NCBI GenBank assembly: GCA_029547805.1 | Contig: JAKPOP010000012.1 | Span: 62,001 to 126,000 of the forward strand | From: Deltaproteobacteria bacterium | GTDB taxonomy: Bacteria; Myxococcota_A; UBA9042; DTJE01 | Length of the DNA: 64,000 nt | Reading direction: 5' to 3' | In this document: piece by piece, positions 1-64,000 of the stretch | Numbering within the stretch: position 1 is the stretch's first letter | Layout: each line of letters opens with the position of its first letter | The notes under the pieces: model-generated | What the model was told of the DNA's origin: nothing | The model's input: only the letters and a program-made list of their open reading frames with translations | Databases searched by the model: none | Position numbers and translations under genes: made by a program

Positions 1-1
1 C

Positions 2-1567
2 ACCGGTGGCGATGTCACCCTGGATGTCGCCCTGGAGCCCCAGGCCATGCTCGGCATCGAGGCCCAGGAGGTGGACCAGGAGGGGACCCTGAAGGGGCAC
101 ATCCCCGTGAAGGCCTCCCTGCTGTGCCTGGAGGACACCCCGGCTCCGTGGGGGGAGTTGGGGGACCGGGTGGGGCGGGGGCTGTGCGCCGTTCACTACA
201 ACCCCGACGGGAAGGCCCTGGCCCAGCCGGTGATGCCGGGCCGGTATCGGGTGATCGTCTCCCGGGGACCCGAGTACGAACGCTTCGAGGAACCGGATCT
301 GGTCATCGACCCGGGCCAGACGAAGTGGCTGGACGTGCGGCTCCTGCGGTCGGTCCAGACGCCGGGCTTCCTGTCAGCGGACCTGCACCAGCACACCATC
401 GGCAGCATCGACGCCGAAATGACCCACGAGCAGAAGGTGATCGAGAACGCTGTGGAGAACGTGGAGATCGCCGGGTGCACCGACCACGACATGATGACCT
501 CCTACCGTCCGGCCATCGATCGCCTGCGCTTGTGGGACTTCGTGACGGCCTACGATGGGGACGAGGTCTCGGTGAGCCTCGTGGCCCACTTCAACATCTT
601 CACGCCCACCGGGAGCGTGCTGCAGACGGACCGGACCCCCGGGGACCTGCTGCCCGTTGTCGGCGCACAGTTCTATGCGAATCGTCCCATCGAGGAGACC
701 CTGGCGGCGGCGCTCCAGATCCCGGGGGTCTCCCTGGTCCAGATGAACCATCCCCGAGACGGCCATGCCTATCTGTCCTGGCTCCGATGGGATCCGGTCC
801 AGGGAAAGAGCCTGGATGACAAGACCCTCTTCACTCCGTGGCACCTGATCGAGGTGAAGGACTCCCTGGGGCAGCCCGAGGACTTCCTGGTCACGGCCGA
901 TGCCACGATGTCCCAGATCGCCCGGAACTCTCCCGCCCGGGTCCCGGTGATGCGGGACTGGTTCTCGTTGCTGGCCCGGGGTCCGGTCACCGGGGTGGTC
1001 AACTCCGATGCCCACAACCGGAACGACGGCGTGGGCTATGGGCGCAACTGGGTTCGGGTCGGGACCGACCGTCCGGGCGACGTGGCCGTCGAGACGATCA
1101 CCAGGTCCCTCGCGGCCCAGAAGGTGGTCGCTGGCAATGGCATCTTCGTTCGGGTGCTCCACGAGGACAAGGACGCGATGGGGCTCGAGGAGCCCGTGGT
1201 GCCCCCGAACCGGGACGAGGTGGTCCTGCGGGTGGTGATCGAGGCCCCGACCTGGGTGGACGTGAACCAGTTGGAGGTCTATGCCGATGGACGTCCTCTG
1301 CCGGTGACCGAGGTGGCCGGGGTGCTGCTCCAGGATGTGCTGGTGCCCCCGGACCAGCACCTGCGGGTCCCGCTGCCCCTCTCGACGGGGATCCACTCCC
1401 CGACGACGCGGATGGACGCCCTGGTGCGCCTCTACCCGGACCGGGACACGTGGTACGTCTTCGTGGTCCGGGGGTCCGGCACCCTGTCCCCCGTGGGCCG
1501 GGGGACTCCCTTCGCCTTCACGAATCCGGTCTACGTGGATCTGGACGGCAACGGCTTCGGCGAGTGA
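2..1567 (+). CDS. PHP-domain (CehA/McbA-type) metallohydrolase, 5' end missing
   Basis: The reading frame is open at the left edge, so the N-terminus is outside the window; 521 residues are visible. Metal-binding PHP signatures are present: DLHQHT near visible residue 127, CTDHD near 159 and NSDAHN near 334. The C-terminal part is beta-rich and ends with a YVDLDGNG motif that I associate with CehA/McbA-type proteins. This family uses a di- or trinuclear metal centre to hydrolyse phosphoester-like or carbamate bonds, but the substrate cannot be told from sequence. The region before the PHP domain looks like a beta-sandwich, and such proteins are usually secreted; a signal peptide, if any, lies upstream of the window. 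It is followed by GC-rich hairpins and about 250 noncoding bases. Confidence 0.85.
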   Translation, partial: TGGDVTLDVALEPQAMLGIEAQEVDQEGTLKGHIPVKASLLCLEDTPAPWGELGDRVGRGLCAVHYNPDGKALAQPVMPGRYRVIVSRGPEYERFEEPDLVIDPGQTKWLDVRLLRSVQTPGFLSADLHQHTIGSIDAEMTHEQKVIENAVENVEIAGCTDHDMMTSYRPAIDRLRLWDFVTAYDGDEVSVSLVAHFNIFTPTGSVLQTDRTPGDLLPVVGAQFYANRPIEETLAAALQIPGVSLVQMNHPRDGHAYLSWLRWDPVQGKSLDDKTLFTPWHLIEVKDSLGQPEDFLVTADATMSQIARNSPARVPVMRDWFSLLARGPVTGVVNSDAHNRNDGVGYGRNWVRVGTDRPGDVAVETITRSLAAQKVVAGNGIFVRVLHEDKDAMGLEEPVVPPNRDEVVLRVVIEAPTWVDVNQLEVYADGRPLPVTEVAGVLLQDVLVPPDQHLRVPLPLSTGIHSPTTRMDALVRLYPDRDTWYVFVVRGSGTLSPVGRGTPFAFTNPVYVDLDGNGFGE

Positions 1568-1815
1568 TGGGGTCCTCGGACCCCGGGGGCGGTCTCCCCA
1601 GACCCCACCCGGTCCTCCCGTCGGGGCGACCGGCCTTCCCGTTCCTCGACGTTCCCTCGGTTGCGTCTTCCACCACCCGGGAGGAGGAACGGCGTCGCTG
1701 CCTTGGCGGAAGAATTCCTCGTCGTTGCGGCCGGTCCTCCCGGGCAGGGAGGCAGTCGGGGTGCCTGGCACGATTCTGGAACAGGCACTCGGGCATCCCA
1801 GGCCAGGAGGGTGCC
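1568..1815. other. intergenic gap with two GC hairpins, possible weak terminator
   Basis: Two small inverted repeats follow the metallohydrolase stop codon: 1569-1575 with 1578-1584 (ggggtcc/ggacccc), and 1591-1595 with 1600-1604 (ggtct/agacc). No T-run follows, so termination is only a guess. The remainder shows no convincing coding signal; no clear promoter for the sigma factor gene was found. Confidence 0.3.
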
Positions 1816-2361
1816 GTGGAAGCCCGATGCACGCCGTGGTCCGAGGTGCAGCGCATCGCCCGGGAGTTCGCGCCCCGCTTTCACCAGGAGGCGGACCGGG
1901 AGGACGCGATGCAGGAGGGGGCAATCGGCCTGTTGGAGGCCAGCGCCCGGTATGACCCATCCCGGGGCAGCGCCCTGGAGACCTACGGGGCGCACCGGAT
2001 CCGGGGGGCCATGTGGGACCACCTCCGGCGGGTCTCCCGTCGATCCCGGGAGGTGGCCTCCTCGGTGGACGAGTCCCGGGAGGAGCCGGCAGAGTTCCGT
2101 CGAGAGGAGTCCCATTCCCCGGAGTCCCGGGTGATGCTGCTGCGGTTCCGGAAGTTCCTCTCGGACCTGGCGGACCGGTTGTCGGGAGAGGAGGCCCGGC
2201 TGCTGGACCTCCGGTTCCGCCAGGGGCTGTCCCTTCGGGAGGCCTCCCAGGTCCTGGGCCAGAGCCCCCAGTCGGTGATGCGCCGGGAGCAGCGGCTGCT
2301 GGCCCGGCTGCGGGAGGAATTCCTGGACTCCCGGCGGGGTCACGGCGCCCCGGGGCGATAG
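1816..2361 (+). CDS. small sigma-70 family sigma factor (FliA/SigB-like)
   Basis: 181 residues. The start chosen is GTG at 1816, six bases after an AGGAGG-like site at 1803-1810; the frame is open much further upstream but that part does not look like protein. Residues about 20-65 form sigma region 2, with a YGAHRIRGAMWDHLRR stretch typical of FliA/WhiG/SigB sigmas. Residues about 115-165 form region 4 with a helix-turn-helix (LSLREASQVLG). Region 1 is absent and region 3 is reduced to a short Arg/Glu/Ser-rich linker, so the protein is shorter than FliA (about 240 residues) and nearer ECF size. No anti-sigma factor is adjacent. Its last 22 bases overlap the convergent methyltransferase gene. 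Confidence 0.85.
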   Translation: MEARCTPWSEVQRIAREFAPRFHQEADREDAMQEGAIGLLEASARYDPSRGSALETYGAHRIRGAMWDHLRRVSRRSREVASSVDESREEPAEFRREESHSPESRVMLLRFRKFLSDLADRLSGEEARLLDLRFRQGLSLREASQVLGQSPQSVMRREQRLLARLREEFLDSRRGHGAPGR

Positions 2362-3479
2362 ATCACGAGCCGGCAGGCGATGTCCCCGTTGAACAGCGCC
2401 AGCCAGCGGTCCGGGCGCCGGCGCAGGCGGAGGTCCGGGGACCCCAGCAGCAGCACGATCGTGTGCCCCGGGAGGCGATCTCCCAGGCGGTCCAGGTCCT
2501 CCTGCAACGACGCATCCCCTTGCAGCCGGGCCCCATAGGGGGGATTGGCCACCACGAACCCCGGCGGCGAGAGGGGTCGCAGGTCTGCCAGTTCCGCCAC
2601 CTGGAAGGTCGCTCGGGACTCGGCCTGCCGGGCATGGGTCCGGGCCCGTTCGATGGCGGCAGGGTCCCGATCGGTGCCCTGGACCATCGGTCCCGTGGGC
2701 CGGATCGCCTGGCGGGCCTGGTCCCGAAGCACCGCCATCAGCGCCCGGGCCGATTCCCCGTGGCAGGCCCAGCGCTCGAACCCGAAGCGTGGGCGGAAGA
2801 GGCCCGGAGCCACGTTCCGGGCCCAGAGATCCGCCTCGATGGGGATCGTGCCGGACCCGCAGAGGGGGTCCTGGAGGGGGCTCTGCCGGTCCCAGCCCGA
2901 GAGGCGCAGGATGGCGGCGGCCAAGGTCTCCTTCAGGGGGGCTTCGCCCCCGTCGGTGCGCCATCCCCGGCGGTGCAGGGACTCGCCGGCGAGGTCCAGA
3001 TAGAGGGTCGCGACATCCTGGCGCAGGTGCAGGAACAGGGAGACGTCCGGGTCCTTCCGGTCCACGTCGGGTCGGGCCCCCAGGCGCCCCCGCATCTGGT
3101 CCACCACGGCGTCCTTGGTCTTCTGGGCCAGGAAGCCCGTGTGCGTCAGGTGGCTGTCCCGGCAGACGGCCGATACCGCCAGGGTCCGATCGGGGGTCAG
3201 GAAGGGACGCCAGTCCACCGAGCGGACGCCTCCGTAGAGGGCCCGCTCGTCGGGGGCCGGAAACCGGGAGACCTGGGCGAGGACCCGCAGCGCGACCCGG
3301 CTGTGGAGGCAGGCCCGCCAGCCGTCGGTCCAGTCGCCGCCGAAGTGGACCCCGCCCCGGTCGGCCCGGACATCCGGCAGTCCCATCTCCCGCAGTTCGT
3401 CCCGGAGGGCCCCCTCGGTGCCCTTGGCGGCGGTGGCGAAGAACGGAAGCGGCGGGGGCATGCCTTCCATCGGGGGCAT
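2340..3479 (-). CDS. THUMP-type class I SAM-dependent RNA methyltransferase (RlmL-like)
   Basis: About 379 residues. The N-terminal part (FFATAAKGTEGALRDEL) is the ferredoxin-like/THUMP module seen in RlmL and related rRNA guanine-N2 methyltransferases. The C-terminal part is a Rossmann methyltransferase with a DPLCGSGTIPIEA SAM-binding loop and a catalytic NPPYG motif. The family methylates guanine N2 in 23S rRNA, using S-adenosylmethionine in the cytoplasm. The E. coli RlmKL fusion carries a second methyltransferase domain that is absent here. Start is uncertain: ATGs at 3479, 3470 and 3461 are all in frame and none has a strong ribosome-binding site. Its 3' end overlaps the sigma factor gene tail to tail. 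Confidence 0.85.
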   Translation of the reverse strand: MPPMEGMPPPLPFFATAAKGTEGALRDELREMGLPDVRADRGGVHFGGDWTDGWRACLHSRVALRVLAQVSRFPAPDERALYGGVRSVDWRPFLTPDRTLAVSAVCRDSHLTHTGFLAQKTKDAVVDQMRGRLGARPDVDRKDPDVSLFLHLRQDVATLYLDLAGESLHRRGWRTDGGEAPLKETLAAAILRLSGWDRQSPLQDPLCGSGTIPIEADLWARNVAPGLFRPRFGFERWACHGESARALMAVLRDQARQAIRPTGPMVQGTDRDPAAIERARTHARQAESRATFQVAELADLRPLSPPGFVVANPPYGARLQGDASLQEDLDRLGDRLPGHTIVLLLGSPDLRLRRRPDRWLALFNGDIACRLVIYRPGAP

Positions 3480-3622
3480 TGTCGGGGCAAGTCCCACCCG
3501 GATCAATCCCCGTCGGGGAGGGGTGTTGCGAGAGGGGGCCGTTGTGCGACGATTGCCTCCTGGCGGAATCGTCGCTCCTCGGAGGGGCGGAGCCCTTCCC
3601 CTCGTTCTCGGGAGGAATTCCG

Positions 3623-5761
3623 ATGAAGGGACGTGTCGCGGGGACGCTGGTGCTGCTCTGGATCTGGGGCTGCGGGGGCGGGGGGGCGTCCCAGGACCCC
3701 AGGTCCGGTGCCGACATCCCATCCGGCGAGGTCCCGGGGGATCTTGGAGCGGAGGACCCCGACGGGGGTGGCGACGAGGGGCGCACCGACCTGGAGGCGG
3801 GCGACCCGGGCAAGGACCCGGAACCGGACGCGATCGTGGACCCGGGGACCGAGGTCCCGGCGGACAGCGGCGGGGATGCCTGCCCCCCGGGACCCGGCCC
3901 TGCGGTGGCCCCGATTCGGGGGTTCATCCTGCTGGATCCGGACGAGGATGCCGTCGAGGCCTCGATCCAGGCGGCGGTCCGGTTCGGGGTGAACCACGTC
4001 CAGTTGTCCCACGGTCTGATCATGGACCTGGACGAGATCGTCGGCGACGGCCCCGAGGTGTCGCAGCGGGTCGCCCGACTCAACCGGGCCATCGCCCTGG
4101 CACACGATCGGGGGATGAAGGCCTACGTCTGGGACCACGAGTTCCCCAAGGGGACCATCGCGGTCTGCTACGGCCCCGACGGGGACCTCTGGCGTCAGCG
4201 GGAAGAGGTCTGGAGGACCGCCCTGGGGCGGATTCCCGATGTGGACGGCGTCGTGCTGATGTTCGGGTCGGCGGGGACGCCGCCCTGGTTCACCATCTGC
4301 GACTGCGACTGGTGCTGGGACCGGTGGGGACAGGACCTCGACAGCCCGCCCCAGGCCGAGCGTCTGCGGCTTGTGACGGAGCGCATGGGTCAGGTGGTCG
4401 TCCGGGAGATGGGCAAGGAACTGGTCGCCCGGGTCTTCGTCCACGAGCCGGAGGAGAACGCGTGGCATCGGCAGGGCTTCGGGGCGGTGACGTGCCTGCC
4501 CATGGTCTCGATGCACAAGGACTCGGTGAACGACTGGCAGCCCTACAACCCCTTCGACCCGACGATGCCCGTGTCGGACCAGGTCCCGGGGCTCATGGAG
4601 ACCGATGTGGCCGGGGAGTACTTCGGGGAGTCGGTGTTGCCCTTCGCGGCGCCGGGGTACTACTGCTGGCGGCTGGCCCAGGCCAGGGCCCGGGGAGCCA
4701 TCGGGTGGGCGGCCCGGATCGAGCGGGGGACCCGCCATGCCCTCGGGACCCCCAACGAGGTGAATCTCTGGTCCTTGAAGATGTGTTCCGAGGAACCGGC
4801 AACGCCGCTGGAGGCCATCTGGGACCGGGCCTTCGAGTCCCTCTACGGGATTGCCCCGGGAACCGAGGCCTCCCGGAATCTGCAGGAGGTGCTTCAGACC
4901 TCCTTCGCGATCCGGCTCAAGTCCCACTACGCCCTGGGCATCTGGGCCCTGGAGAAGGGCAGCGACATTCCTTCGGAGCTCGAGTTCGGGGAGTTCTTCA
5001 CTCGGGGCGACATGCGGAAGTGGGACACCGACTGGACTTCGGTCTGGGAGTCCCTGAACCGACCTCGCCGGGAGACCGTGCTTCGGTTGTGGCAGGAGGG
5101 CTCCGAAGCGGTGGTGCTGGCCCAGGAGGCCCTGGAGACCTTCCGGGACCGGTTGCAGGGCCTGGAGGCTGCCGGGATGGGGACTTCGGCCCTGCAGGAC
5201 CTGGACCGGCGCCTGCGGCATCAGGCCCATGGCGCCATGGCCTGGAGGGCCGTGGACCTGTTCCTGTGGTCGGCCCGGGCCCGGGGGCAGGGGGAAACCG
5301 ACCCTGACCTCGCGGCCTTTCAGGCGGGTGCGGTCGAGGCCCTGCGGCAGGTCGCCGATGCGATGGAGGCCGATGGTCTCGGGGACGTGCCGCTGGTCTC
5401 ACCTGCCCGGATCCGGCGATTCGCCGACGCCGCCGCGGCCGGGGTGCCCCCGGGGACCGAGGCCCGGTTGCCACCGGGTCCCTGGATCTCGCCGCTGCGG
5501 GTCGAGGTGGTGCGACCCACGGCCGCGACGCTGACCTTCACGGTGGCGACCCCGGGCGAGGCGACCGTGCAATGGGGGACCGAGATGCCGGACTTCGAGG
5601 GCCCGCCCGTGGAACTGGGACTGCTGGACCCGGGGCGGGTGCACCGGGTGGAACTCGAGGGGCTGCCGTCGGGGGCCCGGGTCGTCGCGCGGCTGCGGCT
5701 GGCCACGGCCGAGGGGGAGGTCCTGGGAGGCGAGACCTGGGTCTTCACCCCGGTTCCATGA
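3623..5761 (+). CDS. lipoprotein with TIM-barrel-like domain and C-terminal FN3-like domain
   Basis: 712 residues. The ATG at 3623 follows a GGAGG site at 3611-3615. The signal peptide ends in a lipobox at Cys17. Residues 18 to about 100 are an Asp/Gly/Pro-rich linker typical of deltaproteobacterial surface lipoproteins. Residues about 105-420 have alternating strand/helix blocks (GFILLDPDEDAVEAS, GVNHVQLSH, GMKAYVWDHEFP, VDGVVLMFGS) that look like a TIM barrel such as a glycoside hydrolase, possibly the alpha-glucuronidase type. The last 90 residues look like fibronectin type III. A Cys/Trp cluster (ICDCDWCWDRW) is unusual. Function is not assigned; a carbohydrate-active enzyme is the best guess. 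Confidence 0.75.
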   Translation: MKGRVAGTLVLLWIWGCGGGGASQDPRSGADIPSGEVPGDLGAEDPDGGGDEGRTDLEAGDPGKDPEPDAIVDPGTEVPADSGGDACPPGPGPAVAPIRGFILLDPDEDAVEASIQAAVRFGVNHVQLSHGLIMDLDEIVGDGPEVSQRVARLNRAIALAHDRGMKAYVWDHEFPKGTIAVCYGPDGDLWRQREEVWRTALGRIPDVDGVVLMFGSAGTPPWFTICDCDWCWDRWGQDLDSPPQAERLRLVTERMGQVVVREMGKELVARVFVHEPEENAWHRQGFGAVTCLPMVSMHKDSVNDWQPYNPFDPTMPVSDQVPGLMETDVAGEYFGESVLPFAAPGYYCWRLAQARARGAIGWAARIERGTRHALGTPNEVNLWSLKMCSEEPATPLEAIWDRAFESLYGIAPGTEASRNLQEVLQTSFAIRLKSHYALGIWALEKGSDIPSELEFGEFFTRGDMRKWDTDWTSVWESLNRPRRETVLRLWQEGSEAVVLAQEALETFRDRLQGLEAAGMGTSALQDLDRRLRHQAHGAMAWRAVDLFLWSARARGQGETDPDLAAFQAGAVEALRQVADAMEADGLGDVPLVSPARIRRFADAAAAGVPPGTEARLPPGPWISPLRVEVVRPTAATLTFTVATPGEATVQWGTEMPDFEGPPVELGLLDPGRVHRVELEGLPSGARVVARLRLATAEGEVLGGETWVFTPVP

Positions 5762-5777
5762 GTCGGGAGGAGGGGGC

Positions 5778-7472
5778 ATGGACGAGATCCCGAGACCGGT
5801 GCGGGCACCCAGGACCGCGGGAGGAACACTGCGCCTGCTGGCCCGAGTGGTCGAGACGCGGGCCGGGGCGGCGCTGCTGGGCAGGACCCTGCTGCACAGT
5901 GCCGGTGTGCCGCTGTTGCGGTCCACCCCTGCCCAGGACGCCCCCTGGCCCCTGGGACACGTGCACTCGGGGGGCCTCGAATCCCCGAGTCGGAGGGAGG
6001 CGATTCCGGAGGCCTTGTGGGACCTGCCGCCCGGAGGCCTCGGCCCCCGATTCGAGGTCGGAGAGTTCCTCCAGGCCTATCGTTCAGGGGAGGCTGACCC
6101 CGGGACGGTGGCCGAGGCGGTCCTCGCGGCATGCTCGGATCTCGATGGTCGGTCCCCGCCCCTTCGGGCCCTCATCGCCCAGGATCGGGACGATGTCCTG
6201 GGCCAGGCCCGGGAGAGCCGGGATCGCTGGGCCTCCGGGCGGCCCCTGGGGCCCCTGGACGGGGTGCCCGTGGCGGTGAAGGACGAACTGGACTGCCGGC
6301 CCTATCCGACCACCGTCGGGACCTCCTTTCTCCGGGACGTTCCCGAGGACGACGCCACCGCGGTTGCCCGGATCCGGGCTGCCGGGGCCGTGATCATCGG
6401 CAAGGCCAACATGCACGAGATCGGCATCGGGGTCACGGGCGTGAATCCCCACCACGGGGCCGCCCGGAACCCCCATGACCTCGAGCGGGTCACTGGCGGG
6501 TCCTCGAGCGGATCGGCGGCGGCGGTGGCTGCGGGGCTGTGCCCTGTGGCCCTGGGGGCCGACGGAGGCGGGTCCATCCGGATCCCGGCGTCCTTCTGCG
6601 GCGTGGTGGGGCTCAAGCCGACCTTTGGCCGGGTGAGCGAGCACGGGGCGGCCCCTCTGTGCTGGTCCGTGGCCCACGTGGGACCCATCGGGGCATCGGT
6701 GCGCGACGTTGCGCTGGCCTTCGCCCTGATTGCCGGCCCCGACCCCCGGGACCCCGGAAGCCTGTCTCAGCCCCCGCTGGAGTGGAGCCGGTTCGGGGAT
6801 CCGGACCTTCGGGGAATTCGGGTCGGCGTCCACCGGGCCTGGATCGAGGATGCGGACCCGCCGGTGGTCGATGCCTGTCGGAAGGCCCTGGAGGTCCTGG
6901 AGTCGGCCGGGGCCCGGGTCATCGAGGTCCAGGTGCCCGAACTGGCCCTCTTCCGGGTGGTCCATCTGGTCACGATCGTCTCGGAGATGCGGGCCTCCCA
7001 GGCGGCTCTGCTTCCGCACCACCGGCGGGACTACGGGGCCGACACCCGCCTGTCCCTGGCCCTGGCGGGGATGCTCCGGTCCGAGGACTACGTTCATGCC
7101 CAGCGGGTCCGGACCCGCCTGGTCCGGCACCTGCACGAACTCGGGTCCCTGGTGGACGTGCTGGCAACCCCGACGACCCCGTGCACGGCCCCGCGAATTC
7201 CGCGGGACGCCCTCGCGTCGGGCGAGTCGAACCTGCCGTTGACCACCCGCATCATGCAGTACGTCCAGGCGGCCAACCTGGCGGGCCTGCCGGCCATCAG
7301 CGTCCCCTGCGGGAAGGACCCGGAGGGGCTTCCGGTCGGCCTCCAGCTGATGGGGCGGCCCTGGGAGGAGCCACTGCTGCTGCGGATGGCGGCGGTGGTC
7401 GAGGCCGGGATCCCGGTCCAGAGCGCCCCGATGCGGGTGGACCTCCTGACCCGGGCCCGTTCCCGGACCTGA
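5778..7472 (+). CDS. amidase-signature family hydrolase
   Basis: 564 residues. The ATG at 5778 follows a GGAGGAGGGG site, 16 bases after the lipoprotein stop, so the two genes are probably cotranscribed. The amidase signature triad is complete: Lys168 in AVKDE, the cis-serine Ser242 in GGSSSGSAA and the nucleophile Ser266 in DGGGSIRIPAS. The family hydrolyses amide bonds; the roughly 140-residue N-terminal extension is reminiscent of FAAH-like members that act on lipid amides, and no GatB or GatC neighbour supports a glutamyl-tRNA amidotransferase role. The substrate is unknown. It ends 6 bases from a convergent lipoprotein gene. Confidence 0.92.
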   Translation: MDEIPRPVRAPRTAGGTLRLLARVVETRAGAALLGRTLLHSAGVPLLRSTPAQDAPWPLGHVHSGGLESPSRREAIPEALWDLPPGGLGPRFEVGEFLQAYRSGEADPGTVAEAVLAACSDLDGRSPPLRALIAQDRDDVLGQARESRDRWASGRPLGPLDGVPVAVKDELDCRPYPTTVGTSFLRDVPEDDATAVARIRAAGAVIIGKANMHEIGIGVTGVNPHHGAARNPHDLERVTGGSSSGSAAAVAAGLCPVALGADGGGSIRIPASFCGVVGLKPTFGRVSEHGAAPLCWSVAHVGPIGASVRDVALAFALIAGPDPRDPGSLSQPPLEWSRFGDPDLRGIRVGVHRAWIEDADPPVVDACRKALEVLESAGARVIEVQVPELALFRVVHLVTIVSEMRASQAALLPHHRRDYGADTRLSLALAGMLRSEDYVHAQRVRTRLVRHLHELGSLVDVLATPTTPCTAPRIPRDALASGESNLPLTTRIMQYVQAANLAGLPAISVPCGKDPEGLPVGLQLMGRPWEEPLLLRMAAVVEAGIPVQSAPMRVDLLTRARSRT

Positions 7473-7478
7473 GGGCCA

Positions 7479-10223
7479 TCAGAGCAGGTCCCCGCCGATG
7501 CGCAGCAGGCCCCGGTCCACGCCCCCCACGAGGTTGCCCAGTTGGAGCGAGGTCCCGGGCGGGAGGCCGGGCACCAGCCCGTCGAGGGGGATCGCCGGGA
7601 TCGGGAAGGTGAACTGCTGCCCTTCGATGTTCTTCAACAGGCCCGGGATGAGGCCCTGCACCATGCCCAGCAGGTCGCCGAGACCCCCGCCGACGTCGTA
7701 GATCTCCATCTCCAGGGTCCGCACCTTGCCGATGCGCAGGCCGACCTGGTCCCCGGTGGCCACCACGTCGGCCTCCATCGACAGCTGCAGGTAGACCTCC
7801 AGGTACTGCGTGTTCCCCAGGAGGTCCATCGACAGGTCCAGGAAGACGTCCCCGATCTCCAGTCGCTGTCCGGAGCCGCCGCAGTCGTTGAGGATCGGCG
7901 GGTGGTAGAGGATCGGGGAGACGACCAGATTGTCCACGGGCAGGCCCCCGCCGGCCCCCTGGAGGAGGGCCGAGAGGTCGAAGGTCCCCTCGAACATGCC
8001 GGACCACCACAGGGCGAACAGCAACTGGTTCAGGGCGTCATGGGAGATCCCCGCCTGGACCGACGGGTCGGCGGGAAAGACGTAGTCTGTCGCCGCGCCC
8101 TCGGCCCCGTCGCACTGGGCCCGGAGGATCGACCCCAGGGGCGGTTCCCGGGGCAGCTGCTTCGTCGTTAGAAAGCCCAGGTCCAGGCCCAGGCGGCCCT
8201 CGTCCTCGGTGAACTGGACCGACGAAAGCCCCAGTGCCAGGCCCAGGTCCACCGACCGGCCGGTCCCCAGCAGGTCCGGCAGCGGGATCGTCTGGCGGAT
8301 GTTCAGCATGCCGAGGACCTGCTCCAGCAGGCCGCCGATCTGCCGGGTCACCAGGGGTTCGAGGAGGTCGATCAGGGGCTGGGTGATCAGGTTGATCAGG
8401 GGGTTCAGGACATACTGGGAGAGCAGGCCGTTGATCCCTCCCACGAGCCAGTCCAGGTTCACCTGGCCCAGGTCGATGCTGGTTCCCGGGATCTTGCCGA
8501 GCGTGATCTCGAGGCTCTCGACGGGGCTCAGGGCCACGTCCTGGAGGGTCAACTGGAAGTCCCGTCCTTCGGCCGACAGGGGACCTCCCGGGGCCTTCTC
8601 GATGGCCATCACCAGCGACAGGCCCAGGGTCCCCACCGTCAGGCTGCCGCTGGTAGCCACCGACGGGTCCAGCAGCGGGATGCTCTGGCCGAATCCCTCG
8701 GCCCGGGCATGGACGATGAAGGTCAGGCGCAGTCCCACGAACAGCGGGGTGAAGGTGATGCCGGTCCCGATGCCCCCATCCTGCAGGTCCAGGTCCACCC
8801 GAGGGGCTCCGAGGGCGAAATCGGTCACCTCGACCTGGATCTCCAGGTCCCCTTTGAGCCCCACGCCGAGCAACGTGGCGTTGATGATCCCCGGGATCGG
8901 GAACGAGAAGGGAGGCAGGTCGGCCACCAGCTGGGTGACCGTGTTGCCCAGCAGGATCTCCACCAGCGTGGCCAGGTCGTTGGGATGGGACGGGTCGTGG
9001 TCCCCGTCGTCCAGGAAGCGCTGGCCCAGGTGCAGGAGCACCGACTCGGGCAGCACCGCGTCGTCCAGCGTGGTCGAGGGCGTCACCTCCTTCCAACCGG
9101 CCGAGTAGTACCACCCCCGGGTCACGAAGGTCTCGTAGTTCCACTCGTCCTTCGCCGTCACGACGACGGGGTTCAGCCCGTGGGTCCCGATGACGGTGGC
9201 CTCCCAGGTGCCGTCGGGGGTCTGGGTGGCCGGCTGGCCGTTCACGGTGACCCGAGCGATCATCGATTCCCCCGCGTCGGTGACCCGGGCGCGGACGGTC
9301 AGCGCCGGGTCGCCGGTCTGGGTGTGCCCCCGGGGTGGCCACAGCACCTCGATGGAGGGGGCCGAGGTGTCGCACACGAGGACCTTGCTGTTGCCGATCT
9401 CCTGCCAGGGCTCCAACAGCGTCACGTTGACCCGGTAGCGCCCCTCCCTGGCGAACCGGTACTTGTGGGTGGAAGCGTCCACCAGGGGCATCCCCGGTGC
9501 ATCTCCCGTGTCCACGGTCGCCGGGAGGTCCGGGACCTCGTTGTCGAAGGCGTCATAGACCTTCCAGCCGATGTTCACCACCGAGCCGATGCTGTACTTC
9601 TTGAGGTCCGGCCGAGCCGTCACGACCAGGCGCACCGGGTCTCCCGGCACGACGGTCAGCGACGATGGGACCCGTTCCACCTCTCGGTCCGGGACGTCGC
9701 AGATCACCGGGTAGGTCCCGACCCGCTCCCCGCGCACCGAGAAGCCCTCCACCAGGATCCCCTCCCCCGGTTCCACCTGGGTCGGCGCATCGGGGATCCG
9801 GTTCCCGAACCGGTCAAGGACCGTGCAGGTCACCTGGGCCGGTTCTCCCGCCTTCACCGTGCCCGGTGCCACGGTCGTCTCGACCCGGGCCGGGTCGGCG
9901 GGCACCACTTCCAGCACCGCCGGCTCGGCATCCACCAGTCCCAGGTCCTCGGCCCGGCAGGTGAAGGTGTAGGTGCCGACCACCGTGGCCGTGGCGTGGT
10001 CCTCCTGGAAATCCACGTATCCCGGACCTGCCACGCTCATCACCGTGGGCCACGGGGCCTCCCGTCCTCCATCTCCATAGACCTGGCAACGGACCGAGAA
10101 GGGGTCCCCCGCCTTCACGGTCGTCGGGTCGAGCAGGGTGTCCAGGGTGGGCGAGGGGCCGCCGATGATCCCCCCCTCGCAGGCAAGGAACCACGGGAGC
10201 AACCAGGCGAGGCGGCGGGTCAT
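7479..10223 (-). CDS. large lipoprotein: Ig-like repeats plus TULIP/BPI-like lipid-binding region
   Basis: 914 residues. The start is well placed behind an AGGAG site, and the lipobox Cys is residue 15 (LLPWFLAC). Residues about 20-370 hold three or four immunoglobulin-like beta domains; the opening VKAGDPFSVRC is echoed by VKAGEPAQVTC. Residues about 375-914 are rich in long amphipathic strands and Leu/Ile/Val helices with repeated DLGLALGLSS and PLINLITQPLIDLL patterns, ending in FPIPAIPLDGL. This composition and layout resemble tubular lipid-binding (TULIP) proteins such as BPI/LBP. That is a fold guess, not a motif match. A -10 hexamer TATACT (10251-10256, minus) lies upstream. Possible role: binding hydrophobic ligands at the envelope. 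Confidence 0.7.
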   Translation of the reverse strand: MTRRLAWLLPWFLACEGGIIGGPSPTLDTLLDPTTVKAGDPFSVRCQVYGDGGREAPWPTVMSVAGPGYVDFQEDHATATVVGTYTFTCRAEDLGLVDAEPAVLEVVPADPARVETTVAPGTVKAGEPAQVTCTVLDRFGNRIPDAPTQVEPGEGILVEGFSVRGERVGTYPVICDVPDREVERVPSSLTVVPGDPVRLVVTARPDLKKYSIGSVVNIGWKVYDAFDNEVPDLPATVDTGDAPGMPLVDASTHKYRFAREGRYRVNVTLLEPWQEIGNSKVLVCDTSAPSIEVLWPPRGHTQTGDPALTVRARVTDAGESMIARVTVNGQPATQTPDGTWEATVIGTHGLNPVVVTAKDEWNYETFVTRGWYYSAGWKEVTPSTTLDDAVLPESVLLHLGQRFLDDGDHDPSHPNDLATLVEILLGNTVTQLVADLPPFSFPIPGIINATLLGVGLKGDLEIQVEVTDFALGAPRVDLDLQDGGIGTGITFTPLFVGLRLTFIVHARAEGFGQSIPLLDPSVATSGSLTVGTLGLSLVMAIEKAPGGPLSAEGRDFQLTLQDVALSPVESLEITLGKIPGTSIDLGQVNLDWLVGGINGLLSQYVLNPLINLITQPLIDLLEPLVTRQIGGLLEQVLGMLNIRQTIPLPDLLGTGRSVDLGLALGLSSVQFTEDEGRLGLDLGFLTTKQLPREPPLGSILRAQCDGAEGAATDYVFPADPSVQAGISHDALNQLLFALWWSGMFEGTFDLSALLQGAGGGLPVDNLVVSPILYHPPILNDCGGSGQRLEIGDVFLDLSMDLLGNTQYLEVYLQLSMEADVVATGDQVGLRIGKVRTLEMEIYDVGGGLGDLLGMVQGLIPGLLKNIEGQQFTFPIPAIPLDGLVPGLPPGTSLQLGNLVGGVDRGLLRIGGDLL

Positions 10224-10250
10224 CGAGGACTCCTGACCGTTGGCAGGGGC

Positions 10251-10256
10251 AGTATA
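10251..10256 (-). promoter_or_regulatory. possible -10 box (TATACT) for the TULIP-like lipoprotein gene
   Basis: TATACT on the minus strand lies 27 bases before the ATG at 10223. No good -35 hexamer is seen 16-18 bases further upstream. Confidence 0.35.
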
Positions 10257-10308
10257 TTCGAAACTCCGTCGGGAATCCGTGTCCGTCTGGGGGGACGCCC
10301 GGGCGAGG

Positions 10309-10336
10309 TTGCGAAGGGTGGTCGTTCTGCTACCAT
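10309..10336 (+). promoter_or_regulatory. promoter of the FadL-like gene
   Basis: TTGCGA at 10309-10314, a 16-base spacer and TACCAT at 10331-10336 sit 24 bases before the ATG at 10361. It is divergent from the -10 box of the TULIP-like gene. Confidence 0.5.
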
Positions 10337-10360
10337 CCGGCCGGGCATCGGAGGGGACCC

Positions 10361-11680
10361 ATGGCGCGCCGGGCCATCGAAAGACTCATCTGGGCCCTGG
10401 CCTGGGCCCTCGGGAGCCTGTCCTTGCCCGCCGCCGCGAACCCGATGGACACGTTTGGCAATACCGCCCGGGCCATCGGCATGGGCGGGGCGATGACCGC
10501 CGCCTCCCGGTCCTACGAGGCCACCTTCTACAACCCGGCGGCCCTGGGGATGCTCCAGGGGCTGGACTTCGGCCTCGGGACGACCCTCTGGCGGACCTTC
10601 CTGCAGGCCCGGACCCGTGTCCTGAACGAGGAGACGGGTACGCTGGACGAGCGGACGGTGGACCGCAATGCCGCGCTCCGGGGTCTGGCGGAGGTCGGTC
10701 TGGCAGCCCCGATTCCCCTGGGTCGGGGCCTCGAACGGCACCTCTTCCTGGGAGTCGGGGTCTCGGTGCCCGGGACCACCCTGTATGGGGTTCGGGCCCG
10801 GCCGGCCGAGGAGGCCTGGTTCCCCTTCCTGGAGGACCGGAACCGCCGTCTGGTCCTCAATGCCGCCGCTGCGGGGCGCTGGCGCTGGCTGATGCTCGGG
10901 GTCGGGATCTCCTTCCAGCCGGCCGTGCGGGGGACCGTGGACGTGGACCTGACGAACGGCGGCGCCCAGAACCGGACCTTCGTGAACGTCGATGCCAGCA
11001 TCTCCCCCAACGTGGGATTGCAGGTGGAGCCCCTCGAGGGCCTGACGATCGGGCTGTGCTGGCGAGGGGAGAACCGGACCGACATCGACATCCCGGTCAG
11101 CGCGGTGCTGTCGGACAAGATCGCCCCGGTCCGTCTGCGGGTCACTGCGCTGGACTGGTTCACCCCGCACCAGGTGGCGCTCGGGGTCTCCTGGCGGCGG
11201 CCCCGGTGGACGGTCGCCGGGGACGTCACCTGGTCGGCCTGGCACCGCTATCGTCACTCCTCCCCCTGGGTGCGACTCTACTCCTCGGTCAACGAGGGCG
11301 ATGTGGTCCAGGAGCAGGAGGTCCCGTCGGTGGCCTTCCACGACGCCTGGGCGGTCCGGGTCGGCGGCGAGGTCCGGCCCCACCCGGCGGTGGTGATCCA
11401 GGCCGGCTTCGGCTTCGTCCAGTCGCCGGTTCCCGACCAGACCGGCGTCACGAACCTGCTGGACGGACATCGATTCACCGGGTCCCTGGGTCTCGGGTTC
11501 GACGGCGCCGGTCTTCGTCGTTCGGTCCCGGTCACGGTGGACCTGGCCTTGTTTGGCGGCGGGCTGGTGATGAACGACGTGGCGAAGGAGGAATTCCTGC
11601 CGGGGAATCCGGGATATCCCTCGCTCGGAGGGCGGGCCGGCCTGGTCGGCGGGTCCCTCTCGGCCAGGGTCCGGTTCTGA
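10361..11680 (+). CDS. OmpP1/FadL family outer-membrane transporter
   Basis: 439 residues with an N-terminal signal peptide. After cleavage the chain carries the FadL plug-region signature ([14 protein letters not shown] followed by [10 protein letters not shown]), then alternating amphipathic strands to a terminal Phe (ARVRF), as expected of a 14-strand barrel. The ATG at 10361 is preceded by GGAGGGG. FadL-type porins let long-chain fatty acids or other hydrophobic compounds cross the outer membrane. The divergent neighbour is the TULIP-like lipoprotein, so the pair could handle hydrophobic ligands together, which is inference. The downstream lipoprotein gene starts 10 bases later and is probably cotranscribed. 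Confidence 0.88.
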
Positions 11681-11690
11681 AGGGAACGGG

Positions 11691-13849
11691 ATGAGACGCG
11701 GAAGGATGGCTGTCGCCCTGCTGGCAGTGCTGGTCCCGGCCTGCCATCCAGGGCTCGGGGAGGACCGGGACGGGGATGGCCTGACGGACCGCCAGGAGCG
11801 GCTCTTCGGCACCGATCCGGCGAACCCCGACTCCGACGGGGACGGAATCGCCGATGGCCAGGACCCCGATCCCCTCGGTGTGGGATACCGGCTGCGGCTC
11901 ACGGCCAGTCCCGTGTACCGGACCTCCGAGGGAACCCGATGCTCCGTGGTCGTCGCCTTGCTGCAGGACGGCCGGGGCCAGCCCCTGGCGGACCGGACGT
12001 TCGCTTCCAGTGGGGCGAGGGGGATCTGGCGCCGGTCGAGAAGGCCCCCGACGGGTCCTACCGGGTCACCGCCTGCACCACCCGACCCATTCAGGCGACG
12101 ATCGCCGCCACCTACGACGACCCGGAGGACACCTCCAAGGCGGTCCGAGACGAGGTGGTGGTGGGCTTCGGGGAGATCGCCCGGCCCGGCGTGAACACCG
12201 GGGAGGCGCGAGGTGCCGGTCCGATCCGAGGGCGGTTCCAGGTCCACGCCCTGACGAACGTCTATGCGGGGACTCCGCGACCCTTCGCCGGGGCCCAGGT
12301 GAGCGTCCGGGGGGCCTCGGGGTGGTGGCCGACCCGGGTGACCGACGCCAGCGGAACGGTCGTCTTCGAGGGGCCCGACGTGCAGGGGCCCGTGGATGTG
12401 ACCGTCGGGGCCGAGGGATACCGCTTCACGACCTACCTGGGCCTTGATGCGGCCTCGCTGTCGGTGCGGATGGCCCCGCTGGACCCCGTGCTGCCTCGGG
12501 ACCAGGCCCGGGTCGGCGCCATCGTCGGCACCGTGACGGGATTTGCCGGAGAGGGGGGGCTTCCCCGCTTCCCGCCGGGTGGGCTCCTGGACGCCTTCGA
12601 CCGCAAGAAGGAGGTGCCCCTGGCGCTGGTGCAGTTGTCGATCCGGGACGTGCCCCTGTCATCGATGAGCATGGGCAGCGTGCTGGAGGCACCCTCGGAC
12701 CAGGGCGGCCTGCCGATCCCCAACAACATGGCCATCTGCGGACTGGCGGACCGACCCGACGCGACCTGCGCCCCGGCCTTCCGGATGGAGAACGTCCCCG
12801 AGGGGCAGTACCTGCTGTTTGCCCTGGGGGGCACCGCGACGCGGATCCTGGACGCCATCAGCGACCCCTACAGTCTGGTCTTCCGGCCCCGGGGCATGGC
12901 CATCGCCCGGGTCCAGGTCCGGGGCGGCCAGGAGGTCCGGCAGGACCTCGTGATGGACATCGACCTGCGGCCCGAGGAAGGGACCACGGTTTCAGTGCGA
13001 CTGGGCCCCCCTCCGGTGGACTGGAAGACCGACCGGCGCCTCCCGAACCGGCTGGTCATGCCCGTCGCCGACACCGGAGGAGAGGGCTTCATCTGGGTCA
13101 CGGTGGACGGGTCCTACCAGGACCCCTCCTTCCCGGGTCCGGTCCAGGTCCGCTTCCCGGAGGACGACCACCCGGCGATCCGGCGCCTGGGCCTGTCGCT
13201 GAACCGTCTGGCCGTGGGCCTTGCAGGGCGGAGCACCTACTACGGGGGCGACCCCCCGGGCATCTCGACGCCGGTCCGTCCCGGGGTGGTCGCCCGCGAC
13301 GAGGTGGACTTCTCGGGCCCAGAGGCGTGGCTCGAGGTCCCGCACATCGTCTTTCCGGAGCCGCCGGCCGACGGAACCCCCCTCGACGCCGTCTCCCGGG
13401 ATCCCTTCACGGGCCATGTGGAGTGGCTCCCGGTGCGGTCTCCCAGGCCCCCCCACCTCTACGTCCTGCGGGTCAACTACCTGACCGCCGCCCCGGCCAA
13501 CGGCCTCCTCCAGAATCCCGACACCGGCGGGATCGGCACCCTGGGAGGGCCTCGGTCCCATTGCCTCTGGGAAATCTTCGTTCCTCCGGATCGGGACCAG
13601 GTGGACCTGCCGATCCTGCCCGACGACGCCCCGGTCCGGCCTCTGCTGCGCAACCCGAGCCCCACGCCGGCAGATTCCTCCTCGCCCCACCGGTTCGACG
13701 AGCGGACGCTGGAATGGGAACTCTCGGCCTACGTGCTGGAAGGCGGCGGCAAGTCCTTCGACTACGGCAACGACTTCGCCTATGCCGACGTGAATCTCCA
13801 GTGCGCGGTGGTCTCCCAGGACTCGGTCTCGGCCCGGCTTGCGGAGTGA
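11691..13849 (+). pseudogene. frameshifted lipoprotein gene with Ca-binding TSP3-like repeats
   Basis: Two overlapping frames join into one protein of about 719 residues. Frame 3 from 11691 gives a signal peptide with lipobox VLVPAC, Asp-rich thrombospondin-3-like calcium loops ([26 protein letters not shown]) and a beta domain up to QPLADRT. Frame 2 continues with [13 protein letters not shown] to the stop at 13849. The switch is a loss of one base around 11997-12001 (after the ACG codon). The downstream part has carboxypeptidase-regulatory-like and Ig-like beta domains. It follows the FadL gene by 10 bases. The break may be a real mutation or a sequencing/assembly error; no slippery heptamer suggests programmed shifting. 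As read, the first frame would stop at 12194. Confidence 0.8.
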
Positions 13850-13859
13850 GCCGTTCCCG

Positions 13860-14786
13860 TCACCGGCGGAAGGCCCGGAGCCCGATGACCCCGTAGCGCT
13901 CGGCATAGCCGGAATAGACGCCTGGGCACTCGGCCCGTCGGGCGCAGGTGTCACAGATGGGCAGATGGACCCGCGGTCCCGCGTCGGTCGGGTAGAGGTC
14001 GTCCTCGAACCCCTCGGAGATCCAGAGAATTCCATGGGCCCGGAGCCCCGAGACCGCGTGGGTCGCCGAGGGGATCTGGCAGAGGGGAAAGCCCTCGACC
14101 ACCACCTGGATCCCCGAGTCCTGCAGGTCTCTCTCGGCCCGGGCCACGGCCTGCTGGGCCACCTGCCCCGCGGCCTCCGGCGGGGGTAGCAGCGTCCAGT
14201 CGATGCCCGGCAGGGGCCCCCGGGGCTCCGCCAGGCAGATCTTGTGCGAGAGCGGGCCCAGGGGCACCAGCAGGTCGGTGATGGCGGTCACCTGATCCAG
14301 GTTGGGTCGGGTCAGGACCGTGTTCACATGGCGCTCGATGCCGCTGTCCCTGAGGCCCTGGAGGGCCGCCATCACGTCCCGGAAGGAACCCGGGTCGGCC
14401 ACCAGGCGGTCATGCACCTCGGGGGTGGCGCCGTGGAGGCTTGTGTGGACGTAGGCCAGGCCCAGGTCCAGCAGTCTCCGACGAATCTCCGGGTCGGCCA
14501 GGCGCCGAGCGTTCGTGATCAGGCCCCAGGAGAGACCCAGGGCCTCGACGGCCCGGGCCAGCCGAGGAAGGTCCCGGCGCAACAGTGGCTCCCCGCCACT
14601 GAAGACCACCATCGTGGCGCCCCGGTTCCGGGCCTCCAGGGCCTTGCGGAGGACCTCCTCGGGCGGGACGTCCGGGACCTCCCCCCGGTAGGCATCGGCC
14701 CGACAGAACAGGCAGCGCTGGTTGCAGCGATAGGTGATCTTCAGGATGGCCCGGACGGCTCGATTCGCTGGCGTCGCCCGCGGCAT
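13860..14786 (-). CDS. radical SAM protein, second enzyme of the Hxs-like locus
   Basis: 308 residues. The [4Fe-4S]/SAM motif is Cys21, Cys25 and Cys28 (CNQRCLFC), followed by FSGGEPLLR. The C-terminus carries an auxiliary cysteine cluster (CDTCARRAECPGVYSGYAERYG) like that of SPASM/twitch enzymes. It starts 15 bases after the stop of hxsB and is the last gene of the operon. In described His-Xaa-Ser systems the partner of HxsB is HxsC, but this protein does not show the HxsC pattern I know (CxxxCxxCSQPP), so it may be a different partner. Substrate unknown; a peptide or protein modified together with HxsB is the likely target. Confidence 0.88.
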   Translation of the reverse strand: MPRATPANRAVRAILKITYRCNQRCLFCRADAYRGEVPDVPPEEVLRKALEARNRGATMVVFSGGEPLLRRDLPRLARAVEALGLSWGLITNARRLADPEIRRRLLDLGLAYVHTSLHGATPEVHDRLVADPGSFRDVMAALQGLRDSGIERHVNTVLTRPNLDQVTAITDLLVPLGPLSHKICLAEPRGPLPGIDWTLLPPPEAAGQVAQQAVARAERDLQDSGIQVVVEGFPLCQIPSATHAVSGLRAHGILWISEGFEDDLYPTDAGPRVHLPICDTCARRAECPGVYSGYAERYGVIGLRAFRR

Positions 14787-14801
14787 CCCGTCGCCCCTCG
14801 G

Positions 14802-16310
14802 TCAGGGAGCATCGTTGGGCCGGTTGAACAGGTACTCGGACCGCTCCTTCACGGTGACCCACCGCTGGAACATCTGCTCGACCTCCGGGTCCCCGGACAT
14901 CAGTTCCCGGAACAGTCGGTCCTGGACCCCCATGTAGATCGCGCATCGGGGGTTCGTGGAGTTCTGGGGGAAGATGTTGCCCTGCTCGGTGTAGTTGTAC
15001 ACCGGGCATGTTCCGCAGTAGGGCTTGTAGGCGCAGGTGGCGCATCCCGGCAGCGCGTCCAGGCACGAGGCCACCGCCAGGGACTTCACCGTGTCGGAGT
15101 TCACCACGTCCCGGAGGGTCATCGAGTCCACCGACCCGATCCGGAAGACCTCGTCGCCCATCTGGTACACCATGCGCCCCTCGTCGCAGGTGAAGATCGA
15201 CCCGTCGTAGTTGTAGGCGATCTGGCCGATCCCGGCCCCGCAGGGGTTCCGGATGTCCAGATAGTTCGGGTCGTCGGGGGTCAGGATCTTGGTCAGGAAC
15301 AGCGCCGCCAGCCGCTCCATGATCTCGACGCCCTGGCGGTTCAGGGCCATCACGTGGTCCAGCGCCTCGTTGTAGAAATCCAGGAACTCCTGGGCGGTGT
15401 AGCCCAGGCGGTCCCCGGTCTTCCGGGCGTAGCCGAAGGGGTTCAGGGGCCTCAGGAACAGCGCCCGGCACCCCTGGCGCACGTATTCGTCCACCAGGTC
15501 CCTGGCCCGTCCCAGGTGCTCCCGGGTGATGGTCGCCAGGGCCTCCACCCGGTAGAGGCTCGGGTCCAGCCCCGCATCGGCGTAGGCCTGGTTGATGCGC
15601 TGCATCCAGTGGACCGTGCGCTCCCAGGCGCTGGACCCCGCCAGCCGCCGGTTCTTGTCGTGGAGGTCCTTCGGGCCGTCCAGCGAGGTCGAGACCTGGA
15701 TCCGGTGGTCCACCAGCCAGCGAAGTTTCTCCTCGTCCAGCAGCGAGAGATTGCTGACCAGGCTGAACATCACCCGCTTGTTCCGTTGCCGGGCCTGCTC
15801 GCGGCCGTACTCCACCACGTGGCGCACCACCTCGAAGTTGGCCAGGGGCTCGCCTCCCTGGAACTCGAAGGTCAGGCTGTCCGAGGGGCTCTTCATGGCC
15901 ATGTCCACGCAGCGCTCGGCCGTGGCGATGGACATGTCCACCTCGGTCTCGTTCATGTTCTGGCGGCTCGCATGGCAGTAGGAACAGACCTCGTTGCACC
16001 GGAGGGTGACCACCAGGATGTGGAGCACGGTCCCCTGGTAGGCGAAGTCGTGGCGCCGATCCCACTGACGCGCCAGGTCATCGAGGTTCTGGTCGTCCAC
16101 CAGGAAGCCCCGATCCCGGAGGCGGTCGAAGAGGGGGGTGCCGGGCCGGACTCGCCCGTGGACCAGGGCGTCCAGTTCCCCGTCGTCCAGGAACACGAAG
16201 GCCCCGTGGTCATTGGTGACCACGAACCGCTCGCCCACCCGCCGCCATCGGGCCAGGTTCGGCCGGGGCTTCGGGGCCTTTCCAGGCCTGGGATCCGTCG
16301 TTCGGGTCAT
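14802..16310 (-). CDS. hxsB: HxsB-like radical SAM/SPASM peptide maturase
   Basis: 502 residues. An N-terminal PqqD/RRE-like segment (WRRVGERFVVTNDHGAFVFLD) is followed by the radical SAM core with Cys105, Cys109 and Cys112 in LRCNEVCSYCHASR and FEFQGGEPL. The C-terminal SPASM region holds many cysteines, including CATCAYKPYCGTCPVYNY. The lead into the cluster (GTVLHILVVTLRCN) and the SR after it are characteristic of HxsB of the His-Xaa-Ser system. Such enzymes make radical-based crosslinks or other changes in a small precursor. The start codon overlaps the stop of the preceding small HxsD-like gene by 4 bases (ATGA), indicating translational coupling. Confidence 0.85.
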   Translation of the reverse strand: MTRTTDPRPGKAPKPRPNLARWRRVGERFVVTNDHGAFVFLDDGELDALVHGRVRPGTPLFDRLRDRGFLVDDQNLDDLARQWDRRHDFAYQGTVLHILVVTLRCNEVCSYCHASRQNMNETEVDMSIATAERCVDMAMKSPSDSLTFEFQGGEPLANFEVVRHVVEYGREQARQRNKRVMFSLVSNLSLLDEEKLRWLVDHRIQVSTSLDGPKDLHDKNRRLAGSSAWERTVHWMQRINQAYADAGLDPSLYRVEALATITREHLGRARDLVDEYVRQGCRALFLRPLNPFGYARKTGDRLGYTAQEFLDFYNEALDHVMALNRQGVEIMERLAALFLTKILTPDDPNYLDIRNPCGAGIGQIAYNYDGSIFTCDEGRMVYQMGDEVFRIGSVDSMTLRDVVNSDTVKSLAVASCLDALPGCATCAYKPYCGTCPVYNYTEQGNIFPQNSTNPRCAIYMGVQDRLFRELMSGDPEVEQMFQRWVTVKERSEYLFNRPNDAP

Positions 16311-16522
16311 GACTCGCCTCGCTGCTCGATGGTGCGACCCAGCGCCCAGTTCATCATCTCGCCGCCGATCTCGTCCGCCTCGGCGGGGTCCGGCACCGGG
16401 ACCTCCAGCACGTAGTGGTCCCCGTCGGTGGACAGCGTCGCATCGGCCACGCCCCGGAAGGCCTCGATGGTCTCCAACAGGGCCTTGCGGGAGTAGATGC
16501 GCTTGTGGAATCTCAGCGTCAT
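16307..16522 (-). CDS. minimal HxsD-like protein
   Basis: 71 residues; ATG at 16522 with an AGGAGAGG ribosome-binding site. The pattern is FHKRIYSRKALLETIEAF, then a short beta hairpin (YVLEVPV), then GGEMMNWALGRTI. It aligns by eye with the core of the larger HxsD-like neighbour (HKNLYPKEVLF, then a hairpin, then GEFANELVNQALR), so I read it as a stripped-down paralogue. It lies between that gene and hxsB and overlaps hxsB by 4 bases. It could be a chaperone, recognition element or substrate of the radical SAM enzymes; none of these is demonstrated. Confidence 0.7.
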   Translation of the reverse strand: MTLRFHKRIYSRKALLETIEAFRGVADATLSTDGDHYVLEVPVPDPAEADEIGGEMMNWALGRTIEQRGES

Positions 16523-16544
16523 GGGCGTCCTCTCCTGCCGGAGC

Positions 16545-17099
16545 CTACCGGTCCTCCGACCTTCCGGATTCGGGGGCGGGGGCCGTCGGGGCCTTCCCGT
16601 CCTTGCCGTACTTCTCCTCCCAGGGCACCGCGATGCCCAGTGGGTCGTCCAGGAAGTCCAGGTTCTCGTCCTCTTCGGCCAGCAACCTGGCCACCTCTGG
16701 CGGGAGGTCCGGGACGCCGGGGGCCGGGGCCTGCTCCGGGGCTTCCAGGTCACCGGCCCCGGCCAGGGCGATGGCCCGGGTGATGATCTGGGACCGGACC
16801 TTCTCGGTCTGCCGGGAGAAATGGAGTCGAAGGGCCTGATTCACCAGTTCGTTCGCGAACTCCCCGGCGAGGTCCTGGGCCGTCCAGGGGGAGTTGGGCC
16901 GGGGCCGCAGCCGGACCTCGATGCGGTCCGGGTCAGCGACGTCCAGGAGCACATAGCATCGGTCCAGGAAGGTGAAGGCCGTGCCGAAGAGGACCTCCTT
17001 CGGGTAGAGGTTCTTGTGGACCAGCAGGGATCCCTCGGGACCCCGCTGCACCCCCTGGTCCTTTCCGTTGTCCTTTCCCGCACCCTTGGCCGTTGCCAT
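16545..17099 (-). CDS. hxsD: HxsD-like protein with acidic C-terminal tail
   Basis: 184 residues; ATG at 17099 with a GGGAGG site. Residues about 25-100 match the HxsD pattern: LYPKEVLFGTAFTFLDRCYV, a beta hairpin, GEFANELVNQALRLHFS and VRSQIITRAIAL. HxsD has no known enzymatic activity and always accompanies HxsB in His-Xaa-Ser loci. Here it has a Lys/Gly-rich head and an acidic tail with DENLDFLDDPLGIAVPWEEK that is longer than typical. First gene of a four-gene operon driven by the promoter at 17182-17210. No HxsA-type repeat protein is nearby, so the tail is one candidate for the modified segment (speculation). Confidence 0.75.
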   Translation of the reverse strand: MATAKGAGKDNGKDQGVQRGPEGSLLVHKNLYPKEVLFGTAFTFLDRCYVLLDVADPDRIEVRLRPRPNSPWTAQDLAGEFANELVNQALRLHFSRQTEKVRSQIITRAIALAGAGDLEAPEQAPAPGVPDLPPEVARLLAEEDENLDFLDDPLGIAVPWEEKYGKDGKAPTAPAPESGRSEDR

Positions 17100-17181
17100 C
17101 TGGTCGCCTCCCGCTGTGGACGGAAATCGTGAACGAGTCTTTCCCGGCAGGCTCCACGCCGCCGTTTCCTGGGACGGGGGA

Positions 17182-17210
17182 ATGCTATCGGGCGGATCGC
17201 GGACCGTCAA
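17182..17210 (-). promoter_or_regulatory. promoter of the hxsD-hxsB radical SAM operon
   Basis: On the minus strand TTGACG (17210-17205), a 17-base spacer and TAGCAT (17187-17182) give a strong sigma-70-type promoter. The predicted start near 17175 leaves a leader of about 75 bases before the ATG at 17099. This separates the operon from the upstream lipoprotein gene. Confidence 0.65.
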
Positions 17211-17257
17211 GGCGCGATGGCCGGAGGGACGCGTCCGTGCTGGAAAAACAGGGGCGG

Positions 17258-17677
17258 TCAGCGGACGAAGGCCTTCAGGGTGTAGCCCGTCTTCGGGCCC
17301 CCCAGGTGGGTGATCCTCAGGAAGCCCTTGCCGATGACCACCTCGGCGGACAGTTTCACCACCGGGCCGTCGTCCTTCCGGTGAACGGTCCGGCCGATGC
17401 GCTGGCCGTAGCGGTCGAAGGCCTCGACCATCACCTCGGCCTCCGGGTTGTCCAGCACCACCTCGACGTTCAGGTAGCCGGTGTCCTGGATGTCCAGCAG
17501 TTTCCAGTCGGTGGTGTCCCCCTCCTTGCGGTCCAGGGAGTCGGGGACAGGCTGTCCCAGGGGGGTCAGTTTCGCGAGATGGCGCTCGGCATCCCCCCCG
17601 GAGTTGCGGTCCGGGGCGCAGGCCAGGACGGGCGCCAGGGCGAGGATCAGGCAGAGACCCGAAGAAATCCTCGGCAT
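17258..17677 (-). CDS. small lipoprotein of unknown function
   Basis: 139 residues; ATG at 17677. A signal peptide ends in lipobox LAC (Cys about 21). The mature part is about 115 residues, with a C-terminal all-beta domain (YLNVEVVLDNPEAEVMVEAFD, then a strand ending YTLKAFV). The frame could be extended upstream to 17743, but that stretch runs through the tRNA-Pro gene and is rejected. It lies between the tRNA and the Hxs-like operon, in the same direction, but the operon has its own promoter. No function can be assigned; it has no His-Xaa-Ser repeats that would make it an HxsA. Confidence 0.7.
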   Translation of the reverse strand: MPRISSGLCLILALAPVLACAPDRNSGGDAERHLAKLTPLGQPVPDSLDRKEGDTTDWKLLDIQDTGYLNVEVVLDNPEAEVMVEAFDRYGQRIGRTVHRKDDGPVVKLSAEVVIGKGFLRITHLGGPKTGYTLKAFVR

Positions 17678-17697
17678 GAAGGCACCTTCCGTGCGAG

Positions 17698-17771
17698 TCG
17701 GGGCGACTGGATTTGAACCAGCGACTCCATGGTCCCGAACCATGTGCGCTACCAGGCTGCGCTACGCCCCG
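17698..17771 (-). tRNA. tRNA-Pro (anticodon CGG)
   Basis: 74 bases form a complete cloverleaf: acceptor CGGGGCG/CGCCCCG, D-arm GCGC-loop-GCGC, anticodon stem CATGG/CCATG with loop TTCGGGA (anticodon CGG), T-arm GCTGG/CCAGT with loop TTCAAAT, discriminator A. CCA is not encoded. Its 5' end is only 4 bases from the rpe stop codon on the same strand, so it may be processed from the rpe transcript. Confidence 0.95.
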
Positions 17772-17775
17772 ATTG

Positions 17776-18423
17776 TCAAGAACGGACCTCCCGAAGGGCC
17801 GCGATGGCCTCCCGGTAGTCCGGGGAACGGAACACCGCCGAGCCGGCGACCACCTCGTCGGCCCCGGCGCCCGCGATCCGGGCGATGTTCCGGGGATCCA
17901 CGCCTCCGTCCACCATGATGGGGATCCGGCGGCCCAAAGCGTCCATATGCTGCTTCAATGGCGGGATCTTGTCAAGGGCATCGGGAATCAGGGCCTGTCC
18001 GTAGAAGCCGGGGTGCACCGTCATCACCAGCAGGAAGTCCACGCGGCCGAGCCAGGGGATCACGTCCTGCCAGGGGGTCGGGGGATTCAGGGCCAGTCCG
18101 GCCTGGACCCCCCGTTCCGCGATGCGTCGCAGGACCGGGTCCAGGTCGGGAACCTCGACGTGGATTGCGATCCGGGAGGCACCGGCCTCCACGAAGGCGT
18201 CGATGAACCCCCCCGGGTTCGACAGCATCAGGTGCACGTCGAAGGGGAGGGGGGTGTGGGGTCGGAGGTCCTTCAGGACCCCGGGGCCCAGGGTGAGATT
18301 GGGGACGAAGTGACCGTCCATCACGTCCAGGTGGACCAGGTCTGCCCCGGCCTCGGTGATGGCCCGGACCTCGGCCCCCAGGCGGGCCTGATCCCCGGCG
18401 ATGATGGATGGAGCGACCCGCAC
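17776..18423 (-). CDS. rpe: ribulose-phosphate 3-epimerase
   Basis: 215 residues, close to the usual 215-230. The start is taken as GTG at 18423 because the family begins with a (M/V)xxAPSIIAGD strand; upstream sequence is unrelated. TIM-barrel motifs are visible: VHLDVMDGHFVPNLT, FDVHLMLSNPG, VDFLLVMTVHPGFYGQ and PIMVDGGVDPRN. The enzyme interconverts ribulose 5-phosphate and xylulose 5-phosphate in the pentose phosphate pathway, using a metal bound by His and Asp in these motifs. The usual MSVNPGFGGQ is MTVHPGFYGQ here, a mild deviation. The tRNA-Pro gene follows 4 bases downstream. Confidence 0.95.
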   Translation of the reverse strand: MRVAPSIIAGDQARLGAEVRAITEAGADLVHLDVMDGHFVPNLTLGPGVLKDLRPHTPLPFDVHLMLSNPGGFIDAFVEAGASRIAIHVEVPDLDPVLRRIAERGVQAGLALNPPTPWQDVIPWLGRVDFLLVMTVHPGFYGQALIPDALDKIPPLKQHMDALGRRIPIMVDGGVDPRNIARIAGAGADEVVAGSAVFRSPDYREAIAALREVRS

Positions 18424-18451
18424 GGCCCGGCCCTTCGAGCAGGACGGGGCG

Positions 18452-18480
18452 AGGATGCCAGAAGGGCCTCGTTCCCGCAA
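18452..18480 (-). promoter_or_regulatory. probable promoter of rpe
   Basis: On the minus strand TTGCGG (18480-18475), 17 bases, CATCCT (18457-18452). The predicted start near 18445 gives a leader of about 22 bases. Confidence 0.4.
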
Positions 18481-18651
18481 CCAGGTGCGGTGACCGGGGC
18501 CTCGGGACCTCGAATCTCCGGTTTGTGGGGGGCCGAGGCATCCGGTGCCGGGTGGGGGCCCGGTGCCTGGGAGCGGCGCCGGGGGGAGCACCGAGATGCT
18601 CGCGGATCCTGCAAGCCTGGAAAAATGTCAAGAAAACTGGATGTTGGGGGT

Positions 18652-18680
18652 GGTCAATCGGTGACTGTCTCCCATTGACC
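18652..18680. repeat. inverted-repeat motif, core AATCGGTGACTG, copy 1
   Basis: The arms ggtcaat (18652-18658) and attgacc (18674-18680) flank cggtgactgtctccc. The 12-base core recurs exactly at 26180-26191 (plus strand) and around 60715-60726 (minus strand). The right arm overlaps the -35 box of the ABC-F gene. Confidence 0.6.
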
Positions 18681-18704
18681 GCGGGGGTGGGGTGCGGCTA
18701 CCCT
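18675..18704 (+). promoter_or_regulatory. promoter of the ABC-F gene, implies leaderless mRNA
   Basis: TTGACC (18675-18680), 18 bases, TACCCT (18699-18704). Transcription would start near 18711, next to the ATG at 18713, and no ribosome-binding site precedes that ATG. Confidence 0.5.
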
Positions 18705-18712
18705 CGGCGGCC

Positions 18713-20680
18713 ATGGTCGAGCTGATCGGCATCGCCAAGTCCTTCGGTTCCCGGGTGCTGTTCCGGGACGTGCACCTCCGGGTCGGGGACCGGGAGCGCG
18801 TGGGGCTGGTGGGCCCCAACGGGTCGGGGAAGACGACGCTGTTCCGCATCCTGGCGGGGGAGATCAGCCCCGACGCCGGGCGGATCGAGCGGAAGAAGGG
18901 CATCCGGCTGGGCTACCTGCCCCAGGAGGTGAATCCAAGCCGCGCCGAGGAACGGACGCCAGTCGCCTACTGCGCCTGGCACGCCCGCGACGCCGGGAGG
19001 ATCCAGGAGGAACACCGGGCGCTGCTGGCCCGGATCGAGGCGGGAGACCACGACCCCCGGGTTCTCCACCAGATGGCGGAACTGGAGGAGGAACTGCGGG
19101 TCCGGGAGGCCGACGCCTTGCCCAAGCAGGCCGAGTCGGTGCTCCTGGGTCTGGGCCTCTCGCGGGAGTCCCTGGAACGCCCGGTGCGGCACCTCTCGGG
19201 GGGGCTGCTGATGCGGGTCGAGCTGGCGCGCCTGCTGCTGGACCGACCGGACCTGCTGCTGCTGGACGAGCCCATCAACCACCTGGACCTCGAGGGCCTG
19301 ATGTGGTTCGAGGACTTCCTGAAGGGGTTTCCCGGGGCGATGGTGGTCGTGGCCCACGACCGGGAGTTCTTGAACCGGGCCGTGGACCGTGTCGTCGAGG
19401 TCTCGCCCCGGGGAGCCACGGACTACGGCGGCAATCCGAACCTGCCGGTCTATGACCGTTACCTCGTGGAGCGACAGAAGGCCGTGGATCTGGCCTGGAA
19501 GCGCTACGAGGAACAGCAGGCCTTCCTGGCCCATCAGGAGGAGTTCATCGCCGCCAACAAGGTCCGGAAGGACCGGGCGGGGGTCGTCCAGGCCCGGATC
19601 CGGATGCTGGAGAAACTGGAGCGCCTGGAGCCCCCCGAGTCCCAGAAGCGGGTCCGGGTCTCCTTTCCGCAGCCGCCCCGGTTGCCGGAACTGGTGCTGA
19701 GTCTTCAGGGCGTGACCCGTCGATACGGCGATCGGGTGGTCTTCCGGGACCTGGACCTGCGGCTCCATCGAGGGGAGCGCCTGGCCCTGGTGGGGGTCAA
19801 TGGCGCCGGGAAGTCCACGCTGCTGCGCCTGGTCGCTGGTCGCACGACCCCCGATGAGGGCCTGCGGCTGGCGGCGGACTCCCTCCGGGTCGGCTACTTC
19901 GCCCAGGACCAGTACGAGGTGCTCCGGCCCGAGGGAACCGTGCACCAGCACATGCTCGAGGTGGCCGACGTCACCACTGGTCCCCACGTCCGGGGCCTCC
20001 TGGGGGCCTTCCTGTTCCGGGAGGATGACCTGGACCGGCGGGTCCAGAGCCTCTCGGGGGGCGAGAAGGCCCGACTGATGCTCGCCCGCCTGCTGCTTCA
20101 GGCCTTCGGGCTGCTGGTGCTGGACGAGCCCACCAACCACCTGGACATCGCCTCCCGGGAGGTGCTGGAGGAGGCCCTCCGGGACTACCAGGGGACCCTG
20201 ATCTTCACGAGCCACGACCGGCGGTTCATGGACGCCGTGGCGACGGGGATCCTGGAACTGAAGGAGGGGCGGCTCACGCGGTATGCGGGCAACTGGCACG
20301 ACTATCGGATCCAGGCGGCCCGTGCCGCGGACCCGGAGCCGGCGACGCCCGCCCGGGACGGACGGGACATCGCCCAGGCATCGTCCCGGGACCTGGAACG
20401 GGAGCGGAAGCGGGAGGAGGCGGAGCGGCGCAACCGGCTCTACCGCATCCTGAAGCCGCTCCGGGACCGGGTCCAGTCCATCGAGGCCGAGATCGACTCC
20501 CTGGAGAAGACCCTCCGGGAGGTCGAGGACCGCCTGACCCGTCCGGACCTCTACGCAGACCTGGAACAGGCCCGGAAGACGGGTCAGGAGGCCCGCCTGA
20601 TCCGCCAGCGCCTCGACGGACTCTATGCCGCCTGGGAGGAGGCCACCGAGGCCCTGGGCCAGGCGGAGCGGGAGGCCTGA
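18713..20680 (+). CDS. ABC-F family ATPase (Uup/EttA-like translation factor)
   Basis: 655 residues. It has two ABC cassettes in one chain without membrane segments: Walker A GPNGSGKTT and GVNGAGKST, signatures LSGGLLMRVELA and LSGGEKARLMLA, and Walker B LLLLDEPINHLD and LLVLDEPTNHLD. A linker of about 80 residues and a C-terminal coiled coil (about residues 565-655) are like Uup or YheS. ABC-F proteins bind ribosomes and relieve stalled translation. The GTG at 18692 would add 7 residues but lies before the predicted -10 box, so ATG 18713 is preferred. Confidence 0.93.
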   Translation: MVELIGIAKSFGSRVLFRDVHLRVGDRERVGLVGPNGSGKTTLFRILAGEISPDAGRIERKKGIRLGYLPQEVNPSRAEERTPVAYCAWHARDAGRIQEEHRALLARIEAGDHDPRVLHQMAELEEELRVREADALPKQAESVLLGLGLSRESLERPVRHLSGGLLMRVELARLLLDRPDLLLLDEPINHLDLEGLMWFEDFLKGFPGAMVVVAHDREFLNRAVDRVVEVSPRGATDYGGNPNLPVYDRYLVERQKAVDLAWKRYEEQQAFLAHQEEFIAANKVRKDRAGVVQARIRMLEKLERLEPPESQKRVRVSFPQPPRLPELVLSLQGVTRRYGDRVVFRDLDLRLHRGERLALVGVNGAGKSTLLRLVAGRTTPDEGLRLAADSLRVGYFAQDQYEVLRPEGTVHQHMLEVADVTTGPHVRGLLGAFLFREDDLDRRVQSLSGGEKARLMLARLLLQAFGLLVLDEPTNHLDIASREVLEEALRDYQGTLIFTSHDRRFMDAVATGILELKEGRLTRYAGNWHDYRIQAARAADPEPATPARDGRDIAQASSRDLERERKREEAERRNRLYRILKPLRDRVQSIEAEIDSLEKTLREVEDRLTRPDLYADLEQARKTGQEARLIRQRLDGLYAAWEEATEALGQAEREA

Positions 20681-20713
20681 GGGGACGGTGGACTCCTCGG
20701 GGCGGGTTCTGGT

Positions 20714-20771
20714 TTCCGCGGACGGCGGAAGGCCCGCAGGCCCCCGGTGACGCCGGGCTGGCGACGCCCGG
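20714..20771. terminator. two hairpins between convergent genes
   Basis: Hairpin ttccgc/gcggaa spans 20714-20730 and ccgggc/gcccgg spans 20753-20771, in the 137-base gap between the ABC-F gene and groEL, which converge. There is no T-run, so intrinsic termination is uncertain. Confidence 0.35.
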
Positions 20772-20817
20772 GGCCCTCTGGACTATGGACAGGAGAGGGG
20801 GCGGAGGTCAGCGCCGG

Positions 20818-22413
20818 TCACTTCTTCTTCTCGTCGTCCTTCGGGAGGTCGGCGATGGCGGCCTCGGTGGTCACCATCAGGCCGGCGATGGACGCGGCGT
20901 TGGTCAGGGCCAGTCGGGTCACCTTCGTCGGGTCCAGGATGCCCGCCTCGACCATGTCCTCGTAGACGCCGGTCTGGGCGTTGAACCCGAAGTTGCCTGT
21001 TCCCTCCAGCACCTTCTGGACCACGACACCGCCGTCCTGGCCGGCGTTCCGGGCGATCCAGTAGAGCGGCTGGGTGATGGCCTGGCGGAGGATCTCCACG
21101 CCGTAGCGCCGATCGTCTTCGAACTTGAGTTCCGCCAGGGCCGGCAGGCACCGAAGCAGCGCCACGCCACCTCCCGGCACCACGCCCTCCTCGACGGCCG
21201 CCCGGGTGGCATGCAGGGCATCCTCGACCCGGGCCTTCTTCTCCTTCATCTCGGTCTCGGTCTGGGCCCCGACCTTGATCACCGCGACGCCGCCGGCCAG
21301 TTTCGCCAGCCGCTCCTGCAGCTTCTCCCGGTCCCAGTCCGAGGTGGTGTCCTCGATCTGGGTCCGGATCTGCTGGATCCGGGCCTTGATGGCCTCGACG
21401 CTTCCCAGGCCGTCCACGATCGTGGTGTTGTCCTTGTCAGCGATGACCCGTTTGGCCCGGCCCAGGTCCGCCAGCGTGACGCTCTCCAGCTTGCGGCCCA
21501 GTTCCTCGCTGATCATCTTGCCGCCGGTCAGGATCGCGATGTCCTCCAGCATGGCCTTGCGGCGGTCGCCGAAGCCCGGGGCCTTCACCGCCAGGACCTT
21601 GAGCACGCCCTTGATCTTGTTCACCACCAGCGCCGCCAGGGCCTCGCCCTCGATGTCCTCGGCGATGATCACCAGGGACCGACCCTCCCGGGCGATGCGC
21701 TCCAGCAGCGGGAGCAGGTCGTGGAGGCTGCTGATCTTCTTTTCGTGAATCAGGATCACCGCGTCCTCGAGCACCGCCTCCATCTTCTCGGCGTTGGTGA
21801 CGAAGTACGGGGAGACGTAGCCCCGGTCGAACTGCATGCCCTCGACCAGTTCCAGCGTGGTCTGGGTGGACTTGGCCTCCTCGACCGTGATCACGCCGTC
21901 CTTTCCGACCTTGTCCATCGCGTCGGCGATGATGTTGCCGATCTCGGTGTCATGGTTGGCCGAGATGGTGCCGACCTGGGCAATCTCCTTCCGGCCCCGG
22001 GTCGGGATCGAGATCTTCTTGAGCTCCTCGACGACCCGCTCGACACCGGCATCGATGCCCCGCTTCAGGTGCATGGGATTGATCCCGGCGGTGACCAGTT
22101 TCAGCCCTTCCTGGTAGATGGCCCGGGCGAGCACCGTGGCGGTGGTGGTCCCGTCGCCGGCCTTGTCGCTGGTCCGGGAGGCGACCTCCTTCACCATCTG
22201 GGCGCCCATGTTTTCGAACTTGTCCTCCAGTTCGATCTCCTTGGCGACCGTGACGCCGTCCTTGGTGACGACCGGGCTGCCCCAGGACTTCTCCAGGATC
22301 ACGTTGCGACCCTTGGGACCCAGGGTCACGGTGACCGCGTCCGCGAGCACATGGACGCCGCTCAGGATGCGCTGCCGGGCCTCTGCCGAGAACATCGTTT
22401 GCTTCGGTGCCAT
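20818..22413 (-). CDS. groEL: GroEL chaperonin, short C-terminus
   Basis: 531 residues; ATG at 22413 with a GGAGGAG site. Family motifs are present throughout: [25 protein letters not shown], the ATP-binding [11 protein letters not shown] and [23 protein letters not shown]. GroEL forms the double-ring folding chamber of the cytoplasm. The flexible GGM-repeat tail is replaced by a short KDDEKKK end, and no groES is adjacent, unlike the usual groESL operon. This pattern is common in secondary chaperonin copies. No CIRCE element is seen upstream. The gene is divergent from the FYDLN-type zinc protein. Confidence 0.95.
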
Positions 22414-22514
22414 CGTCTCTCCTCCATCGGTTGTCATCGGGTCGCCCGCACCCACGCGCTGCGGACGACCTCCCCAGGGGGTGCCCGCATGCCCGGGCGG
22501 GAAAAGCCGCGAGG

Positions 22515-22542
22515 AAGATAATCATGGCCTCCCGGCGATCAA
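22515..22542 (-). promoter_or_regulatory. promoter of groEL
   Basis: On the minus strand TTGATC (22542-22537), 16 bases, TATCTT (22520-22515). The leader to ATG 22413 is about 95 bases. Only 9 bases separate its -35 from that of the divergent promoter. Confidence 0.5.
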
Positions 22543-22551
22543 GGGGGGTGC

Positions 22552-22579
22552 TTGACAAGGGAGGGATCAACGGTAACCT
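22552..22579 (+). promoter_or_regulatory. promoter of the FYDLN-mtnP-psd gene run
   Basis: A perfect -35 TTGACA (22552-22557), 16-base spacer and TAACCT (22574-22579) give a start near 22586, about 54 bases before the ATG at 22640. Confidence 0.65.
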
Positions 22580-22639
22580 TTGCGCCGCCCGGGTGGAGAC
22601 GCGGTGCTCCGCCCTCTCTCCAGCAGAGGTGTGTGGGTC

Positions 22640-22900
22640 ATGATCGATCGGGAGAAGTTCGGCGAGCGGCGCGTCTGTCCGGCCTGCGGCTGCAAGTTCT
22701 ACGACATGCATCGGGTTCCGCCGCTGTGTCCCAAGTGCAAGACCGATGCGTCGGTGGTCTATCGCCCGGTCGAAAAGGAAGAACCGGAGCCCGTGGCCGA
22801 CCTGGACGAGGAGGATACGGACCTCCCGGAGGAGCTGTCCGAGAAGGGGCTCGAGGTGGACACCGAGGAGGAACTGGGGGACGAGCCCGAGGAGGAGTGA
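22640..22900 (+). CDS. FYDLN-type acidic zinc-binding protein (TIGR02300-like)
   Basis: 86 residues; ATG at 22640, downstream of the promoter. The N-terminal half is a zinc ribbon: CPACGCKFYDMHRVPPLCPKC, where CKFYDM takes the place of the family's FYDLN. The C-terminal half is almost all Asp, Glu, Leu and Pro, the acidic tail that gives the family its name. The molecular role of this family is unknown. First gene of a co-directional set of five that ends at psd. Confidence 0.8.
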   Translation: MIDREKFGERRVCPACGCKFYDMHRVPPLCPKCKTDASVVYRPVEKEEPEPVADLDEEDTDLPEELSEKGLEVDTEEELGDEPEEE

Positions 22901-22918
22901 GTTCCGCCGGAGGATCGG

Positions 22919-23314
22919 ATGACCGGGATTCGGGGCCTGGAACTGGTCTGCATCGGTCGTCGGCACTCCTTCGAACTGCGCTACGAGGGGGGGCGGTACC
23001 TGGATCCCGCGGGCCGCGAGGTCACGGACCTCCTGGACATGACGTGCTACGTCTGCGGTTCGTCCTACTACACCCTGGAAGGGGAGGCCGGCATCGAGTT
23101 CTGCCCCGCCTGCGGGCACTTCGAACGGCGGCGATTCGAGACGCTCCCGGAATTGCTGCAGTGGGCCTCGAGACAGCACTGGGGCTTCTTGAGGCACTCG
23201 GGGAATCGCGCCTTTGCGGTGAAGGGAAGGGAGTCCTGGGAACTGCGCTTCGGCCCCGACGAGGAGACCCTGCGCCGCAGGGGGGAGCGGGGCGACCTGC
23301 ACCCGGTGGCCTGA
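22919..23314 (+). CDS. small zinc-ribbon protein, unknown function
   Basis: 131 residues, starting 18 bases after the FYDLN gene behind a GGAGGA site. Two CxxC pairs, CYVCG at about residue 42 and CPACG at about 62, suggest one zinc ribbon. A basic C-terminus (RRRGERGDLHP) could bind nucleic acid. I do not recognise the family. The position between FYDLN and mtnP suggests cotranscription but not function. Confidence 0.65.
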   Translation: MTGIRGLELVCIGRRHSFELRYEGGRYLDPAGREVTDLLDMTCYVCGSSYYTLEGEAGIEFCPACGHFERRRFETLPELLQWASRQHWGFLRHSGNRAFAVKGRESWELRFGPDEETLRRRGERGDLHPVA

Positions 23315-23347
23315 GGGGCCGCATTCGGCGGAAAGGAGGTGCCCAAG

Positions 23348-24226
23348 ATGGCCGCGCGGGTCGGGATCATCGGCGGGTCGGGGCTCTACCAGATGGACGG
23401 GCTCCGGGACCTCCGGGAGGTCACGGTGGAGACCCCCTTCGGGGAGACCTCGGACGCGATCCTCGAGGGGGTGCTGGACGGGGTTCCGGTGGCCTTCCTG
23501 TCCCGCCATGGACGGGGACACCGCTGGCTCCCGACCGAGGTTCCCTACCGGGCAAACCTCTGGGCCCTGAAGTCCCGGGGTGTCCAGCGCATCTTCAGCG
23601 TGAGCGCCGTGGGGAGCATGAAGGAGGAGGTCCGACTGGGGGTGCCGGTCCTGGTGGACCAGTTCATCGACCGGACCGTGGCCCGGGCCTCGACCTTCTT
23701 TGGCCAGGGGGTCGTCGCCCACGTCTCCATGGCGGACCCGGTCTGCCCGGCCCTGCGGGGGCTGTTGCTGGACGCCGCCCGGCGCCTCTCCATCGAGGTG
23801 GTTCCCCGGGGGACCTACCTCTGCATCGAGGGCCCCCAGTTCAGCAGCCGCGGGGAGTCCCTGATGTACCGGCAGGCGGGGGTGGACCTGATCGGAATGA
23901 CCAACGCCACCGAGGCCAGGCTGGCCCGGGAGGCCGAGATCTGCTACACGACGGTGGCCATTCCGACCGATTACGACTGCTGGCACGAGTCCGAGGAGGA
24001 CGTCTCGGTGGAGGCCGTCATCCGGCGCCTGGAAGAAGGGATCGGGGTCGCGAAGGCCCTGATCCGGGGCGCCCTGGCCCACCTCGACGAGGCGGCTCCC
24101 TGTTCCTGTTCCCATGCCCTGGCCGGGGCCGTGATGACCCATCCGGACCGGATCCCCGCAGAGACGCGCCGGCGCCTCTCCCTGCTGCTGGACCCCCACC
24201 TGCCGCCGACCCAGGAGGAGCGATGA
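23348..24226 (+). CDS. mtnP: S-methyl-5'-thioadenosine phosphorylase
   Basis: 292 residues. ATG at 23348 follows a strong AAAGGAGG (23331-23338); an in-frame GTG at 23339 is directly against that site and less likely. Motifs: GIIGGSGLY at the N-terminus, SRHGRGH phosphate-binding, GTYLCIEGPQFSSRGES, IGMTNATEA and TDYDCWH. The enzyme phosphorolyses methylthioadenosine to adenine and methylthioribose 1-phosphate, recycling the by-product of polyamine synthesis. Substrate choice between methylthioadenosine and methylthioinosine cannot be settled from sequence alone. The stop overlaps the next start (ATGA). Confidence 0.92.
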   Translation: MAARVGIIGGSGLYQMDGLRDLREVTVETPFGETSDAILEGVLDGVPVAFLSRHGRGHRWLPTEVPYRANLWALKSRGVQRIFSVSAVGSMKEEVRLGVPVLVDQFIDRTVARASTFFGQGVVAHVSMADPVCPALRGLLLDAARRLSIEVVPRGTYLCIEGPQFSSRGESLMYRQAGVDLIGMTNATEARLAREAEICYTTVAIPTDYDCWHESEEDVSVEAVIRRLEEGIGVAKALIRGALAHLDEAAPCSCSHALAGAVMTHPDRIPAETRRRLSLLLDPHLPPTQEER

Positions 24227-25161
24227 GCCTGCTTTGCGTCGGGTCCGTGGCCTATGACGTCATCGAGCTGCCGGGTCGGGAGGCGGTGGAGGTCCTCGGG
24301 GGGTCGGCCACCTGGTTCTGCACCGCGGCGGGGCTCTGGTCCCGGCCGTGGCTCGTGGCGGCCGTCGGGGAGGACTTTCGGGACGACGACCTGGCCTTCC
24401 TGGCCTCCCGGGGGGTGGACGTCTCGGGGGTGGACCGCAAGCCCGGCCAGACCTTCCGCTGGCACGGCCGGTACCACGAGGACCTGATCGGCCGGGACTC
24501 CCTCCGGACCGAACCAGGGGTCTTCGCCGAGTTCTCGCCGGTGATCCCCCGGGAGTGGCGCCGTCCCGACGTGCTGTTCCTGGGGAACATCCATCCCGGG
24601 CTCCAGGCCCTGGTGCTGGCCCAGTGCCGGGATGCCTCCTTCGTGGCCCTGGACACGATCCGTTGCTGGATCGACGACGCCCGGCCTGAACTCCTTCGCC
24701 TGCTCCCCCGGACCGACCTGCTCTTCCTCAACGACGAGGAGGTCCGCCTGTTGACGGGCGAGTTCCATCTGGCCAGGGGCGTCCGGGCGCTGCTGGACCA
24801 GGGAGCGCGGGCCGTGGCCCTCAAGCGCGGGGAACATGGTTCGAGCCTCTGGACGGGGGACCGGGTCGCCCTGTTCCCCGCCTGGCCCGAGACGGTGGTC
24901 GTGGACCCCACGGGCGCCGGGGACTGCTATGCCGGGGCCGCCCTGGCCTTCCTGGAGCAGGCCCAGGACTTCTCGTTCGCCTCTCTTCGAGGGGCGCTGG
25001 CCCTCGGGACGGTCGTGGCGTCCTTCTGCGTCGAGCACTTCGGGCCCCGGGCCCTCGGGGAGGTCCGTCCCGGAAGGATTCGCGAGCGAATGGAACGCTG
25101 GATCGAGGCCGTTTCGCTGGACCGGGACCCGGTGCTGCGCCGACTGGAACTGCCGGGGTAG
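24223..25161 (+). CDS. PfkB-family carbohydrate/nucleoside kinase
   Basis: 312 residues; ATG at 24223 overlaps the mtnP stop, after an AGGAGGAG site. PfkB signatures: N-terminal GGSATWFCTAAGLW and C-terminal VVDPTGAGDCYAGA, the latter with the anion hole and catalytic Asp. Ribokinase-type enzymes phosphorylate sugars or nucleosides with ATP. Coupling to mtnP suggests action on a methylthioadenosine-salvage product or a nucleoside such as adenosine, but the substrate is not shown by sequence. Confidence 0.88.
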   Translation: MSLLCVGSVAYDVIELPGREAVEVLGGSATWFCTAAGLWSRPWLVAAVGEDFRDDDLAFLASRGVDVSGVDRKPGQTFRWHGRYHEDLIGRDSLRTEPGVFAEFSPVIPREWRRPDVLFLGNIHPGLQALVLAQCRDASFVALDTIRCWIDDARPELLRLLPRTDLLFLNDEEVRLLTGEFHLARGVRALLDQGARAVALKRGEHGSSLWTGDRVALFPAWPETVVVDPTGAGDCYAGAALAFLEQAQDFSFASLRGALALGTVVASFCVEHFGPRALGEVRPGRIRERMERWIEAVSLDRDPVLRRLELPG

Positions 25162-25166
25162 GCGCC

Positions 25167-26009
25167 ATGTGGAGGCCCCATCACTCCGTGATTCGCGCCC
25201 TCTACCGGATGGGGTCCCACAATCGGCCCTCCCGGGTCGTGGGACATCTGGCCGACGCCCGGCTTCCGGCGATCGTGCTCCGCCGCATCATCATGGCCTA
25301 TGTCCGGGCCTGGAAGGTCCGGATGGACGAGGTCGAGATCCCGGCCGGAGGCTTCCGGACGCTGGACGAATTCTTCACGCGCCGCCTCAAGGATGGCGCC
25401 CGACCCCTGGCGCCGCTCCCGGTGGTCTCCCCCTGTGACGGGAAGGTGATCGCCGAGGGCCCCGTGGAGGGGGGAACCCTGGTGCAGGCGAAGGGGTTGC
25501 GCTACTCCCTGGCCGCCCTGATCGGAGACGACGCCCTGGCCGCGCGCCTCGATGGCGGCCGCTACGTCACGATCTACCTGAGCCCCCGGGACTACCACCG
25601 CGTCCATGTCCCCCTGGACGGGGACCTCCTGGCCTGGCGACACATCCCCGGGGTTCTCTACACCGTTGCCCCGGGTGCCACCCGGCGGGTGAAGGACCTG
25701 CTGGTCCGAAACGAGCGGTTCCTGCTGTCGATCCGCGGCACCTCCGGCCTGGAGGCCGCGATGGTGCTCGTCGGGGCCGCCAACGTCGGCCGCATCACCT
25801 CGGCCTTCTGTCCGGCCACCACGAACAGCGGTCGGGAATTCGGCGAGGGTCGGTGCGAACCGCCGGTGCCGGTCCGTCGAGGCCAGGAGGCGGGGGCCTT
25901 CCACCTGGGCTCGACCGTGGTGCTGGTCCTCGGTTCCCAAAGGCCCCTTCGGCCGGTGGTCGAGGTCGGCCGGGCCGTCCGCATGGGCGAGGGCCTCTAC
26001 GAGGCATGA
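25167..26009 (+). CDS. psd: phosphatidylserine decarboxylase proenzyme
   Basis: 280 residues. The C-terminal LGSTVVLVLG contains the LGST self-cleavage site that turns Ser into the pyruvoyl prosthetic group. Other family motifs are SPCDGKVIAEG and the YLSPRDYHRVHVPLDG segment with the Asp/His residues of catalysis. The enzyme makes phosphatidylethanolamine at the inner membrane. ATG at 25167 lies 5 bases after the kinase stop; the ribosome-binding site is weak, suggesting coupling. A pssA partner is not in the window. Confidence 0.95.
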   Translation: MWRPHHSVIRALYRMGSHNRPSRVVGHLADARLPAIVLRRIIMAYVRAWKVRMDEVEIPAGGFRTLDEFFTRRLKDGARPLAPLPVVSPCDGKVIAEGPVEGGTLVQAKGLRYSLAALIGDDALAARLDGGRYVTIYLSPRDYHRVHVPLDGDLLAWRHIPGVLYTVAPGATRRVKDLLVRNERFLLSIRGTSGLEAAMVLVGAANVGRITSAFCPATTNSGREFGEGRCEPPVPVRRGQEAGAFHLGSTVVLVLGSQRPLRPVVEVGRAVRMGEGLYEA

Positions 26010-26124
26010 CCGGGTGGCGCCATGGCGCCCACGAAATCCGGCGGCGCGCCTCCGTCATCATGGGCGAGGACCCTGTCGGGAACCGCGGGCATCGACGCGG
26101 AGATGGCGGCAACGGCGGCGAGGC

Positions 26125-26156
26125 CTCGCCCTGGTCAATGGCGAGAACTCTTTTTT
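26125..26156 (+). terminator. possible intrinsic terminator after psd
   Basis: Stem ctcgcc (26125-26130) and ggcgag (26140-26145) with a 9-base loop, then aactc and a run of six T (26151-26156). The short stem and 5-base gap before the T-run make it moderate. Confidence 0.4.
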
Positions 26157-26175
26157 GGAACGAGAGGTCGGGTGC

Positions 26176-26191
26176 GGTCAATCGGTGACTG
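26176..26191. repeat. AATCGGTGACTG motif, copy 2
   Basis: GGTCAATCGGTGACTG is identical over 16 bases to the left part of copy 1 at 18652, but the right arm is absent. It lies at the 3' end of the minus-strand lipoprotein gene. Confidence 0.5.
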
Positions 26192-26196
26192 GCCCC

Positions 26197-27905
<1,709 letters not shown>

Positions 27906-27953
27906 TCCCATCGGCCCGGAGGGGCCGGCCCATTCGAGGACAGGGGGCGGGGG

Positions 27954-28796
27954 TTGGATCGGCGACGGTGGGCCGTCACGGTGATCGCGGGCCTGGTGAT
28001 CCCCGTGATCCTGATGTTCCTCGCAGGACGTGGCAGCGGGTCTTCCCTGCCGGAACAACTGCTGGTGGGACTCGCGGGGCGGATCCAGGGAGTCGCCCGG
28101 TGGGTCACCGGGGGCACCTCGGATCTCCTGAACGGCTACGCCCTCCTGGTCGGAGTCCGGGAGGAGAACGAGCGCCTCCTGGCCGAGCGGGATCGCCTGC
28201 TGCAGGAGGCCCTGCTGGCAAAACAACTGGCCGTCGAGGTCCAGCGGCTCCGGAAGGTCCTGGACCTGCGGGAGAAGCGGCCGGACCTGCGCCTGGAGGC
28301 GGCCCAGGTGGTCGCGATGGACGTCACCCCCTTCCACCGGGTGGGACGGATCCAGGTCCAGACCGCCGGGGTGGCGTTGCAGCCGGACATGGCGGTCCTG
28401 ACCCCCGAGGGACTCGTCGGGCGGATCACCCGGGCGGCCGGTTCCCTGGGCGACGTCATGATGCTGGGGGACCAGCGGAGCCGCGTCGCCTGCGAGGTCC
28501 TGGGTCAGGGGGTGCTGGGCGTGCTGATCGGGTCGGGCCTCCCGGATCGCTACTCGGCCTGGCTCCAGGTGGCCCAGACGGAGGACCCCCTGCCCCGCGG
28601 CGCCGTGGTGGTGACCTCGGGCCACGACCGGGTCTTTCCCAGGGGGATCGAGGTGGGATACGTGCTGGACCAGGACGCCCGGCGCCGGGCCGGTCCCTTC
28701 GTCGAATACGAGGTGCGGTTGGCGGCGAACCCCGCGGCCTGGGACACGGTCCTGGTGGCCGCTCCGGCCGGCTCCGGTCCCGGCACGGGGCCCTAG
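27954..28796 (+). CDS. mreC: rod-shape protein MreC
   Basis: 280 residues, starting at TTG 27954 after a GGGGCGGGGG-type site. One N-terminal membrane segment (VTVIAGLVIPVILMFLAG) is followed by a coiled coil (ENERLLAERDRLLQEALL) and a periplasmic double beta-barrel region (VVAMDVTPFHRVGRIQ through GVLGVLIGSG and VVTSGHDRVFPRGIEVG). MreC scaffolds PBP2 in the elongasome. Spacing from mreB is 48 bases. TTG starts in both mreC and mreD suggest lowered translation relative to mreB. Confidence 0.95.
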   Translation: MDRRRWAVTVIAGLVIPVILMFLAGRGSGSSLPEQLLVGLAGRIQGVARWVTGGTSDLLNGYALLVGVREENERLLAERDRLLQEALLAKQLAVEVQRLRKVLDLREKRPDLRLEAAQVVAMDVTPFHRVGRIQVQTAGVALQPDMAVLTPEGLVGRITRAAGSLGDVMMLGDQRSRVACEVLGQGVLGVLIGSGLPDRYSAWLQVAQTEDPLPRGAVVVTSGHDRVFPRGIEVGYVLDQDARRRAGPFVEYEVRLAANPAAWDTVLVAAPAGSGPGTGP

Positions 28797-28817
28797 GGGC
28801 CCGAGGGAGGACGCACC

Positions 28818-29333
28818 TTGCGATCGGTGTGGTTCCTGCTGCTGCTGGCCCTGGTTCAGCTCCTGGTGGGGCCCCTGCTGCTGTGGATGGGCCTGCGGCC
28901 GACCCTGCTGGACGTCCCGCTGGTGGCGACCTGCTATCTCGGCTACGCCTTCCCGACCCGCCGCGGGTTCCTGACGACCCTGGTGGCGGGGCTGATCCTC
29001 GACCTCTGGACCCCCGGGACCCTGCTGGGCATGCACATGGAGGTCCTGGGGCTGTTGTTCCTTCTGATCCGCGGTCTTTCTGGCCGATTGCCGCTGGATC
29101 GTCCCCTGCCCCTGATCCTGGTGACGCTGGTCGCCGGGGTCCTGAAGACCCTGCTCTTCTACCTGCTGTCGCTGCTCTTCGACTCGGGATTCGAGGGACG
29201 GGCCGCGAGCCTCGTCTGGGCCATCCCGACGGTCCTGACCACGGCCCTGCTGGCACCCCTGCTGGTCCTTCCCTTTGCGGGTCTGGATGCCCTCACGGGG
29301 GGGCTCCGCAAGGCGGACCGCCGGATCCTGTAG
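28818..29333 (+). CDS. mreD: rod-shape membrane protein MreD
   Basis: 171 residues from TTG 28818 after a GGGAGGA site. It is almost entirely hydrophobic with about five membrane helices, ending in a short charged tail (KADRRIL). Size and position between mreC and PBP2 fit MreD, the poorly conserved membrane component of the elongasome. Direct motif evidence is weak, so the call rests on context. Confidence 0.9.
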   Translation: MRSVWFLLLLALVQLLVGPLLLWMGLRPTLLDVPLVATCYLGYAFPTRRGFLTTLVAGLILDLWTPGTLLGMHMEVLGLLFLLIRGLSGRLPLDRPLPLILVTLVAGVLKTLLFYLLSLLFDSGFEGRAASLVWAIPTVLTTALLAPLLVLPFAGLDALTGGLRKADRRIL

Positions 29334-29390
29334 GGAGTGTGATAACCTCGCAGGCTCGCTCTGGGGGCCATCGACGCCCTGGGGGAGACG

Positions 29391-31397
29391 GTGATCAGGG
29401 GCCTGGACGGTTCCGTCGAGTATCGGGCCCATTTCCGGTGGGCCCTGCTGCTGGTCCTCGGGGTGTTCCTGGTCCTGGCGGTCCGTCTGTTCCATCTCCA
29501 GGTGCTGGAAGGGACCCGGTATGCCAACCTGGCCTGGATGGGCCATGTCACCCGCGACGTCATCCCGGCTCCCCGGGGGGCCATCGTGGATCGGGAGGGA
29601 CGACCCCTGGCGGTGGACATGGAGGTGGCCGACCTGATGGTCGTGCCCCACTACCTGAAGGAACCCGCCGAGGCGGCCGACCGTCTGCGGGAACTGGGGG
29701 TGCTGGACGAAGAGGGCGCCGCGTCCCTGGTCCAGAGGGTCCAGCAGGCCCGCCAGGACCGCAAGACCCGCTTCTGGAAGATCCCGGTGGTTCGGAATCT
29801 CCAGGGGCCCCGGTGTCCGGAGGACCTGACCCCGGGGGTCTATGACCCGAAGCGCCAGGTCCTGGTCTGTCCCGTCTGCGGCCGGTCCTGGCTGGACCAG
29901 CGGGCAATCGTCCAGGCGCACCTGCACGAGTTGCGGGGCTTCTCGGTCCAGACTCGGATGGTCCGGTGGCTGCCCGAGGGGGCCTTGACGGCCCATGCGG
30001 TGGGCTATGTGAACGAGGTCAACGCCCAGGAGGTCGAGGCCTCCAGGGGCGCCCTCCGGCCCGGAGACGTGCTGGGTCGAACCGGTGTCGAGAAGGCCTG
30101 GGACCGGACACTGCGAGGGGCGGACGGAGAGGACGTCTATCTCCGGAGCGCCGATGGCCGACGCATCGATCCCCGGGGCCTGGAGGGACCCTTCGCCGAC
30201 CTCCACTCGACCCCGCCCGAGCCCGGGTCGGACCTGGTGCTGACCCTGGCCCTGGACCTCCAGCGGGTTGCCCGGGAGGCCATGGCTCCCCTTCGGTCCG
30301 GGGCCGTGGTGGCCCTGGATGCGGACACCGGGGAGGTGCTGGTCCTCTACAGCCATCCCTCCCGGGCGATGGGTCGACACCTGCAACTGGACCGACCGCG
30401 ACGCGGTTCCTCCCCGGAGGCCCTGGCCGAGGAGGGGTTCCTGGCCCCCCAGGTGAACAAGGCCCTTCGGCCCTTTCCTCCGGGATCCACCTTCAAGGTC
30501 TTCACGTCCATCGCCGGGCTCATGGAGGGAGTCATCGGTCCCGACTGGAAGACCACCTGCTACGGGTCCTACCTGTTCAAGGGGCGCCGGTTCCGCTGCT
30601 TCAAGCGGTCGGGGCACGGGGAGACGGGCCTGATTCGGGCCCTGGCGGAGTCCTGCGACGTCTATTTCTACCAGTTGGGAGAGATGCTGGGCATGGATGC
30701 CATCGCTCACTGGGCCCGGGATGTCTTCGGCCTCGGGGAGCCGACGGGATTCGACCTGCGGGAATACCCGGGCCTGGTCCCCACCGAGCGATGGTACCTG
30801 CGGCATCGGTTGTCGTATCAGCCCGGACACGCCCTGAACGCCGCCGTGGGCCAGGGAGACGTGAAGGTGACCCCCCTGGCCCTGGCCCGGGCCCTGGCGG
30901 CGGTGGTGAACGGGGGACGCCTGCTCCGCCCGCATCTGGTCCGGGCCGTCCGGGACCCCGCCACGGGACAGGAAACACCGATCGAGCCGGAGGTCCAGCG
31001 CACCATCCAGATTCCCGACGCCTTCGTGGACCTGGTGAAACGGGGGATGTACGACGCCGTCAATGGAGAGAAGGGGACCGCCGCATCGGCGGCCCTCCAG
31101 GAGCTGCCCTTCGCCGGGAAGACCGGGACCGCCCAGGCCCGGGAGCACCGCCCCGATGGCCCGGCGTCGCTGGAGGGATGGCTGACCCAGGACCATGCCT
31201 GGTTCATGGCCTACGGGCCCGCCCAGAGGCCGCGGCTCGTGGTGGTCGTCTTCGTGGAACACGGGGGATTTGGGGGGAGCGTGGCGGCCCCCGTGGCCCG
31301 GAAGGTTCTCGAGGCGTACTATGCCAGCCGGGCCGACGAGTTCGGGGACCTCTGGGAGGGGGTGGCCGGGGAGGACCTGCTCCCTCTGCAGCCGTAG
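29391..31397 (+). CDS. mrdA: penicillin-binding protein 2 with Cys-containing insertion
   Basis: 668 residues from GTG 29391. One N-terminal membrane helix (residues about 16-38), a pedestal domain beginning VIPAPRGAIVDREGRPLA, and a transpeptidase domain with the active-site Ser366 in PGSTFK, SCD at Ser421 and KTGT at Lys577. It crosslinks lateral-wall peptidoglycan with RodA. Unusual: in the pedestal, residues about 140-180 contain Cys142, Cys160 and Cys163 (CPVCG) followed by His176 and His178 (AHLH), which looks like a small zinc ribbon not found in E. coli PBP2. The protein is about 35 residues longer than E. coli PBP2. Confidence 0.95.
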   Translation: MIRGLDGSVEYRAHFRWALLLVLGVFLVLAVRLFHLQVLEGTRYANLAWMGHVTRDVIPAPRGAIVDREGRPLAVDMEVADLMVVPHYLKEPAEAADRLRELGVLDEEGAASLVQRVQQARQDRKTRFWKIPVVRNLQGPRCPEDLTPGVYDPKRQVLVCPVCGRSWLDQRAIVQAHLHELRGFSVQTRMVRWLPEGALTAHAVGYVNEVNAQEVEASRGALRPGDVLGRTGVEKAWDRTLRGADGEDVYLRSADGRRIDPRGLEGPFADLHSTPPEPGSDLVLTLALDLQRVAREAMAPLRSGAVVALDADTGEVLVLYSHPSRAMGRHLQLDRPRRGSSPEALAEEGFLAPQVNKALRPFPPGSTFKVFTSIAGLMEGVIGPDWKTTCYGSYLFKGRRFRCFKRSGHGETGLIRALAESCDVYFYQLGEMLGMDAIAHWARDVFGLGEPTGFDLREYPGLVPTERWYLRHRLSYQPGHALNAAVGQGDVKVTPLALARALAAVVNGGRLLRPHLVRAVRDPATGQETPIEPEVQRTIQIPDAFVDLVKRGMYDAVNGEKGTAASAALQELPFAGKTGTAQAREHRPDGPASLEGWLTQDHAWFMAYGPAQRPRLVVVVFVEHGGFGGSVAAPVARKVLEAYYASRADEFGDLWEGVAGEDLLPLQP

Positions 31398-31405
31398 AGG
31401 ACTGG

Positions 31406-32524
31406 ATGATTTCGTCGCAGCGACGCCCCTTCAGCCGCGCGGTCTGGACGGCGCTCTTCGCCTTGCTGCTGCTGCTGGTCGTGGGGGTCCTGACCCTCGG
31501 AAGCGCCGCCTCCTACACCGGCGAGCGGTTCCACGAGACCCAGCTGGTCTGGATCCTCCTGGGGCTGGGCGTCGCGGGGGTCGTGGCCTTCCTGGACATG
31601 CGGTTCTTCGAGCAGTTGAGCCCGGTGTTCTACTGGGCCGCGGTGCTGCTCCTGCTGCTGGTGCTGGGGTTCGGGAAGGAGGTCAACGCCTCCCGGCGCT
31701 GGTTCAGCCTGGGGGACGTCTCCCTGCAGCCCTCCGAGTTCGCGAAACCGGCTCTGGTACTGATGCTGGCCCGCTTCTTCCACGGAGAGAGGAACCCCGA
31801 GCGCTACACGCTGCGGATGCTCCTGAGGCCCCTGGGGTACGTGGCGCTGCCCGTCGCGCTGGTGATGATGGAGCCCGACCTGGGGACCAGCCTCGTGCTG
31901 ATCGCCGTGGGGTTCTCGGTCATGTTCTTCGAGGGCATCCGATTGCGGTCCTTCCTGACCCTCCTGGGGGTGATCCTGTTGCTGATTCCCCTGGCCTGGG
32001 AACTCAACGTGATCCAGCCCTACCAGAAGGAGCGGGTCCGGACCTGGCTCTCGATGTCCGGCGCCCGACCCGCCACCCGGGAGGAGGCCGACAGCCGCAT
32101 GCAGCCCGAGCAGGCCCTCTGGGCCGTGGGGAGCGGGGGCTGGACCGGTCGGGGATCGGGGCAGGCGATCCAGTCGCGCCTCCGCTACCTGCCCGAGATG
32201 CACAATGACTACATCTTCGCCGCCTTTGCCGAGGAACGGGGATTCTTCGGGGCCCTGGGGCTCCTGGGCCTCTACGGAGCCCTGGTTGTCGCGCTGCTGG
32301 TGCTGGCGCTGCGGGCCCGGGAGCGGTTCGCTGCGCTGGTGTGTGTCGGAGCGACGGCCATCCTGTTCTGGCAGGTGGTCTTCAACATCGGCATGGTCAC
32401 GGGGCTCTTCCCGGTGGTCGGCCTGACCCTGCCGTTCCTGTCCTACGGCGGTTCTTCGATGATCTCGTCGATGCTGGCCGTCGGGATGGCCCTCAACGCC
32501 GGCCTGCACCGGGGGCACGTCTGA
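31406..32524 (+). CDS. rodA: peptidoglycan glycosyltransferase RodA
   Basis: 372 residues with about ten membrane helices. SEDS-family motifs: RWFSLGDVSLQPSEFAKPALV, MEPDLGTSLVL with the essential Asp, and the C-terminal LTLPFLSYGGSSM. RodA polymerises glycan strands from lipid II and works with PBP2. ATG at 31406 follows TAGAGGACTGG, 8 bases after the PBP2 stop. Last gene of the rod-shape operon; it ends 6 bases from the convergent TlpA-like gene. Confidence 0.96.
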   Translation: MISSQRRPFSRAVWTALFALLLLLVVGVLTLGSAASYTGERFHETQLVWILLGLGVAGVVAFLDMRFFEQLSPVFYWAAVLLLLLVLGFGKEVNASRRWFSLGDVSLQPSEFAKPALVLMLARFFHGERNPERYTLRMLLRPLGYVALPVALVMMEPDLGTSLVLIAVGFSVMFFEGIRLRSFLTLLGVILLLIPLAWELNVIQPYQKERVRTWLSMSGARPATREEADSRMQPEQALWAVGSGGWTGRGSGQAIQSRLRYLPEMHNDYIFAAFAEERGFFGALGLLGLYGALVVALLVLALRARERFAALVCVGATAILFWQVVFNIGMVTGLFPVVGLTLPFLSYGGSSMISSMLAVGMALNAGLHRGHV

Positions 32525-32530
32525 CAGGGG

Positions 32531-33157
32531 CTACTGCCGCCGGGCCGCCTCGATCAGGCCCACGATGGCGGGGTCCAGCCAGTCCCGGGCATTGATGAAT
32601 CGTGCCTCCACGACGCCCCGGCGGACCAGCCATGTCTCGGGGATCTTCTCGGTCCCGAAGAGGGCCTTCAGGTCCCGGCCGGCGACCTGGACCGGGTCCC
32701 GGAGCAGCACGAAGTTCGGGGGGATCTCGGCGGCGGTGTTCCGGGCGAAGAACTGGTCGATGGTCTCCCAGGAGTCGTCATAGGACACGGCCAGGACGAG
32801 GAATTCCGAAGGGCTGCGGGAACGGGCCAGGGCCAGCAGGCTCGGCAGTTCCTCGACGCAGGGAGGGCAGAAGGTCCCCCAGAAGTTCACGAAGACCACC
32901 GAGGCGTCGAAATCGGCCAGGGTCGTCCGGACCACCTGTCCCCCCCGGCGGGCCTCCAGGGAATAGGTGGCCTGGGAGGCCGTCAGGGGCCGCCCGATCA
33001 CCTGTCCGCGACTCCTGCGCAGGAATGTCTCCATGGGCCCGAGCCCCCCGGAGACCATCTGGAGGATCCCGACGGCGATCCCCAGGAACGTGGCGCCGGC
33101 GGCCACCCACAGGAACATCCGTCGTGGGAGGGGTCTGGCATGGGAGACGTCCTTCAT
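32531..33157 (-). CDS. TlpA-like membrane-anchored thiol-disulfide oxidoreductase
   Basis: 208 residues. A signal anchor (MFLWVAAGATFLGIAVGILQ) precedes a thioredoxin-fold domain with the redox motif WGTFCPPCVEELP, the cis-Pro region KIPETWLV and a VFVNFWGTFC strand. It is typical of TlpA/ResA/CcmG proteins that reduce apocytochromes or other periplasmic thiols. No cytochrome maturation genes are in view. Its ATG at 33157 follows AAGAAGGA. The lipoprotein gene upstream ends 28 bases before. Confidence 0.88.
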   Translation of the reverse strand: MKDVSHARPLPRRMFLWVAAGATFLGIAVGILQMVSGGLGPMETFLRRSRGQVIGRPLTASQATYSLEARRGGQVVRTTLADFDASVVFVNFWGTFCPPCVEELPSLLALARSRSPSEFLVLAVSYDDSWETIDQFFARNTAAEIPPNFVLLRDPVQVAGRDLKALFGTEKIPETWLVRRGVVEARFINARDWLDPAIVGLIEAARRQ

Positions 33158-33185
33158 GGCAATCCTTCTTCCCCGTCGGTCCCGA

Positions 33186-34943
33186 TCAGTCCGCCAGCGA
33201 CAGGAGGCCTCCCAGCAGTCGGGCCAGGGCCGCGTTCCAGGAGGTCTGATCCGCCGGCACGAAGCCCTCGAGGTCCGCCTGATGGGCCGGAGCCGCCAGG
33301 TTCACCAGGTTCAGCCCGTTCCAGGTGGGGTCCCCGAAGGCCATCACCGGGAAGGGGGAGGCGGTGGAGTCCGCCGCGGTCTCCCAGGGGGTTCCGGGGA
33401 AATGGGGGCCGTCGGTCAATGTCGCGTCCTTGCCGCAGAGCATCCGGAGAGACCCGCTGGGGAACCCGTCGGACCCCAGGTCCTCGGGACACTCCCACTC
33501 TGCCCGGACGACATTGTCCAGCAACGCCCCGTCGTGGGTCACCTCCGGGAGCCAGGCCCGGAGGCCCACCGGATGCTCGAAGAACCGTCCCCAGTCAAAG
33601 GCCAGCACGTTGGGCAACAGCCCCTTCAGCAGCCCCGAGACCTCGTCCGCCTCCAGGCCGGCGAGGTCGATCCCCGCCACCTCCTCCAGGCCAAAGGACT
33701 CGAGCAGTCCCACCCGCACGAAGCCCACCAGCACCACCGACAGGGTCGGGATCGCGCCCCCGTGGAGCGTCACCGCCTCCCCGGGGACCTGGATGCTGCG
33801 GCTGCATGCCCGGAGGGACTCCAGGGTCTCCTCGCTCAGGACCAGGTACCAGGGGTCCTCGGCCGGGGTCCCCGCCTCGTCGAGGCGCACGCGATTCCGC
33901 ACGTTGATCACGAGTCCCGAGGGCAGCCGCTCCAGGAAGGAGACCTCGTCGTCCTCGGGTCCGGCCTCGCCCATCCGTTCGATGGCCTGGTCCAGCAGGA
34001 TGGCCACGTCGGCGAAGCGCCGTCGGGCATCCCCGAACAGCCGGACCCCGTCCACCGGGTGCAAGGTCAGGAAGCGGGCGTCCTCGTTGAGCAGGTAGGC
34101 CACGAGACGGGAGATCATCGGGAAGTCCACCGAGTCCCCGAACATCTGCTTGGCGCTGCTGGCCACCGTGAGGAGGTCGGTGTCCAGGTCCTGCCCCGCC
34201 AGGACGTCCAGGATCCCGGAGGCGAGGCTCGCCACGGCCCGGGTCAGCATCGCGTCCCCGGCATCGAATCGTCCTCGGAAGACCATGGAGGGCCGGATGC
34301 CCAGGTAGAGCGGAATGCCCACGGTGGACACCCCCGGGTCCCGGTCCCCCAGGGCCTCCAGGTGGGCCAGGCTCCGGTCGAAGTGGTCCCGCAGCTCCAG
34401 GAACGCCCGGTGGAGTTTCGCCGCCAGGATCTCGTTCCAACTGGCCGGATCCGGGTCGGGGGCCTCCCGGAAGAACAGGGCCGGGAGCCGCGGGCCGGTG
34501 GTCTGCCCGGTCAATACGGTCATGAGCGACTGGAACTGCTCCGCCCCGTAGATGGACTCCGCCAGACCAGCCAGGAACAGGGCCCGGGGGTCCGAGGGGC
34601 ATCGGGCCAGGGCCTCCTCCAGGTCGTTCAGGGCAAAGCCCGGCTCGGCCTTCTCCAGCCAGTCGCGTCCCCGGGCCAGGGCCTCCTCGTTGTCGCAGGG
34701 GGTCCCGACGTCCTCTTCCGCGTCCGGAAGGAGGTCGGGGTTCGCGTCGGTTCCCGGGTCGGTGGGGACCTCGTCGTGCGGGCCATCGGGCCGACCCGTC
34801 TCCTCTCCGGGATCCGTCGCGACCTCCCAGGGGGTCTCGCCGGGGAGGTCCCCGCCGATGGGGTCCCCCGATCCGGCGCCTCCACCACCGCAGGCCCAGG
34901 TCACGGCCACCGGAACCCATGCCCATCGACATCGGCGGGTCAT
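33186..34943 (-). CDS. large lipoprotein of unknown function
   Basis: 585 residues; ATG at 34943 with a GGGAGG site. The lipobox is VTWAC with Cys18, then an acidic Asp/Pro/Gly linker to about residue 75. The rest is mainly helical, beginning with a TPR-like pair (NEEALARGRDWLEKAEPGFALNDLEEAL, PSDPRALFLAGLAESIYG), then a globular region with no recognisable motif. The sequence style matches other surface lipoproteins here. Possibly coupled to the phosphoesterase gene upstream, which ends at 34958. Confidence 0.7.
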   Translation of the reverse strand: MTRRCRWAWVPVAVTWACGGGGAGSGDPIGGDLPGETPWEVATDPGEETGRPDGPHDEVPTDPGTDANPDLLPDAEEDVGTPCDNEEALARGRDWLEKAEPGFALNDLEEALARCPSDPRALFLAGLAESIYGAEQFQSLMTVLTGQTTGPRLPALFFREAPDPDPASWNEILAAKLHRAFLELRDHFDRSLAHLEALGDRDPGVSTVGIPLYLGIRPSMVFRGRFDAGDAMLTRAVASLASGILDVLAGQDLDTDLLTVASSAKQMFGDSVDFPMISRLVAYLLNEDARFLTLHPVDGVRLFGDARRRFADVAILLDQAIERMGEAGPEDDEVSFLERLPSGLVINVRNRVRLDEAGTPAEDPWYLVLSEETLESLRACSRSIQVPGEAVTLHGGAIPTLSVVLVGFVRVGLLESFGLEEVAGIDLAGLEADEVSGLLKGLLPNVLAFDWGRFFEHPVGLRAWLPEVTHDGALLDNVVRAEWECPEDLGSDGFPSGSLRMLCGKDATLTDGPHFPGTPWETAADSTASPFPVMAFGDPTWNGLNLVNLAAPAHQADLEGFVPADQTSWNAALARLLGGLLSLAD

Positions 34944-34957
34944 TGTGAACCTCCCGG

Positions 34958-37378
34958 TCATCGGTCGATTCCCTTTGCGTAGGGCGGCGGTTCGATGTCT
35001 CCCCGCATGGCCTTCCAGAGGATCCGCCCGAGTCCCGGGCAGGAGTCCACGACTCGGAAGTCGCAGGCATCGGACTCGGCAGCCATCACGGCACCGGCCC
35101 CATTGACCTCGTAGGGGACGTCCACCGGGAGTTCCACGAACGGGGTCGTGTCGATCGGTTCGGTGGCCCCGTCCACCCAGATGTCCAGGATGGGCGGTGC
35201 ATACGCGTCATTCTTGCCCATCGGAGGCAGACCGAGGATCCCCTCGATGGTCCGGAAGACGCTGGGTACATCGTAGTGCAGCGACGACACGTAGTGCCGT
35301 CGGACCCACGGTGACACCACCGTCAGCACCGACCGATGGGCCTCCACGTGGTCCCCCGAACCCTGGGGGTCGTCCTCCAGGATGAAGACGACCGTCTCGG
35401 GCCAGTAGGGGGAATGGGTGATCCACTCCACCAGGCGCCCGGTGCCCCGGTCGTTGTCGGCCACCATCGTCGCGGGGGTCGGGAAGCCCTTCCGGGTCCC
35501 GTAGGTGTGGTCGTTGGGCAGGCCGATGAAGATGAATGCCGGGAAGATGCCCAGGTCCCATTCCCGGATCACCTCGGCAGCCTTGTCCACGTCCCAGACG
35601 GACTGGGTCCAGAAGGGGTACTTGTGGTCGTAGGAATCCTTGAACTCGTCGAGCATCCGGAGCCCGAAGGAGGGGAACTCCCCGTAGTTCCGGAAGGGGA
35701 CGTCATGCTCGTGGAGGAGGTCGAAGAAGGTCGGCCACTCGCCATCGGGGTCGAGTCCCGGGTCGATGCCGGGGATGGGCAACTGGTCGGGGTACTCCTT
35801 CTCCATGAGGTCGTTGCACTGGGACTGGGTGACCCACTGGTGCCCGTGGAGGGAGGCCTCGGCGTTGGAATAGAAGTTGTCGAAGGTCGCGAACTCCCGG
35901 GACAGTTCATGGAAGTTCGGGGTGTAGCGCTCCCCGAAGACCACCAGGTTCGGGTCTCCGTCCCCGATGAGGTTGCCCTGGTGGTCCGTGAGGTCTCCCA
36001 GCAACATGTCGTAGGTCTTGTTCTCCCGGACGATCAAGATCACGTGGCGGATCGGGGATTCGGGAGGCCCCTTCAGCACGGGGATCTGGTCCGGGGTGCA
36101 GGAGCCCACCAGGAAGGCCCGGGCGCGGTCGTTGTTCCGGGTGACCTCCTCGGTCCACTGGTCCAGGGTCTCGGCATCGGGCATCGGCACCACGCCCAGG
36201 AACCCCGGGATGGTCTTGAGGGCCCGGGGATTCGGGTTGGCCATTCCCTTCGAGGAGGCCACGTAGATCCGGTCCCCCCGGGCCTGGACCTCGGTGGGAT
36301 ACCAGCCCGTGGGAATGGAGCCCAGGACCCGTCCCGACGCGGCATCGACCACGTCGACCCGGTTCATCGCCGCGGCGGTCACGAAGACCCTGCTGCCGTC
36401 GGGAGACACGGCGACACCGTTGACGTTGCCGTGGGTGAGGCCCTCGGGGTCCCCGGTCAGGTCCCAGGTCTCCTGCAGCGCTCGGCGGGAGGTGTCGACC
36501 ACGGCCACGCGGTCGGCGTCGCTCAGGGCGACGTAGAGCCGCGATCCATCCGGCGAGAGGGCCATCGCCTCGGGCCCCTTCCCGACGGGGATCCGGGCCA
36601 GCAGGGCCCCGGTACCCGCGTCAACGGCGGTGACGGTGCTGGAACTCTGGTTGCTGGCCCAGAGGACCGTCGCGTCGGCCGAGAGGACGATGGCGTAGGG
36701 GGTGGCCCCCTCGGTGCGGACGACCCGCCGCAGGGCGCGGGTGGCCATGTCCAGCACGAACACCTTGCTGTTCGTGTTGGACAGCACGAAGACCTCCGAC
36801 CCGTCCGGGGAGATCACCAGGTCCGACAGGTAGCCCGAGAGGCTCACGAACTCCCCGGGCATGTCCAGCGTTCCGTCGGGGAGGAGCGGGAAGAACCAGA
36901 CCCGGGAGGTGTTCCCGCCGGCCACCACCAGGGTCTTCTGGTCGGGGGTCAGGGCGACCCCGCGAAAGGTGGATCCCAGGGGGACGGTCTGCAGCAGGGC
37001 CTCGGCAGGTGCGACCGTCGGCTCCCGAACGGCCGGGGCCGCCGTCAGGTCCAGCACCATCAGGGACCGCCCATCGCCATTGTGGACGACATAGGCCCGG
37101 GTCTGGTCCCGGTTCACGGTGAAGCCCAGGGGGAAGTCGGCGGTGGGAAATCGCGTGCCCACGGGGGCGATCACCCGCCCGTTGTGGAGCACCGCCCGGT
37201 GTCCCGAGGGGTCGGGTCCCGCCTTCTGCCAGGCCTCGGGGTCCATCTCCACGGCACGGCAGGTGATTCCGCCCTCGGTACGCGCCGGCGGAACGGGGTC
37301 GCCGACCCGGGAACAGCCGATCACCGCCGTGGCCACCACCATCCATCCCCACCAGGTTTGACACCGGTTCCCGTTCAT
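34958..37378 (-). CDS. lipoprotein: YVTN beta-propeller plus phosphoesterase domain
   Basis: 806 residues; ATG at 37378 behind GAGGA. The lipobox is TAVIGC. Residues about 50-395 form a seven-bladed propeller with repeats such as ALTPDQKTLVVAGG, VISPDGSEVFVLSN and ALSPDGSRLYVALS. Residues about 420-770 look like the phosphoesterase/alkaline-phosphatase-like family (PF04185 type): VILIVRENKTYDMLLGDL, the NFHELSREFATFDNFY segment and VVFILEDDPQGSGDHVEAH. Such proteins hydrolyse phospholipids or other phosphoesters; the propeller may bind ligand or partner. The fusion occurs in other bacteria but its substrate is unknown. Confidence 0.88.
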   Translation of the reverse strand: MNGNRCQTWWGWMVVATAVIGCSRVGDPVPPARTEGGITCRAVEMDPEAWQKAGPDPSGHRAVLHNGRVIAPVGTRFPTADFPLGFTVNRDQTRAYVVHNGDGRSLMVLDLTAAPAVREPTVAPAEALLQTVPLGSTFRGVALTPDQKTLVVAGGNTSRVWFFPLLPDGTLDMPGEFVSLSGYLSDLVISPDGSEVFVLSNTNSKVFVLDMATRALRRVVRTEGATPYAIVLSADATVLWASNQSSSTVTAVDAGTGALLARIPVGKGPEAMALSPDGSRLYVALSDADRVAVVDTSRRALQETWDLTGDPEGLTHGNVNGVAVSPDGSRVFVTAAAMNRVDVVDAASGRVLGSIPTGWYPTEVQARGDRIYVASSKGMANPNPRALKTIPGFLGVVPMPDAETLDQWTEEVTRNNDRARAFLVGSCTPDQIPVLKGPPESPIRHVILIVRENKTYDMLLGDLTDHQGNLIGDGDPNLVVFGERYTPNFHELSREFATFDNFYSNAEASLHGHQWVTQSQCNDLMEKEYPDQLPIPGIDPGLDPDGEWPTFFDLLHEHDVPFRNYGEFPSFGLRMLDEFKDSYDHKYPFWTQSVWDVDKAAEVIREWDLGIFPAFIFIGLPNDHTYGTRKGFPTPATMVADNDRGTGRLVEWITHSPYWPETVVFILEDDPQGSGDHVEAHRSVLTVVSPWVRRHYVSSLHYDVPSVFRTIEGILGLPPMGKNDAYAPPILDIWVDGATEPIDTTPFVELPVDVPYEVNGAGAVMAAESDACDFRVVDSCPGLGRILWKAMRGDIEPPPYAKGIDR

Positions 37379-37578
37379 GGTCCATGTTCCTCGTGACGAG
37401 GGCGGGAGTTTTCTTCCCGGAAACGCGAGGAGAACGATATCATAGGTCGACCCCGTCCCAGGCGTGGTGAATGTTCGATGCCCACGGCGGGGACGCCCGA
37501 TGGCGGGTCGAACCTCTCCGGGGAACGGCCTCCCGGGTCGCGGCCGGGCCCAAGGAACCGGCACGGAAGGAGGCGACG

Positions 37579-37968
37579 ATGGTGACTGGCTCCCGGGAAC
37601 ATCGGCAACATCCGCGCGTTGAGACCCGGTTGCTGGCGGTCTTCCGCAAGGACCTGGACCTGGAGGAGACCGACTCGTTGATGACCAACCTGAGTCTCGG
37701 GGGGGCCTTCGTGAAGACCCCGAACCTCGTTCCTCCGGGGACCGTGACCCACCTTCGGTTCTACGTGGACGAGGAGCAGGCCCCCCTCGCCGTCGTGGCG
37801 GAGGTCGTCTGGGTCCGCCGGGGCTCCCCCGATGGGGGTGGGCCGCCTCCGGGCATGGGAGTTCGTTTCCAGCAGATGTCCCCGGAGGATCAGGGGCGCC
37901 TGACCCGGTATCTGGCCCGACTGGTCGAGGAGGACCTCTTCGGGGCCGGGGACGGTGGTTCGGGATGA
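37579..37968 (+). CDS. PilZ-domain protein 1
   Basis: 129 residues; ATG at 37579 is placed by an AAGGAGG site at 37567-37573, and an upstream open stretch from 37471 is not used. PilZ motifs are RQHPRVETR (RxxxR) and TNLSLGGAFV (N/DxSxxG), which together bind cyclic di-GMP. A TATCAT at 37438-37443 could be a -10 box but has no good -35. First of three consecutive PilZ genes leading into the TPR/GltG-like cluster. Confidence 0.88.
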   Translation: MVTGSREHRQHPRVETRLLAVFRKDLDLEETDSLMTNLSLGGAFVKTPNLVPPGTVTHLRFYVDEEQAPLAVVAEVVWVRRGSPDGGGPPPGMGVRFQQMSPEDQGRLTRYLARLVEEDLFGAGDGGSG

Positions 37969-38015
37969 GGTGAGGAGCGGTTGCAACACCAGCACGGGCA
38001 GATGCGGTGCCAGTG

Positions 38016-38024
38016 TGGTAATAT
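38016..38024 (+). promoter_or_regulatory. extended -10 promoter between PilZ genes 1 and 2
   Basis: TGG-TAATAT matches the extended -10 pattern TGnTATAAT; no -35 is evident. It lies 40 bases before the GTG at 38064. Confidence 0.4.
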
Positions 38025-38063
38025 TGATTCCCAGCGGCCTGATGGGGCGAAAGGAGGGATTTC

Positions 38064-38420
38064 GTGACGGAGACCGAGAAGCGGGACCAGCGCCAGTCTC
38101 CTCGTCTCAAGTACGAGGCGTCGGTCGAACTGGAGTCGGACGACCGGTTCTACACGGGATTCTCCCGGAACATCAGCGGGGGGGGGCTGTTCGTGGCCGT
38201 GGCCTCGCCTCCCCCCGTGGGCACCCGGCTCACGGTCCGCTTCCGCCTGCCCACGCATCCGGACCCCGTGGAGGCCGAGGCCGAGGTCCGGTGGGTCCGG
38301 GACGGGTCCGGGGACCTGATGCCCGGCATGGGGGTCCGGTTCCTCTCGCTGCCGGACCGGGTGTCCGCGGCAATCGATCAGTACCTGAAGCAGCACGAGT
38401 CGCTGTTCTTCGACGAGTGA
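38064..38420 (+). CDS. PilZ-domain protein 2
   Basis: 118 residues from GTG 38064, 7 bases after AAAGGAGG. It is a single PilZ domain with RQSPRLKYEA (RxxxR) and RNISGGGLFV (N/DxSxxG) and the usual VGTRLTVRFRLP and GMGVRFLSL strands. It probably binds cyclic di-GMP in the cytoplasm. It lies 95 bases after PilZ gene 1, with its own likely promoter. Confidence 0.9.
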   Translation: MTETEKRDQRQSPRLKYEASVELESDDRFYTGFSRNISGGGLFVAVASPPPVGTRLTVRFRLPTHPDPVEAEAEVRWVRDGSGDLMPGMGVRFLSLPDRVSAAIDQYLKQHESLFFDE

Positions 38421-38445
38421 CCGGGCGGTCGGCGGTGACAGGAGG

Positions 38446-39174
38446 ATGAAGATGGAGGAGGAGTCCCGGCAGTCGGGCATCGAGAAGCGGCGATGGCGTC
38501 GGGTCTACTTCGCCTTCCTGGTGGAGGCCTCCGACGGCGATCGGGTGTTGCGTGGGCGCTGCCAGCGGGTCTCCGCGTCGGGCATGCACATCTATCACCC
38601 CGAACCGTTCCCCGAGGGGCGGCCCATCCGCCTGCGGTTCGTGCTGCCGGGGCAGGATCAGGCCCTGGAGGTCGAGGGGCGGGTGCTCTGGTCCCGACCC
38701 GAGGACCCCGGTCAGGGGCTGCTGGGGGGCATGATGGTGCTGTTCCCCCGCCTGGCTCCGGACCAGGAGAAGGCGATCCGGGCCTTCGTGGACTTCTGCC
38801 TCGATCGAGGGATGGAATACGAGCACTCGGCCCTTCCCACCGTGGGTCCCGAGGACCCCGGGGACGTGATCCCCGTGCGGTTCTTCGGTGCCGATCGACC
38901 CGGACGGGAGTCCTATGTGGTGAACATCTCCGAGGGAGGCATCTTCCTGCGAACGCTTCACCCGGCCGAACCGGGGGCTCCGGTGCTGGTGGACCTCTAC
39001 CTGCCGGGGGCCGATCGGGTGCACCGGGTGAACGGGAGGGTGGCCTGGAGCCGGGCTCCCGATCCGAGATCGCCCGGGTCCTCGGGCATGGGGGTCGAGT
39101 TCCTGGGGGTCTCGGGGGCGGCGGCCGAGGCCCTTCACCGGTTCGTCGAGGACTTCGGACGGGAGTCGGCCTGA
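38446..39174 (+). CDS. tandem PilZ-domain protein 3
   Basis: 242 residues; ATG at 38446 after GACAGGAGGATG. Two PilZ-like units: residues about 10-115 (RRWRRVYFAF and RVSASGMHI, the second motif atypical) and about 140-240 (VNISEGGIFL but no RxxxR). Neither unit has both canonical motifs, so one or both may not bind cyclic di-GMP. Such degenerate units often mediate protein contacts. It lies 25 bases downstream of PilZ 2 and 13 bases before the coiled-coil gene, so the run is probably cotranscribed. Confidence 0.85.
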   Translation: MKMEEESRQSGIEKRRWRRVYFAFLVEASDGDRVLRGRCQRVSASGMHIYHPEPFPEGRPIRLRFVLPGQDQALEVEGRVLWSRPEDPGQGLLGGMMVLFPRLAPDQEKAIRAFVDFCLDRGMEYEHSALPTVGPEDPGDVIPVRFFGADRPGRESYVVNISEGGIFLRTLHPAEPGAPVLVDLYLPGADRVHRVNGRVAWSRAPDPRSPGSSGMGVEFLGVSGAAAEALHRFVEDFGRESA

Positions 39175-39187
39175 GGGGAGGTTCCCG

Positions 39188-39856
39188 ATGAGAGTGGGAC
39201 GTCTGGCGTGGATGGTCCTGGTGCTGGGCGCCGCGGTGGCCAGAGGGCAGGAACCCCCGCCTCAGGGGCCGGGAACGACCTCCGCAACGCCCGGCACCGA
39301 GGGGGCGGCGACCGAGGGGGCCGCCGCGGTCCGCTTGCGCCAGTTGCGGCAGCGGGTCGAGGAACTGAAGGGTCAGGTCTTCGACGCGAAGACCCAGCTG
39401 ATGCTGTTGCGGGAGCAGATCCTGCAGAACCTCATCACCGATGCCCGGATCGAGGTGGTCCAGGTCAATGAGTTGTCCGCCGCCCTGAGCCTCGAGGAGG
39501 TCATCTACTCCCTGGACGGGGAGCGGATCTACTACCAGGCCAATCGGGAGGGGGCCCTGGACCGGAAGGAATTCCGGGTCTTCGAAGGAAGCGCGAGCCC
39601 CGGCAACCACGTGCTGGAGGTGGAGATGCTGTTCCGGGGCAACAGCACGGTCTTCACCTACCTGGGGGGCTACGTGTTCCGGGTGAAGGCGTCGGTGCCC
39701 TTCGTGACCATCCAGGGCCGCGCGGTTCGGGTCCGGACGGTGGCCTTCGAGAAGGGTGGGGCCGCGACCCGACTGGAGGATCGCCCCTCGATCCGGTTCG
39801 AGACCCAGCAGGACCGGGCCGTGGATCCTGCAGCCACCCAGGGTGAAGTTCGGTAG
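39188..39856 (+). CDS. secreted coiled-coil protein, unknown function
   Basis: 222 residues; ATG at 39188 behind GGGGAGG. The signal peptide ends at VARGQ. An Ala/Gly/Thr linker is followed by a coiled coil (VRLRQLRQRVEELKGQVFDAKTQLMLLREQIL) and a beta-rich domain (EEVIYSLDGERIYYQ, HVLEVEMLFRGNSTVF, GYVFRVKASVPFV). It is probably periplasmic. It sits directly before the TPR protein genes, suggesting membership of the same envelope complex. Family not recognised. Confidence 0.75.
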   Translation: MRVGRLAWMVLVLGAAVARGQEPPPQGPGTTSATPGTEGAATEGAAAVRLRQLRQRVEELKGQVFDAKTQLMLLREQILQNLITDARIEVVQVNELSAALSLEEVIYSLDGERIYYQANREGALDRKEFRVFEGSASPGNHVLEVEMLFRGNSTVFTYLGGYVFRVKASVPFVTIQGRAVRVRTVAFEKGGAATRLEDRPSIRFETQQDRAVDPAATQGEVR

Positions 39857-39870
39857 GGAGGCGCCAGGGA

Positions 39871-42246
39871 ATGGGGGCGAGGCGGTTCTGGAATCCGGTG
39901 GCCGGCCTGCTGGTGCTGGGGTGGCTGTCTCCGGCCGCCGCCGTGCCGCCAGGTCCCCGCGACGTTCGGGGGACCCCCTCGCTGGATGCAGCCCTGGCGG
40001 ACATGCAGGCGGCCGAGAACCTGGTCGCGGCGGGTCGCCGGGAACTGGCCACGTTGCGGGCCCGGGTCCGAGACTTCCCGGTGGAGCGCCGGGTGGTCGA
40101 CGCCGACCTCTTCTTCGAGATGGGGCAGTACGGGAAGGCCGCCGTTCTGTACCGGGATCTGGCCGAAAACCCCGAGTACCGGGGGCATCCGGGCTGGGCC
40201 CGATCGCTCTTCCAGTTGGGGGAGTCCCTCTACCGGATGGGGGCCCTGTTCCGGGCCCAGGAGGCCTTCCGGACCGCCGCCCAGGTGACTCCGGAGCCCT
40301 ACCGGTCCCGGTCCCTGGCCCGGGTGTTCGAGATCGCCGCGTCGGAGGCCGGGCAGGAGGGGGTCGCGGACCTGGAGGATCTGGCCCGAAGCCCCGGGGC
40401 CTCCCCGGAACTGCAGTATGCCTACGGCAAGTGGCTCCGGATGACGGGACGACAGACCGAGGCCGCGACGGTGCTGGGGCGGATTCCGCCCGATGCTCCG
40501 ACGTTCGCCCGGGCCCAGTACCTGCTGGGGGTCATCGCCGCGGCCCGGGGGGACCTGTTGGAGGCCTACGGCCGATTCGCCGCGTCGGCGGCCGCGCCGG
40601 TGCACTCCGACGAGGATGCCCTGGTCCGGGGGGCCGCGGTGCTGGCCCAGGGCCGGGTCCTGTGCTCCCAGGACCGGGTGGCCGAGTGCATGTCGGTGCT
40701 CCAGGGCCTGGATGCCCGGAGCGCATCCTTCCCCGAGGCGATCTTCGAGTTGGCGTGGGCTCACTACAAGGCCGGGGACCTGCCCGGGGCGGTCCGGTCG
40801 CTGGACGTCCTGTTGATGACCTCCCCCGACGGGGAACTGGGGATGAAGGCCCGGGCGCTTCGGGGCCGGGTGCTGGTGCGGATGCGGGACCGTGCCGGGG
40901 CCGAGGCGGCCTACCAGGAACTCACCGCCCAGGTCCAGCCGATCCAGGAGGAGATGGACCGCCTGCTGGCGGACCAGGCACGCCTGGAGGCCTGGCTGGA
41001 CTTTCGCATGGACCGGAGGGACGCCCGCAAGGAAGGGGTGTCTCCGCTGGGCGAACAGGCGGAACGTTGGATCCAGGAGGACCCGGAACTCCAGGACCTG
41101 ATCGGGATGTTCGAGGACCTGCGGGCGCAACGCCAGGAGATCCAGGAGGGACTGGAAATGGCCCGATCCCTGTCCTGGGCGCTGCGCTCCGGGAGCCGCA
41201 TGGAGGCGTTCCCGTCGTTGAAGGAGCGCTACCTCCAGGACCGGGAGGCCGAGGGGCGGGTGCTGCGGTCCCTCCGGACGGCCCTGGCCTTCCTGCGAAG
41301 CACGGTCCTGCCCGGCCTGCCCGAGGCGGCGCGTGCGACCATCGAGGGCGGGAGTCGCCGGGGCAGGGACCAGGAGGAGGAGGTCGATCGGCTTCCGGTC
41401 ACCCGGGAGGAATTCCTGGCCCGGGCGCGGACGATGTCTGCGGAACTGTCGGCGCTGGGACAGGAGGTCTTCCTGCTGGAGTCGCTGCTGCGGGTCCAGA
41501 GGACCCAACTGCAGGCCATCCTGGAGTGGATCCGGGCCCAGCGCGAAGAGGCAGGGGGCGCCTGGAGCCCCGATCGGGAGGCACGCATCCAGCAGGAGAT
41601 TTCGCGGCAACGGGCATCCCTGGCCTCCCTGGAGAAGGCCGTTGCGACGCTGAAGGAGACGCTGGTCCAGGAGGGGGTGTCCGTGAATTCCCCCGAGGAC
41701 CTGGAGGCCGAGAACCGGCTCCGGCGGCAGGCCCTGGATCAGGCCCTCCAGGAGATTCGGCGATGGCGGACCCTGGGGGGCCTGTCGCCGCAGGACGGAC
41801 AGGCGGTGGCCACGGTCGCCGCGCTGGCGGATCGGGGCCAACAGGCCCTGTCGGCCATCGCCGAGGTGGACGGCGCGGTGGTCGGGGCGGCCTCCCAGGC
41901 CTCCCGGGAACTCCAGGGACAGGTGACCCGGGCGACGTCGGTCCTGGAGGCCGCCGCCGGGGCCTTCGAGGCCACCGGCATGGAGATCGCATCGGTCTCC
42001 CGGACCGAGGTGGCCCGGGCCCTGCGCATGGTCCGGGATCGGTTGGGGGTCGCCCTGTTGGAGGCGGACCTGGGCCTCGTCGAGATGGCCTGGCAGGCGG
42101 CCGCCGAGGTCGAGGATCGCCAGCAGTCGCTCGGGAAGGCCTATTCGGAACGGCTCCGGGCCCTGGATGCCGTCGGAAAGGCGCTGAAACCGCTGATGCC
42201 GGTCACGACCCCGGTGGCCGGGGAACCGGCGCGGCCGGCCAGGTGA
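39871..42246 (+). CDS. secreted TPR and coiled-coil protein of the Glt-like cluster
   Basis: 791 residues; ATG at 39871. The signal peptide ends in SPAAAV. Residues about 65-330 are TPR-like repeats (FFEMGQYGKAAVLYRDL, LFQLGESLYRMG, LAWAHYKAGDLPGAVRSLDVLL). Residues about 340-740 are long charged helices, probably coiled coil (IQEEMDRLLADQARLEAWLD, RRQALDQALQEIRRWR). Periplasmic TPR proteins of this kind occur in the gliding-machine clusters of myxobacteria. A scaffold role is inferred from position only. Confidence 0.78.
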   Translation: MGARRFWNPVAGLLVLGWLSPAAAVPPGPRDVRGTPSLDAALADMQAAENLVAAGRRELATLRARVRDFPVERRVVDADLFFEMGQYGKAAVLYRDLAENPEYRGHPGWARSLFQLGESLYRMGALFRAQEAFRTAAQVTPEPYRSRSLARVFEIAASEAGQEGVADLEDLARSPGASPELQYAYGKWLRMTGRQTEAATVLGRIPPDAPTFARAQYLLGVIAAARGDLLEAYGRFAASAAAPVHSDEDALVRGAAVLAQGRVLCSQDRVAECMSVLQGLDARSASFPEAIFELAWAHYKAGDLPGAVRSLDVLLMTSPDGELGMKARALRGRVLVRMRDRAGAEAAYQELTAQVQPIQEEMDRLLADQARLEAWLDFRMDRRDARKEGVSPLGEQAERWIQEDPELQDLIGMFEDLRAQRQEIQEGLEMARSLSWALRSGSRMEAFPSLKERYLQDREAEGRVLRSLRTALAFLRSTVLPGLPEAARATIEGGSRRGRDQEEEVDRLPVTREEFLARARTMSAELSALGQEVFLLESLLRVQRTQLQAILEWIRAQREEAGGAWSPDREARIQQEISRQRASLASLEKAVATLKETLVQEGVSVNSPEDLEAENRLRRQALDQALQEIRRWRTLGGLSPQDGQAVATVAALADRGQQALSAIAEVDGAVVGAASQASRELQGQVTRATSVLEAAAGAFEATGMEIASVSRTEVARALRMVRDRLGVALLEADLGLVEMAWQAAAEVEDRQQSLGKAYSERLRALDAVGKALKPLMPVTTPVAGEPARPAR

Positions 42247-42257
42247 GGGGGGGAGCG

Positions 42258-45200
42258 GTGAAGAGAGGGGCGGCATTCTGGGTCCTCCTGGCGGCCTGGG
42301 GCGCTCCCGGATGGGCCCAGCCGGGACCCGTGGCCGACTCCGCCCCTCCCGGGGTCCTGGAGATGGAGGACCATGCCCGGGCCTTCGCCGAGGCGGCGGA
42401 TCGATTCCGCAGCGACGTGGTCTTCCAGTTGCAGTGGGAGGTCATCCGGCAGAAGCAGGGGCTGACGGCCGCCTACCAGCGGGAACGGAGGAGGCTGGAC
42501 CAGGAGATGGCCGGCCGCCGGAAGGAGGCCATCGCCGTGCTGGAGCGGTTCGTCGAGCACCAGCCGAACCATCCCCTCTACACCCCGGAGGTCCTCTTCC
42601 GGCTCGCGAAACTCTATTACGACCAGGCCCAGGACCAGTACATGGAGGCCTACGCCGCCTACGAGGAGCAGCGAGAACTGCACCGGAGAGGGAAGATCGC
42701 CGACGCCCCCGAGGAGCCCCGGAAGAACCTGGACCTGGCCATCCGGACCTACGAGCGGATCCTGGAGCGATTTCCGTCCTTTCGGCACAACGACGCGGTG
42801 CTCTATGCCCTCGGGTTCACGCTGCGGCAGGTGGATGAACCGGACCGGGCCACCGAGGTGTTTCAGCGGTTGGTCCGGGAGTACCCCCGGAGCAACTGGG
42901 TCCCCGACGCCTGGCTCATGGTCGGCGAGGCCCTCTTCGAACAGGGACGTTTCGCCGAGGCTGTCACGGCCTACCGGCAGGCGATGGGGGACCCCGGGGC
43001 CCGCTACTACGGCATCGCCCTCTACAAGCTGGCCTGGTCCCACTTCCAGATGTTCGATTACCCGACGGCCATCCGGACGTTCAAGCAATTGATCGAGTAC
43101 CTGGACGGCCTGCACGACCGCAGCGACCGGGCCACCCAGATCCGCAACGAGGCGGTGGAATATCTGGCCTTGAGCCTCGCCGACGAGGACTGGAACGGAG
43201 ACGGACTGCCCGACCCCGATGCCACCGTGGCCCGGGCCATCGCCTACCTGTCCGACGGGAAGCCCTTCGAGCGGGAGGTCCTGGAGCGCTACGGCGACGC
43301 CCTCTACCAGGAGTTCGAGAAGCGGAAGTATCCGATGGCCCTGGAGGCCTACCGGGCCGTGATCGCCATGGACCCGATGGACCCCCGGAACGCGGCGGTG
43401 AAGGAGAAGATCATCCGCGTCTACGAGACGATGCGGGACGAGGACGGGGCCGTGGCCGAGCGCCAGGACCTGGTGCGCACCTATGGTCCAGGGACTCCCT
43501 GGTACGAGCGCAATCGGGACCATCCCGAGGTGCTGGCGCGGGTCGATCGGCGCATGGAGATCGCGCTGCATCAGGTGGCGCAGTTCTACAAGGGCAAGGC
43601 GAAGGCCCTGCGGGACCAGGCGGTCCGGTCGGGGGACCCGGCCTACCTCTCGGCGGCGGTGCAGCAGTATCGCCTGGCCGCGGAGGCGTTCCAGGACTAC
43701 CTGAAGCGCTTCCCCGACAGCCGCTATGCCTACGAGAACACCTACGACCTGGCGGACTGTCTCTACTTCAGTTTCGAGTTCGCCCGGGCGGCCGAGGTCT
43801 ATCGCCGGGTCCGGGACTGGCCCAACCAGCAGCGGTACCGGGAGGCGGCGGCCTTCAACGTCATCGACGCCCTGGAGAAAGAGGGGGCAAAGGCCGTGCA
43901 GGACGGTCGCCTGACCAGGGCAGACATCCCCGGCGAGACGGGCGAGGTCCCGGAGGAGCGTCCCCCGGCGGGGGTCTCGGGCCGGGTGGAGGTCCAGCCA
44001 CTGCCCCTCTCGCCACTGGTCCAGCAGTGGATCCTCGATGTGGACTACTACGTCCAGAACGGCCTGAGTCGGGCCGACGACCCGGAACTCCCGGCGCGCC
44101 TGGCCTACCGGGCCGCCGTGGAACTCTACCAGCGCCGGCATCTGGAGGAGGCCCGGAAGCGGTTCATCGCCGTGATGGATCGCTTTCCCGGCAGCCAGGT
44201 GGCCGTCTACTCCGCCCAGGCCATCATCAATTCCTACCGGATGGAGAACGACTGGGAGAACATCCAGGTCTGGGCGCAGCGCATCGAGGAGCGGCAACTC
44301 GGCAAGGCGGAGGACCGGGCCGCCCTGGCCGCCGAGGTCCGGCTGTTCCAGCTGGGCGCTGCCTTCCAGGAGGCCGAGCGGCTCTTCGAGGCAGGGGAGT
44401 ACGTCCAGGCGGCCGAGGCCTTCGTGAAGGTGGTGGATCAGGACCCGAAGATCAAACTGGCCGACAAGGCGCTCCAGAACGCGGCCCTGGCCTACGAGAA
44501 GGCTCGTCGGCACGAATCGGCGAGTCGCGTCTACGAGCGCCTGATCCGGGACTACCCCGCATCGCCATTCGTGGAAGGAGCCCTGGTCCGGCTGGCGGAC
44601 AACGCCCGGAAGGTCTTCGACTTCCAGAAGGCCGTGGAGGTCTGGGGCGACCTGATCCGGCGCTTCCCGAAGAGCGAGAACGTGCCCCTGGGACTGATCA
44701 CCCAGGCGGACATGCTGGAGGCCATGGAGCGCTACCGGGACGCCGCCCGGATCCTGGAACAGTATGCGGACGCAGTCTCCGACCCGATGGAGAGCGCCCG
44801 GGCTCTGTTCCGGGCCGGGGCATTGTGGGAGCGCAACGGGAACAACGGCGACGCGCAGCGGGTATGGAAGCGGCTGCTGCAGGTCCACGGAGGGAACCGG
44901 GAGGCGGCGTTGCTGGTCCTCGATGCCCTGACCCGGATGGCCCGGATGGTCCGGTCCGACAACAAGGAATTCGAACGGCTGGCCCGGGAGGTGGTCCGGC
45001 GGGCCGAGGCCCTCGGAGTCCAGCCCGACACTCCAGAGGCGGCCTTCCCGGCCCAGGCGCTGTTCCAGTTGGCGGAGCCGAGGTTCGAGGAGTACTCGAA
45101 CATCCGCTTCCGGGGGTCCCTGAAGGTCCAGGGGCAGTTGCTCCAGAGGAAGGCCAGGTTGCTGGCGGACCTGGAGAACGACTACCGGAGGGTGCTGGCC

Positions 45201-45554
45201 TGGCAGTCGGCCGAGTGGTCGGCGGCGGCATCGTACCGCATGGCCCAGATGCACGAGTTGTTCGCCCAGGCGCTCTTCGAGGCGGAGATCCCCGAGATGT
45301 CCCAGGAGGACATGGACACCTACCAGAACATGCTGGAGGACCGGGTCCACGTCTTTCGGGAGACGGCGATGCAGCGCTATGAGACGATGGTGACGGAGAC
45401 CCGACGACTCCGGGTGTCCAACGACTGGACCCGGAAGGCCGTCGAGGCGCTGCACCGGTATCGTCCCAACGAGGTCCCGGCGATCCGGGAGGAGCGGCGG
45501 GTCCTGGACTTCGGCTGGAGGCGCCCGGCACCAGGGTTCGAGGAGGAACTGTGA
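42258..45554 (+). CDS. large secreted TPR protein (GltD/AgmU-like architecture)
   Basis: 1098 residues from GTG 42258 behind GGGGGAG; an upstream open extension is not used. The signal peptide ends WAQ. Many TPR-like units fill the chain, e.g. VLFRLAKLYYDQAQDQYMEA, FSFEFARAAEVYRRV and YVQAAEAFVKVVDQD. Its size and lack of other domains are like GltD/AgmU, the large periplasmic TPR protein of Myxococcus gliding motility. Homology to GltD is suggested by layout, not proven. The stop overlaps the next GTG (GTGA), so the two are translationally coupled. Confidence 0.78.
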   Translation: MKRGAAFWVLLAAWGAPGWAQPGPVADSAPPGVLEMEDHARAFAEAADRFRSDVVFQLQWEVIRQKQGLTAAYQRERRRLDQEMAGRRKEAIAVLERFVEHQPNHPLYTPEVLFRLAKLYYDQAQDQYMEAYAAYEEQRELHRRGKIADAPEEPRKNLDLAIRTYERILERFPSFRHNDAVLYALGFTLRQVDEPDRATEVFQRLVREYPRSNWVPDAWLMVGEALFEQGRFAEAVTAYRQAMGDPGARYYGIALYKLAWSHFQMFDYPTAIRTFKQLIEYLDGLHDRSDRATQIRNEAVEYLALSLADEDWNGDGLPDPDATVARAIAYLSDGKPFEREVLERYGDALYQEFEKRKYPMALEAYRAVIAMDPMDPRNAAVKEKIIRVYETMRDEDGAVAERQDLVRTYGPGTPWYERNRDHPEVLARVDRRMEIALHQVAQFYKGKAKALRDQAVRSGDPAYLSAAVQQYRLAAEAFQDYLKRFPDSRYAYENTYDLADCLYFSFEFARAAEVYRRVRDWPNQQRYREAAAFNVIDALEKEGAKAVQDGRLTRADIPGETGEVPEERPPAGVSGRVEVQPLPLSPLVQQWILDVDYYVQNGLSRADDPELPARLAYRAAVELYQRRHLEEARKRFIAVMDRFPGSQVAVYSAQAIINSYRMENDWENIQVWAQRIEERQLGKAEDRAALAAEVRLFQLGAAFQEAERLFEAGEYVQAAEAFVKVVDQDPKIKLADKALQNAALAYEKARRHESASRVYERLIRDYPASPFVEGALVRLADNARKVFDFQKAVEVWGDLIRRFPKSENVPLGLITQADMLEAMERYRDAARILEQYADAVSDPMESARALFRAGALWERNGNNGDAQRVWKRLLQVHGGNREAALLVLDALTRMARMVRSDNKEFERLAREVVRRAEALGVQPDTPEAAFPAQALFQLAEPRFEEYSNIRFRGSLKVQGQLLQRKARLLADLENDYRRVLAWQSAEWSAAASYRMAQMHELFAQALFEAEIPEMSQEDMDTYQNMLEDRVHVFRETAMQRYETMVTETRRLRVSNDWTRKAVEALHRYRPNEVPAIREERRVLDFGWRRPAPGFEEEL

Positions 45555-46816
45555 GGGGGTGGTGGATCATCGTCGGGTTCGCCGGGCTGCTCGCCGCCTG
45601 CGGGGGCACCCAGGTGCGCTCGGAGCCGACGCCTGTCGCTCCCGCGGCGCCCGAGGCCCCGACGGTGGCTCCGGAGCCGGCTCCGGGAGAGGCGGCGGCA
45701 CCCGAGGACGACCCCGATCGGGTCCATGCCGCGGAGCAGGCCGCCCGGGAGGTGGTGGCCGGGGTCCGGGCAGGGGGAGGGGATCCGGCCGAGGCCCGGA
45801 CCCGGCTCCTGGCGCTGGTCCAGGGGGGAAACGCCTCGGCAGTGGCCTGGTACAACCTGGCCGTGGCCGAGATCCGCCTGGGGGATCTCGCGGCGGCGGC
45901 CGATCATGCCTGGAAGGCCGTCGAGATGTCCGGGGGGGCGCCCCGGGCCCTGGCTGTGGCCCGGGAGTCCTTCTCGAAGGCCTCGAGGGGCCCGGAACTG
46001 GCCGATCGCCTGGAGGCCCTGTCCCGGAACCTCCCGGAGAACGACGCCCTGCGCCTGGCGCTGGCCGATGCCCTGGTGCTGGCCAATCGCCCGGGGGATG
46101 CCCTCCGGGAGGCCACGGAGGTCCTTCGGCGGGACGAGACGAACGTCGAGGCGATGCTGACCATCGCCCGGGCCTACCTGGCCATGAAGCGCCTGGATGC
46201 GGCGGAGTACGTGGCGGTCCAGGCCGCGGACATCGGGAAGGACCCCCGGGCCCTGGCCCTGCTGGGCCACATCGCCTGGCACAAGGGGGACGCGAAGCGG
46301 GCGATGGCCTACTACCAGGAGTCCCTCAAGGGGGACCCGACCCAGCCCGAGGTCCAGAACAACCTCGCCGCCCTGTACCAGGAAGCCGGAGACGCCGCCG
46401 GCGCCGAGCAGGCCGCCAGCGAGGCCCTGCGCCTGGACCCGACCTACCGGGACGCCTGGATCAACCTGGGGAATGCCCGCCGGGCCCGGCAGGACTACGC
46501 CGGCGCCATCGCGGCCTACCAGGAGGCCCTGCGCCTGGACCCGGACTGCGCCGAATGCGAGTTCAACCTGGGGGTGGCCGAGATGGACCATCGGCCCCCG
46601 GAACAGGACGAGCCGGGGCACTGGAAGCGGGCCATCGAGCACCTCTCTCGCTACCGGGTCATGCGTCGGGGAGCGGTCCGGGTCGATCCGACGCTGGACG
46701 CCTATCTGGACGAAGCGCGACGGAATGCCGATTTCCTGGAGAAGGAGCAGGAGCGCCTGCGGCAGGCCCCGGCGCCCCAGCCCAGGGAACCGGAGACGGG
46801 GGAGCAAGGCCCCTGA
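45551..46816 (+). CDS. TPR lipoprotein (GltE/AglT-like)
   Basis: 421 residues from GTG 45551, overlapping the previous stop by 4 bases. The signal peptide has lipobox LLAAC (Cys about 17). A Pro/Ala/Glu linker leads to about seven TPRs (residues 75-395), e.g. ALLGHIAWHKGDAKRAMAYYQ and WINLGNARRARQDYAGAIAAYQ. TPR lipoproteins next to large TPR proteins occur in gliding (GltE) and pilus (PilF/Tgl) systems. Adjacency to a GltG/AgmX-like gene favours the former. Confidence 0.8.
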   Translation: MRGWWIIVGFAGLLAACGGTQVRSEPTPVAPAAPEAPTVAPEPAPGEAAAPEDDPDRVHAAEQAAREVVAGVRAGGGDPAEARTRLLALVQGGNASAVAWYNLAVAEIRLGDLAAAADHAWKAVEMSGGAPRALAVARESFSKASRGPELADRLEALSRNLPENDALRLALADALVLANRPGDALREATEVLRRDETNVEAMLTIARAYLAMKRLDAAEYVAVQAADIGKDPRALALLGHIAWHKGDAKRAMAYYQESLKGDPTQPEVQNNLAALYQEAGDAAGAEQAASEALRLDPTYRDAWINLGNARRARQDYAGAIAAYQEALRLDPDCAECEFNLGVAEMDHRPPEQDEPGHWKRAIEHLSRYRVMRRGAVRVDPTLDAYLDEARRNADFLEKEQERLRQAPAPQPREPETGEQGP

Positions 46817-46838
46817 ATGGGAGTCGGGGGCGCGTTTC

Positions 46839-46868
46839 TTGATCGATGGGGTGTCGAAGGGGGATAAT
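46839..46868 (+). promoter_or_regulatory. internal promoter before the GltG-like segment
   Basis: TTGATC (46839-46844), 18 bases, GATAAT (46863-46868), start near 46875. It supports the start codon at 46894 for the next gene, since the upstream ATG at 46867 overlaps the -10 box. Confidence 0.5.
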
Positions 46869-46893
46869 GAGGGCGCATCCGAGGGCGGGTGAG

Positions 46894-47208
46894 ATGATTC
46901 GGAGATGGGTGCTGCTGTTGCTGCTGATGGTTCCCGCAGGGTCGTGGGCCCAGCAGCCTCCCTCGGGCGAATCCCCGACCGAGGGCGCGCCTGCCGCCGG
47001 CAACGTCCGGGTCCGGGAGTGGGTCCAGCGTGGGTCCCAGAAGGTCGTGGAGGTCAATTTCGAGGACAACACGGTCATTCAGGGGAAGGTCCAGAAACCC
47101 GGCGTGGAGTACCTGATCTCCCAGGACGAGTTGAAGTATGAAGGGCTCCCGATGGAGCACGATCTGGTCGAGACGCTGGAGCGTTCGGCTCGAAGCCGGC
47201 CTTTCTGA
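46894..47208 (+). CDS. small secreted protein of the Glt-like cluster
   Basis: 104 residues; ATG at 46894, chosen because earlier in-frame ATGs lie in or before the promoter and because a clean signal peptide (MIRRWVLLLLLMVPAGSWAQ) starts here. The mature part has a Pro/Ala linker and a short charged beta segment (VRVREWVQRGSQKVVEVNFED, then VIQGKVQKP) ending in a basic helix. Position in the cluster suggests a periplasmic accessory protein. Family not recognised. Confidence 0.65.
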   Translation: MIRRWVLLLLLMVPAGSWAQQPPSGESPTEGAPAAGNVRVREWVQRGSQKVVEVNFEDNTVIQGKVQKPGVEYLISQDELKYEGLPMEHDLVETLERSARSRPF

Positions 47209-47246
47209 AGGGGTTCCGGGGTGACGGCGCGAGACAGGGGTGGAAC

Positions 47247-48662
47247 GTGAGCGAGAAGAAGGGACCGGAACGAATCCTGCGAGTCGGGATTGTCCACCAG
47301 GGACGGATCGTCGAGGAGCGGCTGCTCCGGCGCCCCGGGGACGTGACGGTCGGCCTGTCCCCGAAGTGCACCTTCATCCTCCCGATCCAGAAGCCCCCGG
47401 AGCTCTATCGGCTGTTCCTCTGGAAGGACGGGGGATACCTGCTCCGGTTCACGGCAGGGATGGTCGGGAAGGTCTCGGTGGGTGACGAGGTTCTGGACCT
47501 CTCGGAGGTCCGGGAGCGGGGCCTGGCCCGCCGGGAAGGGGACTACTTCCTGCTGCCCCTGGGGAGCAACGCGGCGGGGAAGGTCCTCTTCGGGGAGGTC
47601 CGGGTCCTGTTCCAGATGGTGGCTCCCCCGCCGAAGCCCCGGAAGATTCCCGTCCCGCCGGCGGCCCGGGGGGGGCCCCTGGCGGCGCTGGACGGCCCCT
47701 ATGCCTGGTCGGTGCTGGTGTCCTTCCTGCTGCACGTGGCCCTCGCGGCCGGGTCCCAGTGGTGGTGGGTCTCGTCGGGACAGATGGAGAAGGCGGCCCA
47801 GCGGGAGTCCTTCGTCTATCGGGTGCTGACGGCCGAACTGACCAAGAAGGAGAAGGTGGAGCCCCAGGAACAGGCGGGGCAGGGGGAGGGGGAAGGGACC
47901 GGAGGCGGCGCCGGGGAGGACGAGGGGAAGAGCGGCAAGGACGAGAAGCCCACGCCGCGGTTCACCAAGGCCGCCAGCGGCGGGGAACTCTCGGAGGAGG
48001 AGCGCTATCGCAGACAGGTGGCCCGGGTGCGGGAGGGGACGATCCTGAAGTACCTGGACGGTCCGGGCGGCGGCATCCGGGGCATCGTCGGGGCCGAGGC
48101 GGCCACCGAGGGCGTGGCCGGCGGGTTCGGCAGCGGAAGGGGTGCCACGGTGATCGCCGGGGACTCCTTCGGCTACCGCGGTGGCCGGGGAGGCGGTAGC
48201 GGCGGGGGAACGGGAGGCGGGGGAGGCAACACCTACCAGCGCCTGTCGGACGAGGACATCGGAGGCGGAGGACCGAGGCGCCCGGTCCAGGTGGCCTCGG
48301 GGCAGCGGGCCCAGGAGGAGGCGGTGCGCATCCGGGTCGGGGACCAGATGGGCGAGTCCAGCGGTCCGGGAAGCCTCAACGTGTCGGCGATCGACGGCGT
48401 GTTCCGGCGGCGGCGTGGCGCCATCGAGTCCTGTTACCAGCGGGCCCTGCGGGTCAATGCGGGCATCGAGGGGAAGGTTTCGATACGATTCACCATCGGG
48501 ACCGCGGGGAACGTCACCGATGTCCAGATCGTCGAGAACAGCACCGGCGACAGCAGCGTCGGGGCCTGCATCGCCGACAAGATCCGGTCCTGGTCGTTCC
48601 CGCCCCCGGACGGAGGCATCTTCATTGTCACCCGGCACTTCCTGTTGATGAAGAGCGGGTGA
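47247..48662 (+). CDS. GltG/AgmX-like TonB-type protein with FHA-like head
   Basis: 471 residues from GTG 47247. The N-terminal part (about 1-115) is an FHA-like cytoplasmic domain (LRVGIVHQGRIVEERLLRRP, VTVGLSPKCTFIL, GVPSS-like region absent). A single membrane helix lies near residues 150-172 (VLVSFLLHVALAAGSQW). A long Glu/Gly-rich periplasmic linker (GGRGGGSGGGTGGGGG at about 312) spans the envelope. The C-terminal about 90 residues are the AgmX/PglI TonB-like domain (GAIESCYQRALRVNAGIEGKV, IRSWSFPPPDGG). In Myxococcus, GltG and GltJ of this design link the inner membrane to the outer-membrane complex. The FHA-like head favours GltG. Confidence 0.82.
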   Translation: MSEKKGPERILRVGIVHQGRIVEERLLRRPGDVTVGLSPKCTFILPIQKPPELYRLFLWKDGGYLLRFTAGMVGKVSVGDEVLDLSEVRERGLARREGDYFLLPLGSNAAGKVLFGEVRVLFQMVAPPPKPRKIPVPPAARGGPLAALDGPYAWSVLVSFLLHVALAAGSQWWWVSSGQMEKAAQRESFVYRVLTAELTKKEKVEPQEQAGQGEGEGTGGGAGEDEGKSGKDEKPTPRFTKAASGGELSEEERYRRQVARVREGTILKYLDGPGGGIRGIVGAEAATEGVAGGFGSGRGATVIAGDSFGYRGGRGGGSGGGTGGGGGNTYQRLSDEDIGGGGPRRPVQVASGQRAQEEAVRIRVGDQMGESSGPGSLNVSAIDGVFRRRRGAIESCYQRALRVNAGIEGKVSIRFTIGTAGNVTDVQIVENSTGDSSVGACIADKIRSWSFPPPDGGIFIVTRHFLLMKSG

Positions 48663-48693
48663 CGCCCCGGGAGGGTCCCGGGGGGGAGGCAAC

Positions 48694-49311
48694 ATGAGCC
48701 GGACCATCGGAAGGGTCCTGGGAGTCGCGGCGACGGTGTGGGCGTTCGGGGCCCTTGCCCAGGGGGGGACGGGGACCGCCGGCACTCCGGCGGTCACGCC
48801 GCCGCTGGACCGGACCGCGGAGCTGGCCGGGTCGAACCTGCGGGCCTCGGACCTCCAGGCGATGTCGATGGAGGAGATGACCCGACGGGCCGACCGCCTG
48901 GTCGAAGAGATGGACCGGGCCGTGAAGGATGTCCTGGGGCTTCTGAGCCAGGCGGTGGCAGCGAACGACTTCACGAGGATCAACAGCGTCAACCAGACTC
49001 TCACGATGATGAAGGGCCTCCTGCGGATCTCGGGCCAGAACGCCATCTCGTTGCGGGAGGCGGTCGCCTCCCGGGATCGGGCGGGGGCCGAGCACGAGTT
49101 CGTGAAACTCCACATCGCCAGGAATCGGATCCTGGCGCTCCGGGATCAGGCTCAGGCCTCCGGAGGGACCAGTGGCGAGACGTTGTTCCTGGGCAGCCCA
49201 TTGGTGGAGCGGCAGTTCGCCGATGACCTTCCCCAGGCCGACGTCGCCGATGGACTGCAGGAAGTGGCCATCGACCTGATGGTGCCGCCGTCGGCGAGCC
49301 CATACTACTGA
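48694..49311 (+). CDS. secreted helical protein, unknown function
   Basis: 205 residues; ATG at 48694 after GGGGGGAGG. The signal peptide ends ALAQ. The mature chain is mostly amphipathic helices (EMTRRADRLVEEMDRAVKDVL, FTRINSVNQTLTMMKGLLRI, EFVKLHIARNRILALRDQA). No known family. It lies between the GltG-like gene and the outer-membrane barrel gene in the same transcription unit, so it is probably periplasmic and part of the same complex. Confidence 0.75.
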   Translation: MSRTIGRVLGVAATVWAFGALAQGGTGTAGTPAVTPPLDRTAELAGSNLRASDLQAMSMEEMTRRADRLVEEMDRAVKDVLGLLSQAVAANDFTRINSVNQTLTMMKGLLRISGQNAISLREAVASRDRAGAEHEFVKLHIARNRILALRDQAQASGGTSGETLFLGSPLVERQFADDLPQADVADGLQEVAIDLMVPPSASPYY

Positions 49312-49336
49312 GACGGGCGGGCGAGGGACAGAGAGG

Positions 49337-50635
49337 GTGAAGCGCTCGATGGCGAAGGCGATTCGGGGAGCGGCAGTGTTGGCGCTGCTGCTGCTCCCGG
49401 CCATGGCGGTGGCCCAGGTGGGCCTCTCCCTGCCACCCGTGCAGGACGACGAGGTCCGGGGAGTGCGGTTCGGGCAGTTCGTCTGGGTGCCGTTCCTGGG
49501 CATCGAGGGGCGCTACAACAGCAACGTCTTCCGCCAGGACAGCCGGGAGGGCCGCTCCGAGGCGGGCATCCTGACCCTCCGGCCGGGCTTCTCCCTGGGG
49601 AACCCGAACTACTCGTGGCTCCACCTGACCTGGGACGCCTCGGTGGACGTGAACTTCTGGTTCAGCGACGACCCCAACGTCCGGAAGCAGGGCCGAGTCG
49701 CCGCCGAGACGGGCCTTCGGGCCGAGTTCTTCCCGAAGTCGGTGGTGGGCTTCTACATCGCCGATCGATTCCAGCGGACCTCGACCCCACCCAACGAGAG
49801 CTCGACCCAGCGCTATGACCGGAACTTCAACCATGTCGGCGCCGGGATCCAGGTCCGTCCCGGCAGCGCCCTGGATTTCTCCCTGGGGTATGCCTACGCC
49901 TTCGACCTGTTCGATCGGTTCTCCGAGGGGGATCGGTCCTTCCACGAGGTCCGGCTGCTGGCCCTGTGGAAATTCTTCCCCAAGACCCTGTTCCTGGGGG
50001 ACGTGGACTGGCGCTACCAGCAGTGGAGCACCGCCCAGACGGGATTCCGGAGCGGATCGATGCCCCTCCGGGCGGCGCTGGGCGTCCGGGGATTCGTCAC
50101 CCGCCAACTGGCCCTGGAGGTCCGGGCGGGGTACGGCCAGGGATTCTACCGGGAGGGCTCGGACGTCCAGACCTTCATCGGGAAGGCCGCCCTGGCCTGG
50201 ATGCCGACTCCCTTCACGCTGGTGGACTTCGGCTACCAGCGGGACTTCGAGGATGCCTCGTTCTATGGACGATGGTTCACGACGGACTCGCTGCGGCTCA
50301 AGGTGGCCCAGCAGTTCCTGCGCCGGGTCACGCTGGCGGGGGAATTCGGATGGTCCTACCTGTCCTTTCCTCGGGTGGTCCCGGGGACAGGAGACGTCCC
50401 GGGATACTCGTCGGTGACGGTGAGCCAGGAACAGCGGCGGGACCATGCACTGAAGGCGCGCCTGGAGGTCGGGTACTCGGCCTTGCGCTACCTGTCCCTG
50501 AAGGTGGGCTACCAGATGGACGGGATCCTGACAGGGTTCCGGATGACGGGCACGACACCCGGGGGAGCGCCGCTGGTGGACTACGGCGGGTGGTGGGTGC
50601 ACCAGGTCTTCGGCGAGGTCCAGGTCCTCTACTGA
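49337..50635 (+). CDS. outer-membrane beta-barrel protein next to an OPX gene
   Basis: 432 residues; GTG at 49337 (ATG 49349 is an alternative). The signal peptide ends AVAQ. The rest is a series of amphipathic strands with aromatic girdles (YSWLHLTWDASVDVNFWF, SALDFSLGYAYAFDLFDRF, YLSLKVGYQMDGIL), a hallmark of a large porin. Its size and adjacency to an OPX protein resemble the Wzp barrels (PF10082-type) that Myxococcus pairs with short OPX proteins to make an export pore. That pairing is inferred from known systems. Confidence 0.82.
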   Translation: MKRSMAKAIRGAAVLALLLLPAMAVAQVGLSLPPVQDDEVRGVRFGQFVWVPFLGIEGRYNSNVFRQDSREGRSEAGILTLRPGFSLGNPNYSWLHLTWDASVDVNFWFSDDPNVRKQGRVAAETGLRAEFFPKSVVGFYIADRFQRTSTPPNESSTQRYDRNFNHVGAGIQVRPGSALDFSLGYAYAFDLFDRFSEGDRSFHEVRLLALWKFFPKTLFLGDVDWRYQQWSTAQTGFRSGSMPLRAALGVRGFVTRQLALEVRAGYGQGFYREGSDVQTFIGKAALAWMPTPFTLVDFGYQRDFEDASFYGRWFTTDSLRLKVAQQFLRRVTLAGEFGWSYLSFPRVVPGTGDVPGYSSVTVSQEQRRDHALKARLEVGYSALRYLSLKVGYQMDGILTGFRMTGTTPGGAPLVDYGGWWVHQVFGEVQVLY

Positions 50636-50650
50636 CGCTCCCGGGGGGTC

Positions 50651-51250
50651 ATGATCCGCTTCTCCCGGTTCCTGTGGATGGTCATTCCCTGGGTCCTGGC
50701 CTGCGGGGCCTCGGGGAACTACCGCGAGTGGGAGGCCTCCTCGCCTCGAGTCGCCGAGTCGGGCGGACAACTCGGTCCCGGGGACCTCATCGAGGTGAAG
50801 GTCTTCCGGGAGAATGACCTCTCGGGGGTCTTCCAGGTGGGCCCCGACGGGACCATCGACTTCCCCCTGATCGGGACCCTGGCGGTGGCGGGTCAGACCG
50901 CGCCGGAAGTCGCTTCCCTGATCCGGCAGCGGCTCGGGGAGGGGTATCTGCAACATCCCCACGTGACCGTGCTGGTCAAGGAGGTCCAGTCGCGGCGGAT
51001 CTACGTCCTGGGCCAGGTGGAGCGGCCGGGGACCTTCAAATACGAGGAAGGAATGACGGTGGTGCAGGCCATCACGCTGGCCGGTGGATTCACGAAGACC
51101 GCCCGTCCCGATGCCACGGTGGTGACCCGGGTCATCGACGGCCGGGAGACCCGCTTCGTGGTTCCCGTCGAGGAGATCAGCCGAGGGACGGCCCGGAACC
51201 TGCCCCTGTTGCCGGGGGACATCGTCTTCGTTCCCCAGTCCATCCTCTGA
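50651..51250 (+). CDS. short OPX (Wza-like) polysaccharide export lipoprotein
   Basis: 199 residues; ATG at 50651, 15 bases after the barrel gene. Lipobox VLACG. Residues about 40-115 are the polysaccharide export domain (LGPGDLIEVKVFRENDLSGVFQVGPDGTIDFPLIG) and about 115-190 an SLBB domain (SRRIYVLGQVERPGTFKYEEGMTV). It lacks the C-terminal helix by which E. coli Wza makes its own outer-membrane channel, so it should need a separate barrel, as the neighbour suggests. It would carry a capsule, EPS or similar polymer; no glycosyltransferase is adjacent. Confidence 0.9.
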   Translation: MIRFSRFLWMVIPWVLACGASGNYREWEASSPRVAESGGQLGPGDLIEVKVFRENDLSGVFQVGPDGTIDFPLIGTLAVAGQTAPEVASLIRQRLGEGYLQHPHVTVLVKEVQSRRIYVLGQVERPGTFKYEEGMTVVQAITLAGGFTKTARPDATVVTRVIDGRETRFVVPVEEISRGTARNLPLLPGDIVFVPQSIL

Positions 51251-51284
51251 CGGGCCGAAGGCCCCGGGTCCCAAGAATTCCCGA

Positions 51285-51312
51285 TTGAAACGCGAGCCTG
51301 TGGTGCTATCAT
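51285..51312 (+). promoter_or_regulatory. promoter of dnaK
   Basis: TTGAAA (51285-51290), 16 bases, TATCAT (51307-51312); start near 51319 and a leader of about 50 bases to ATG 51370. It separates dnaK from the OPX gene. Confidence 0.6.
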
Positions 51313-51369
51313 CGTTGGCGCCGGGGAGAGAACACGGAGCGGCCTTCCGGAACGGAGAGGAGACGCAGC

Positions 51370-53181
51370 ATGGGCAAAGTCATCGGCATCGACCTCGGCA
51401 CCACGAACTCCTGCGTGGCGGTGATGGAGGGCGGGAATCCGGTCGTGATCCCCAACCTGGAGGGAAGCCGGACCACCCCGTCGGTCGTGGCCATCGGGGA
51501 CGACGGCGAGCGGCTGGTGGGTGCCGTGGCGAAGCGACAGGCCATCACCAACGCCCAGAACACGGTCTTCGCGGTGAAGCGGCTCATGGGGAGGAAGTAC
51601 GACTCCCCGGAGGTCCAGCGGGTGATTTCCTCGTACCCATACAAGATCGTCCGGGCCGCGAACGGCGACGCCGCGGTGGAACTGGCCGGCCGGCAGTTGT
51701 CGCCCCCCGAGATCTCGGCGGTGATCCTGTCGAAGATGCGGGAATACGCCGAGGAGTACCTCGGGGAGACGGTGACCGACGCGGTGATCACGGTGCCCGC
51801 CTACTTCGACGACACCCAGCGGCAGGCCACCCGCGATGCGGGGCGCATCGCCGGCCTCAACGTCCTTCGGATCATCAACGAGCCCACTGCCGCGGCCCTG
51901 GCCCACGGACTGTCCCGGCGGGCGGCCGGGCGCATCGCGGTCTATGACCTGGGGGGAGGGACCTTCGACATCAGCGTGATGGAGGTGGGCGAGGGGGTCT
52001 TCCAGGTGAAGACCACCCACGGGGACACGTTCCTGGGGGGCGAGGACATCGATGCCCGGATCGTGGACCTCCTGGCGACCCAGTTCATGAAGATGCACGG
52101 GGTGGACCTCCGGGAGGACGTGGTGGCGCTCCAGCGCCTGCGGGACGCCGCGGAGAAGGCGAAGATCGACCTCTCGACGGCCCGGGAGGTGGACATCAAC
52201 CTCCCGTTCATCCACGCGGACACGAGCGGCCCCAAGCACATCCAGGTGACGTTGACCCGGGCCCAGCTGGAAGCCCTGGTGGACGACATCATCTCCCGGA
52301 CCATCGACCACTGCCGCCAGGCCCTGGCCGACGCCGGGGTCGAGCCCCGGGAACTGGACGAGGTGCTGCTGGTCGGGGGCATGACCAAGATGCCCCTGGT
52401 GCAGCAGAAGGTGGCGTCGTTCTTCGGGATGCAGCCCTCCCGGGGGGTGAACCCGGACGAGGCGGTGGCGGTGGGAGCGGCGATCCAGGCGGGGATCCTC
52501 CAGGGCGACATGGGCGACGTGGTGCTCCTGGACGTGGTGCCCCTGTCCCTGGGCATCGAGACCCAGGGTGGGATCTTCACGCCGCTGATCGAACGGAACA
52601 CCGCGATCCCCTGCTCGGTCACCGAGGTCTTCACCACGGCCGAGGACTACCAGCCCCTCGTGAACATCCACGTCCTCCAGGGCGAGCGGCCCCTGGCGAG
52701 GGACAACAAGAGCCTGGCCCGCTTCGAACTGCTGGGCATTCCGCCGGCCCGGCGGGGCATCCCGAAGATCGAGGTGGCCTTCGAGGTGGACGTGAACGGG
52801 ATCCTGAACGTCTCGGCCCGGGACCTGGGGACCGGCAACGTGCAGACGGTCCGGGTGCGGCCCACCTCGGGTCTCAGCGAGCGGGACATCGAGCGGATCC
52901 TGGCCGAGGCGGCCGAGTCGGCCCGGGAGGATGCCTCCCGGCAGGAACTCGCGAACCTGAAGAACCGGGCCGACGGGCTCATGTACACCACCGAGCGGTC
53001 CCTGGAGGAGTTCCTGAACTACCTGACCGACGAGGAGATCGCCCGGATCCACGCCGACCTGGAGGCCTGCCGGAAGGCCCGCAACGGCAACGACCCCGCG
53101 GCGATCATCGCGGCGATCAAGAACCTGGAGAAGTCCTCCTACCGGATCGCGGAACTCATGTACCGCGACGCCTCCGGTTGA
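51370..53181 (+). CDS. dnaK: Hsp70 chaperone DnaK, short C-terminus
   Basis: 603 residues; ATG at 51370 with GGAGAGGAGA. The nucleotide-binding domain is complete ([59 protein letters not shown]), and the substrate domain has [16 protein letters not shown] and [18 protein letters not shown]. The helical lid ends with [13 protein letters not shown], so the disordered tail and the terminal EEVD-like motif of E. coli DnaK (638 residues) are absent. No grpE or dnaJ is adjacent. It may be a secondary copy. Confidence 0.95.
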
Positions 53182-53188
53182 TCGAGCC

Positions 53189-54448
53189 ATGACCTCTCGT
53201 CTCCTCTGGCTGGTGGTGGCCCTCGGCCTGGGGGGGAGCGTCCCGGTCGCCGCGGGCGCCGGCGGGTCCCTCGGGGGATCGGGGGCCCCGACTCCCAGGT
53301 CCCCGCCGGTTTCTGAAGCGGCTCCGCTGGCCTCGTCCCCGGAGGTGCCTCCGGAGGCGCATCCCGGTCCTGTCCCCGATCCTCCGGTCCGCCGTGGGGA
53401 GACCTCGAACCTCCCGATTCCTGCAGCACCCTCTTCGGGATCGGGGGGAAAGACCCTGGTCTGCCTGATCCTGCCGTTGAGCGGCCCTCATGGAGGACTG
53501 GGGTCCCGGGTGCTGGATCGGATGAAGGCGGCGCTGGCGGCGGCCTCCCTGACCCCCTGGGAGGCTCGGGATGACCGGGGGACCGATGCGGGGGTGGTCG
53601 AGGCGGTCTCCTGGGCCCGGGATCGGGGATGCGGGGTCTGGGTGGGGGGGATCGGGGACCGGGAGGCCCGGGACCTGGTCCGGGAGGCCCGGGAGCAGGG
53701 GGTGCCACTGGTGGGACTCTGGAGCAGCCCGTTGGTTGCAGACGACGACCGGGTGATCGGGGTGACGCCGGATCGCCGGGCTCCCATGGTGGTCCTGGCC
53801 CGGTACCTGGGGGATGCGGGGGTCCGGCGGGTCTTCCTGCTGGCAGGGCCCTCGGCGGGGGACCGGGAGCGGGCCACGGCGCTGCAGCAGGCTGCGTCGG
53901 GGTTCGGGACGGTCGTCCGCGTCGAGGCGTCGCTGGACCCCCGGTCCTCGGCGGTGGCGCTGGCCGAGGCGATGGCGGCCCGGCGGTCCGGAGGGGGTTG
54001 CGAACCGGAGGCGCTGGTGCTGTCGGCGGAGCCGGATCTGGCGGTCCGGTGGAAGGGCTTCCTGGAGGCGGACGGACTGACCCAGGGGAGGGACCGGTGC
54101 CCGGGACCGTTGCTGGCGGGACCGCCCTCCTGGGCGACGCCCGAGGCCTTGCGACGCTACGGGTTGGCCCTGGAGGGGGCCATCACGGCAGCCTGGAGGG
54201 ACGACGAGGGGCTGCCGGTGACGGACCCGCTGGTCTCGGGGATCCGGCTGGCCCTGGCGGCGTTGCTGCACCGGGTCCGGTCCCCGGAGGGATCGGGTTG
54301 GAACGGACTGGAGGTGCGCCTGGGCGATCGGTTGATTCGATACCTCGCCGGGGAATGGCAGGGGGTCGAACCGGCTCCACTGCGGTTGGAAGGGGGCCGG
54401 GCCCGGTGGCTCGACGGCACCGGAGACCCTCCTCCGGAGGGGCAATGA
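53189..54448 (+). CDS. secreted type I periplasmic-binding-like protein
   Basis: 419 residues; ATG at 53189. The signal peptide ends VAAG. After a Pro/Ser-rich linker (residues 25-85), the rest looks like a type I periplasmic-binding fold of the branched-chain amino acid receptor or LpoA kind: LVCLILPLSGPHGGLGSRV, VEAVSWARDRGCGVWVGG and VRRVFLLAGPSAGDRERA. No transporter permease genes are adjacent, so LpoA-like regulation of a murein enzyme is as plausible as solute binding. It starts 8 bases after dnaK and may be cotranscribed. Confidence 0.7.
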   Translation: MTSRLLWLVVALGLGGSVPVAAGAGGSLGGSGAPTPRSPPVSEAAPLASSPEVPPEAHPGPVPDPPVRRGETSNLPIPAAPSSGSGGKTLVCLILPLSGPHGGLGSRVLDRMKAALAAASLTPWEARDDRGTDAGVVEAVSWARDRGCGVWVGGIGDREARDLVREAREQGVPLVGLWSSPLVADDDRVIGVTPDRRAPMVVLARYLGDAGVRRVFLLAGPSAGDRERATALQQAASGFGTVVRVEASLDPRSSAVALAEAMAARRSGGGCEPEALVLSAEPDLAVRWKGFLEADGLTQGRDRCPGPLLAGPPSWATPEALRRYGLALEGAITAAWRDDEGLPVTDPLVSGIRLALAALLHRVRSPEGSGWNGLEVRLGDRLIRYLAGEWQGVEPAPLRLEGGRARWLDGTGDPPPEGQ

Positions 54449-54461
54449 CCCCGACCACCCG

Positions 54462-54800
54462 TCAGGCCGCGAGGTGCCGCTCGAGGCGCTCCACCAGTTT
54501 CGCCTTGGGCAGGGCCCCGACGATCTGGTCCACCACCTGACCGTTCTTGAAGATCAGCAGGGTGGGAATCGCAGTGATATTGAAGCGGCCCGCATAGCGC
54601 TGGTGGTCGTCCACGTTGACCTTGCAGACCTTCAGGCGGCCCGAGTAGGCGGTCGCGAGGTCCCCGACCACCGGGGCGATGGCCTTGCAGGGGCCGCACC
54701 ACTCGGCCCAGAAATCCACCAGCACCGGGAGGGGGGACTTCAGGACCTCCGTCTCGAAGGTGTCGTCGGTCAGGTGCAGAACCAGGGGATTGTCCGCCAT
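54462..54800 (-). CDS. trxA: thioredoxin
   Basis: 112 residues. It is a classic thioredoxin: VLVDFWAEWCGPCKAIAPVV with the WCGPC redox centre at about residues 33-37, then KVNVDDHQRYAGRFNITAIPTLLIFKNG with cis-Pro. It reduces cytoplasmic disulfides. It follows the DUF1844 gene by 24 bases on the same strand. The plus-strand neighbour ends 13 bases before its stop. Confidence 0.96.
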   Translation of the reverse strand: MADNPLVLHLTDDTFETEVLKSPLPVLVDFWAEWCGPCKAIAPVVGDLATAYSGRLKVCKVNVDDHQRYAGRFNITAIPTLLIFKNGQVVDQIVGALPKAKLVERLERHLAA

Positions 54801-54824
54801 CGTGGTGTCCTCATGCCAGAGAAG

Positions 54825-55136
54825 TCAGGTCTCGATCACTCGGGCCTGCTGCTTGCAGACCTCGACGTACTTCAGGCGCAGGTCCAGGAGCAGCCGCTCC
54901 AGGAAGGCCTTCTCGTCCTCGGTCAGGTTGCCCCGGGTCTTCTGCTGGATCATCGCCAGCAGGTCGATCACGTGGCGGGCGAGGGGGAGGTTCACCATCG
55001 GCCTGCCTTCCGTTTCCGGGGCCCCCTGGCCCAGGTGGTACATCGCCGTGGTGCCCATCGACAGCACGAAGGCGGTGAAATCCACCTCCCGCAAGTCCAC
55101 GCCGGGAGTCCTGCAGCCGCAATCGTCGTCGGTCAT
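54825..55136 (-). CDS. DUF1844 family protein
   Basis: 103 residues. The helical pattern VDFTAFVLSMGTTAMYHLGQ, LPLARHVIDLLAMIQQKTRGNL and LERLLLDLRLKYVEVC matches the DUF1844 family, small proteins of unknown function that occur in deltaproteobacteria and some other phyla. Cysteines CGC near the N-terminus are a local feature. It is probably cotranscribed with thioredoxin and the small basic protein upstream. Confidence 0.85.
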   Translation of the reverse strand: MTDDDCGCRTPGVDLREVDFTAFVLSMGTTAMYHLGQGAPETEGRPMVNLPLARHVIDLLAMIQQKTRGNLTEDEKAFLERLLLDLRLKYVEVCKQQARVIET

Positions 55137-55154
55137 CTCATCCCCTCCGGGGCC

Positions 55155-55355
55155 TCACCGCTTCCGGGATCCCTTGGCCTTGGGTCCGGGATCGCCCACC
55201 GGGGCCGCCTCTGGAGAGAGGGCCTGGGGATTGGCCACGTTCTGCGCCGCATCCGGCAGGCTCTTCCAGTAGGCTTCCAGTTCCTCGGGGGTCAGGGCCT
55301 TCTTCGCCAGGTGACGCTGCTGTAGCCGGACATCGAACAAGAGGTCTCGATCCAT
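55155..55355 (-). CDS. small hypothetical protein
   Basis: 66 residues; ATG at 55355 is preferred over 55421, which adds a basic non-protein-like stretch. It is helical and charged (DVRLQQRHLAKKALTPEELEAYWKSLPD) with a Pro-rich, Lys/Arg-ending tail. No family recognised. It sits 18 bases upstream of the DUF1844 gene in the same direction. A real gene is likely but not certain. Confidence 0.5.
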   Translation of the reverse strand: MDRDLLFDVRLQQRHLAKKALTPEELEAYWKSLPDAAQNVANPQALSPEAAPVGDPGPKAKGSRKR

Positions 55356-55436
55356 TGCTGGACTCCCGATTCGGGCGCGGGTCAACGGACGCAATCTATG
55401 GCCTCGCCGGAACGGTGTCAAGAATCGGGAGGCGCG

Positions 55437-56141
55437 TCAGGAGCCGGGGGTGGCGAGGGACAGGTCCACTGCGACGAGGGAGCGGGAGGGCCGGGCGGCC
55501 GGCAGCAGTTCGGTCCAGTGCAGGAGCCGGAGACCTGCGGCCCGGGCCTCCCGATGGACCTCCGGGAGGCGGGAGAGGGGATAGAGCAGGGTCGCCAGTC
55601 CGCCGGGGGCCAGGGTGGTCCGGGTCGTTCGAAGGAGGCCCGGGAGGTCCAGGAAGACCTCGTGGCGGGCGGCCTCCTTCTCCGGGTTCGGGTTCCGGTG
55701 TCCGGTTCCCACGGGCCAGAAGGGCGGGTTCGAGACCACTCGGACGAAGGTCGTGGCCGCCGGGAGCCACGTTGACGGGTCGCGGGCATCGGCCCGGATC
55801 ACCCGGACCTGTTCGTCCCGGTGATTCGCCCGGACGTTTCGATCCGCCCGTTCCGCCAGGGCCTCCTGGAACTCGATGGCCCAGATGGGGTGGTCCCAGC
55901 CCCGGTGGGCCAGCACCAGGGAGATCACGCCGCTTCCGGTGCCGATCTCCAGCAGGGGGCCCCTCGGACCGGTGTCGAGGACGTGGCGTGCCAGGGCCAC
56001 GGCGTCCTCCCCGAAGCGGTAGCCGTCCCGGGCCTGGACCAGCACGATGGCATCCATCAGCACGGTCAGGTCCTCGCCGGGGAGGAGGGGAGGAGGGTCG
56101 ACCCCCGGGGGAAGGGGGAGTTCGGGGTGGCGTCGCATCAT
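55437..56141 (-). CDS. TrmN6-like tRNA methyltransferase
   Basis: 234 residues. The SAM-binding motif LLEIGTGSGVISLVLA and the catalytic VVSNPPFWP (NPPF) match the TrmN6/YfiC subfamily of class I methyltransferases, which methylate A37 N6 of tRNA-Val. The N-terminal MDAIVLVQARDGYRFGEDAVAL segment is characteristic. The gene reads away from the DUF1015 gene upstream (56164). The reaction is inferred from the family. Confidence 0.87.
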   Translation of the reverse strand: MMRRHPELPLPPGVDPPPLLPGEDLTVLMDAIVLVQARDGYRFGEDAVALARHVLDTGPRGPLLEIGTGSGVISLVLAHRGWDHPIWAIEFQEALAERADRNVRANHRDEQVRVIRADARDPSTWLPAATTFVRVVSNPPFWPVGTGHRNPNPEKEAARHEVFLDLPGLLRTTRTTLAPGGLATLLYPLSRLPEVHREARAAGLRLLHWTELLPAARPSRSLVAVDLSLATPGS

Positions 56142-56163
56142 GGCCGCATCCCGGGCCGCGGGC

Positions 56164-57486
56164 CTAGGGGATCTCCTCCTCCAGGGGATGGATGACGACC
56201 CCGGTCAGGATCTTCGGGTAGAAGAAGGTGGACTTCTGGGGCATCCGCTCGCCGGCGGCGGCGACGGCCTCGATCTGGGACACCTGGACGGGGTTCAGCA
56301 TCACGGCGGCCTGGTACTCGGGGTGGTCCCGGAGGGCCTCCTCGACCTCGGCCGGGGAGTGGCAGTAGTCCAGGTGGGTCTGGGCGGCCTGGGCCTCCCG
56401 GGTGATGCCGAGCCTCTCCCGGAAGACCTTTTCGTGCAGCCAGGAGACGTCCAGTTCCGCGACCGGGCGCGGCAGGCCCGAGGTGCGGCAGAAGGCCTGG
56501 TGGGCCTCGGGGGTCGGACGGACGATCTGCCAGGAGGCATCCCGGCACTTCCAGGCGAAGGCGGGCCCCTGGCCCTGGACCTTCTGGAGGGCCTTCCAGG
56601 CCGCCTGGGCATCGCCCTCGACGGCCTGGATCGTGCATTCCTGCTGGAGGGATGCCCACAGGGAGGGCCAGGAACAATCGGTCAGTCCATGGACCAGCCG
56701 ATGGATCGGGAGGATCACCAGGCCCTCCTGGGCGGTGTTGGCCATGAACACGCTCGCGAACTGCCAGGGCTCCTGCCCCGTGACCTGGGAGGTCTCGGCC
56801 AGCCGGGTCCGGCGGTAGTTCCGGAAGGTCTCGAAGCGGTGGTGTCCGTCGGCGATGTAGTGGACGACGCCCGAGAGGACCTCCGAGATGCGCGCGATGG
56901 CCTCGGGACTCGTCACGCGTCCCAGGGTGTGGACCACGCCGTCGGGGGTGGTGAACCGGGCCAGCGGCTCCAGCACCCCAGGGGTCTCCAGCAGGGTCTC
57001 GACCTGCCGTTCGGGGTCCGTGTAGAAGGTGAAGACCTGGCTGCACGCGACGTGGGTGGCCCGGAACAGGCGGAAGCGGTCCTCCTTCGGCCCCTCCAGC
57101 GTGCGCTCGTGGGCCCGGATGCCGCTGTCGTCGTCCTCGATCCGGCGACGACCGATCACGCCCCGGCGCGTCACGGTGCGTCCGTCGGGGAGCAGGAAGG
57201 TCTGGTCATAGACGTAGAAGGCCGGTGCGGCGTCCTGGGCAATGCTCCCCTGGCGCAGCAGGCGCAGGAGTTCCTCCCGGGATCGGGTATAGCGGTTGCG
57301 GGTGTCGTCGTCGGTCGGCAATTGCAGGGCCAGGTCCAGGCGGATCACGTTGTCTGGGTGCCGCTCATGGAGTTCCTGCTGCTGCCGTGGCGTGATCACG
57401 TCGTAGGGCGGGGCCACGACTCCCGCCAGGTCCCCGACCACCTCGGGCCGGTACCGAAACGCCCGGACTGGTTCGACGGTCTGCAT
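56164..57486 (-). CDS. DUF1015 family protein
   Basis: 440 residues; ATG at 57486 follows GGAGG and matches the family start (VEPVRAFRYRPEVVGD); an in-frame ATG at 57528 is less likely. The hallmark VVAPPYDVITPRQQQELHERHPDNVIRLDL is present, along with VHYIADGHHRFETFRNYR. The family occurs in many bacteria; its biochemical function is not established. A promoter lies at 57541-57570. Confidence 0.9.
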   Translation of the reverse strand: MQTVEPVRAFRYRPEVVGDLAGVVAPPYDVITPRQQQELHERHPDNVIRLDLALQLPTDDDTRNRYTRSREELLRLLRQGSIAQDAAPAFYVYDQTFLLPDGRTVTRRGVIGRRRIEDDDSGIRAHERTLEGPKEDRFRLFRATHVACSQVFTFYTDPERQVETLLETPGVLEPLARFTTPDGVVHTLGRVTSPEAIARISEVLSGVVHYIADGHHRFETFRNYRRTRLAETSQVTGQEPWQFASVFMANTAQEGLVILPIHRLVHGLTDCSWPSLWASLQQECTIQAVEGDAQAAWKALQKVQGQGPAFAWKCRDASWQIVRPTPEAHQAFCRTSGLPRPVAELDVSWLHEKVFRERLGITREAQAAQTHLDYCHSPAEVEEALRDHPEYQAAVMLNPVQVSQIEAVAAAGERMPQKSTFFYPKILTGVVIHPLEEEIP

Positions 57487-57540
57487 CCCAATGCCTCCAA
57501 CTCCCGGTCCTGGTTCCGGGATTTCCATCGGTCGGGGCGG

Positions 57541-57570
57541 AACCTAGCACACAAGGTCAGGGAATAGGAA
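57541..57570 (-). promoter_or_regulatory. possible promoter of the DUF1015 gene
   Basis: On the minus strand TTCCTA (57570-57565), 18 bases, TAGGTT (57546-57541). The -10 matches that of the lipoprotein promoter at 26725; the -35 is weak. Confidence 0.35.
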
Positions 57571-57641
57571 GATCCCCGAGGGTCAGATGACAAGACCTGG
57601 AATCCCGCGACGTTCGCTGCGTCGGGGAAGGGCTTCGGGCG

Positions 57642-59051
57642 TCAGGGATCCCGGGACCGGAGCAGCGACAACAGGCGGTCGTGGATGCCGTGGAAGTCCC
57701 GCCCGCTCATGGCCAGCAGCACGTCCCCGGGGCGGACCCGGGCGACGGCTTCCCGGGCCAGGTCCTCCAGGTCGGGAACCAGGTGGGCCGGGACCCCGGC
57801 CGCGGCCAGGTCTCCGCAGAGGCGGCCCATGTCGATCTTCTGGTCCTCCGGGAGGTTGTCGGGCTTGTCGTAGGGTCGGCAGAAGAAGACCTCGTCGGCC
57901 TCCCGGAACGCCGTGACGTAGTCCTGCTGGAAGACCCGCCTCCGACTCGTATTGGACTCGACCTCGAAGAGGGCGACGACCCTTCCGTCGGGCCATGCGC
58001 CCCGGACGGCCCGGAGGGTCTCCCGGACCGCGGTGGGGTGGTGGGCGAAGTCCTCCATCACGGTGACCCCGCCGGCGACGCCCCGGATCTCCTGACGCTT
58101 CTTCACGCCCTGGAAGGAGGCGAGGGCCCGGGGCAGATCCGGTCCCGCCGCGTCGATCTCGTGCAGCAGGGCCAGGGCACCGACGGCATTGTGGAGGTTC
58201 TGCCGGCCGATCATGGGGACTTCGAAGACGCCGGCAGGGGTCGTTCCCCGGACCAGGCGGAAGCGGGGCCGTCCCCGGTCCCACCGGAGGTCCTCGCAGT
58301 GCCAGGTGCCCGCATCGACGCCGAAGGAGATGGCCGGGCGGCCCGTGCGCCGCAGGACCTCCCGGACCGACTCGTCGGACTCGGGGACCAGCAGGGGATG
58401 CCCCGGGGGCACGATCTCCGCGAAGGCGGCGAAGGCCCGGATCACCGCCTCCAGGTCGGCGAAGATGTCGGCGTGGTCGAACTCGATGTTGTTGATCACC
58501 GCCGCCTGGGGGGCATAGTGCAGAAACTTCGGGGTCTTGTCGAAAAAGGCCGTGTCGTATTCATCCCCCTCCAGCACAACGTGGGGGCCTCGACCCAGGT
58601 GATGGTTCGTGTCGAAGTTCCGGGGCAGGCCCCCGATCAGGAATGACGGGTCCCGTCCCTGGGCCGCCAGCAGGTGGGCGACCAGGGAGGCGGTGGTGGT
58701 CTTGCCGTGGGTGCCGGCAATCACGACGGGGATCCGGTCCGCCAGGAAGTATCGCCGGAGGGCCTCGGGGAAGGAGTCATAGGGCAGGCCCGATTCCAGC
58801 AGGGCCTGGGCCTCGGGATTGGTCCGGCGGATCACGTTGCCGACCACCACCAGGTCGGGGCCCCAGAGGAGGTTCTTGGGGTCGTAGGGGTGCAGGACCG
58901 GGATGCCCAGGCGGTCCAGGAGGTCGCCGACCGGGGGGTAGGGGCGGGCCTGATCGGATCCCCGGACGTCACAACCGGCCTGGCGGAACAGCCCGGCCAC
59001 GGCCGACATCGCGGTGCCTCCGATGCCCAGGATGTGAACGCGAAGGTTCAT
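57642..59051 (-). CDS. mpl: UDP-MurNAc:L-Ala-gamma-D-Glu-meso-DAP ligase
   Basis: 469 residues. Mur-ligase motifs: N-terminal VHILGIGGTAMSAVAGLF, the P-loop VIAGTHGKTTTASLV, VLEGDEYDTAFFDKTPKFLHY and INNIEFDHADIF, the last two typical of Mpl rather than MurC. It joins recycled tripeptide to UDP-MurNAc, salvaging murein peptides in Gram-negative bacteria with meso-DAP walls. Its ATG at 59051 has a GGGAGG site. A promoter lies at 59080-59109. Confidence 0.95.
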   Translation of the reverse strand: MNLRVHILGIGGTAMSAVAGLFRQAGCDVRGSDQARPYPPVGDLLDRLGIPVLHPYDPKNLLWGPDLVVVGNVIRRTNPEAQALLESGLPYDSFPEALRRYFLADRIPVVIAGTHGKTTTASLVAHLLAAQGRDPSFLIGGLPRNFDTNHHLGRGPHVVLEGDEYDTAFFDKTPKFLHYAPQAAVINNIEFDHADIFADLEAVIRAFAAFAEIVPPGHPLLVPESDESVREVLRRTGRPAISFGVDAGTWHCEDLRWDRGRPRFRLVRGTTPAGVFEVPMIGRQNLHNAVGALALLHEIDAAGPDLPRALASFQGVKKRQEIRGVAGGVTVMEDFAHHPTAVRETLRAVRGAWPDGRVVALFEVESNTSRRRVFQQDYVTAFREADEVFFCRPYDKPDNLPEDQKIDMGRLCGDLAAAGVPAHLVPDLEDLAREAVARVRPGDVLLAMSGRDFHGIHDRLLSLLRSRDP

Positions 59052-59079
59052 CGAGAGTCCTCCCGTGGGCCTGGGACCG

Positions 59080-59109
59080 ATGCTAGGCCAGCAGGCAGGA
59101 GACTACCAA
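59080..59109 (-). promoter_or_regulatory. promoter of mpl
   Basis: On the minus strand TTGGTA (59109-59104), 18 bases, TAGCAT (59085-59080). Start near 59073 gives a leader of about 22 bases. Confidence 0.5.
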
Positions 59110-59335
59110 CCGGATGCAGGATCGATGGTGGAGCCCCGGATTCCCTGCCGGAAGGAACGGCTCCGCCCCTCCCCCCGCGTCGCACCCCCGTGCCCGGGCC
59201 TCCCTCGCGGCCCTCTGCCCGCGTTGCTCCAGCGGCCCGCCCGTCGGGGCGGGAGACGATTCCGCAGTGGCAACCTCCCCGGTCATCCTCCCGGGTGGCG
59301 AAACACGCCATGGCGGGATCATCGCTGTCGTTCAT
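59110..59335. other. intergenic region between divergent mpl and zinc-ribbon gene
   Basis: The full gap is 59052-59372 (321 bases). Both ends hold divergent promoters; the middle is GC-rich and shows no clear gene, repeat or RNA motif. Confidence 0.4.
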
Positions 59336-59365
59336 TTGTCCATTCCGATTCCGGGGACCTATCCT
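59336..59365 (+). promoter_or_regulatory. promoter of the zinc-ribbon gene, implies leaderless mRNA
   Basis: TTGTCC (59336-59341), 18 bases, TATCCT (59360-59365). The predicted start near 59372 coincides with the ATG at 59373; there is no ribosome-binding site. Confidence 0.5.
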
Positions 59366-59372
59366 TGGCCCG

Positions 59373-59711
59373 ATGAAACGCCTTTCCAGCCAGGCTCGGA
59401 GTTCCGAGAAGACCCACGGACACTGCGTGATCTGCGGGGCCGAGGGGTCGAGCGACCGGGACACGATCTGCGGGGACTGTGGTGACCCCTACGACATCAC
59501 CCTCTTCTGCCGTTCCTGCGGGCGGCGCTGGAGCGTCCCGGAGGATGCGGCCCGGGACCTGCTGGTCGAACATGGCTATGACCTGGAGGACCTCCGGGGG
59601 GTCGTGATGAAACTGGACCGATGCAGCCGGTGCCTCGCCGACGGGGAGACCTCCCACCTCGACGTCTACCGGGTCCGCCTCCCGGTTCCCAGGGAACCCG
59701 GGCGGGAATGA
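59373..59711 (+). CDS. small multi-CxxC (zinc-ribbon) protein
   Basis: 112 residues; ATG at 59373. Four CxxC pairs (CVICG, CGDCG, CRSCG and CSRC) suggest two zinc ribbons or rubredoxin-like knuckles. The C-terminus is basic-acidic mixed (HLDVYRVRLPVPREPGRE). No family recognised. A predicted leaderless promoter directly precedes the ATG. It ends 16 bases from the convergent acyltransferase gene. Confidence 0.75.
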   Translation: MKRLSSQARSSEKTHGHCVICGAEGSSDRDTICGDCGDPYDITLFCRSCGRRWSVPEDAARDLLVEHGYDLEDLRGVVMKLDRCSRCLADGETSHLDVYRVRLPVPREPGRE

Positions 59712-59727
59712 ACTCGGATCCCGGGTT

Positions 59728-60645
59728 TCACGCCAGCGCCGCCGCCAGCAGGATGCCCATGCGCTTGCAGAGGGCCGGGTCCGCCCGGCTGGGGAGCAGC
59801 ACCGGGATGCGCGCGCCGGCAACGATGCCGGCGTTCCAGGCCCCCGGGAGGAAGCGCGGCAGCGTCTTGTAGAAGACGTTGGCGGTATTCAGGTCCGGGA
59901 AGAGCAGGGCATCGGCGTTTCCGGCCACGGCATCCTGGACCCCTTTGATCCGGGCCCCTTCCTCCGAGGTGGCGATGTAGAGGTCATGAGGTCCGGCGAC
60001 CCGGGCGCCCGGGAAGGCCCCCTGGGAGGCCATTCGGGTCAATTCGGCCGCGTGGACCGTCGCCTCGATCTTCGGGTTCACCTTTTCCACCGGGGCGATC
60101 AGGGAGACCCGGGGCTCCGGGACGCCCAGGGTCGAGGCCACCTCGACGAGGTTCCGGACCGCCTGGGCCTTCTCCGCCAGCGTCGGCGCGATCAGGATCG
60201 CCGCATCACTGAAGAAGAGGGGCTGGGGATGGCCCGGGATCCCGGCCATCGCCACGTGGGTCAGGATCCGGTCCTCGGGGACCAGCCCCAGGGATCGGTC
60301 CAGCAGCGCCCGCAGCAGGACCTTCGTGTCCACCTGCCCCTTCAGCACGAACCGGACCTCCCCCGAGGCGGCAAGGCCCAGGGCCTTCCGGCAGGCCGCC
60401 GCGTCGTCCTCGCAGGGCACCACCTGGAAGGGTGCCAGTGACAGTCCCGCCTGGGCCGCCATCTCCCCGATGCGAGGCGGGTCCCCGATCAGGACGCCTC
60501 CCTGGATCACCTCGTCCTGGATGGCCATGGCCAGGGCCTCCAGGGCCTCCAGATTGTCGGCCCTGGGCACCGCGACCCGGCCCGGTCGGCGCCGGGCCCG
60601 CGACCGGAGTTCCGTTCCATGAACCGGCATGTCGTTCCGCTCCAT
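59728..60645 (-). CDS. phosphate acetyl/butyryltransferase family protein
   Basis: 305 residues; ATG at 60645 after GAGGGA. It matches the Ptb/Pta family: GVLIGDPPRIGEMAAQAG, VRFVLKGQVDTKVLLRALLD, ILTHVAMAGIPGHPQPLFFSDAAI, VEKVNPKIEATVHAAEL, and the C-terminal DALLFPDLNTANVFYKTLPRF. These enzymes transfer acyl groups between CoA and phosphate, often with an acetate or butyrate kinase. No kinase is adjacent. Butyryl versus acetyl specificity is not resolved. Confidence 0.88.
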   Translation of the reverse strand: MERNDMPVHGTELRSRARRRPGRVAVPRADNLEALEALAMAIQDEVIQGGVLIGDPPRIGEMAAQAGLSLAPFQVVPCEDDAAACRKALGLAASGEVRFVLKGQVDTKVLLRALLDRSLGLVPEDRILTHVAMAGIPGHPQPLFFSDAAILIAPTLAEKAQAVRNLVEVASTLGVPEPRVSLIAPVEKVNPKIEATVHAAELTRMASQGAFPGARVAGPHDLYIATSEEGARIKGVQDAVAGNADALLFPDLNTANVFYKTLPRFLPGAWNAGIVAGARIPVLLPSRADPALCKRMGILLAAALA

Positions 60646-60703
60646 CCTGTTCCCTCGAACCAGCCCTGGCAAGGACTACCACGGCTCCCATCCCCCGAAC
60701 ACG

Positions 60704-60727
60704 CCAATTGGGGGACAGTCACCGATT
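60704..60727. repeat. AATCGGTGACTG motif, copy 3
   Basis: On the minus strand the core AATCGGTGACTG is followed by tccccc and then an AATTG, in the divergent gap between the acyltransferase and rhomboid genes. It matches the 18652 copy over 17 of 18 bases from AATCGG to the CCC run. Confidence 0.55.
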
Positions 60728-60815
60728 TCTCGCAGTCCACCTCCCGTGGTGAGAGGGGATTCCCGCAGGAGAACCCGCCGCGGCCGGGGGTCCGTCCGTC
60801 GAGTCCCCTCCCAGG

Positions 60816-60844
60816 TTGCCAGGAAGGCTCGTTGCTCCTAGGCT
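60816..60844 (+). promoter_or_regulatory. promoter of the rhomboid gene
   Basis: TTGCCA (60816-60821), 17 bases, TAGGCT (60839-60844); start near 60851, 15 bases before the ATG at 60866. Confidence 0.45.
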
Positions 60845-60865
60845 ACCCCGGAACACGGGGGTGGG

Positions 60866-62974
60866 ATGGGACAGGTCTTCCTGGTCACCGGGGTCATCGC
60901 CCTGTTGGCCGCCCACAGCCTGCATCGGGGAGGGCGTCGGGCCGATCGCCCCCTGACGGCGTTTCTGGTCGCCCTGGGGGCCGCCGCGCTGCTGGCCGCC
61001 TGGCAGGGATGGGCCGAGGTGGGGACCGTCGCATTGCTCATCGGCCTGGGGATGTTGATGGTCCCCCCCCAGGCGGCCATTGCGGCCCAGATCGCCCGGA
61101 TCCGGGGCGCTCACCGGGCCTCGACCTTCTGGGAGACCCTGGCCTGTCTCTGCCTCCCCAGCGCCATCCGGCGCCTTCATCGCGGCGCCGCGGCGGCCGT
61201 CAGCGCCCGGGTTCGGGGACGCATCGATCACGGCGCCTTCCTGGCTCGCCTGCGGGACCTGGACCGACTGGTCCCGGGGCCCGGAGTGCTGCGGTTGAAC
61301 GAGGCCCTGGTTCAGGCCGCGGCGGCCCGGGGGGAATGGGATCAGGTGCTCCAGATGCTGCCTCCTCCCTCCCCGGACCCCTTTCCCTTCCAGGGCTGGA
61401 CGATGGCCGCCCGGGTGGCGTTGCTCCGGGCCCTGCTGGCCCGGGACCGGATCGCCGAGGCGGCGGACCTGGTGCGGCGAATGGACGTCGGCCTCGAGGA
61501 AGGGGAGCCGGGTCTCGCCTGCCCCGGGGACCTGGCGGAGGTCCCGGAGGTCTGGCGGGACCGGGCGGGCCTCGAGTGGCTGGTGGCCCTGGGGGAGGAC
61601 CCGAGGCCCTGGGTGCGGCCGTTTTCACCGTTGCGGGTGCTGGTCCCCGCATCGGAGCGGCGGTCCTGGGCCCGGAAGGCCCGGGCAGTCCGGGAGTCCG
61701 GGAGGGCGCCATGGGTCCGGGAGGCGGCCGATGCGGAGCAGCGTCGACTGCGTCGGACTGCGGGGCTGCCCCAGTTCCTGACCAGCGTGCCAGCGATGCC
61801 TCCTGCCACCCTGGGTCTCGTCCTCTGGAACCTGACCTGGCTGGTGTTGCTGATGGCCACCGGGAGCAGCCTCGACGGGAGCCATCTGTTCCAGTGGGGC
61901 GGAGCGGTGCCATCGCGGGTCTTCGGCCCGGACCCCTGGCGACTCGTCCCCTCGATGAGCCTCCATGCCGGGCCACTGCACTTCCTGGTCAACATGCTCT
62001 TCCTGGCCTACGCCGGGGGCATTGCCGAGCGGCTCCTGGGACCGCGAATCCTGCTGTGGACCTACCTGGTCTCAGGCATTGCCGGGGGGCTCCTGGCCAT
62101 GGCGATCGGTCGGGAGCAGGTGCTGGTCGGGGCCTCGGGGGCCATCGCCGGGGTCTTCGCGGCGGCAGGCATCGGTCTCTGGCGCGGCCGTCGCGAGTTG
62201 CCGGGGCGCTGGTTCCGACGCAACCTCCGGTCCTTCGTGCAGACCCTGGTGGCGAACGTGCTCCTGGGGATGGCCCTGCCCATGATCAGCCTCTCGGCTC
62301 ATGGCGGCGGGTTCCTGGGAGGGCTGGTCGCCGCCGGGACCTCCCGCCGGGCCTCCCGCTTCGGCATCCTCCCGGCGATCGGGGTCTCGGCGGCCTGTCT
62401 GGCGGCGGTGGGCGTCGGCGTCTTCGGGCTGTACCGGTCCTGGGAACGTCCCCTGGGGGAGACGCTGCCGATGCGGTCCGTGGTGGTCCGAGGCGAGGAG
62501 GGGGGCGTGCGGTGGGAGATTCCCCTGGAGGTCCCGATCACCTGGCTGGACGTCCGGGAGCAGGACCCCCAGAGTCCTCCGGCCTTCGCGGGCGCCGCCG
62601 GGCAACTCGCGGCGGTCCAGGTCCAGTGCCGGGAGACCTGGAAACGGATCGGGCCCGAGGGGCCCCGTCCCCTGGCCCCTGGTGATGCCCGGGGGATGGC
62701 GGACCTGATCCGGGAGGCGACGGACGAATCGGATGGGATCAGGGTCCGGGAGGGAGAGAACGGCTTTGCACTGGTGGAACAGGCCCACCGGGATGGGAAC
62801 GAGGCCATCAGCGCCCATCGCCAGGACCCCCAAGGGGTGATCCACCTGCACTTCTTCTTCGATCGGGGCTCCCGGGAGGCGACCCTGCTGCCCCGGATGT
62901 TGCGCGGCGTGGGGCCCCTGACCTGTCGAGAAGCCGGCACGGCACCGGGGGAGAGATGGTCGACAGCCCCTTGA
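60866..62974 (+). CDS. rhomboid-family intramembrane serine protease with large soluble parts
   Basis: 702 residues. Two N-terminal membrane segments (residues about 2-15 and 33-80) lead to a soluble helical region (about 85-300). The rhomboid core follows (about 310-525): LHFLVNMLFLAYAGG with the conserved Asn, the active Ser424 in GASGAIAGVF and the catalytic His479 in SAHGGGFLGG. A C-terminal segment of about 160 residues has no recognised domain. Rhomboids cut substrate membrane helices. The large extra regions are unusual and may recruit substrates. Confidence 0.88.
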   Translation: MGQVFLVTGVIALLAAHSLHRGGRRADRPLTAFLVALGAAALLAAWQGWAEVGTVALLIGLGMLMVPPQAAIAAQIARIRGAHRASTFWETLACLCLPSAIRRLHRGAAAAVSARVRGRIDHGAFLARLRDLDRLVPGPGVLRLNEALVQAAAARGEWDQVLQMLPPPSPDPFPFQGWTMAARVALLRALLARDRIAEAADLVRRMDVGLEEGEPGLACPGDLAEVPEVWRDRAGLEWLVALGEDPRPWVRPFSPLRVLVPASERRSWARKARAVRESGRAPWVREAADAEQRRLRRTAGLPQFLTSVPAMPPATLGLVLWNLTWLVLLMATGSSLDGSHLFQWGGAVPSRVFGPDPWRLVPSMSLHAGPLHFLVNMLFLAYAGGIAERLLGPRILLWTYLVSGIAGGLLAMAIGREQVLVGASGAIAGVFAAAGIGLWRGRRELPGRWFRRNLRSFVQTLVANVLLGMALPMISLSAHGGGFLGGLVAAGTSRRASRFGILPAIGVSAACLAAVGVGVFGLYRSWERPLGETLPMRSVVVRGEEGGVRWEIPLEVPITWLDVREQDPQSPPAFAGAAGQLAAVQVQCRETWKRIGPEGPRPLAPGDARGMADLIREATDESDGIRVREGENGFALVEQAHRDGNEAISAHRQDPQGVIHLHFFFDRGSREATLLPRMLRGVGPLTCREAGTAPGERWSTAP

Positions 62975-63092
62975 ATGTCCTGGAATCCAGGGGTTCTGGG
63001 AGGCCATCGGACAGCATGCGACGAGGAGGCGACCGGAACCCGCCGGGTTTCCGACGGAGAAGTCGACCGGTTTTCGACAGGGGACCAAGGCG

Positions 63093-63866
63093 ATGCCCCA
63101 CTGGGACGTGATGGTCTGGCTCCTGGCGGCCTCCGGGCTGGCGGGGTTCGTCGATGCCGTCGCCGGCGGGGGCGGGTTGATCCTGCTCCCGGCCCTGCTG
63201 CTGGGTCTGCCCCTGGAGACCCCCCTGCCCACGGTGCTGGGCACCAACAAGATGGCTGCGGTGGTGGGGACCGGTGGGGCGGCGTGGCACTACGGCCGGA
63301 GGGGCCTGGTGACCATGGCCGAGGTCCCGGGACCCCTGATCGCGGCCGGGGGCGGGTCGGTGGTCGGTGCCCGACTGACCTGGCTGCTGGCCCCCGGGGT
63401 CTTCCGGCCGGTGCTGGTCGGGGTGCTCTTCGGGGTGTGGTGGGTCGTCGTGCTGAGCCCGTCGCTGGGCGTCGCGGCCCGTCCCCGGATGGGAAGGGGG
63501 GCGGAGCGCGTCACCGCAACGCTGATCGCCCTGGGGATGGGGTTCTACGACGGCCTGATCGGCCCCGGGACCGGGTCCCTGCTGTTGTTGCTGTTCGTCT
63601 GGGCCCTGGGCATGGACTTTCTGAAAGGCAGTGCGTTGGCCAAGGTGGCCAACCTGGGGTCAAACCTGGGGGCCCTGGCGCTGTTCGGCAGCCGAGGGGC
63701 CTTGCTGCCGGCCCTGGGACTGTCGCTGGCGGTCACGAATCTGGTCGGCGGACTGCTGGGGGCCCGACTGGCCGTTCGGATGGGGTCTGCCTGGGTCCGG
63801 CGTTTCTTCCTGCTGGTCGTGCTGGGGTTGCTCTTGCGGCTGGCCTGGCAGGAGTTTCGAGGGTGA
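63093..63866 (+). CDS. TSUP-family permease (TauE/SafE)
   Basis: 257 residues with about eight hydrophobic helices arranged as two similar halves: VDAVAGGGGLILLPALLLGLP, LGTNKMAAVVGTGGAAWHYG in the first, and GMGFYDGLIGPGTGSLLLLLFV, ALAKVANLGSNLGALALF in the second. These are the signature loops of the TauE/SafE (TSUP) family, which moves sulfonates, sulfite or similar anions across the inner membrane. The substrate is unknown. It starts 118 bases after the rhomboid gene. Confidence 0.9.
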   Translation: MPHWDVMVWLLAASGLAGFVDAVAGGGGLILLPALLLGLPLETPLPTVLGTNKMAAVVGTGGAAWHYGRRGLVTMAEVPGPLIAAGGGSVVGARLTWLLAPGVFRPVLVGVLFGVWWVVVLSPSLGVAARPRMGRGAERVTATLIALGMGFYDGLIGPGTGSLLLLLFVWALGMDFLKGSALAKVANLGSNLGALALFGSRGALLPALGLSLAVTNLVGGLLGARLAVRMGSAWVRRFFLLVVLGLLLRLAWQEFRG

Positions 63867-63901
63867 TCGGGGGTGCCGGACTCCCGGCCCAGGGCATCCG
63901 G

Positions 63902-64000
63902 TCACTCCCGGACCGTGGCCTTCCGGATCACGGCCGGCTCCGTGGGGCAGTCCCGCTGGTCCCGGGGCAGAGCGGCGATGCGGTCCACCACCTCCATGCC
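63902..64000 (-). CDS. cyclophilin-type peptidyl-prolyl isomerase, C-terminal end only
   Basis: Thirty-two codons of the 3' end are visible before the right edge of the window. The end reads GMEVVDRIAALPRDQRD, then CPTEPAVIRKATVRE, which matches the conserved tail of cyclophilins (a GMEVVDRIA stretch near the end of the barrel). The enzyme speeds cis/trans proline isomerisation in protein folding. Its start lies outside the window. Confidence 0.75.
   Translation of the reverse strand, partial: GMEVVDRIAALPRDQRDCPTEPAVIRKATVRE

Follow-up and report, generated by a model that had tools for sequence, protein, structure and literature searches.

The operon lies on the minus strand of the 64-kb window (the whole stretch of DNA analysed) and contains, in minus-strand order, hxsD, an hxsD-like gene, hxsB and a second radical SAM gene, all closely packed. 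The features are as follows.

17182–17210, minus strand: match to a sigma-70-like promoter, TTGACG-17-TAGCAT, lying upstream of hxsD
16545–17099, minus strand: hxsD, 184 aa (TIGR03976)
16602–16649, minus strand: conserved tail motif of HxsD, DDPLGIAVPWEEKYGK (pattern and alignment)
16307–16522, minus strand: hxsD-like gene (HxsD_rel), 71 aa (NF038315)
14802–16310, minus strand: hxsB, encoding a radical SAM/SPASM maturase, 502 aa (TIGR03978)
13860–14786, minus strand: gene for the second radical SAM enzyme (orthogroup r0, 308 aa), an HxsC-like protein bearing a CxxxCxxC site

The 71-residue gene overlaps hxsB by the four bases ATGA (16307–16310). The promoter, a consensus match only, agrees at 9 of 12 positions and was found once against 0.2 expected in shuffled sequences. 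The four genes, their packing and overlap and the promoter are all where a preliminary description of this DNA had placed them.

HxsB scored 543.9 bits with TIGR03978 (NCBIfam cut-off 370) and is the sole HxsB of the genome, the runner-up site reaching 49.8 bits. HxsD_rel scored 61.6 bits with NF038315 ('HxsD-like', cut-off 41), and profile comparison related it to HxsD (probability 98.9). The HxsD score with TIGR03976, 50.1 bits (also 51.8) against a cut-off of 50, is marginal but spans the full model. In an HMM search of the kind suggested in the preliminary description, these three proteins lie above their cut-offs. Nearly all of 60 loci keep HxsB together with two HxsD-like proteins, a pairing whose persistence in relatives had also been in question. 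Neighbourhood genes were grouped by thresholded components, Louvain clustering having split HxsB.

The second enzyme exceeds none of the curated HMM cut-offs. It scored 76.9 bits with HxsC TIGR03977 (cut-off 267.9), so that, in line with the preliminary description, it is not a canonical HxsC, and 86 bits with HxsC4 NF038332 (cut-off 500); the best TIGR03977 score genome-wide, 98.6 bits, is also below 267.9. The statement there that this enzyme has no HxsC motif is inexact for the auxiliary cysteines, which are of the HxsC type (PLC ... CxxCxxxxxC). The assignment to a variant His-Xaa-Ser system is borne out.

No tandem His-Xaa-Ser open reading frame was found within the window, in agreement with the preliminary description, which took this as a sign of a possible different substrate. 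That step fails: this genome encodes a precursor of the HxsA4 type elsewhere, on contig C10 (G000:C10:47333-47590, 85 residues; MATRLPVFKKRLQDFLSSEEGKITRGQ...AEQHCS(HGS)6W). Absence of a precursor from the neighbourhood does not imply a different substrate where the precursor is simply unlinked. An HxsA-type gene elsewhere together with a canonical HxsC had been named as evidence against the preliminary reading; the former is present and the latter is not. The gene was located by a DNA pattern for HxS repeats and was nearly missed by HxsA TIGR03979, which gave almost no signal in the genome (12.3 bits, E 0.26). It has a promoter match (TTGACA-18-GATAAT) as well as an RBS-like sequence, and its leader contains the conserved LPxFKKxxxDFLSSEEGKITRGQ. 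The array of seven units is the shortest seen in its family, most members having about 10 to 30. At this length the precursor scored 47.8 bits with HxsA4 NF038313 (cut-off 55), compared with 84.9 bits for a longer-array precursor from the same family and 85–183 bits for precursors of close relatives. In many relatives the HGS-array precursor immediately follows hxsB. In this family ccmEF adjoins HxsA4 as a stable gene order; a role tied to ccmEF was rejected, since the arrangement was not seen recurring elsewhere.

HxsD carries a C-terminal extension that starts where canonical HxsD (94 and 110 aa) ends. Of 55 HxsD sequences of this type, 45 match the tail motif as a strict pattern; D152, P153, L154, I156, A157 and W160 are nearly invariant and E161 is invariant (alignment A2). 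Modelled as single chains, HxsD and HxsD_rel are both predicted to adopt a beta-alpha-beta-beta-alpha fold (pLDDT about 97 and 95, respectively). Foldseek matches listed for the two models were ferredoxin-like, Pcc1 and RNA polymerase RPB11-type structures; all were weak (none below E 0.01) and were used for topology only, and no PqqD/RRE structure was among the 50 listed. A PqqD-like winged-helix RRE fold was rejected in view of the predicted topology. The predicted fold of HxsD_rel is compact, and the protein lacks repeats, invariant alignment columns and any segment resembling a core peptide. The HxsD-like pair more likely serves as recognition subunits than as substrate.

Contig C11 encodes a run of four further HxsC-like radical SAM enzymes in the order r5-r8-r1-r2, which is conserved in this family and in the next family of the same order; r5 occurs in 12 of the 13 genomes of its own family. 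The HxsC4-like member of the run scored 334 bits with NF038332 (cut-off 500) over positions 13–335 of 335. Its orthologs in other families reach 605–620 bits and form one clade with it (support 100/100), and in three loci (L059, L070 and L076) the ortholog directly adjoins HxsA4. In other families r1 and r2 adjoin hxsD or HxsA4, which ties them to the system independently of this genome.

The association was examined across 379 Myxococcota genomes, HxsD_rel being present in 125 and absent from 254. Phylum-wide profiles covered HxsD_rel, HGS arrays, r0 and r2. Orthogroup profiles were used for the enzymes, since a profile seeded by the r0 enzyme came to include radical SAM proteins in general. 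Occurrence was counted per genome, and the Fisher values ignore shared ancestry. HGS arrays were detected in 121/125 genomes with HxsD_rel versus 8/254 without, that is, 121 genomes with both, 246 with neither and 12 discordant (four with HxsD_rel and no detected array, eight the reverse). The r2 enzyme followed both markers, with 116 genomes having it together with HxsD_rel (9 and 6 discordant, 248 neither) and 117 together with an array (12 and 5 discordant, 245 neither). The r0 enzyme was found in 52/125 genomes with HxsD_rel and 0/254 without. The pattern persists within mixed-state families (16/16 versus 1/19 in f18; 5/5 versus 0/13 in f22).

Most probably, then, the operon supplies the HxsD/HxsD-like/HxsB module and one HxsC-like enzyme of a three-locus HxsA4-type system, whose substrate is the precursor on C10 and to whose pathway the C11 enzymes belong. 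The best reading is that up to six radical SAM enzymes serve one repeat peptide. Because the three loci are unlinked in this genome, the case for joint action comes from co-occurrence and from linkage in relatives.

An unlikely alternative confines the proteins acting on HxsA4 to HxsD, HxsD_rel, HxsB and r0, with the C11 run an accompanying but separate pathway. The run does sit on a different contig from the operon, and its enzymes are only moderately similar to HxsC. In addition, r8-type enzymes do have other uses, because in four loci (L175, L179, L182 and L186) they are paired with another HxsB subgroup and no HGS array was found in the searched stretch. Against such a separation, r2 follows HGS arrays across the 379 genomes, r1 and r2 neighbour hxsD or HxsA4 in other families, and the HxsC4-like member has orthologs beside HxsA4. 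It is highly improbable that the system in this genome is a decaying remnant, as its short array might suggest: all open frames are intact, HxsB is 95% identical between this and the sister genome, and a precursor of the same genus has an identical leader with a longer array (L126 versus L127), which indicates that array length simply varies or that the short one reflects a collapse in the assembly. Least probable of all is the proposal of the preliminary description that there is no precursor and that the HxsD-like protein itself is modified, which drew on the absence of an HxS gene from the window and to which the conserved HxsD tail could be added (some radical SAM enzymes make streptide-type Lys-Trp links, and the tail contains Trp, Lys and Tyr); there is, however, a conserved precursor that accompanies the system, HxsD_rel is short and compact with neither repeats nor an invariant residue, and the tail is absent or altered in several systems where the array persists (L183, L210, L214 and L218). 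Given its conserved tail in the other systems, modification of HxsD itself is improbable rather than impossible.

In the three-locus HxsA4 system, the two HxsD-fold proteins, probably forming a heterodimer, would bind the leader and offer the HGS-repeat core first to HxsB and afterwards to the HxsC-like enzymes. Every one of these enzymes would generate a 5'-deoxyadenosyl radical that abstracts hydrogen from His-Gly-Ser units, its auxiliary Fe-S cluster would install a C-H modification or cross-link, and the step would be repeated down the array. The gene identities, the precursor, its conservation, the co-occurrence by genome of precursor, HxsD_rel, r0 and r2, and the constant order of the C11 run are direct observations; we infer the action of all six enzymes on this single peptide, the order in which they act, the heterodimer and every chemical step. 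It is conceivable, though we hold it only tentatively, that six radical SAM enzymes from three unlinked loci act in succession around the adaptor pair as an assembly line, giving a polymeric His-based product, such as a cofactor that carries metal or electrons, in about a third of the sampled Myxococcota species.

Although sequence analysis has long identified Hxs systems, no paper on their chemistry was found in the literature searched. The present case offers a defined precursor and a list of co-inherited enzymes, several without an Hxs name, with linked versions in culturable relatives (Nannocystis exedens, Plesiocystis pacifica and Polyangium). If the enzymes act jointly, the radical SAM set would be unusually large for a single ribosomal peptide.

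The canonical hxsA/A2-hxsD-hxsB-hxsC systems (for example Paraburkholderia pSYMBR3459 and Nostoc p057_G) share with this one homologous HxsB (35–38% identical) and HxsD and a His-Xaa-Ser repeat precursor, but have one HxsD of ~95–110 aa without the tail, one HxsC and a linked precursor of the HxsA/HxsA2 type. Like PqqD/PqqE-type, RRE-dependent radical SAM RiPP pathways, the system combines a small partner, a radical SAM/SPASM enzyme and a leader peptide, although recognition would, from the models, use a different fold. The best solved sequence relative of HxsB is the CteB/SCIFF maturase (PDB 5wgg, E 1.7e-23), which makes thioether links at Cys; such chemistry cannot explain modification of the repeats, because only one Cys (in HCS) occurs in the HGS core. 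The system closely resembles HxsA4/HxsC4/HxsD-like (NF038313, NF038332, NF038315), with an HxsD_rel over cut-off, an HxsA4-type precursor, an HxsC4-like enzyme matched full length and the same gene neighbourhoods in relatives. This family differs in that its precursor and HxsC4-like enzyme are unlinked from hxsB and below the NCBIfam cut-offs. Whereas NCBIfam names single proteins, here at least three radical SAM orthogroups without an Hxs name, r0, r1 and r2, with r8, accompany the system.

The operon in the window consists of four tightly spaced genes, all on the minus strand, behind a promoter-like sequence match:

17210-17182, minus strand: promoter-like site TTGACG-17-TAGCAT
16545-17099, minus strand: hxsD, 184 aa; TIGR03976 50.1 bits, cut-off 50
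16307-16522, minus strand: hxsD-like gene (HxsD_rel), 71 aa; NF038315 61.6 bits, cut-off 41
14802-16310, minus strand: hxsB, 502 aa; TIGR03978 543.9 bits, cut-off 370
13860-14786, minus strand: second radical SAM gene (orthogroup r0), 308 aa; below all NCBIfam cut-offs

The gene set, close packing and 4-base overlap (an ATGA joining the 71-residue gene and hxsB) match the preliminary description, and the NCBIfam scores agree for HxsD, the HxsD-like protein and HxsB. The source genome contains no second HxsB. A tRNA-Pro (CGG) gene lies upstream (17697-17771, minus strand) and overlaps the start of an ORF called at 17743; this ORF probably begins further downstream.

As that description reported, the window contains no tandem His-Xaa-Ser frame. 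Its inference from the missing precursor, of a different substrate that is perhaps the HxsD-like protein itself, loses its basis with an HxsA4-type gene on another contig, C10, of the same genome:

G000:C10:47333-47590 (L107:9733-9987 plus stop): HxsA4-type precursor gene, 85 aa

The HxsA model TIGR03979 has no significant match in the source genome (best 12.3 bits); its weak best hit coincides on C10, near 47.5 kb, with that of a DNA pattern requiring three HxS units in succession. The precursor, MATRLPVFKKRLQDFLSSEEGKITRGQAAAVGSFLLMAGASGHALASGAHGEGGPAADLAAEQHCS(HGS)6W, scores 47.8 bits against the HxsA4 model NF038313 (cut-off 55), and family members with longer His-Gly-Ser (HGS) arrays score at least 84.9. 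A TTGACA-18-GATAAT match lies upstream. Both ends of the operon's contig lie over 75 kb away from it, and precursor and operon are therefore at least 75 kb apart. In a genome of the same genus the precursor's leader is identical and its array is longer (L126 versus L127); either the number of HGS units changes fast or the array collapsed in assembly. Throughout the family, HxsA4 sits between a conserved 195-aa ORF and the cytochrome c maturation genes ccmE-ccmF (L107:9016-13285 and L116-L128; ccmE in 12 extracted stretches, the ORF in 13), an arrangement that may reflect nothing more than synteny or may point to a function.

HGS arrays and HxsD_rel are inherited together. Among 379 Myxococcota genomes, HxsD_rel was found in 125 and arrays of four successive HGS units in 129; 121 genomes have both, 4 HxsD_rel alone, 8 the array alone and 246 neither (Fisher 2e-83, uncorrected for ancestry). 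The reversed-pattern control was zero in nearly all genomes, with noise in a few (G025, G210 and G291), and one of these belongs to the four genomes that have HxsD_rel alone. In two families of mixed state, arrays occur in 16/16 genomes with HxsD_rel versus 1/19 without (f18), and in 5/5 versus 0/13 (f22). In many relatives the HGS gene lies directly 3' of hxsB (for example L059, L063, L064, L073, L081 and L093). The 80 named loci with related HxsB are mostly from Myxococcota, with a few from Elusimicrobia and one from Candidatus Azambacteria. The combination of HxsB with an HxsD-type gene and HGS arrays is also present in Elusimicrobia and in a Candidatus Azambacteria genome of 0.7 Mb (L208, L211, L217), which suggests lateral transfer.

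The second enzyme falls below the HxsC (76.9 of 267.9 bits) and HxsC4 (86 of 500) cut-offs. Its cysteines, found in CxxxCxxC (the radical SAM site), in PLC and in a C-terminal CxxCxxxxxC motif, have the same arrangement as those of canonical HxsC (NHQLC ... CDPCERKHEC); the earlier statement that it has no HxsC motif is therefore valid at the HMM level only. Orthogroup r0 (24 loci; aligned members are 32-89% identical to the window protein) forms a clade distinct from canonical HxsC and the HxsC4 group (support 96/92) and occurs in 52/125 HxsD_rel genomes and 0/254 others. Outside the source genome's order, r0 enzymes lie in long frames; that at L174:6567-8891 carries a C-terminal methyltransferase domain, which suggests methylation as one of the modifications.

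Four further HxsC-like enzymes are encoded in a row on contig C11:

G000:C11:12429-13592, frame: radical SAM gene r5
G000:C11:13579-14559, frame: radical SAM gene r8
G000:C11:14475-15950, frame: radical SAM gene r1
G000:C11:15755-16885, frame: radical SAM gene r2

r5 is a full-length match to the HxsC4 model (334 bits, against a cut-off of 500); its orthologs adjoining HxsA4 in other families reach 605-620 bits. Nine other genomes of the family keep this gene order, as does the only genome sampled from the next family of the taxonomic order; contig ends interrupt the run in two more. In other families r1 and r2 immediately precede hxsD (L051, L053-L055) or adjoin the HGS gene (L058). r2 and HxsD_rel are both present in 116 of the 379 genomes and both absent from 248, with 9 and 6 discordant; of the six genomes with r2 but no detected HxsD_rel, five carry an HGS array. 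Elsewhere (L175, L179, L182, L186, L190 and others), a separate HxsB subgroup is found with an r8-type enzyme and a recurrent gene set; the stretches of these loci contain no HxsD, HxsD_rel or HGS array, and this is apparently another system. A conserved family without a Pfam match (cluster 6) lies beside radical SAM genes at L156:7748-8956 and 8 other loci.

HxsD and HxsD_rel are homologous (hhalign probability 98.9), and both are predicted with high confidence as beta-alpha-beta-beta-alpha. The PDB matches listed include none of RRE type; ferredoxin-like designs, Pcc1 and RPB11-type subunits make up the weak ones. Because Pcc1 and RPB11 function as dimers, HxsD and HxsD_rel may form a heterodimer. 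HxsD proteins of this type carry an additional tail, marked by DDPLGIAx[PS]WEEKYGK (found in 45/55 by a strict pattern); both canonical HxsD proteins examined are without it.

Gene identities, co-inheritance and gene order are established by these data. In the most likely mechanism, the HxsD-type pair would bind the conserved leader of HxsA4 and offer its HGS array first to HxsB and subsequently to the HxsC-like enzymes. Every enzyme would modify the repeating units by SAM-derived radical chemistry with an auxiliary Fe-S cluster; we infer that all six enzymes act together, as well as their sequence of action, the heterodimer and the chemistry as a whole. Leader sequences hint at export of the product in families with Tat-like stretches (TRRNFLSKTG in L087, TRRDF in L098) or, as in the source genome's family, a hydrophobic segment that ends in ALA; some leaders, such as that of L059, have nothing of the kind.

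No source searched describes the split layout, the co-inherited r0/r1/r2/r8 set, the HxsD tail or the fold of the HxsD pair, and our search, with subscription journals outside it, found no paper using the term HxsA4 and none on Hxs chemistry. HxsA4, HxsC4 and the HxsD-like protein are already named in NCBIfam, and this kind of system is therefore known.

Follow-up and report, generated by a model that had tools for sequence, protein, structure and literature searches.

Myxococcus xanthus carries a glt-like cluster, G4, and a BPS exporter, WzpB/WzaB, that has been regarded as 'orphan-like'. The published numbers are MglB 1926, MglA 1925, G4 GltD homologue 1922, WzpB 1916 and WzaB 1915. Motility remained normal after a polar mutation in MXAN_1922, the gltD homologue of G4 (PMC3169522 section 13). 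BPS is rich in ManNAcA and is reported as released, not surface-bound; WzcB is a PCP-2A protein. The M2 motor, MXAN_3003-5, is unassigned and is dispensable for motility and sporulation. The Nfs machine is placed by its authors after export and not at the pore. For OPX proteins of composite translocons, section 11 of PMC9601211 gives a size rule of 280 aa or less, and in the same source the OPX protein and barrel of EpsX/EpsY are reported to bind and stabilise each other. The published work on wzaB that was consulted does not mention Glt-like neighbours, and no paper joining the G4 cluster with WzaB/WzpB was found in the openly accessible literature.

A Myxococcus-like genome (locus L169) displays the gene order mglB-mglA-ORF1-gltC-D-E-F-G-cNMP-ORF7-barrel-OPX. 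Its genes follow the M. xanthus numbering 1915-1926, the gap between wzaB and wzpB is again 23 bases and the chain lengths are again 204 and 421 aa. Its OPX sequence is identical to PDB 9n9a over 185 residues. The OPX and barrel genes of the run described here are syntenic with wzaB/wzpB. The fit of the L169 order to M. xanthus 1915-1926 argues that this run is, by sequence comparison, the Myxococcota counterpart of the G4 glt-like cluster together with the BPS exporter WzpB/WzaB.

Organization of the gene run

The window, i.e. the whole stretch of 64,000 nucleotides that was analyzed, has nine open reading frames at positions 39188-51250. All nine are open and on the + strand, third-position GC is high and the intergenic gaps range from -4 to +38 bases. 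A preliminary description had claimed TPR proteins, a TPR lipoprotein, small secreted proteins, a barrel and an OPX protein on one strand. Pfam/NCBIfam searches and the open reading frames show all of these to be present, and the gene list is correct: homologues of GltC, GltD, GltE, GltF and GltG, two small secreted proteins, a barrel and an OPX.

The run reaches further upstream, where there are three PilZ genes (37471-39174, + strand). The first (P0014, 37471-37968, PF07238 3.4e-16) is of the c-di-GMP-binding type and is the probable lead-in gene. It is followed by a second PilZ gene (P0015, 38064-38420, PF07238 3e-19) and by a double PilZ gene (P0012, 38446-39174) which matches PF07238 in two stretches (1.1e-28), with ORF1 13 bases on. 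Orthologs of P0014 and P0015 are both found in loci L073, L074 and L076, where the P0014 ortholog is upstream of the cluster.

ORF1 (P0001, 39188-39856, +) is the first gene of the conserved run and encodes a secreted protein with a coiled coil and a beta-sandwich, conserved in a phylum-wide alignment of 20 rows (alignment A3, with all 19 ORF1 rows). It has no match in Pfam or NCBIfam. The predicted model (pLDDT 75.6) displays a helix at positions 41-81 and then eight strands; Foldseek gave just two matches below 0.001 (TM 0.31), and there is no convincing sequence relative in the PDB. The GltC-like periplasmic TPR protein follows (P0002, 39871-42246, +; NF033756 1e-8, TPR_2 1.1e-9). The large periplasmic TPR protein P0003 (42243-45554, +; TPR_6 6.6e-34) is termed GltD-like from its TPR content, its place and its similarity to the GltD-like genes of relatives. 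P0004 (45551-46816, +; NF033758 1.9e-15) is a GltE-like TPR lipoprotein with an N-terminal lipobox, LAAC. P0005 (46846-47208, alternative start 46894, +) is a small secreted GltF/CglF-like protein with a weak match to NF033764 (5.5e-4) and a conserved place. ORF7 (P0007, 48694-49311, +), also a small secreted protein, has no family match at E 0.001 in Pfam or NCBIfam, and is conserved in a 24-row alignment (A4, with 23 of the 43 ORF7 rows).

P0006 (47247-48662, +) is a GltG-like protein with a single transmembrane segment, aligned in A1 with 13 relatives picked by GltG similarity. Its C-terminal domain matches AgmX/PglI (NF033768, 8.3e-24) and TonB_C (1.1e-6), and the protein matches the GltG model NF033760 (2.2e-35). 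The TonB-like, AgmX/PglI and transmembrane parts of the earlier assignment are thus retained. The FHA label it also carried is not supported: there is no PF00498 match in P0006 at E 0.1. In M. xanthus GltG the FHA domain encompasses residues 26-90 (PMC3169522 Table 1). The GltG model aligns to P0006 only from model position 226 of 650, thus the FHA-bearing part of GltG is missing.

GltC, GltE and GltG homologues are recognized in one set by NCBIfam models, and the domain searches returned Glt/AgmX families, not unrelated ones. The bit scores do not reach the NCBIfam equivalog cut-offs in any case (GltC 34.4 against 450, GltE 56.7 against 225, GltG 122.3 against 650, CglF 19.9 against 90). The run proteins are therefore Glt homologues and not gliding equivalogs. 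NCBIfam models gave no GltI, GltJ or GltK homologue among the proteins of the run beyond the C-terminal domain of P0006.

Downstream of the OPX gene there is a DnaK-type chaperone gene (51370-53181, +; PF00012 6.5e-237), a conserved neighbor in the window's class. In many relatives of this class, e.g. L043, L044, L047, L049, L051 and L053, the dnaK gene comes after the OPX or PCP gene; dnaJ and thiL also accompany the run in this class. Promoter-like sites number two, compared with 0.5 in shuffled sequences, and one of them is located between OPX and dnaK at 51285-51312. Terminator-like sites number five, compared with 4.9 in shuffles; neither kind of site carries weight in the interpretation.

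The outer membrane exit

The barrel gene (P0008, 49337-50635, +) and the OPX gene (P0009, 50651-51250, +) adjoin, with 15 bases between them. P0008 is 432 aa in length and matches PF10082 (1.5e-11). The predicted model has a pLDDT of 90.3 and displays 18 long strands; with this length and strand number, a small barrel of the GltA/GltB type is rejected. The best structural match is AlgE (Z 21.1, rmsd 4.3, 315 aligned residues), with OccK7 and BenF-like porins tied within 1; the barrel profile has no match among PDB sequences at E 1.

P0009 is a short lipoprotein of 199 aa and of D1D2 type (PES motif, PF02563 1e-22; SLBB 2.2e-14). The chain stops directly after PGDIVFVP, there is no C-terminal outer membrane helix, and P0009 ends at PGDIVFVPQSIL. 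The closest solved chain is 9n9a, with 171.8 bits against 72 for Wza. In size, domains, adjacency and strand number of the predicted model, P0008 and P0009 fit a composite translocon of D1D2-OPX and 18-strand barrel (Wzp). Alignments A2 and A5 hold 39 of the 56 listed barrel rows and 16 of the 47 OPX rows, respectively.

Conservation across Myxococcota

The GltG family was used to collect a sample of 80 named loci from Myxococcota. All of them were counted, by tblastn, since self-trained gene calling is inadequate in some. An OPX gene is downstream of window-type gltG in 54 of the 80, absent in seven (9 kb of clear sequence) and not judgeable in 19. The seven clear-flank loci, which keep gltG, include L106, L149, L150 and L151 from one clade. 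A barrel gene is beside gltG in 67 loci, absent in two and not judgeable in 11, masking allowed for. Neither barrel nor OPX is beside gltG in the Sandaracinus-like L153/L154, and L074 is not judgeable for either, as its downstream stretch reads N. Within the family of L169 and M. xanthus, 63 of 75 genomes have window-type gltG (E 1e-40), in one place each.

The gltG tree contains 108 of the 109 GltG rows, one of less than 370 aa having been left out. Twenty-nine loci, most of them on long contigs, were chosen by hand and do not constitute a sample; one of these, L181 (4.1 kb), is not in the tree, and L165 and L081 are one locus.

The synteny proposed as a check in the preliminary description thus extends across Myxococcota. 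A search of the 4.08-Mb genome with PF02563 gave one match, P0009, the only OPX found. This and the recurrence of the gene order across the phylum show the grouping to be more than chance.

Motor, co-polymerase and sugar genes

No motor or glycosyltransferase gene adjoins the run in the window, in agreement with the preliminary description. The motor search that it proposed located a gltG-aglRQS locus elsewhere in the genome, at contig C5. Among the 80 named relatives, aglRQS-type motor genes are found between gltF and gltG in 40, are absent in 29 and are not judgeable in 11, i.e. they are in-cluster in 40 of 69 judgeable loci. A motif search by script misses motors with the aspartate in the first subunit and is not used for counting. 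On the gltG tree the motor switches between presence and absence seven times. It is missing from the cluster in the window clade and present in its sister rows L077 and L078; the Myxococcaceae, like the window lineage, have no motor in the cluster. Gene content, gene order and folds are as described above, and the order is conserved with or without an aglRQS-type motor.

In 14 of the 80 loci OPX is followed by a PCP gene; where examined, the PCP carries a fused kinase, as is typical for WzcB. The window genome has a PCP at a separate locus (C29), of 722 aa with GNVR and AAA_31 domains and a fused tyrosine kinase; it was detected only with TIGR01005 and displays 31-40% identity to nine in-cluster PCPs. 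There is no match to Wzz (PF02706) in the window genome. In L090, genes for an NDP-sugar dehydrogenase and a TviC-like epimerase are beside OPX, and the start motifs of these recur in two genes of L084. The PCP and uronate-type sugar genes beside OPX elsewhere, together with the wzaB/wzpB match, point to a BPS-like cargo.

Possible function

The likeliest reading is a motor-coupled complex of Glt type that acts in the export or the surface handling of a polysaccharide resembling BPS. The form of this that we favor, and consider probable, is a G4-like trans-envelope complex built round the two-part exit of 18-strand barrel and short OPX, for a BPS-like polymer made by a Wzx/Wzy route. GltG would be the energy-transducing component: an AglRQS-like proton motor would drive its TonB-like arm across the periplasm, and GltC, GltD, GltE, GltF, ORF1 and ORF7 would pass the movement on to the OPX/barrel pair. 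The work done would pull, release or gate the polymer at the exit, or keep exit sites moving. In the window genome the motor would be supplied from C5 and the co-polymerase from C29; in-trans supply of the motor is proposed by analogy with M. xanthus, where Nfs borrows AglRQS. The PilZ proteins may let c-di-GMP control the complex. Energy coupling, i.e. a motor driving export, is what we infer from this reading.

Several observations count against a G4-type exporter: the seven clear loci that have gltG without OPX, the missing barrel and OPX beside gltG in L153/L154, the silence of the wzaB work consulted on Glt-like neighbours, the placement of the Nfs machine after export, the lack of an in-cluster motor in the window lineage and the Myxococcaceae, and the lack of a PF02706 match.

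It is unlikely, although it survives best among the alternatives, that the complex is not at the pore and instead handles the polymer after export, catching it outside and moving or laying it along the surface with AglRQS power. The Agl-Nfs machine does so with Exo, where NfsD shows no co-localisation with the export sites, and motor genes are within the cluster in half of the named loci (40/80). However exo and nfs are described as separate loci, whereas barrel and OPX lie inside the window run, and BPS is reported as released.

It is highly improbable that the Glt-like genes have OPX and barrel as neighbors by descent only, the two groups working apart. The accompanying dnaK, dnaJ and thiL genes and the seven loci without OPX would fit such a conserved neighborhood, but the gene order survives differing flanks and divergence of the barrel (19-61% identity to P0008), and the barrel is so seldom absent from beside gltG.

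Least probable is a machine for gliding or surface movement with a slime exit of its own, in spite of the homology of the run proteins to GltC-G and the mglBA-type genes directly upstream in Myxococcus-like loci; it is ruled out as first choice because the MXAN_1922 mutant has normal motility and another set of GltC/D/G homologues, closer than that of the run, is located at C23 in the window genome (GltC 4.8e-85, GltG 1.1e-77), and the GltI/J/K homologues are wanting as noted. Thus of the preliminary proposal of a machine for polymer export or surface movement, the export half is favored by the wzaB/wzpB match, PCP and uronate-type sugar genes, and the movement half is disfavored by the normal motility after polar mutation of MXAN_1922.

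The proposed functional link between G4 and BPS, drawn from sequence relationships, would join two literatures, as G4 and the BPS exporter are neighbors phylum-wide, frequently with their own motor. The neighborhood gives G4 a testable function, offers the M2 motor MXAN_3003-5 a possible task and leads one to ask whether proton-driven force contributes to the passage of polysaccharide through the outer membrane. We would suggest only tentatively that in Myxococcota mechanical force drives polysaccharide export at the outer membrane: a dedicated proton motor, its axle pair usually having a single shared protonatable aspartate, would move a TonB-like arm, which in turn would operate the Wzp/OPX exit. 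If true, polysaccharide secretion would here be coupled to force, by a machine that is either the ancestral form of the gliding and spore-coat machines or their sister.

Comparison with known systems

The Agl-Glt gliding machinery (G1, G2, M1) has homologues of its GltC, D, E, F and G in the window run. Unlike that machinery, the run has scores that all fall below the equivalog cut-offs, no FHA detected on GltG and no gltI/J/K/A/B genes seen, and it contains an OPX and a Wzp barrel. The Agl-Nfs spore-coat machine with Exo is alike in having a Glt-type complex and, on the proposed reading, a motor in trans and a polysaccharide cargo; it differs in that the window barrel/OPX exit is inside the cluster, and no NfsA/NfsB-type small barrels were found in the run.

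G4 with wzpB/wzaB (MXAN_1922 region, MXAN_1916/1915), whose gene order is shared by the Myxococcus-like L169, differs from the window in that PilZ genes here replace mglBA upstream, no cNMP-binding gene is located between gltG and ORF7, and dnaK is downstream. The EpsY/EpsX and WzaB/WzpB translocons are alike in having a short lipoprotein OPX without a C-terminal helix beside an 18-strand AlgE-like barrel. In comparison with these, the window-type exit lies within a run of Glt-type genes, which in many loci includes a motor.

Composition of the gene run

Nine tightly packed genes, all on the + strand, occupy window positions 39188–51250. The preliminary description had read them as Glt-like proteins followed in series by a beta-barrel and an OPX protein, and this layout holds. 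Family scans place GltC-, GltE- and GltG-like proteins in the run, together with a weak GltF/CglF-like match, and the GltD position is occupied by a large TPR protein. None of the Glt matches reaches its own equivalog cut-off in these scans. The barrel matches PF10082 and the OPX protein has an SLBB domain. The FHA label given earlier to the AgmX/PglI-type protein (P0006, the GltG-like protein) is withdrawn, since family scans detect no FHA domain in it. As had been noted from the sequence, the window genes beside the run contain neither a motor nor a glycosyltransferase.

Three PilZ genes in series (37471–39174, by family scan) lead into ORF1, the first gene of the run. The trio recurs upstream of ORF1 in the relatives' loci L073, L074 and L076, and is reported for no other locus in the tblastn table. 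Downstream, a dnaK-type gene (51370–53181) begins 119 bases after the OPX gene. A DnaK-type gene after the OPX or co-polymerase (PCP) gene is found in the window's class, e.g. in the window and L051, L052, L053 and L061; some relatives of this class also have DnaJ-type and thiL-like genes there. Elsewhere, window positions 13860–17099 encode a radical-SAM-like protein and three neighbours, which may resemble a His-Xaa-Ser maturation set.

The exit pore

The 4.08 Mb genome has one PF02563 match, which is the OPX protein of the run. By plain arithmetic, the chance that a sole OPX gene would lie no more than 11 kb downstream, in the same orientation, is about 0.1%. This protein stops straight after its second domain, like D1D2-type OPX proteins. 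The structure prediction for the barrel was built on 40 aligned sequences; the model displays 18 long strands (pLDDT 90.3), in keeping with the barrel proposed earlier. AlgE is its top structural match in a second-look alignment (Z 21.1, rmsd 4.3, 315 residues), OccK7 and a BenF-like porin tie with AlgE within Z 1, and Wzi is lower (Z 16.9). For M. xanthus EpsX, too, the nearest reported match is AlgE (PMC9601211).

Synteny across relatives

The joining of Glt-like genes to an exit pore, first proposed from the window, extends beyond this genome. Presence or absence was judged by tblastn at the best 80 of 271 relatives' loci, whose titles are Myxococcota, Deltaproteobacteria or unplaced MAGs. 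At these 80 loci the OPX gene is kept downstream in 54, absent from seven (L106, L108, L111, L116, L149, L150, L151) and not judgeable in 19; L074 was moved to the last group because its downstream DNA reads N. The barrel is present in 67, absent from two and not judgeable in 11, and GltD is found in 62, the other 18 being not judgeable. The run is also seen in L162, L171 and L178. The 80 loci came from a scan of genome contigs with a GltG alignment of 14 rows. In a sample of the phylum, this GltG type occurs at E 1e-60 in 116 of the 189 genomes whose completeness is 95% or more.

One clade (L106, L145, L149, L150, L151, L152, L168) retains this gltG type and, for the most part, motor and barrel genes as well, and the OPX gene is not seen where flanks permit judging.

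The motor

A MotA/TolQ-type gene, mostly paired with two ExbD-type genes, lies between gltF and gltG in 40 of the best 80 of 271 loci (examples among L073–L152 are L084:8257-9576, L088 and L143), is absent from 29 and is not judgeable in 11. The motor state switches at least seven times on the GltG tree. There, the window and L073–L076 form a supported motor-less clade beside L077–L079, and L077 and L078 have the motor.

Where both residues are readable, 29 of 32 in-cluster motors have the TolR PLVDV aspartate in exactly one ExbD-type subunit, the second in 26 and the first in three (the other subunit having Ala or Gly); the remaining three have it in both. The search of the window's genome for AglRQS/TolQR-type genes, suggested earlier, returned five MotA/ExbB genes. 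One, on contig C5, follows another GltG homologue and precedes two ExbD-type genes, both with the aspartate. A third set is on contig C23, where the GltC and GltG homologues are nearer the gliding models than those of the run.

Co-polymerase and cargo

A PCP gene follows the OPX gene within 11 kb in 14 of the best 80 of 271 loci, the other 66 having none or being not judgeable. In the two family-scanned PCPs (L049, L051) a Wzz domain is accompanied by a fused kinase-type domain, the PCP-2A type reported for WzcB (PMC7310880). In the window's genome, contig C29 encodes a 722 aa TIGR01005 match that is 31–40% identical to nine in-cluster PCPs and has orthologues in genomes G001, G005, G007 and G011.

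In L090 the OPX and PCP genes flank genes for a nucleotide-sugar dehydrogenase and a TviC-like epimerase, and two genes in L084 share the start motifs of this pair. Published work describes BPS as ManNAcA-rich. The window's genome shows no PF02706 match; Wzy_C matches are on contigs C1, C9 and C23, and C9 at 176–188 kb encodes glycosyltransferases, a WecG-type enzyme and a distant PCP-like protein. This region of the window's own contig (L202, C9:176000-194885), about 63–75 kb past the OPX gene, also has a GH9-type hydrolase and a TolC-like protein.

Correspondence with M. xanthus

Locus L169 reads OPX (204 aa), a 23-base gap, barrel (421 aa), ORF7, a cyclic-nucleotide-binding protein (148 aa), gltG, gltF, gltE, gltD, gltC, ORF1, MglA-like (195 aa) and MglB (159 aa). 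Published accounts give WzaB as MXAN_1915, 204 aa long (PMC9601211) and 23 bp from WzpB (MXAN_1916, queried as residues 26–421), the gltD homologue of the G4 cluster as MXAN_1922 (PMC3169522), and MglA and MglB as MXAN_1925 and MXAN_1926. A gene count along L169 reproduces these numbers exactly. Across 185 residues, the OPX protein of this locus shows full identity to PDB 9n9a ("Polysaccharide export protein"). In the open PMC library as searched, and in passages of PMC3169522, PMC3858216, PMC7310880, PMC9601211, PMC4488436, PMC9603273, PMC7484181, PMC3983030 and PMC12288465, G4 and WzaB/WzpB are treated separately; the gene-cluster figures (PMC3169522 Figure 1B and S1, PMC3858216 S9, and S1 in the papers on BPS and on OPX proteins) may show the neighbourhood.

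In Myxococcus- and Archangium-like loci the MglA-type GTPase and MglB-type genes immediately precede ORF1 and share its strand (L169:17997-19075); the pair is also seen, judged by gene lengths, in L117, L170, L174 and L176–L180. The cyclic-nucleotide-binding gene between gltG and ORF7 (L169:7797-8243) is matched in length by genes at L117:12338-12784 and L143:12589-13035 that start alike, each beside a 318–343 aa neighbour of no assigned family.

The Sandaracinus-like L153 has Glt-like genes, and no barrel or OPX gene lies beside its gltG. This fits the reported location of the Sandaracinus wzaB counterpart with other BPS genes (PMC7310880).

Proposed mechanism and known systems

Most likely, a Glt-type complex linked to an AglRQS-type motor acts at the OPX/barrel pore through which a BPS-like polymer leaves. 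The motor would drive the complex, which would work on the exit. That the two are coupled, which way the coupling runs and which motor serves the window's lineage we infer; a motor in trans has precedent, since the M. xanthus spore-coat machine Nfs runs on AglRQS (PMC3858216). The same system supplies a warning, as Nfs is described as acting after export and the complex discussed here may do likewise. Action at the pore is preferred because the exit genes sit inside the run, which is not decisive. The barrel and OPX protein of the run fit the composite OPX/barrel translocon as described in PMC9601211 and PMC9603273.
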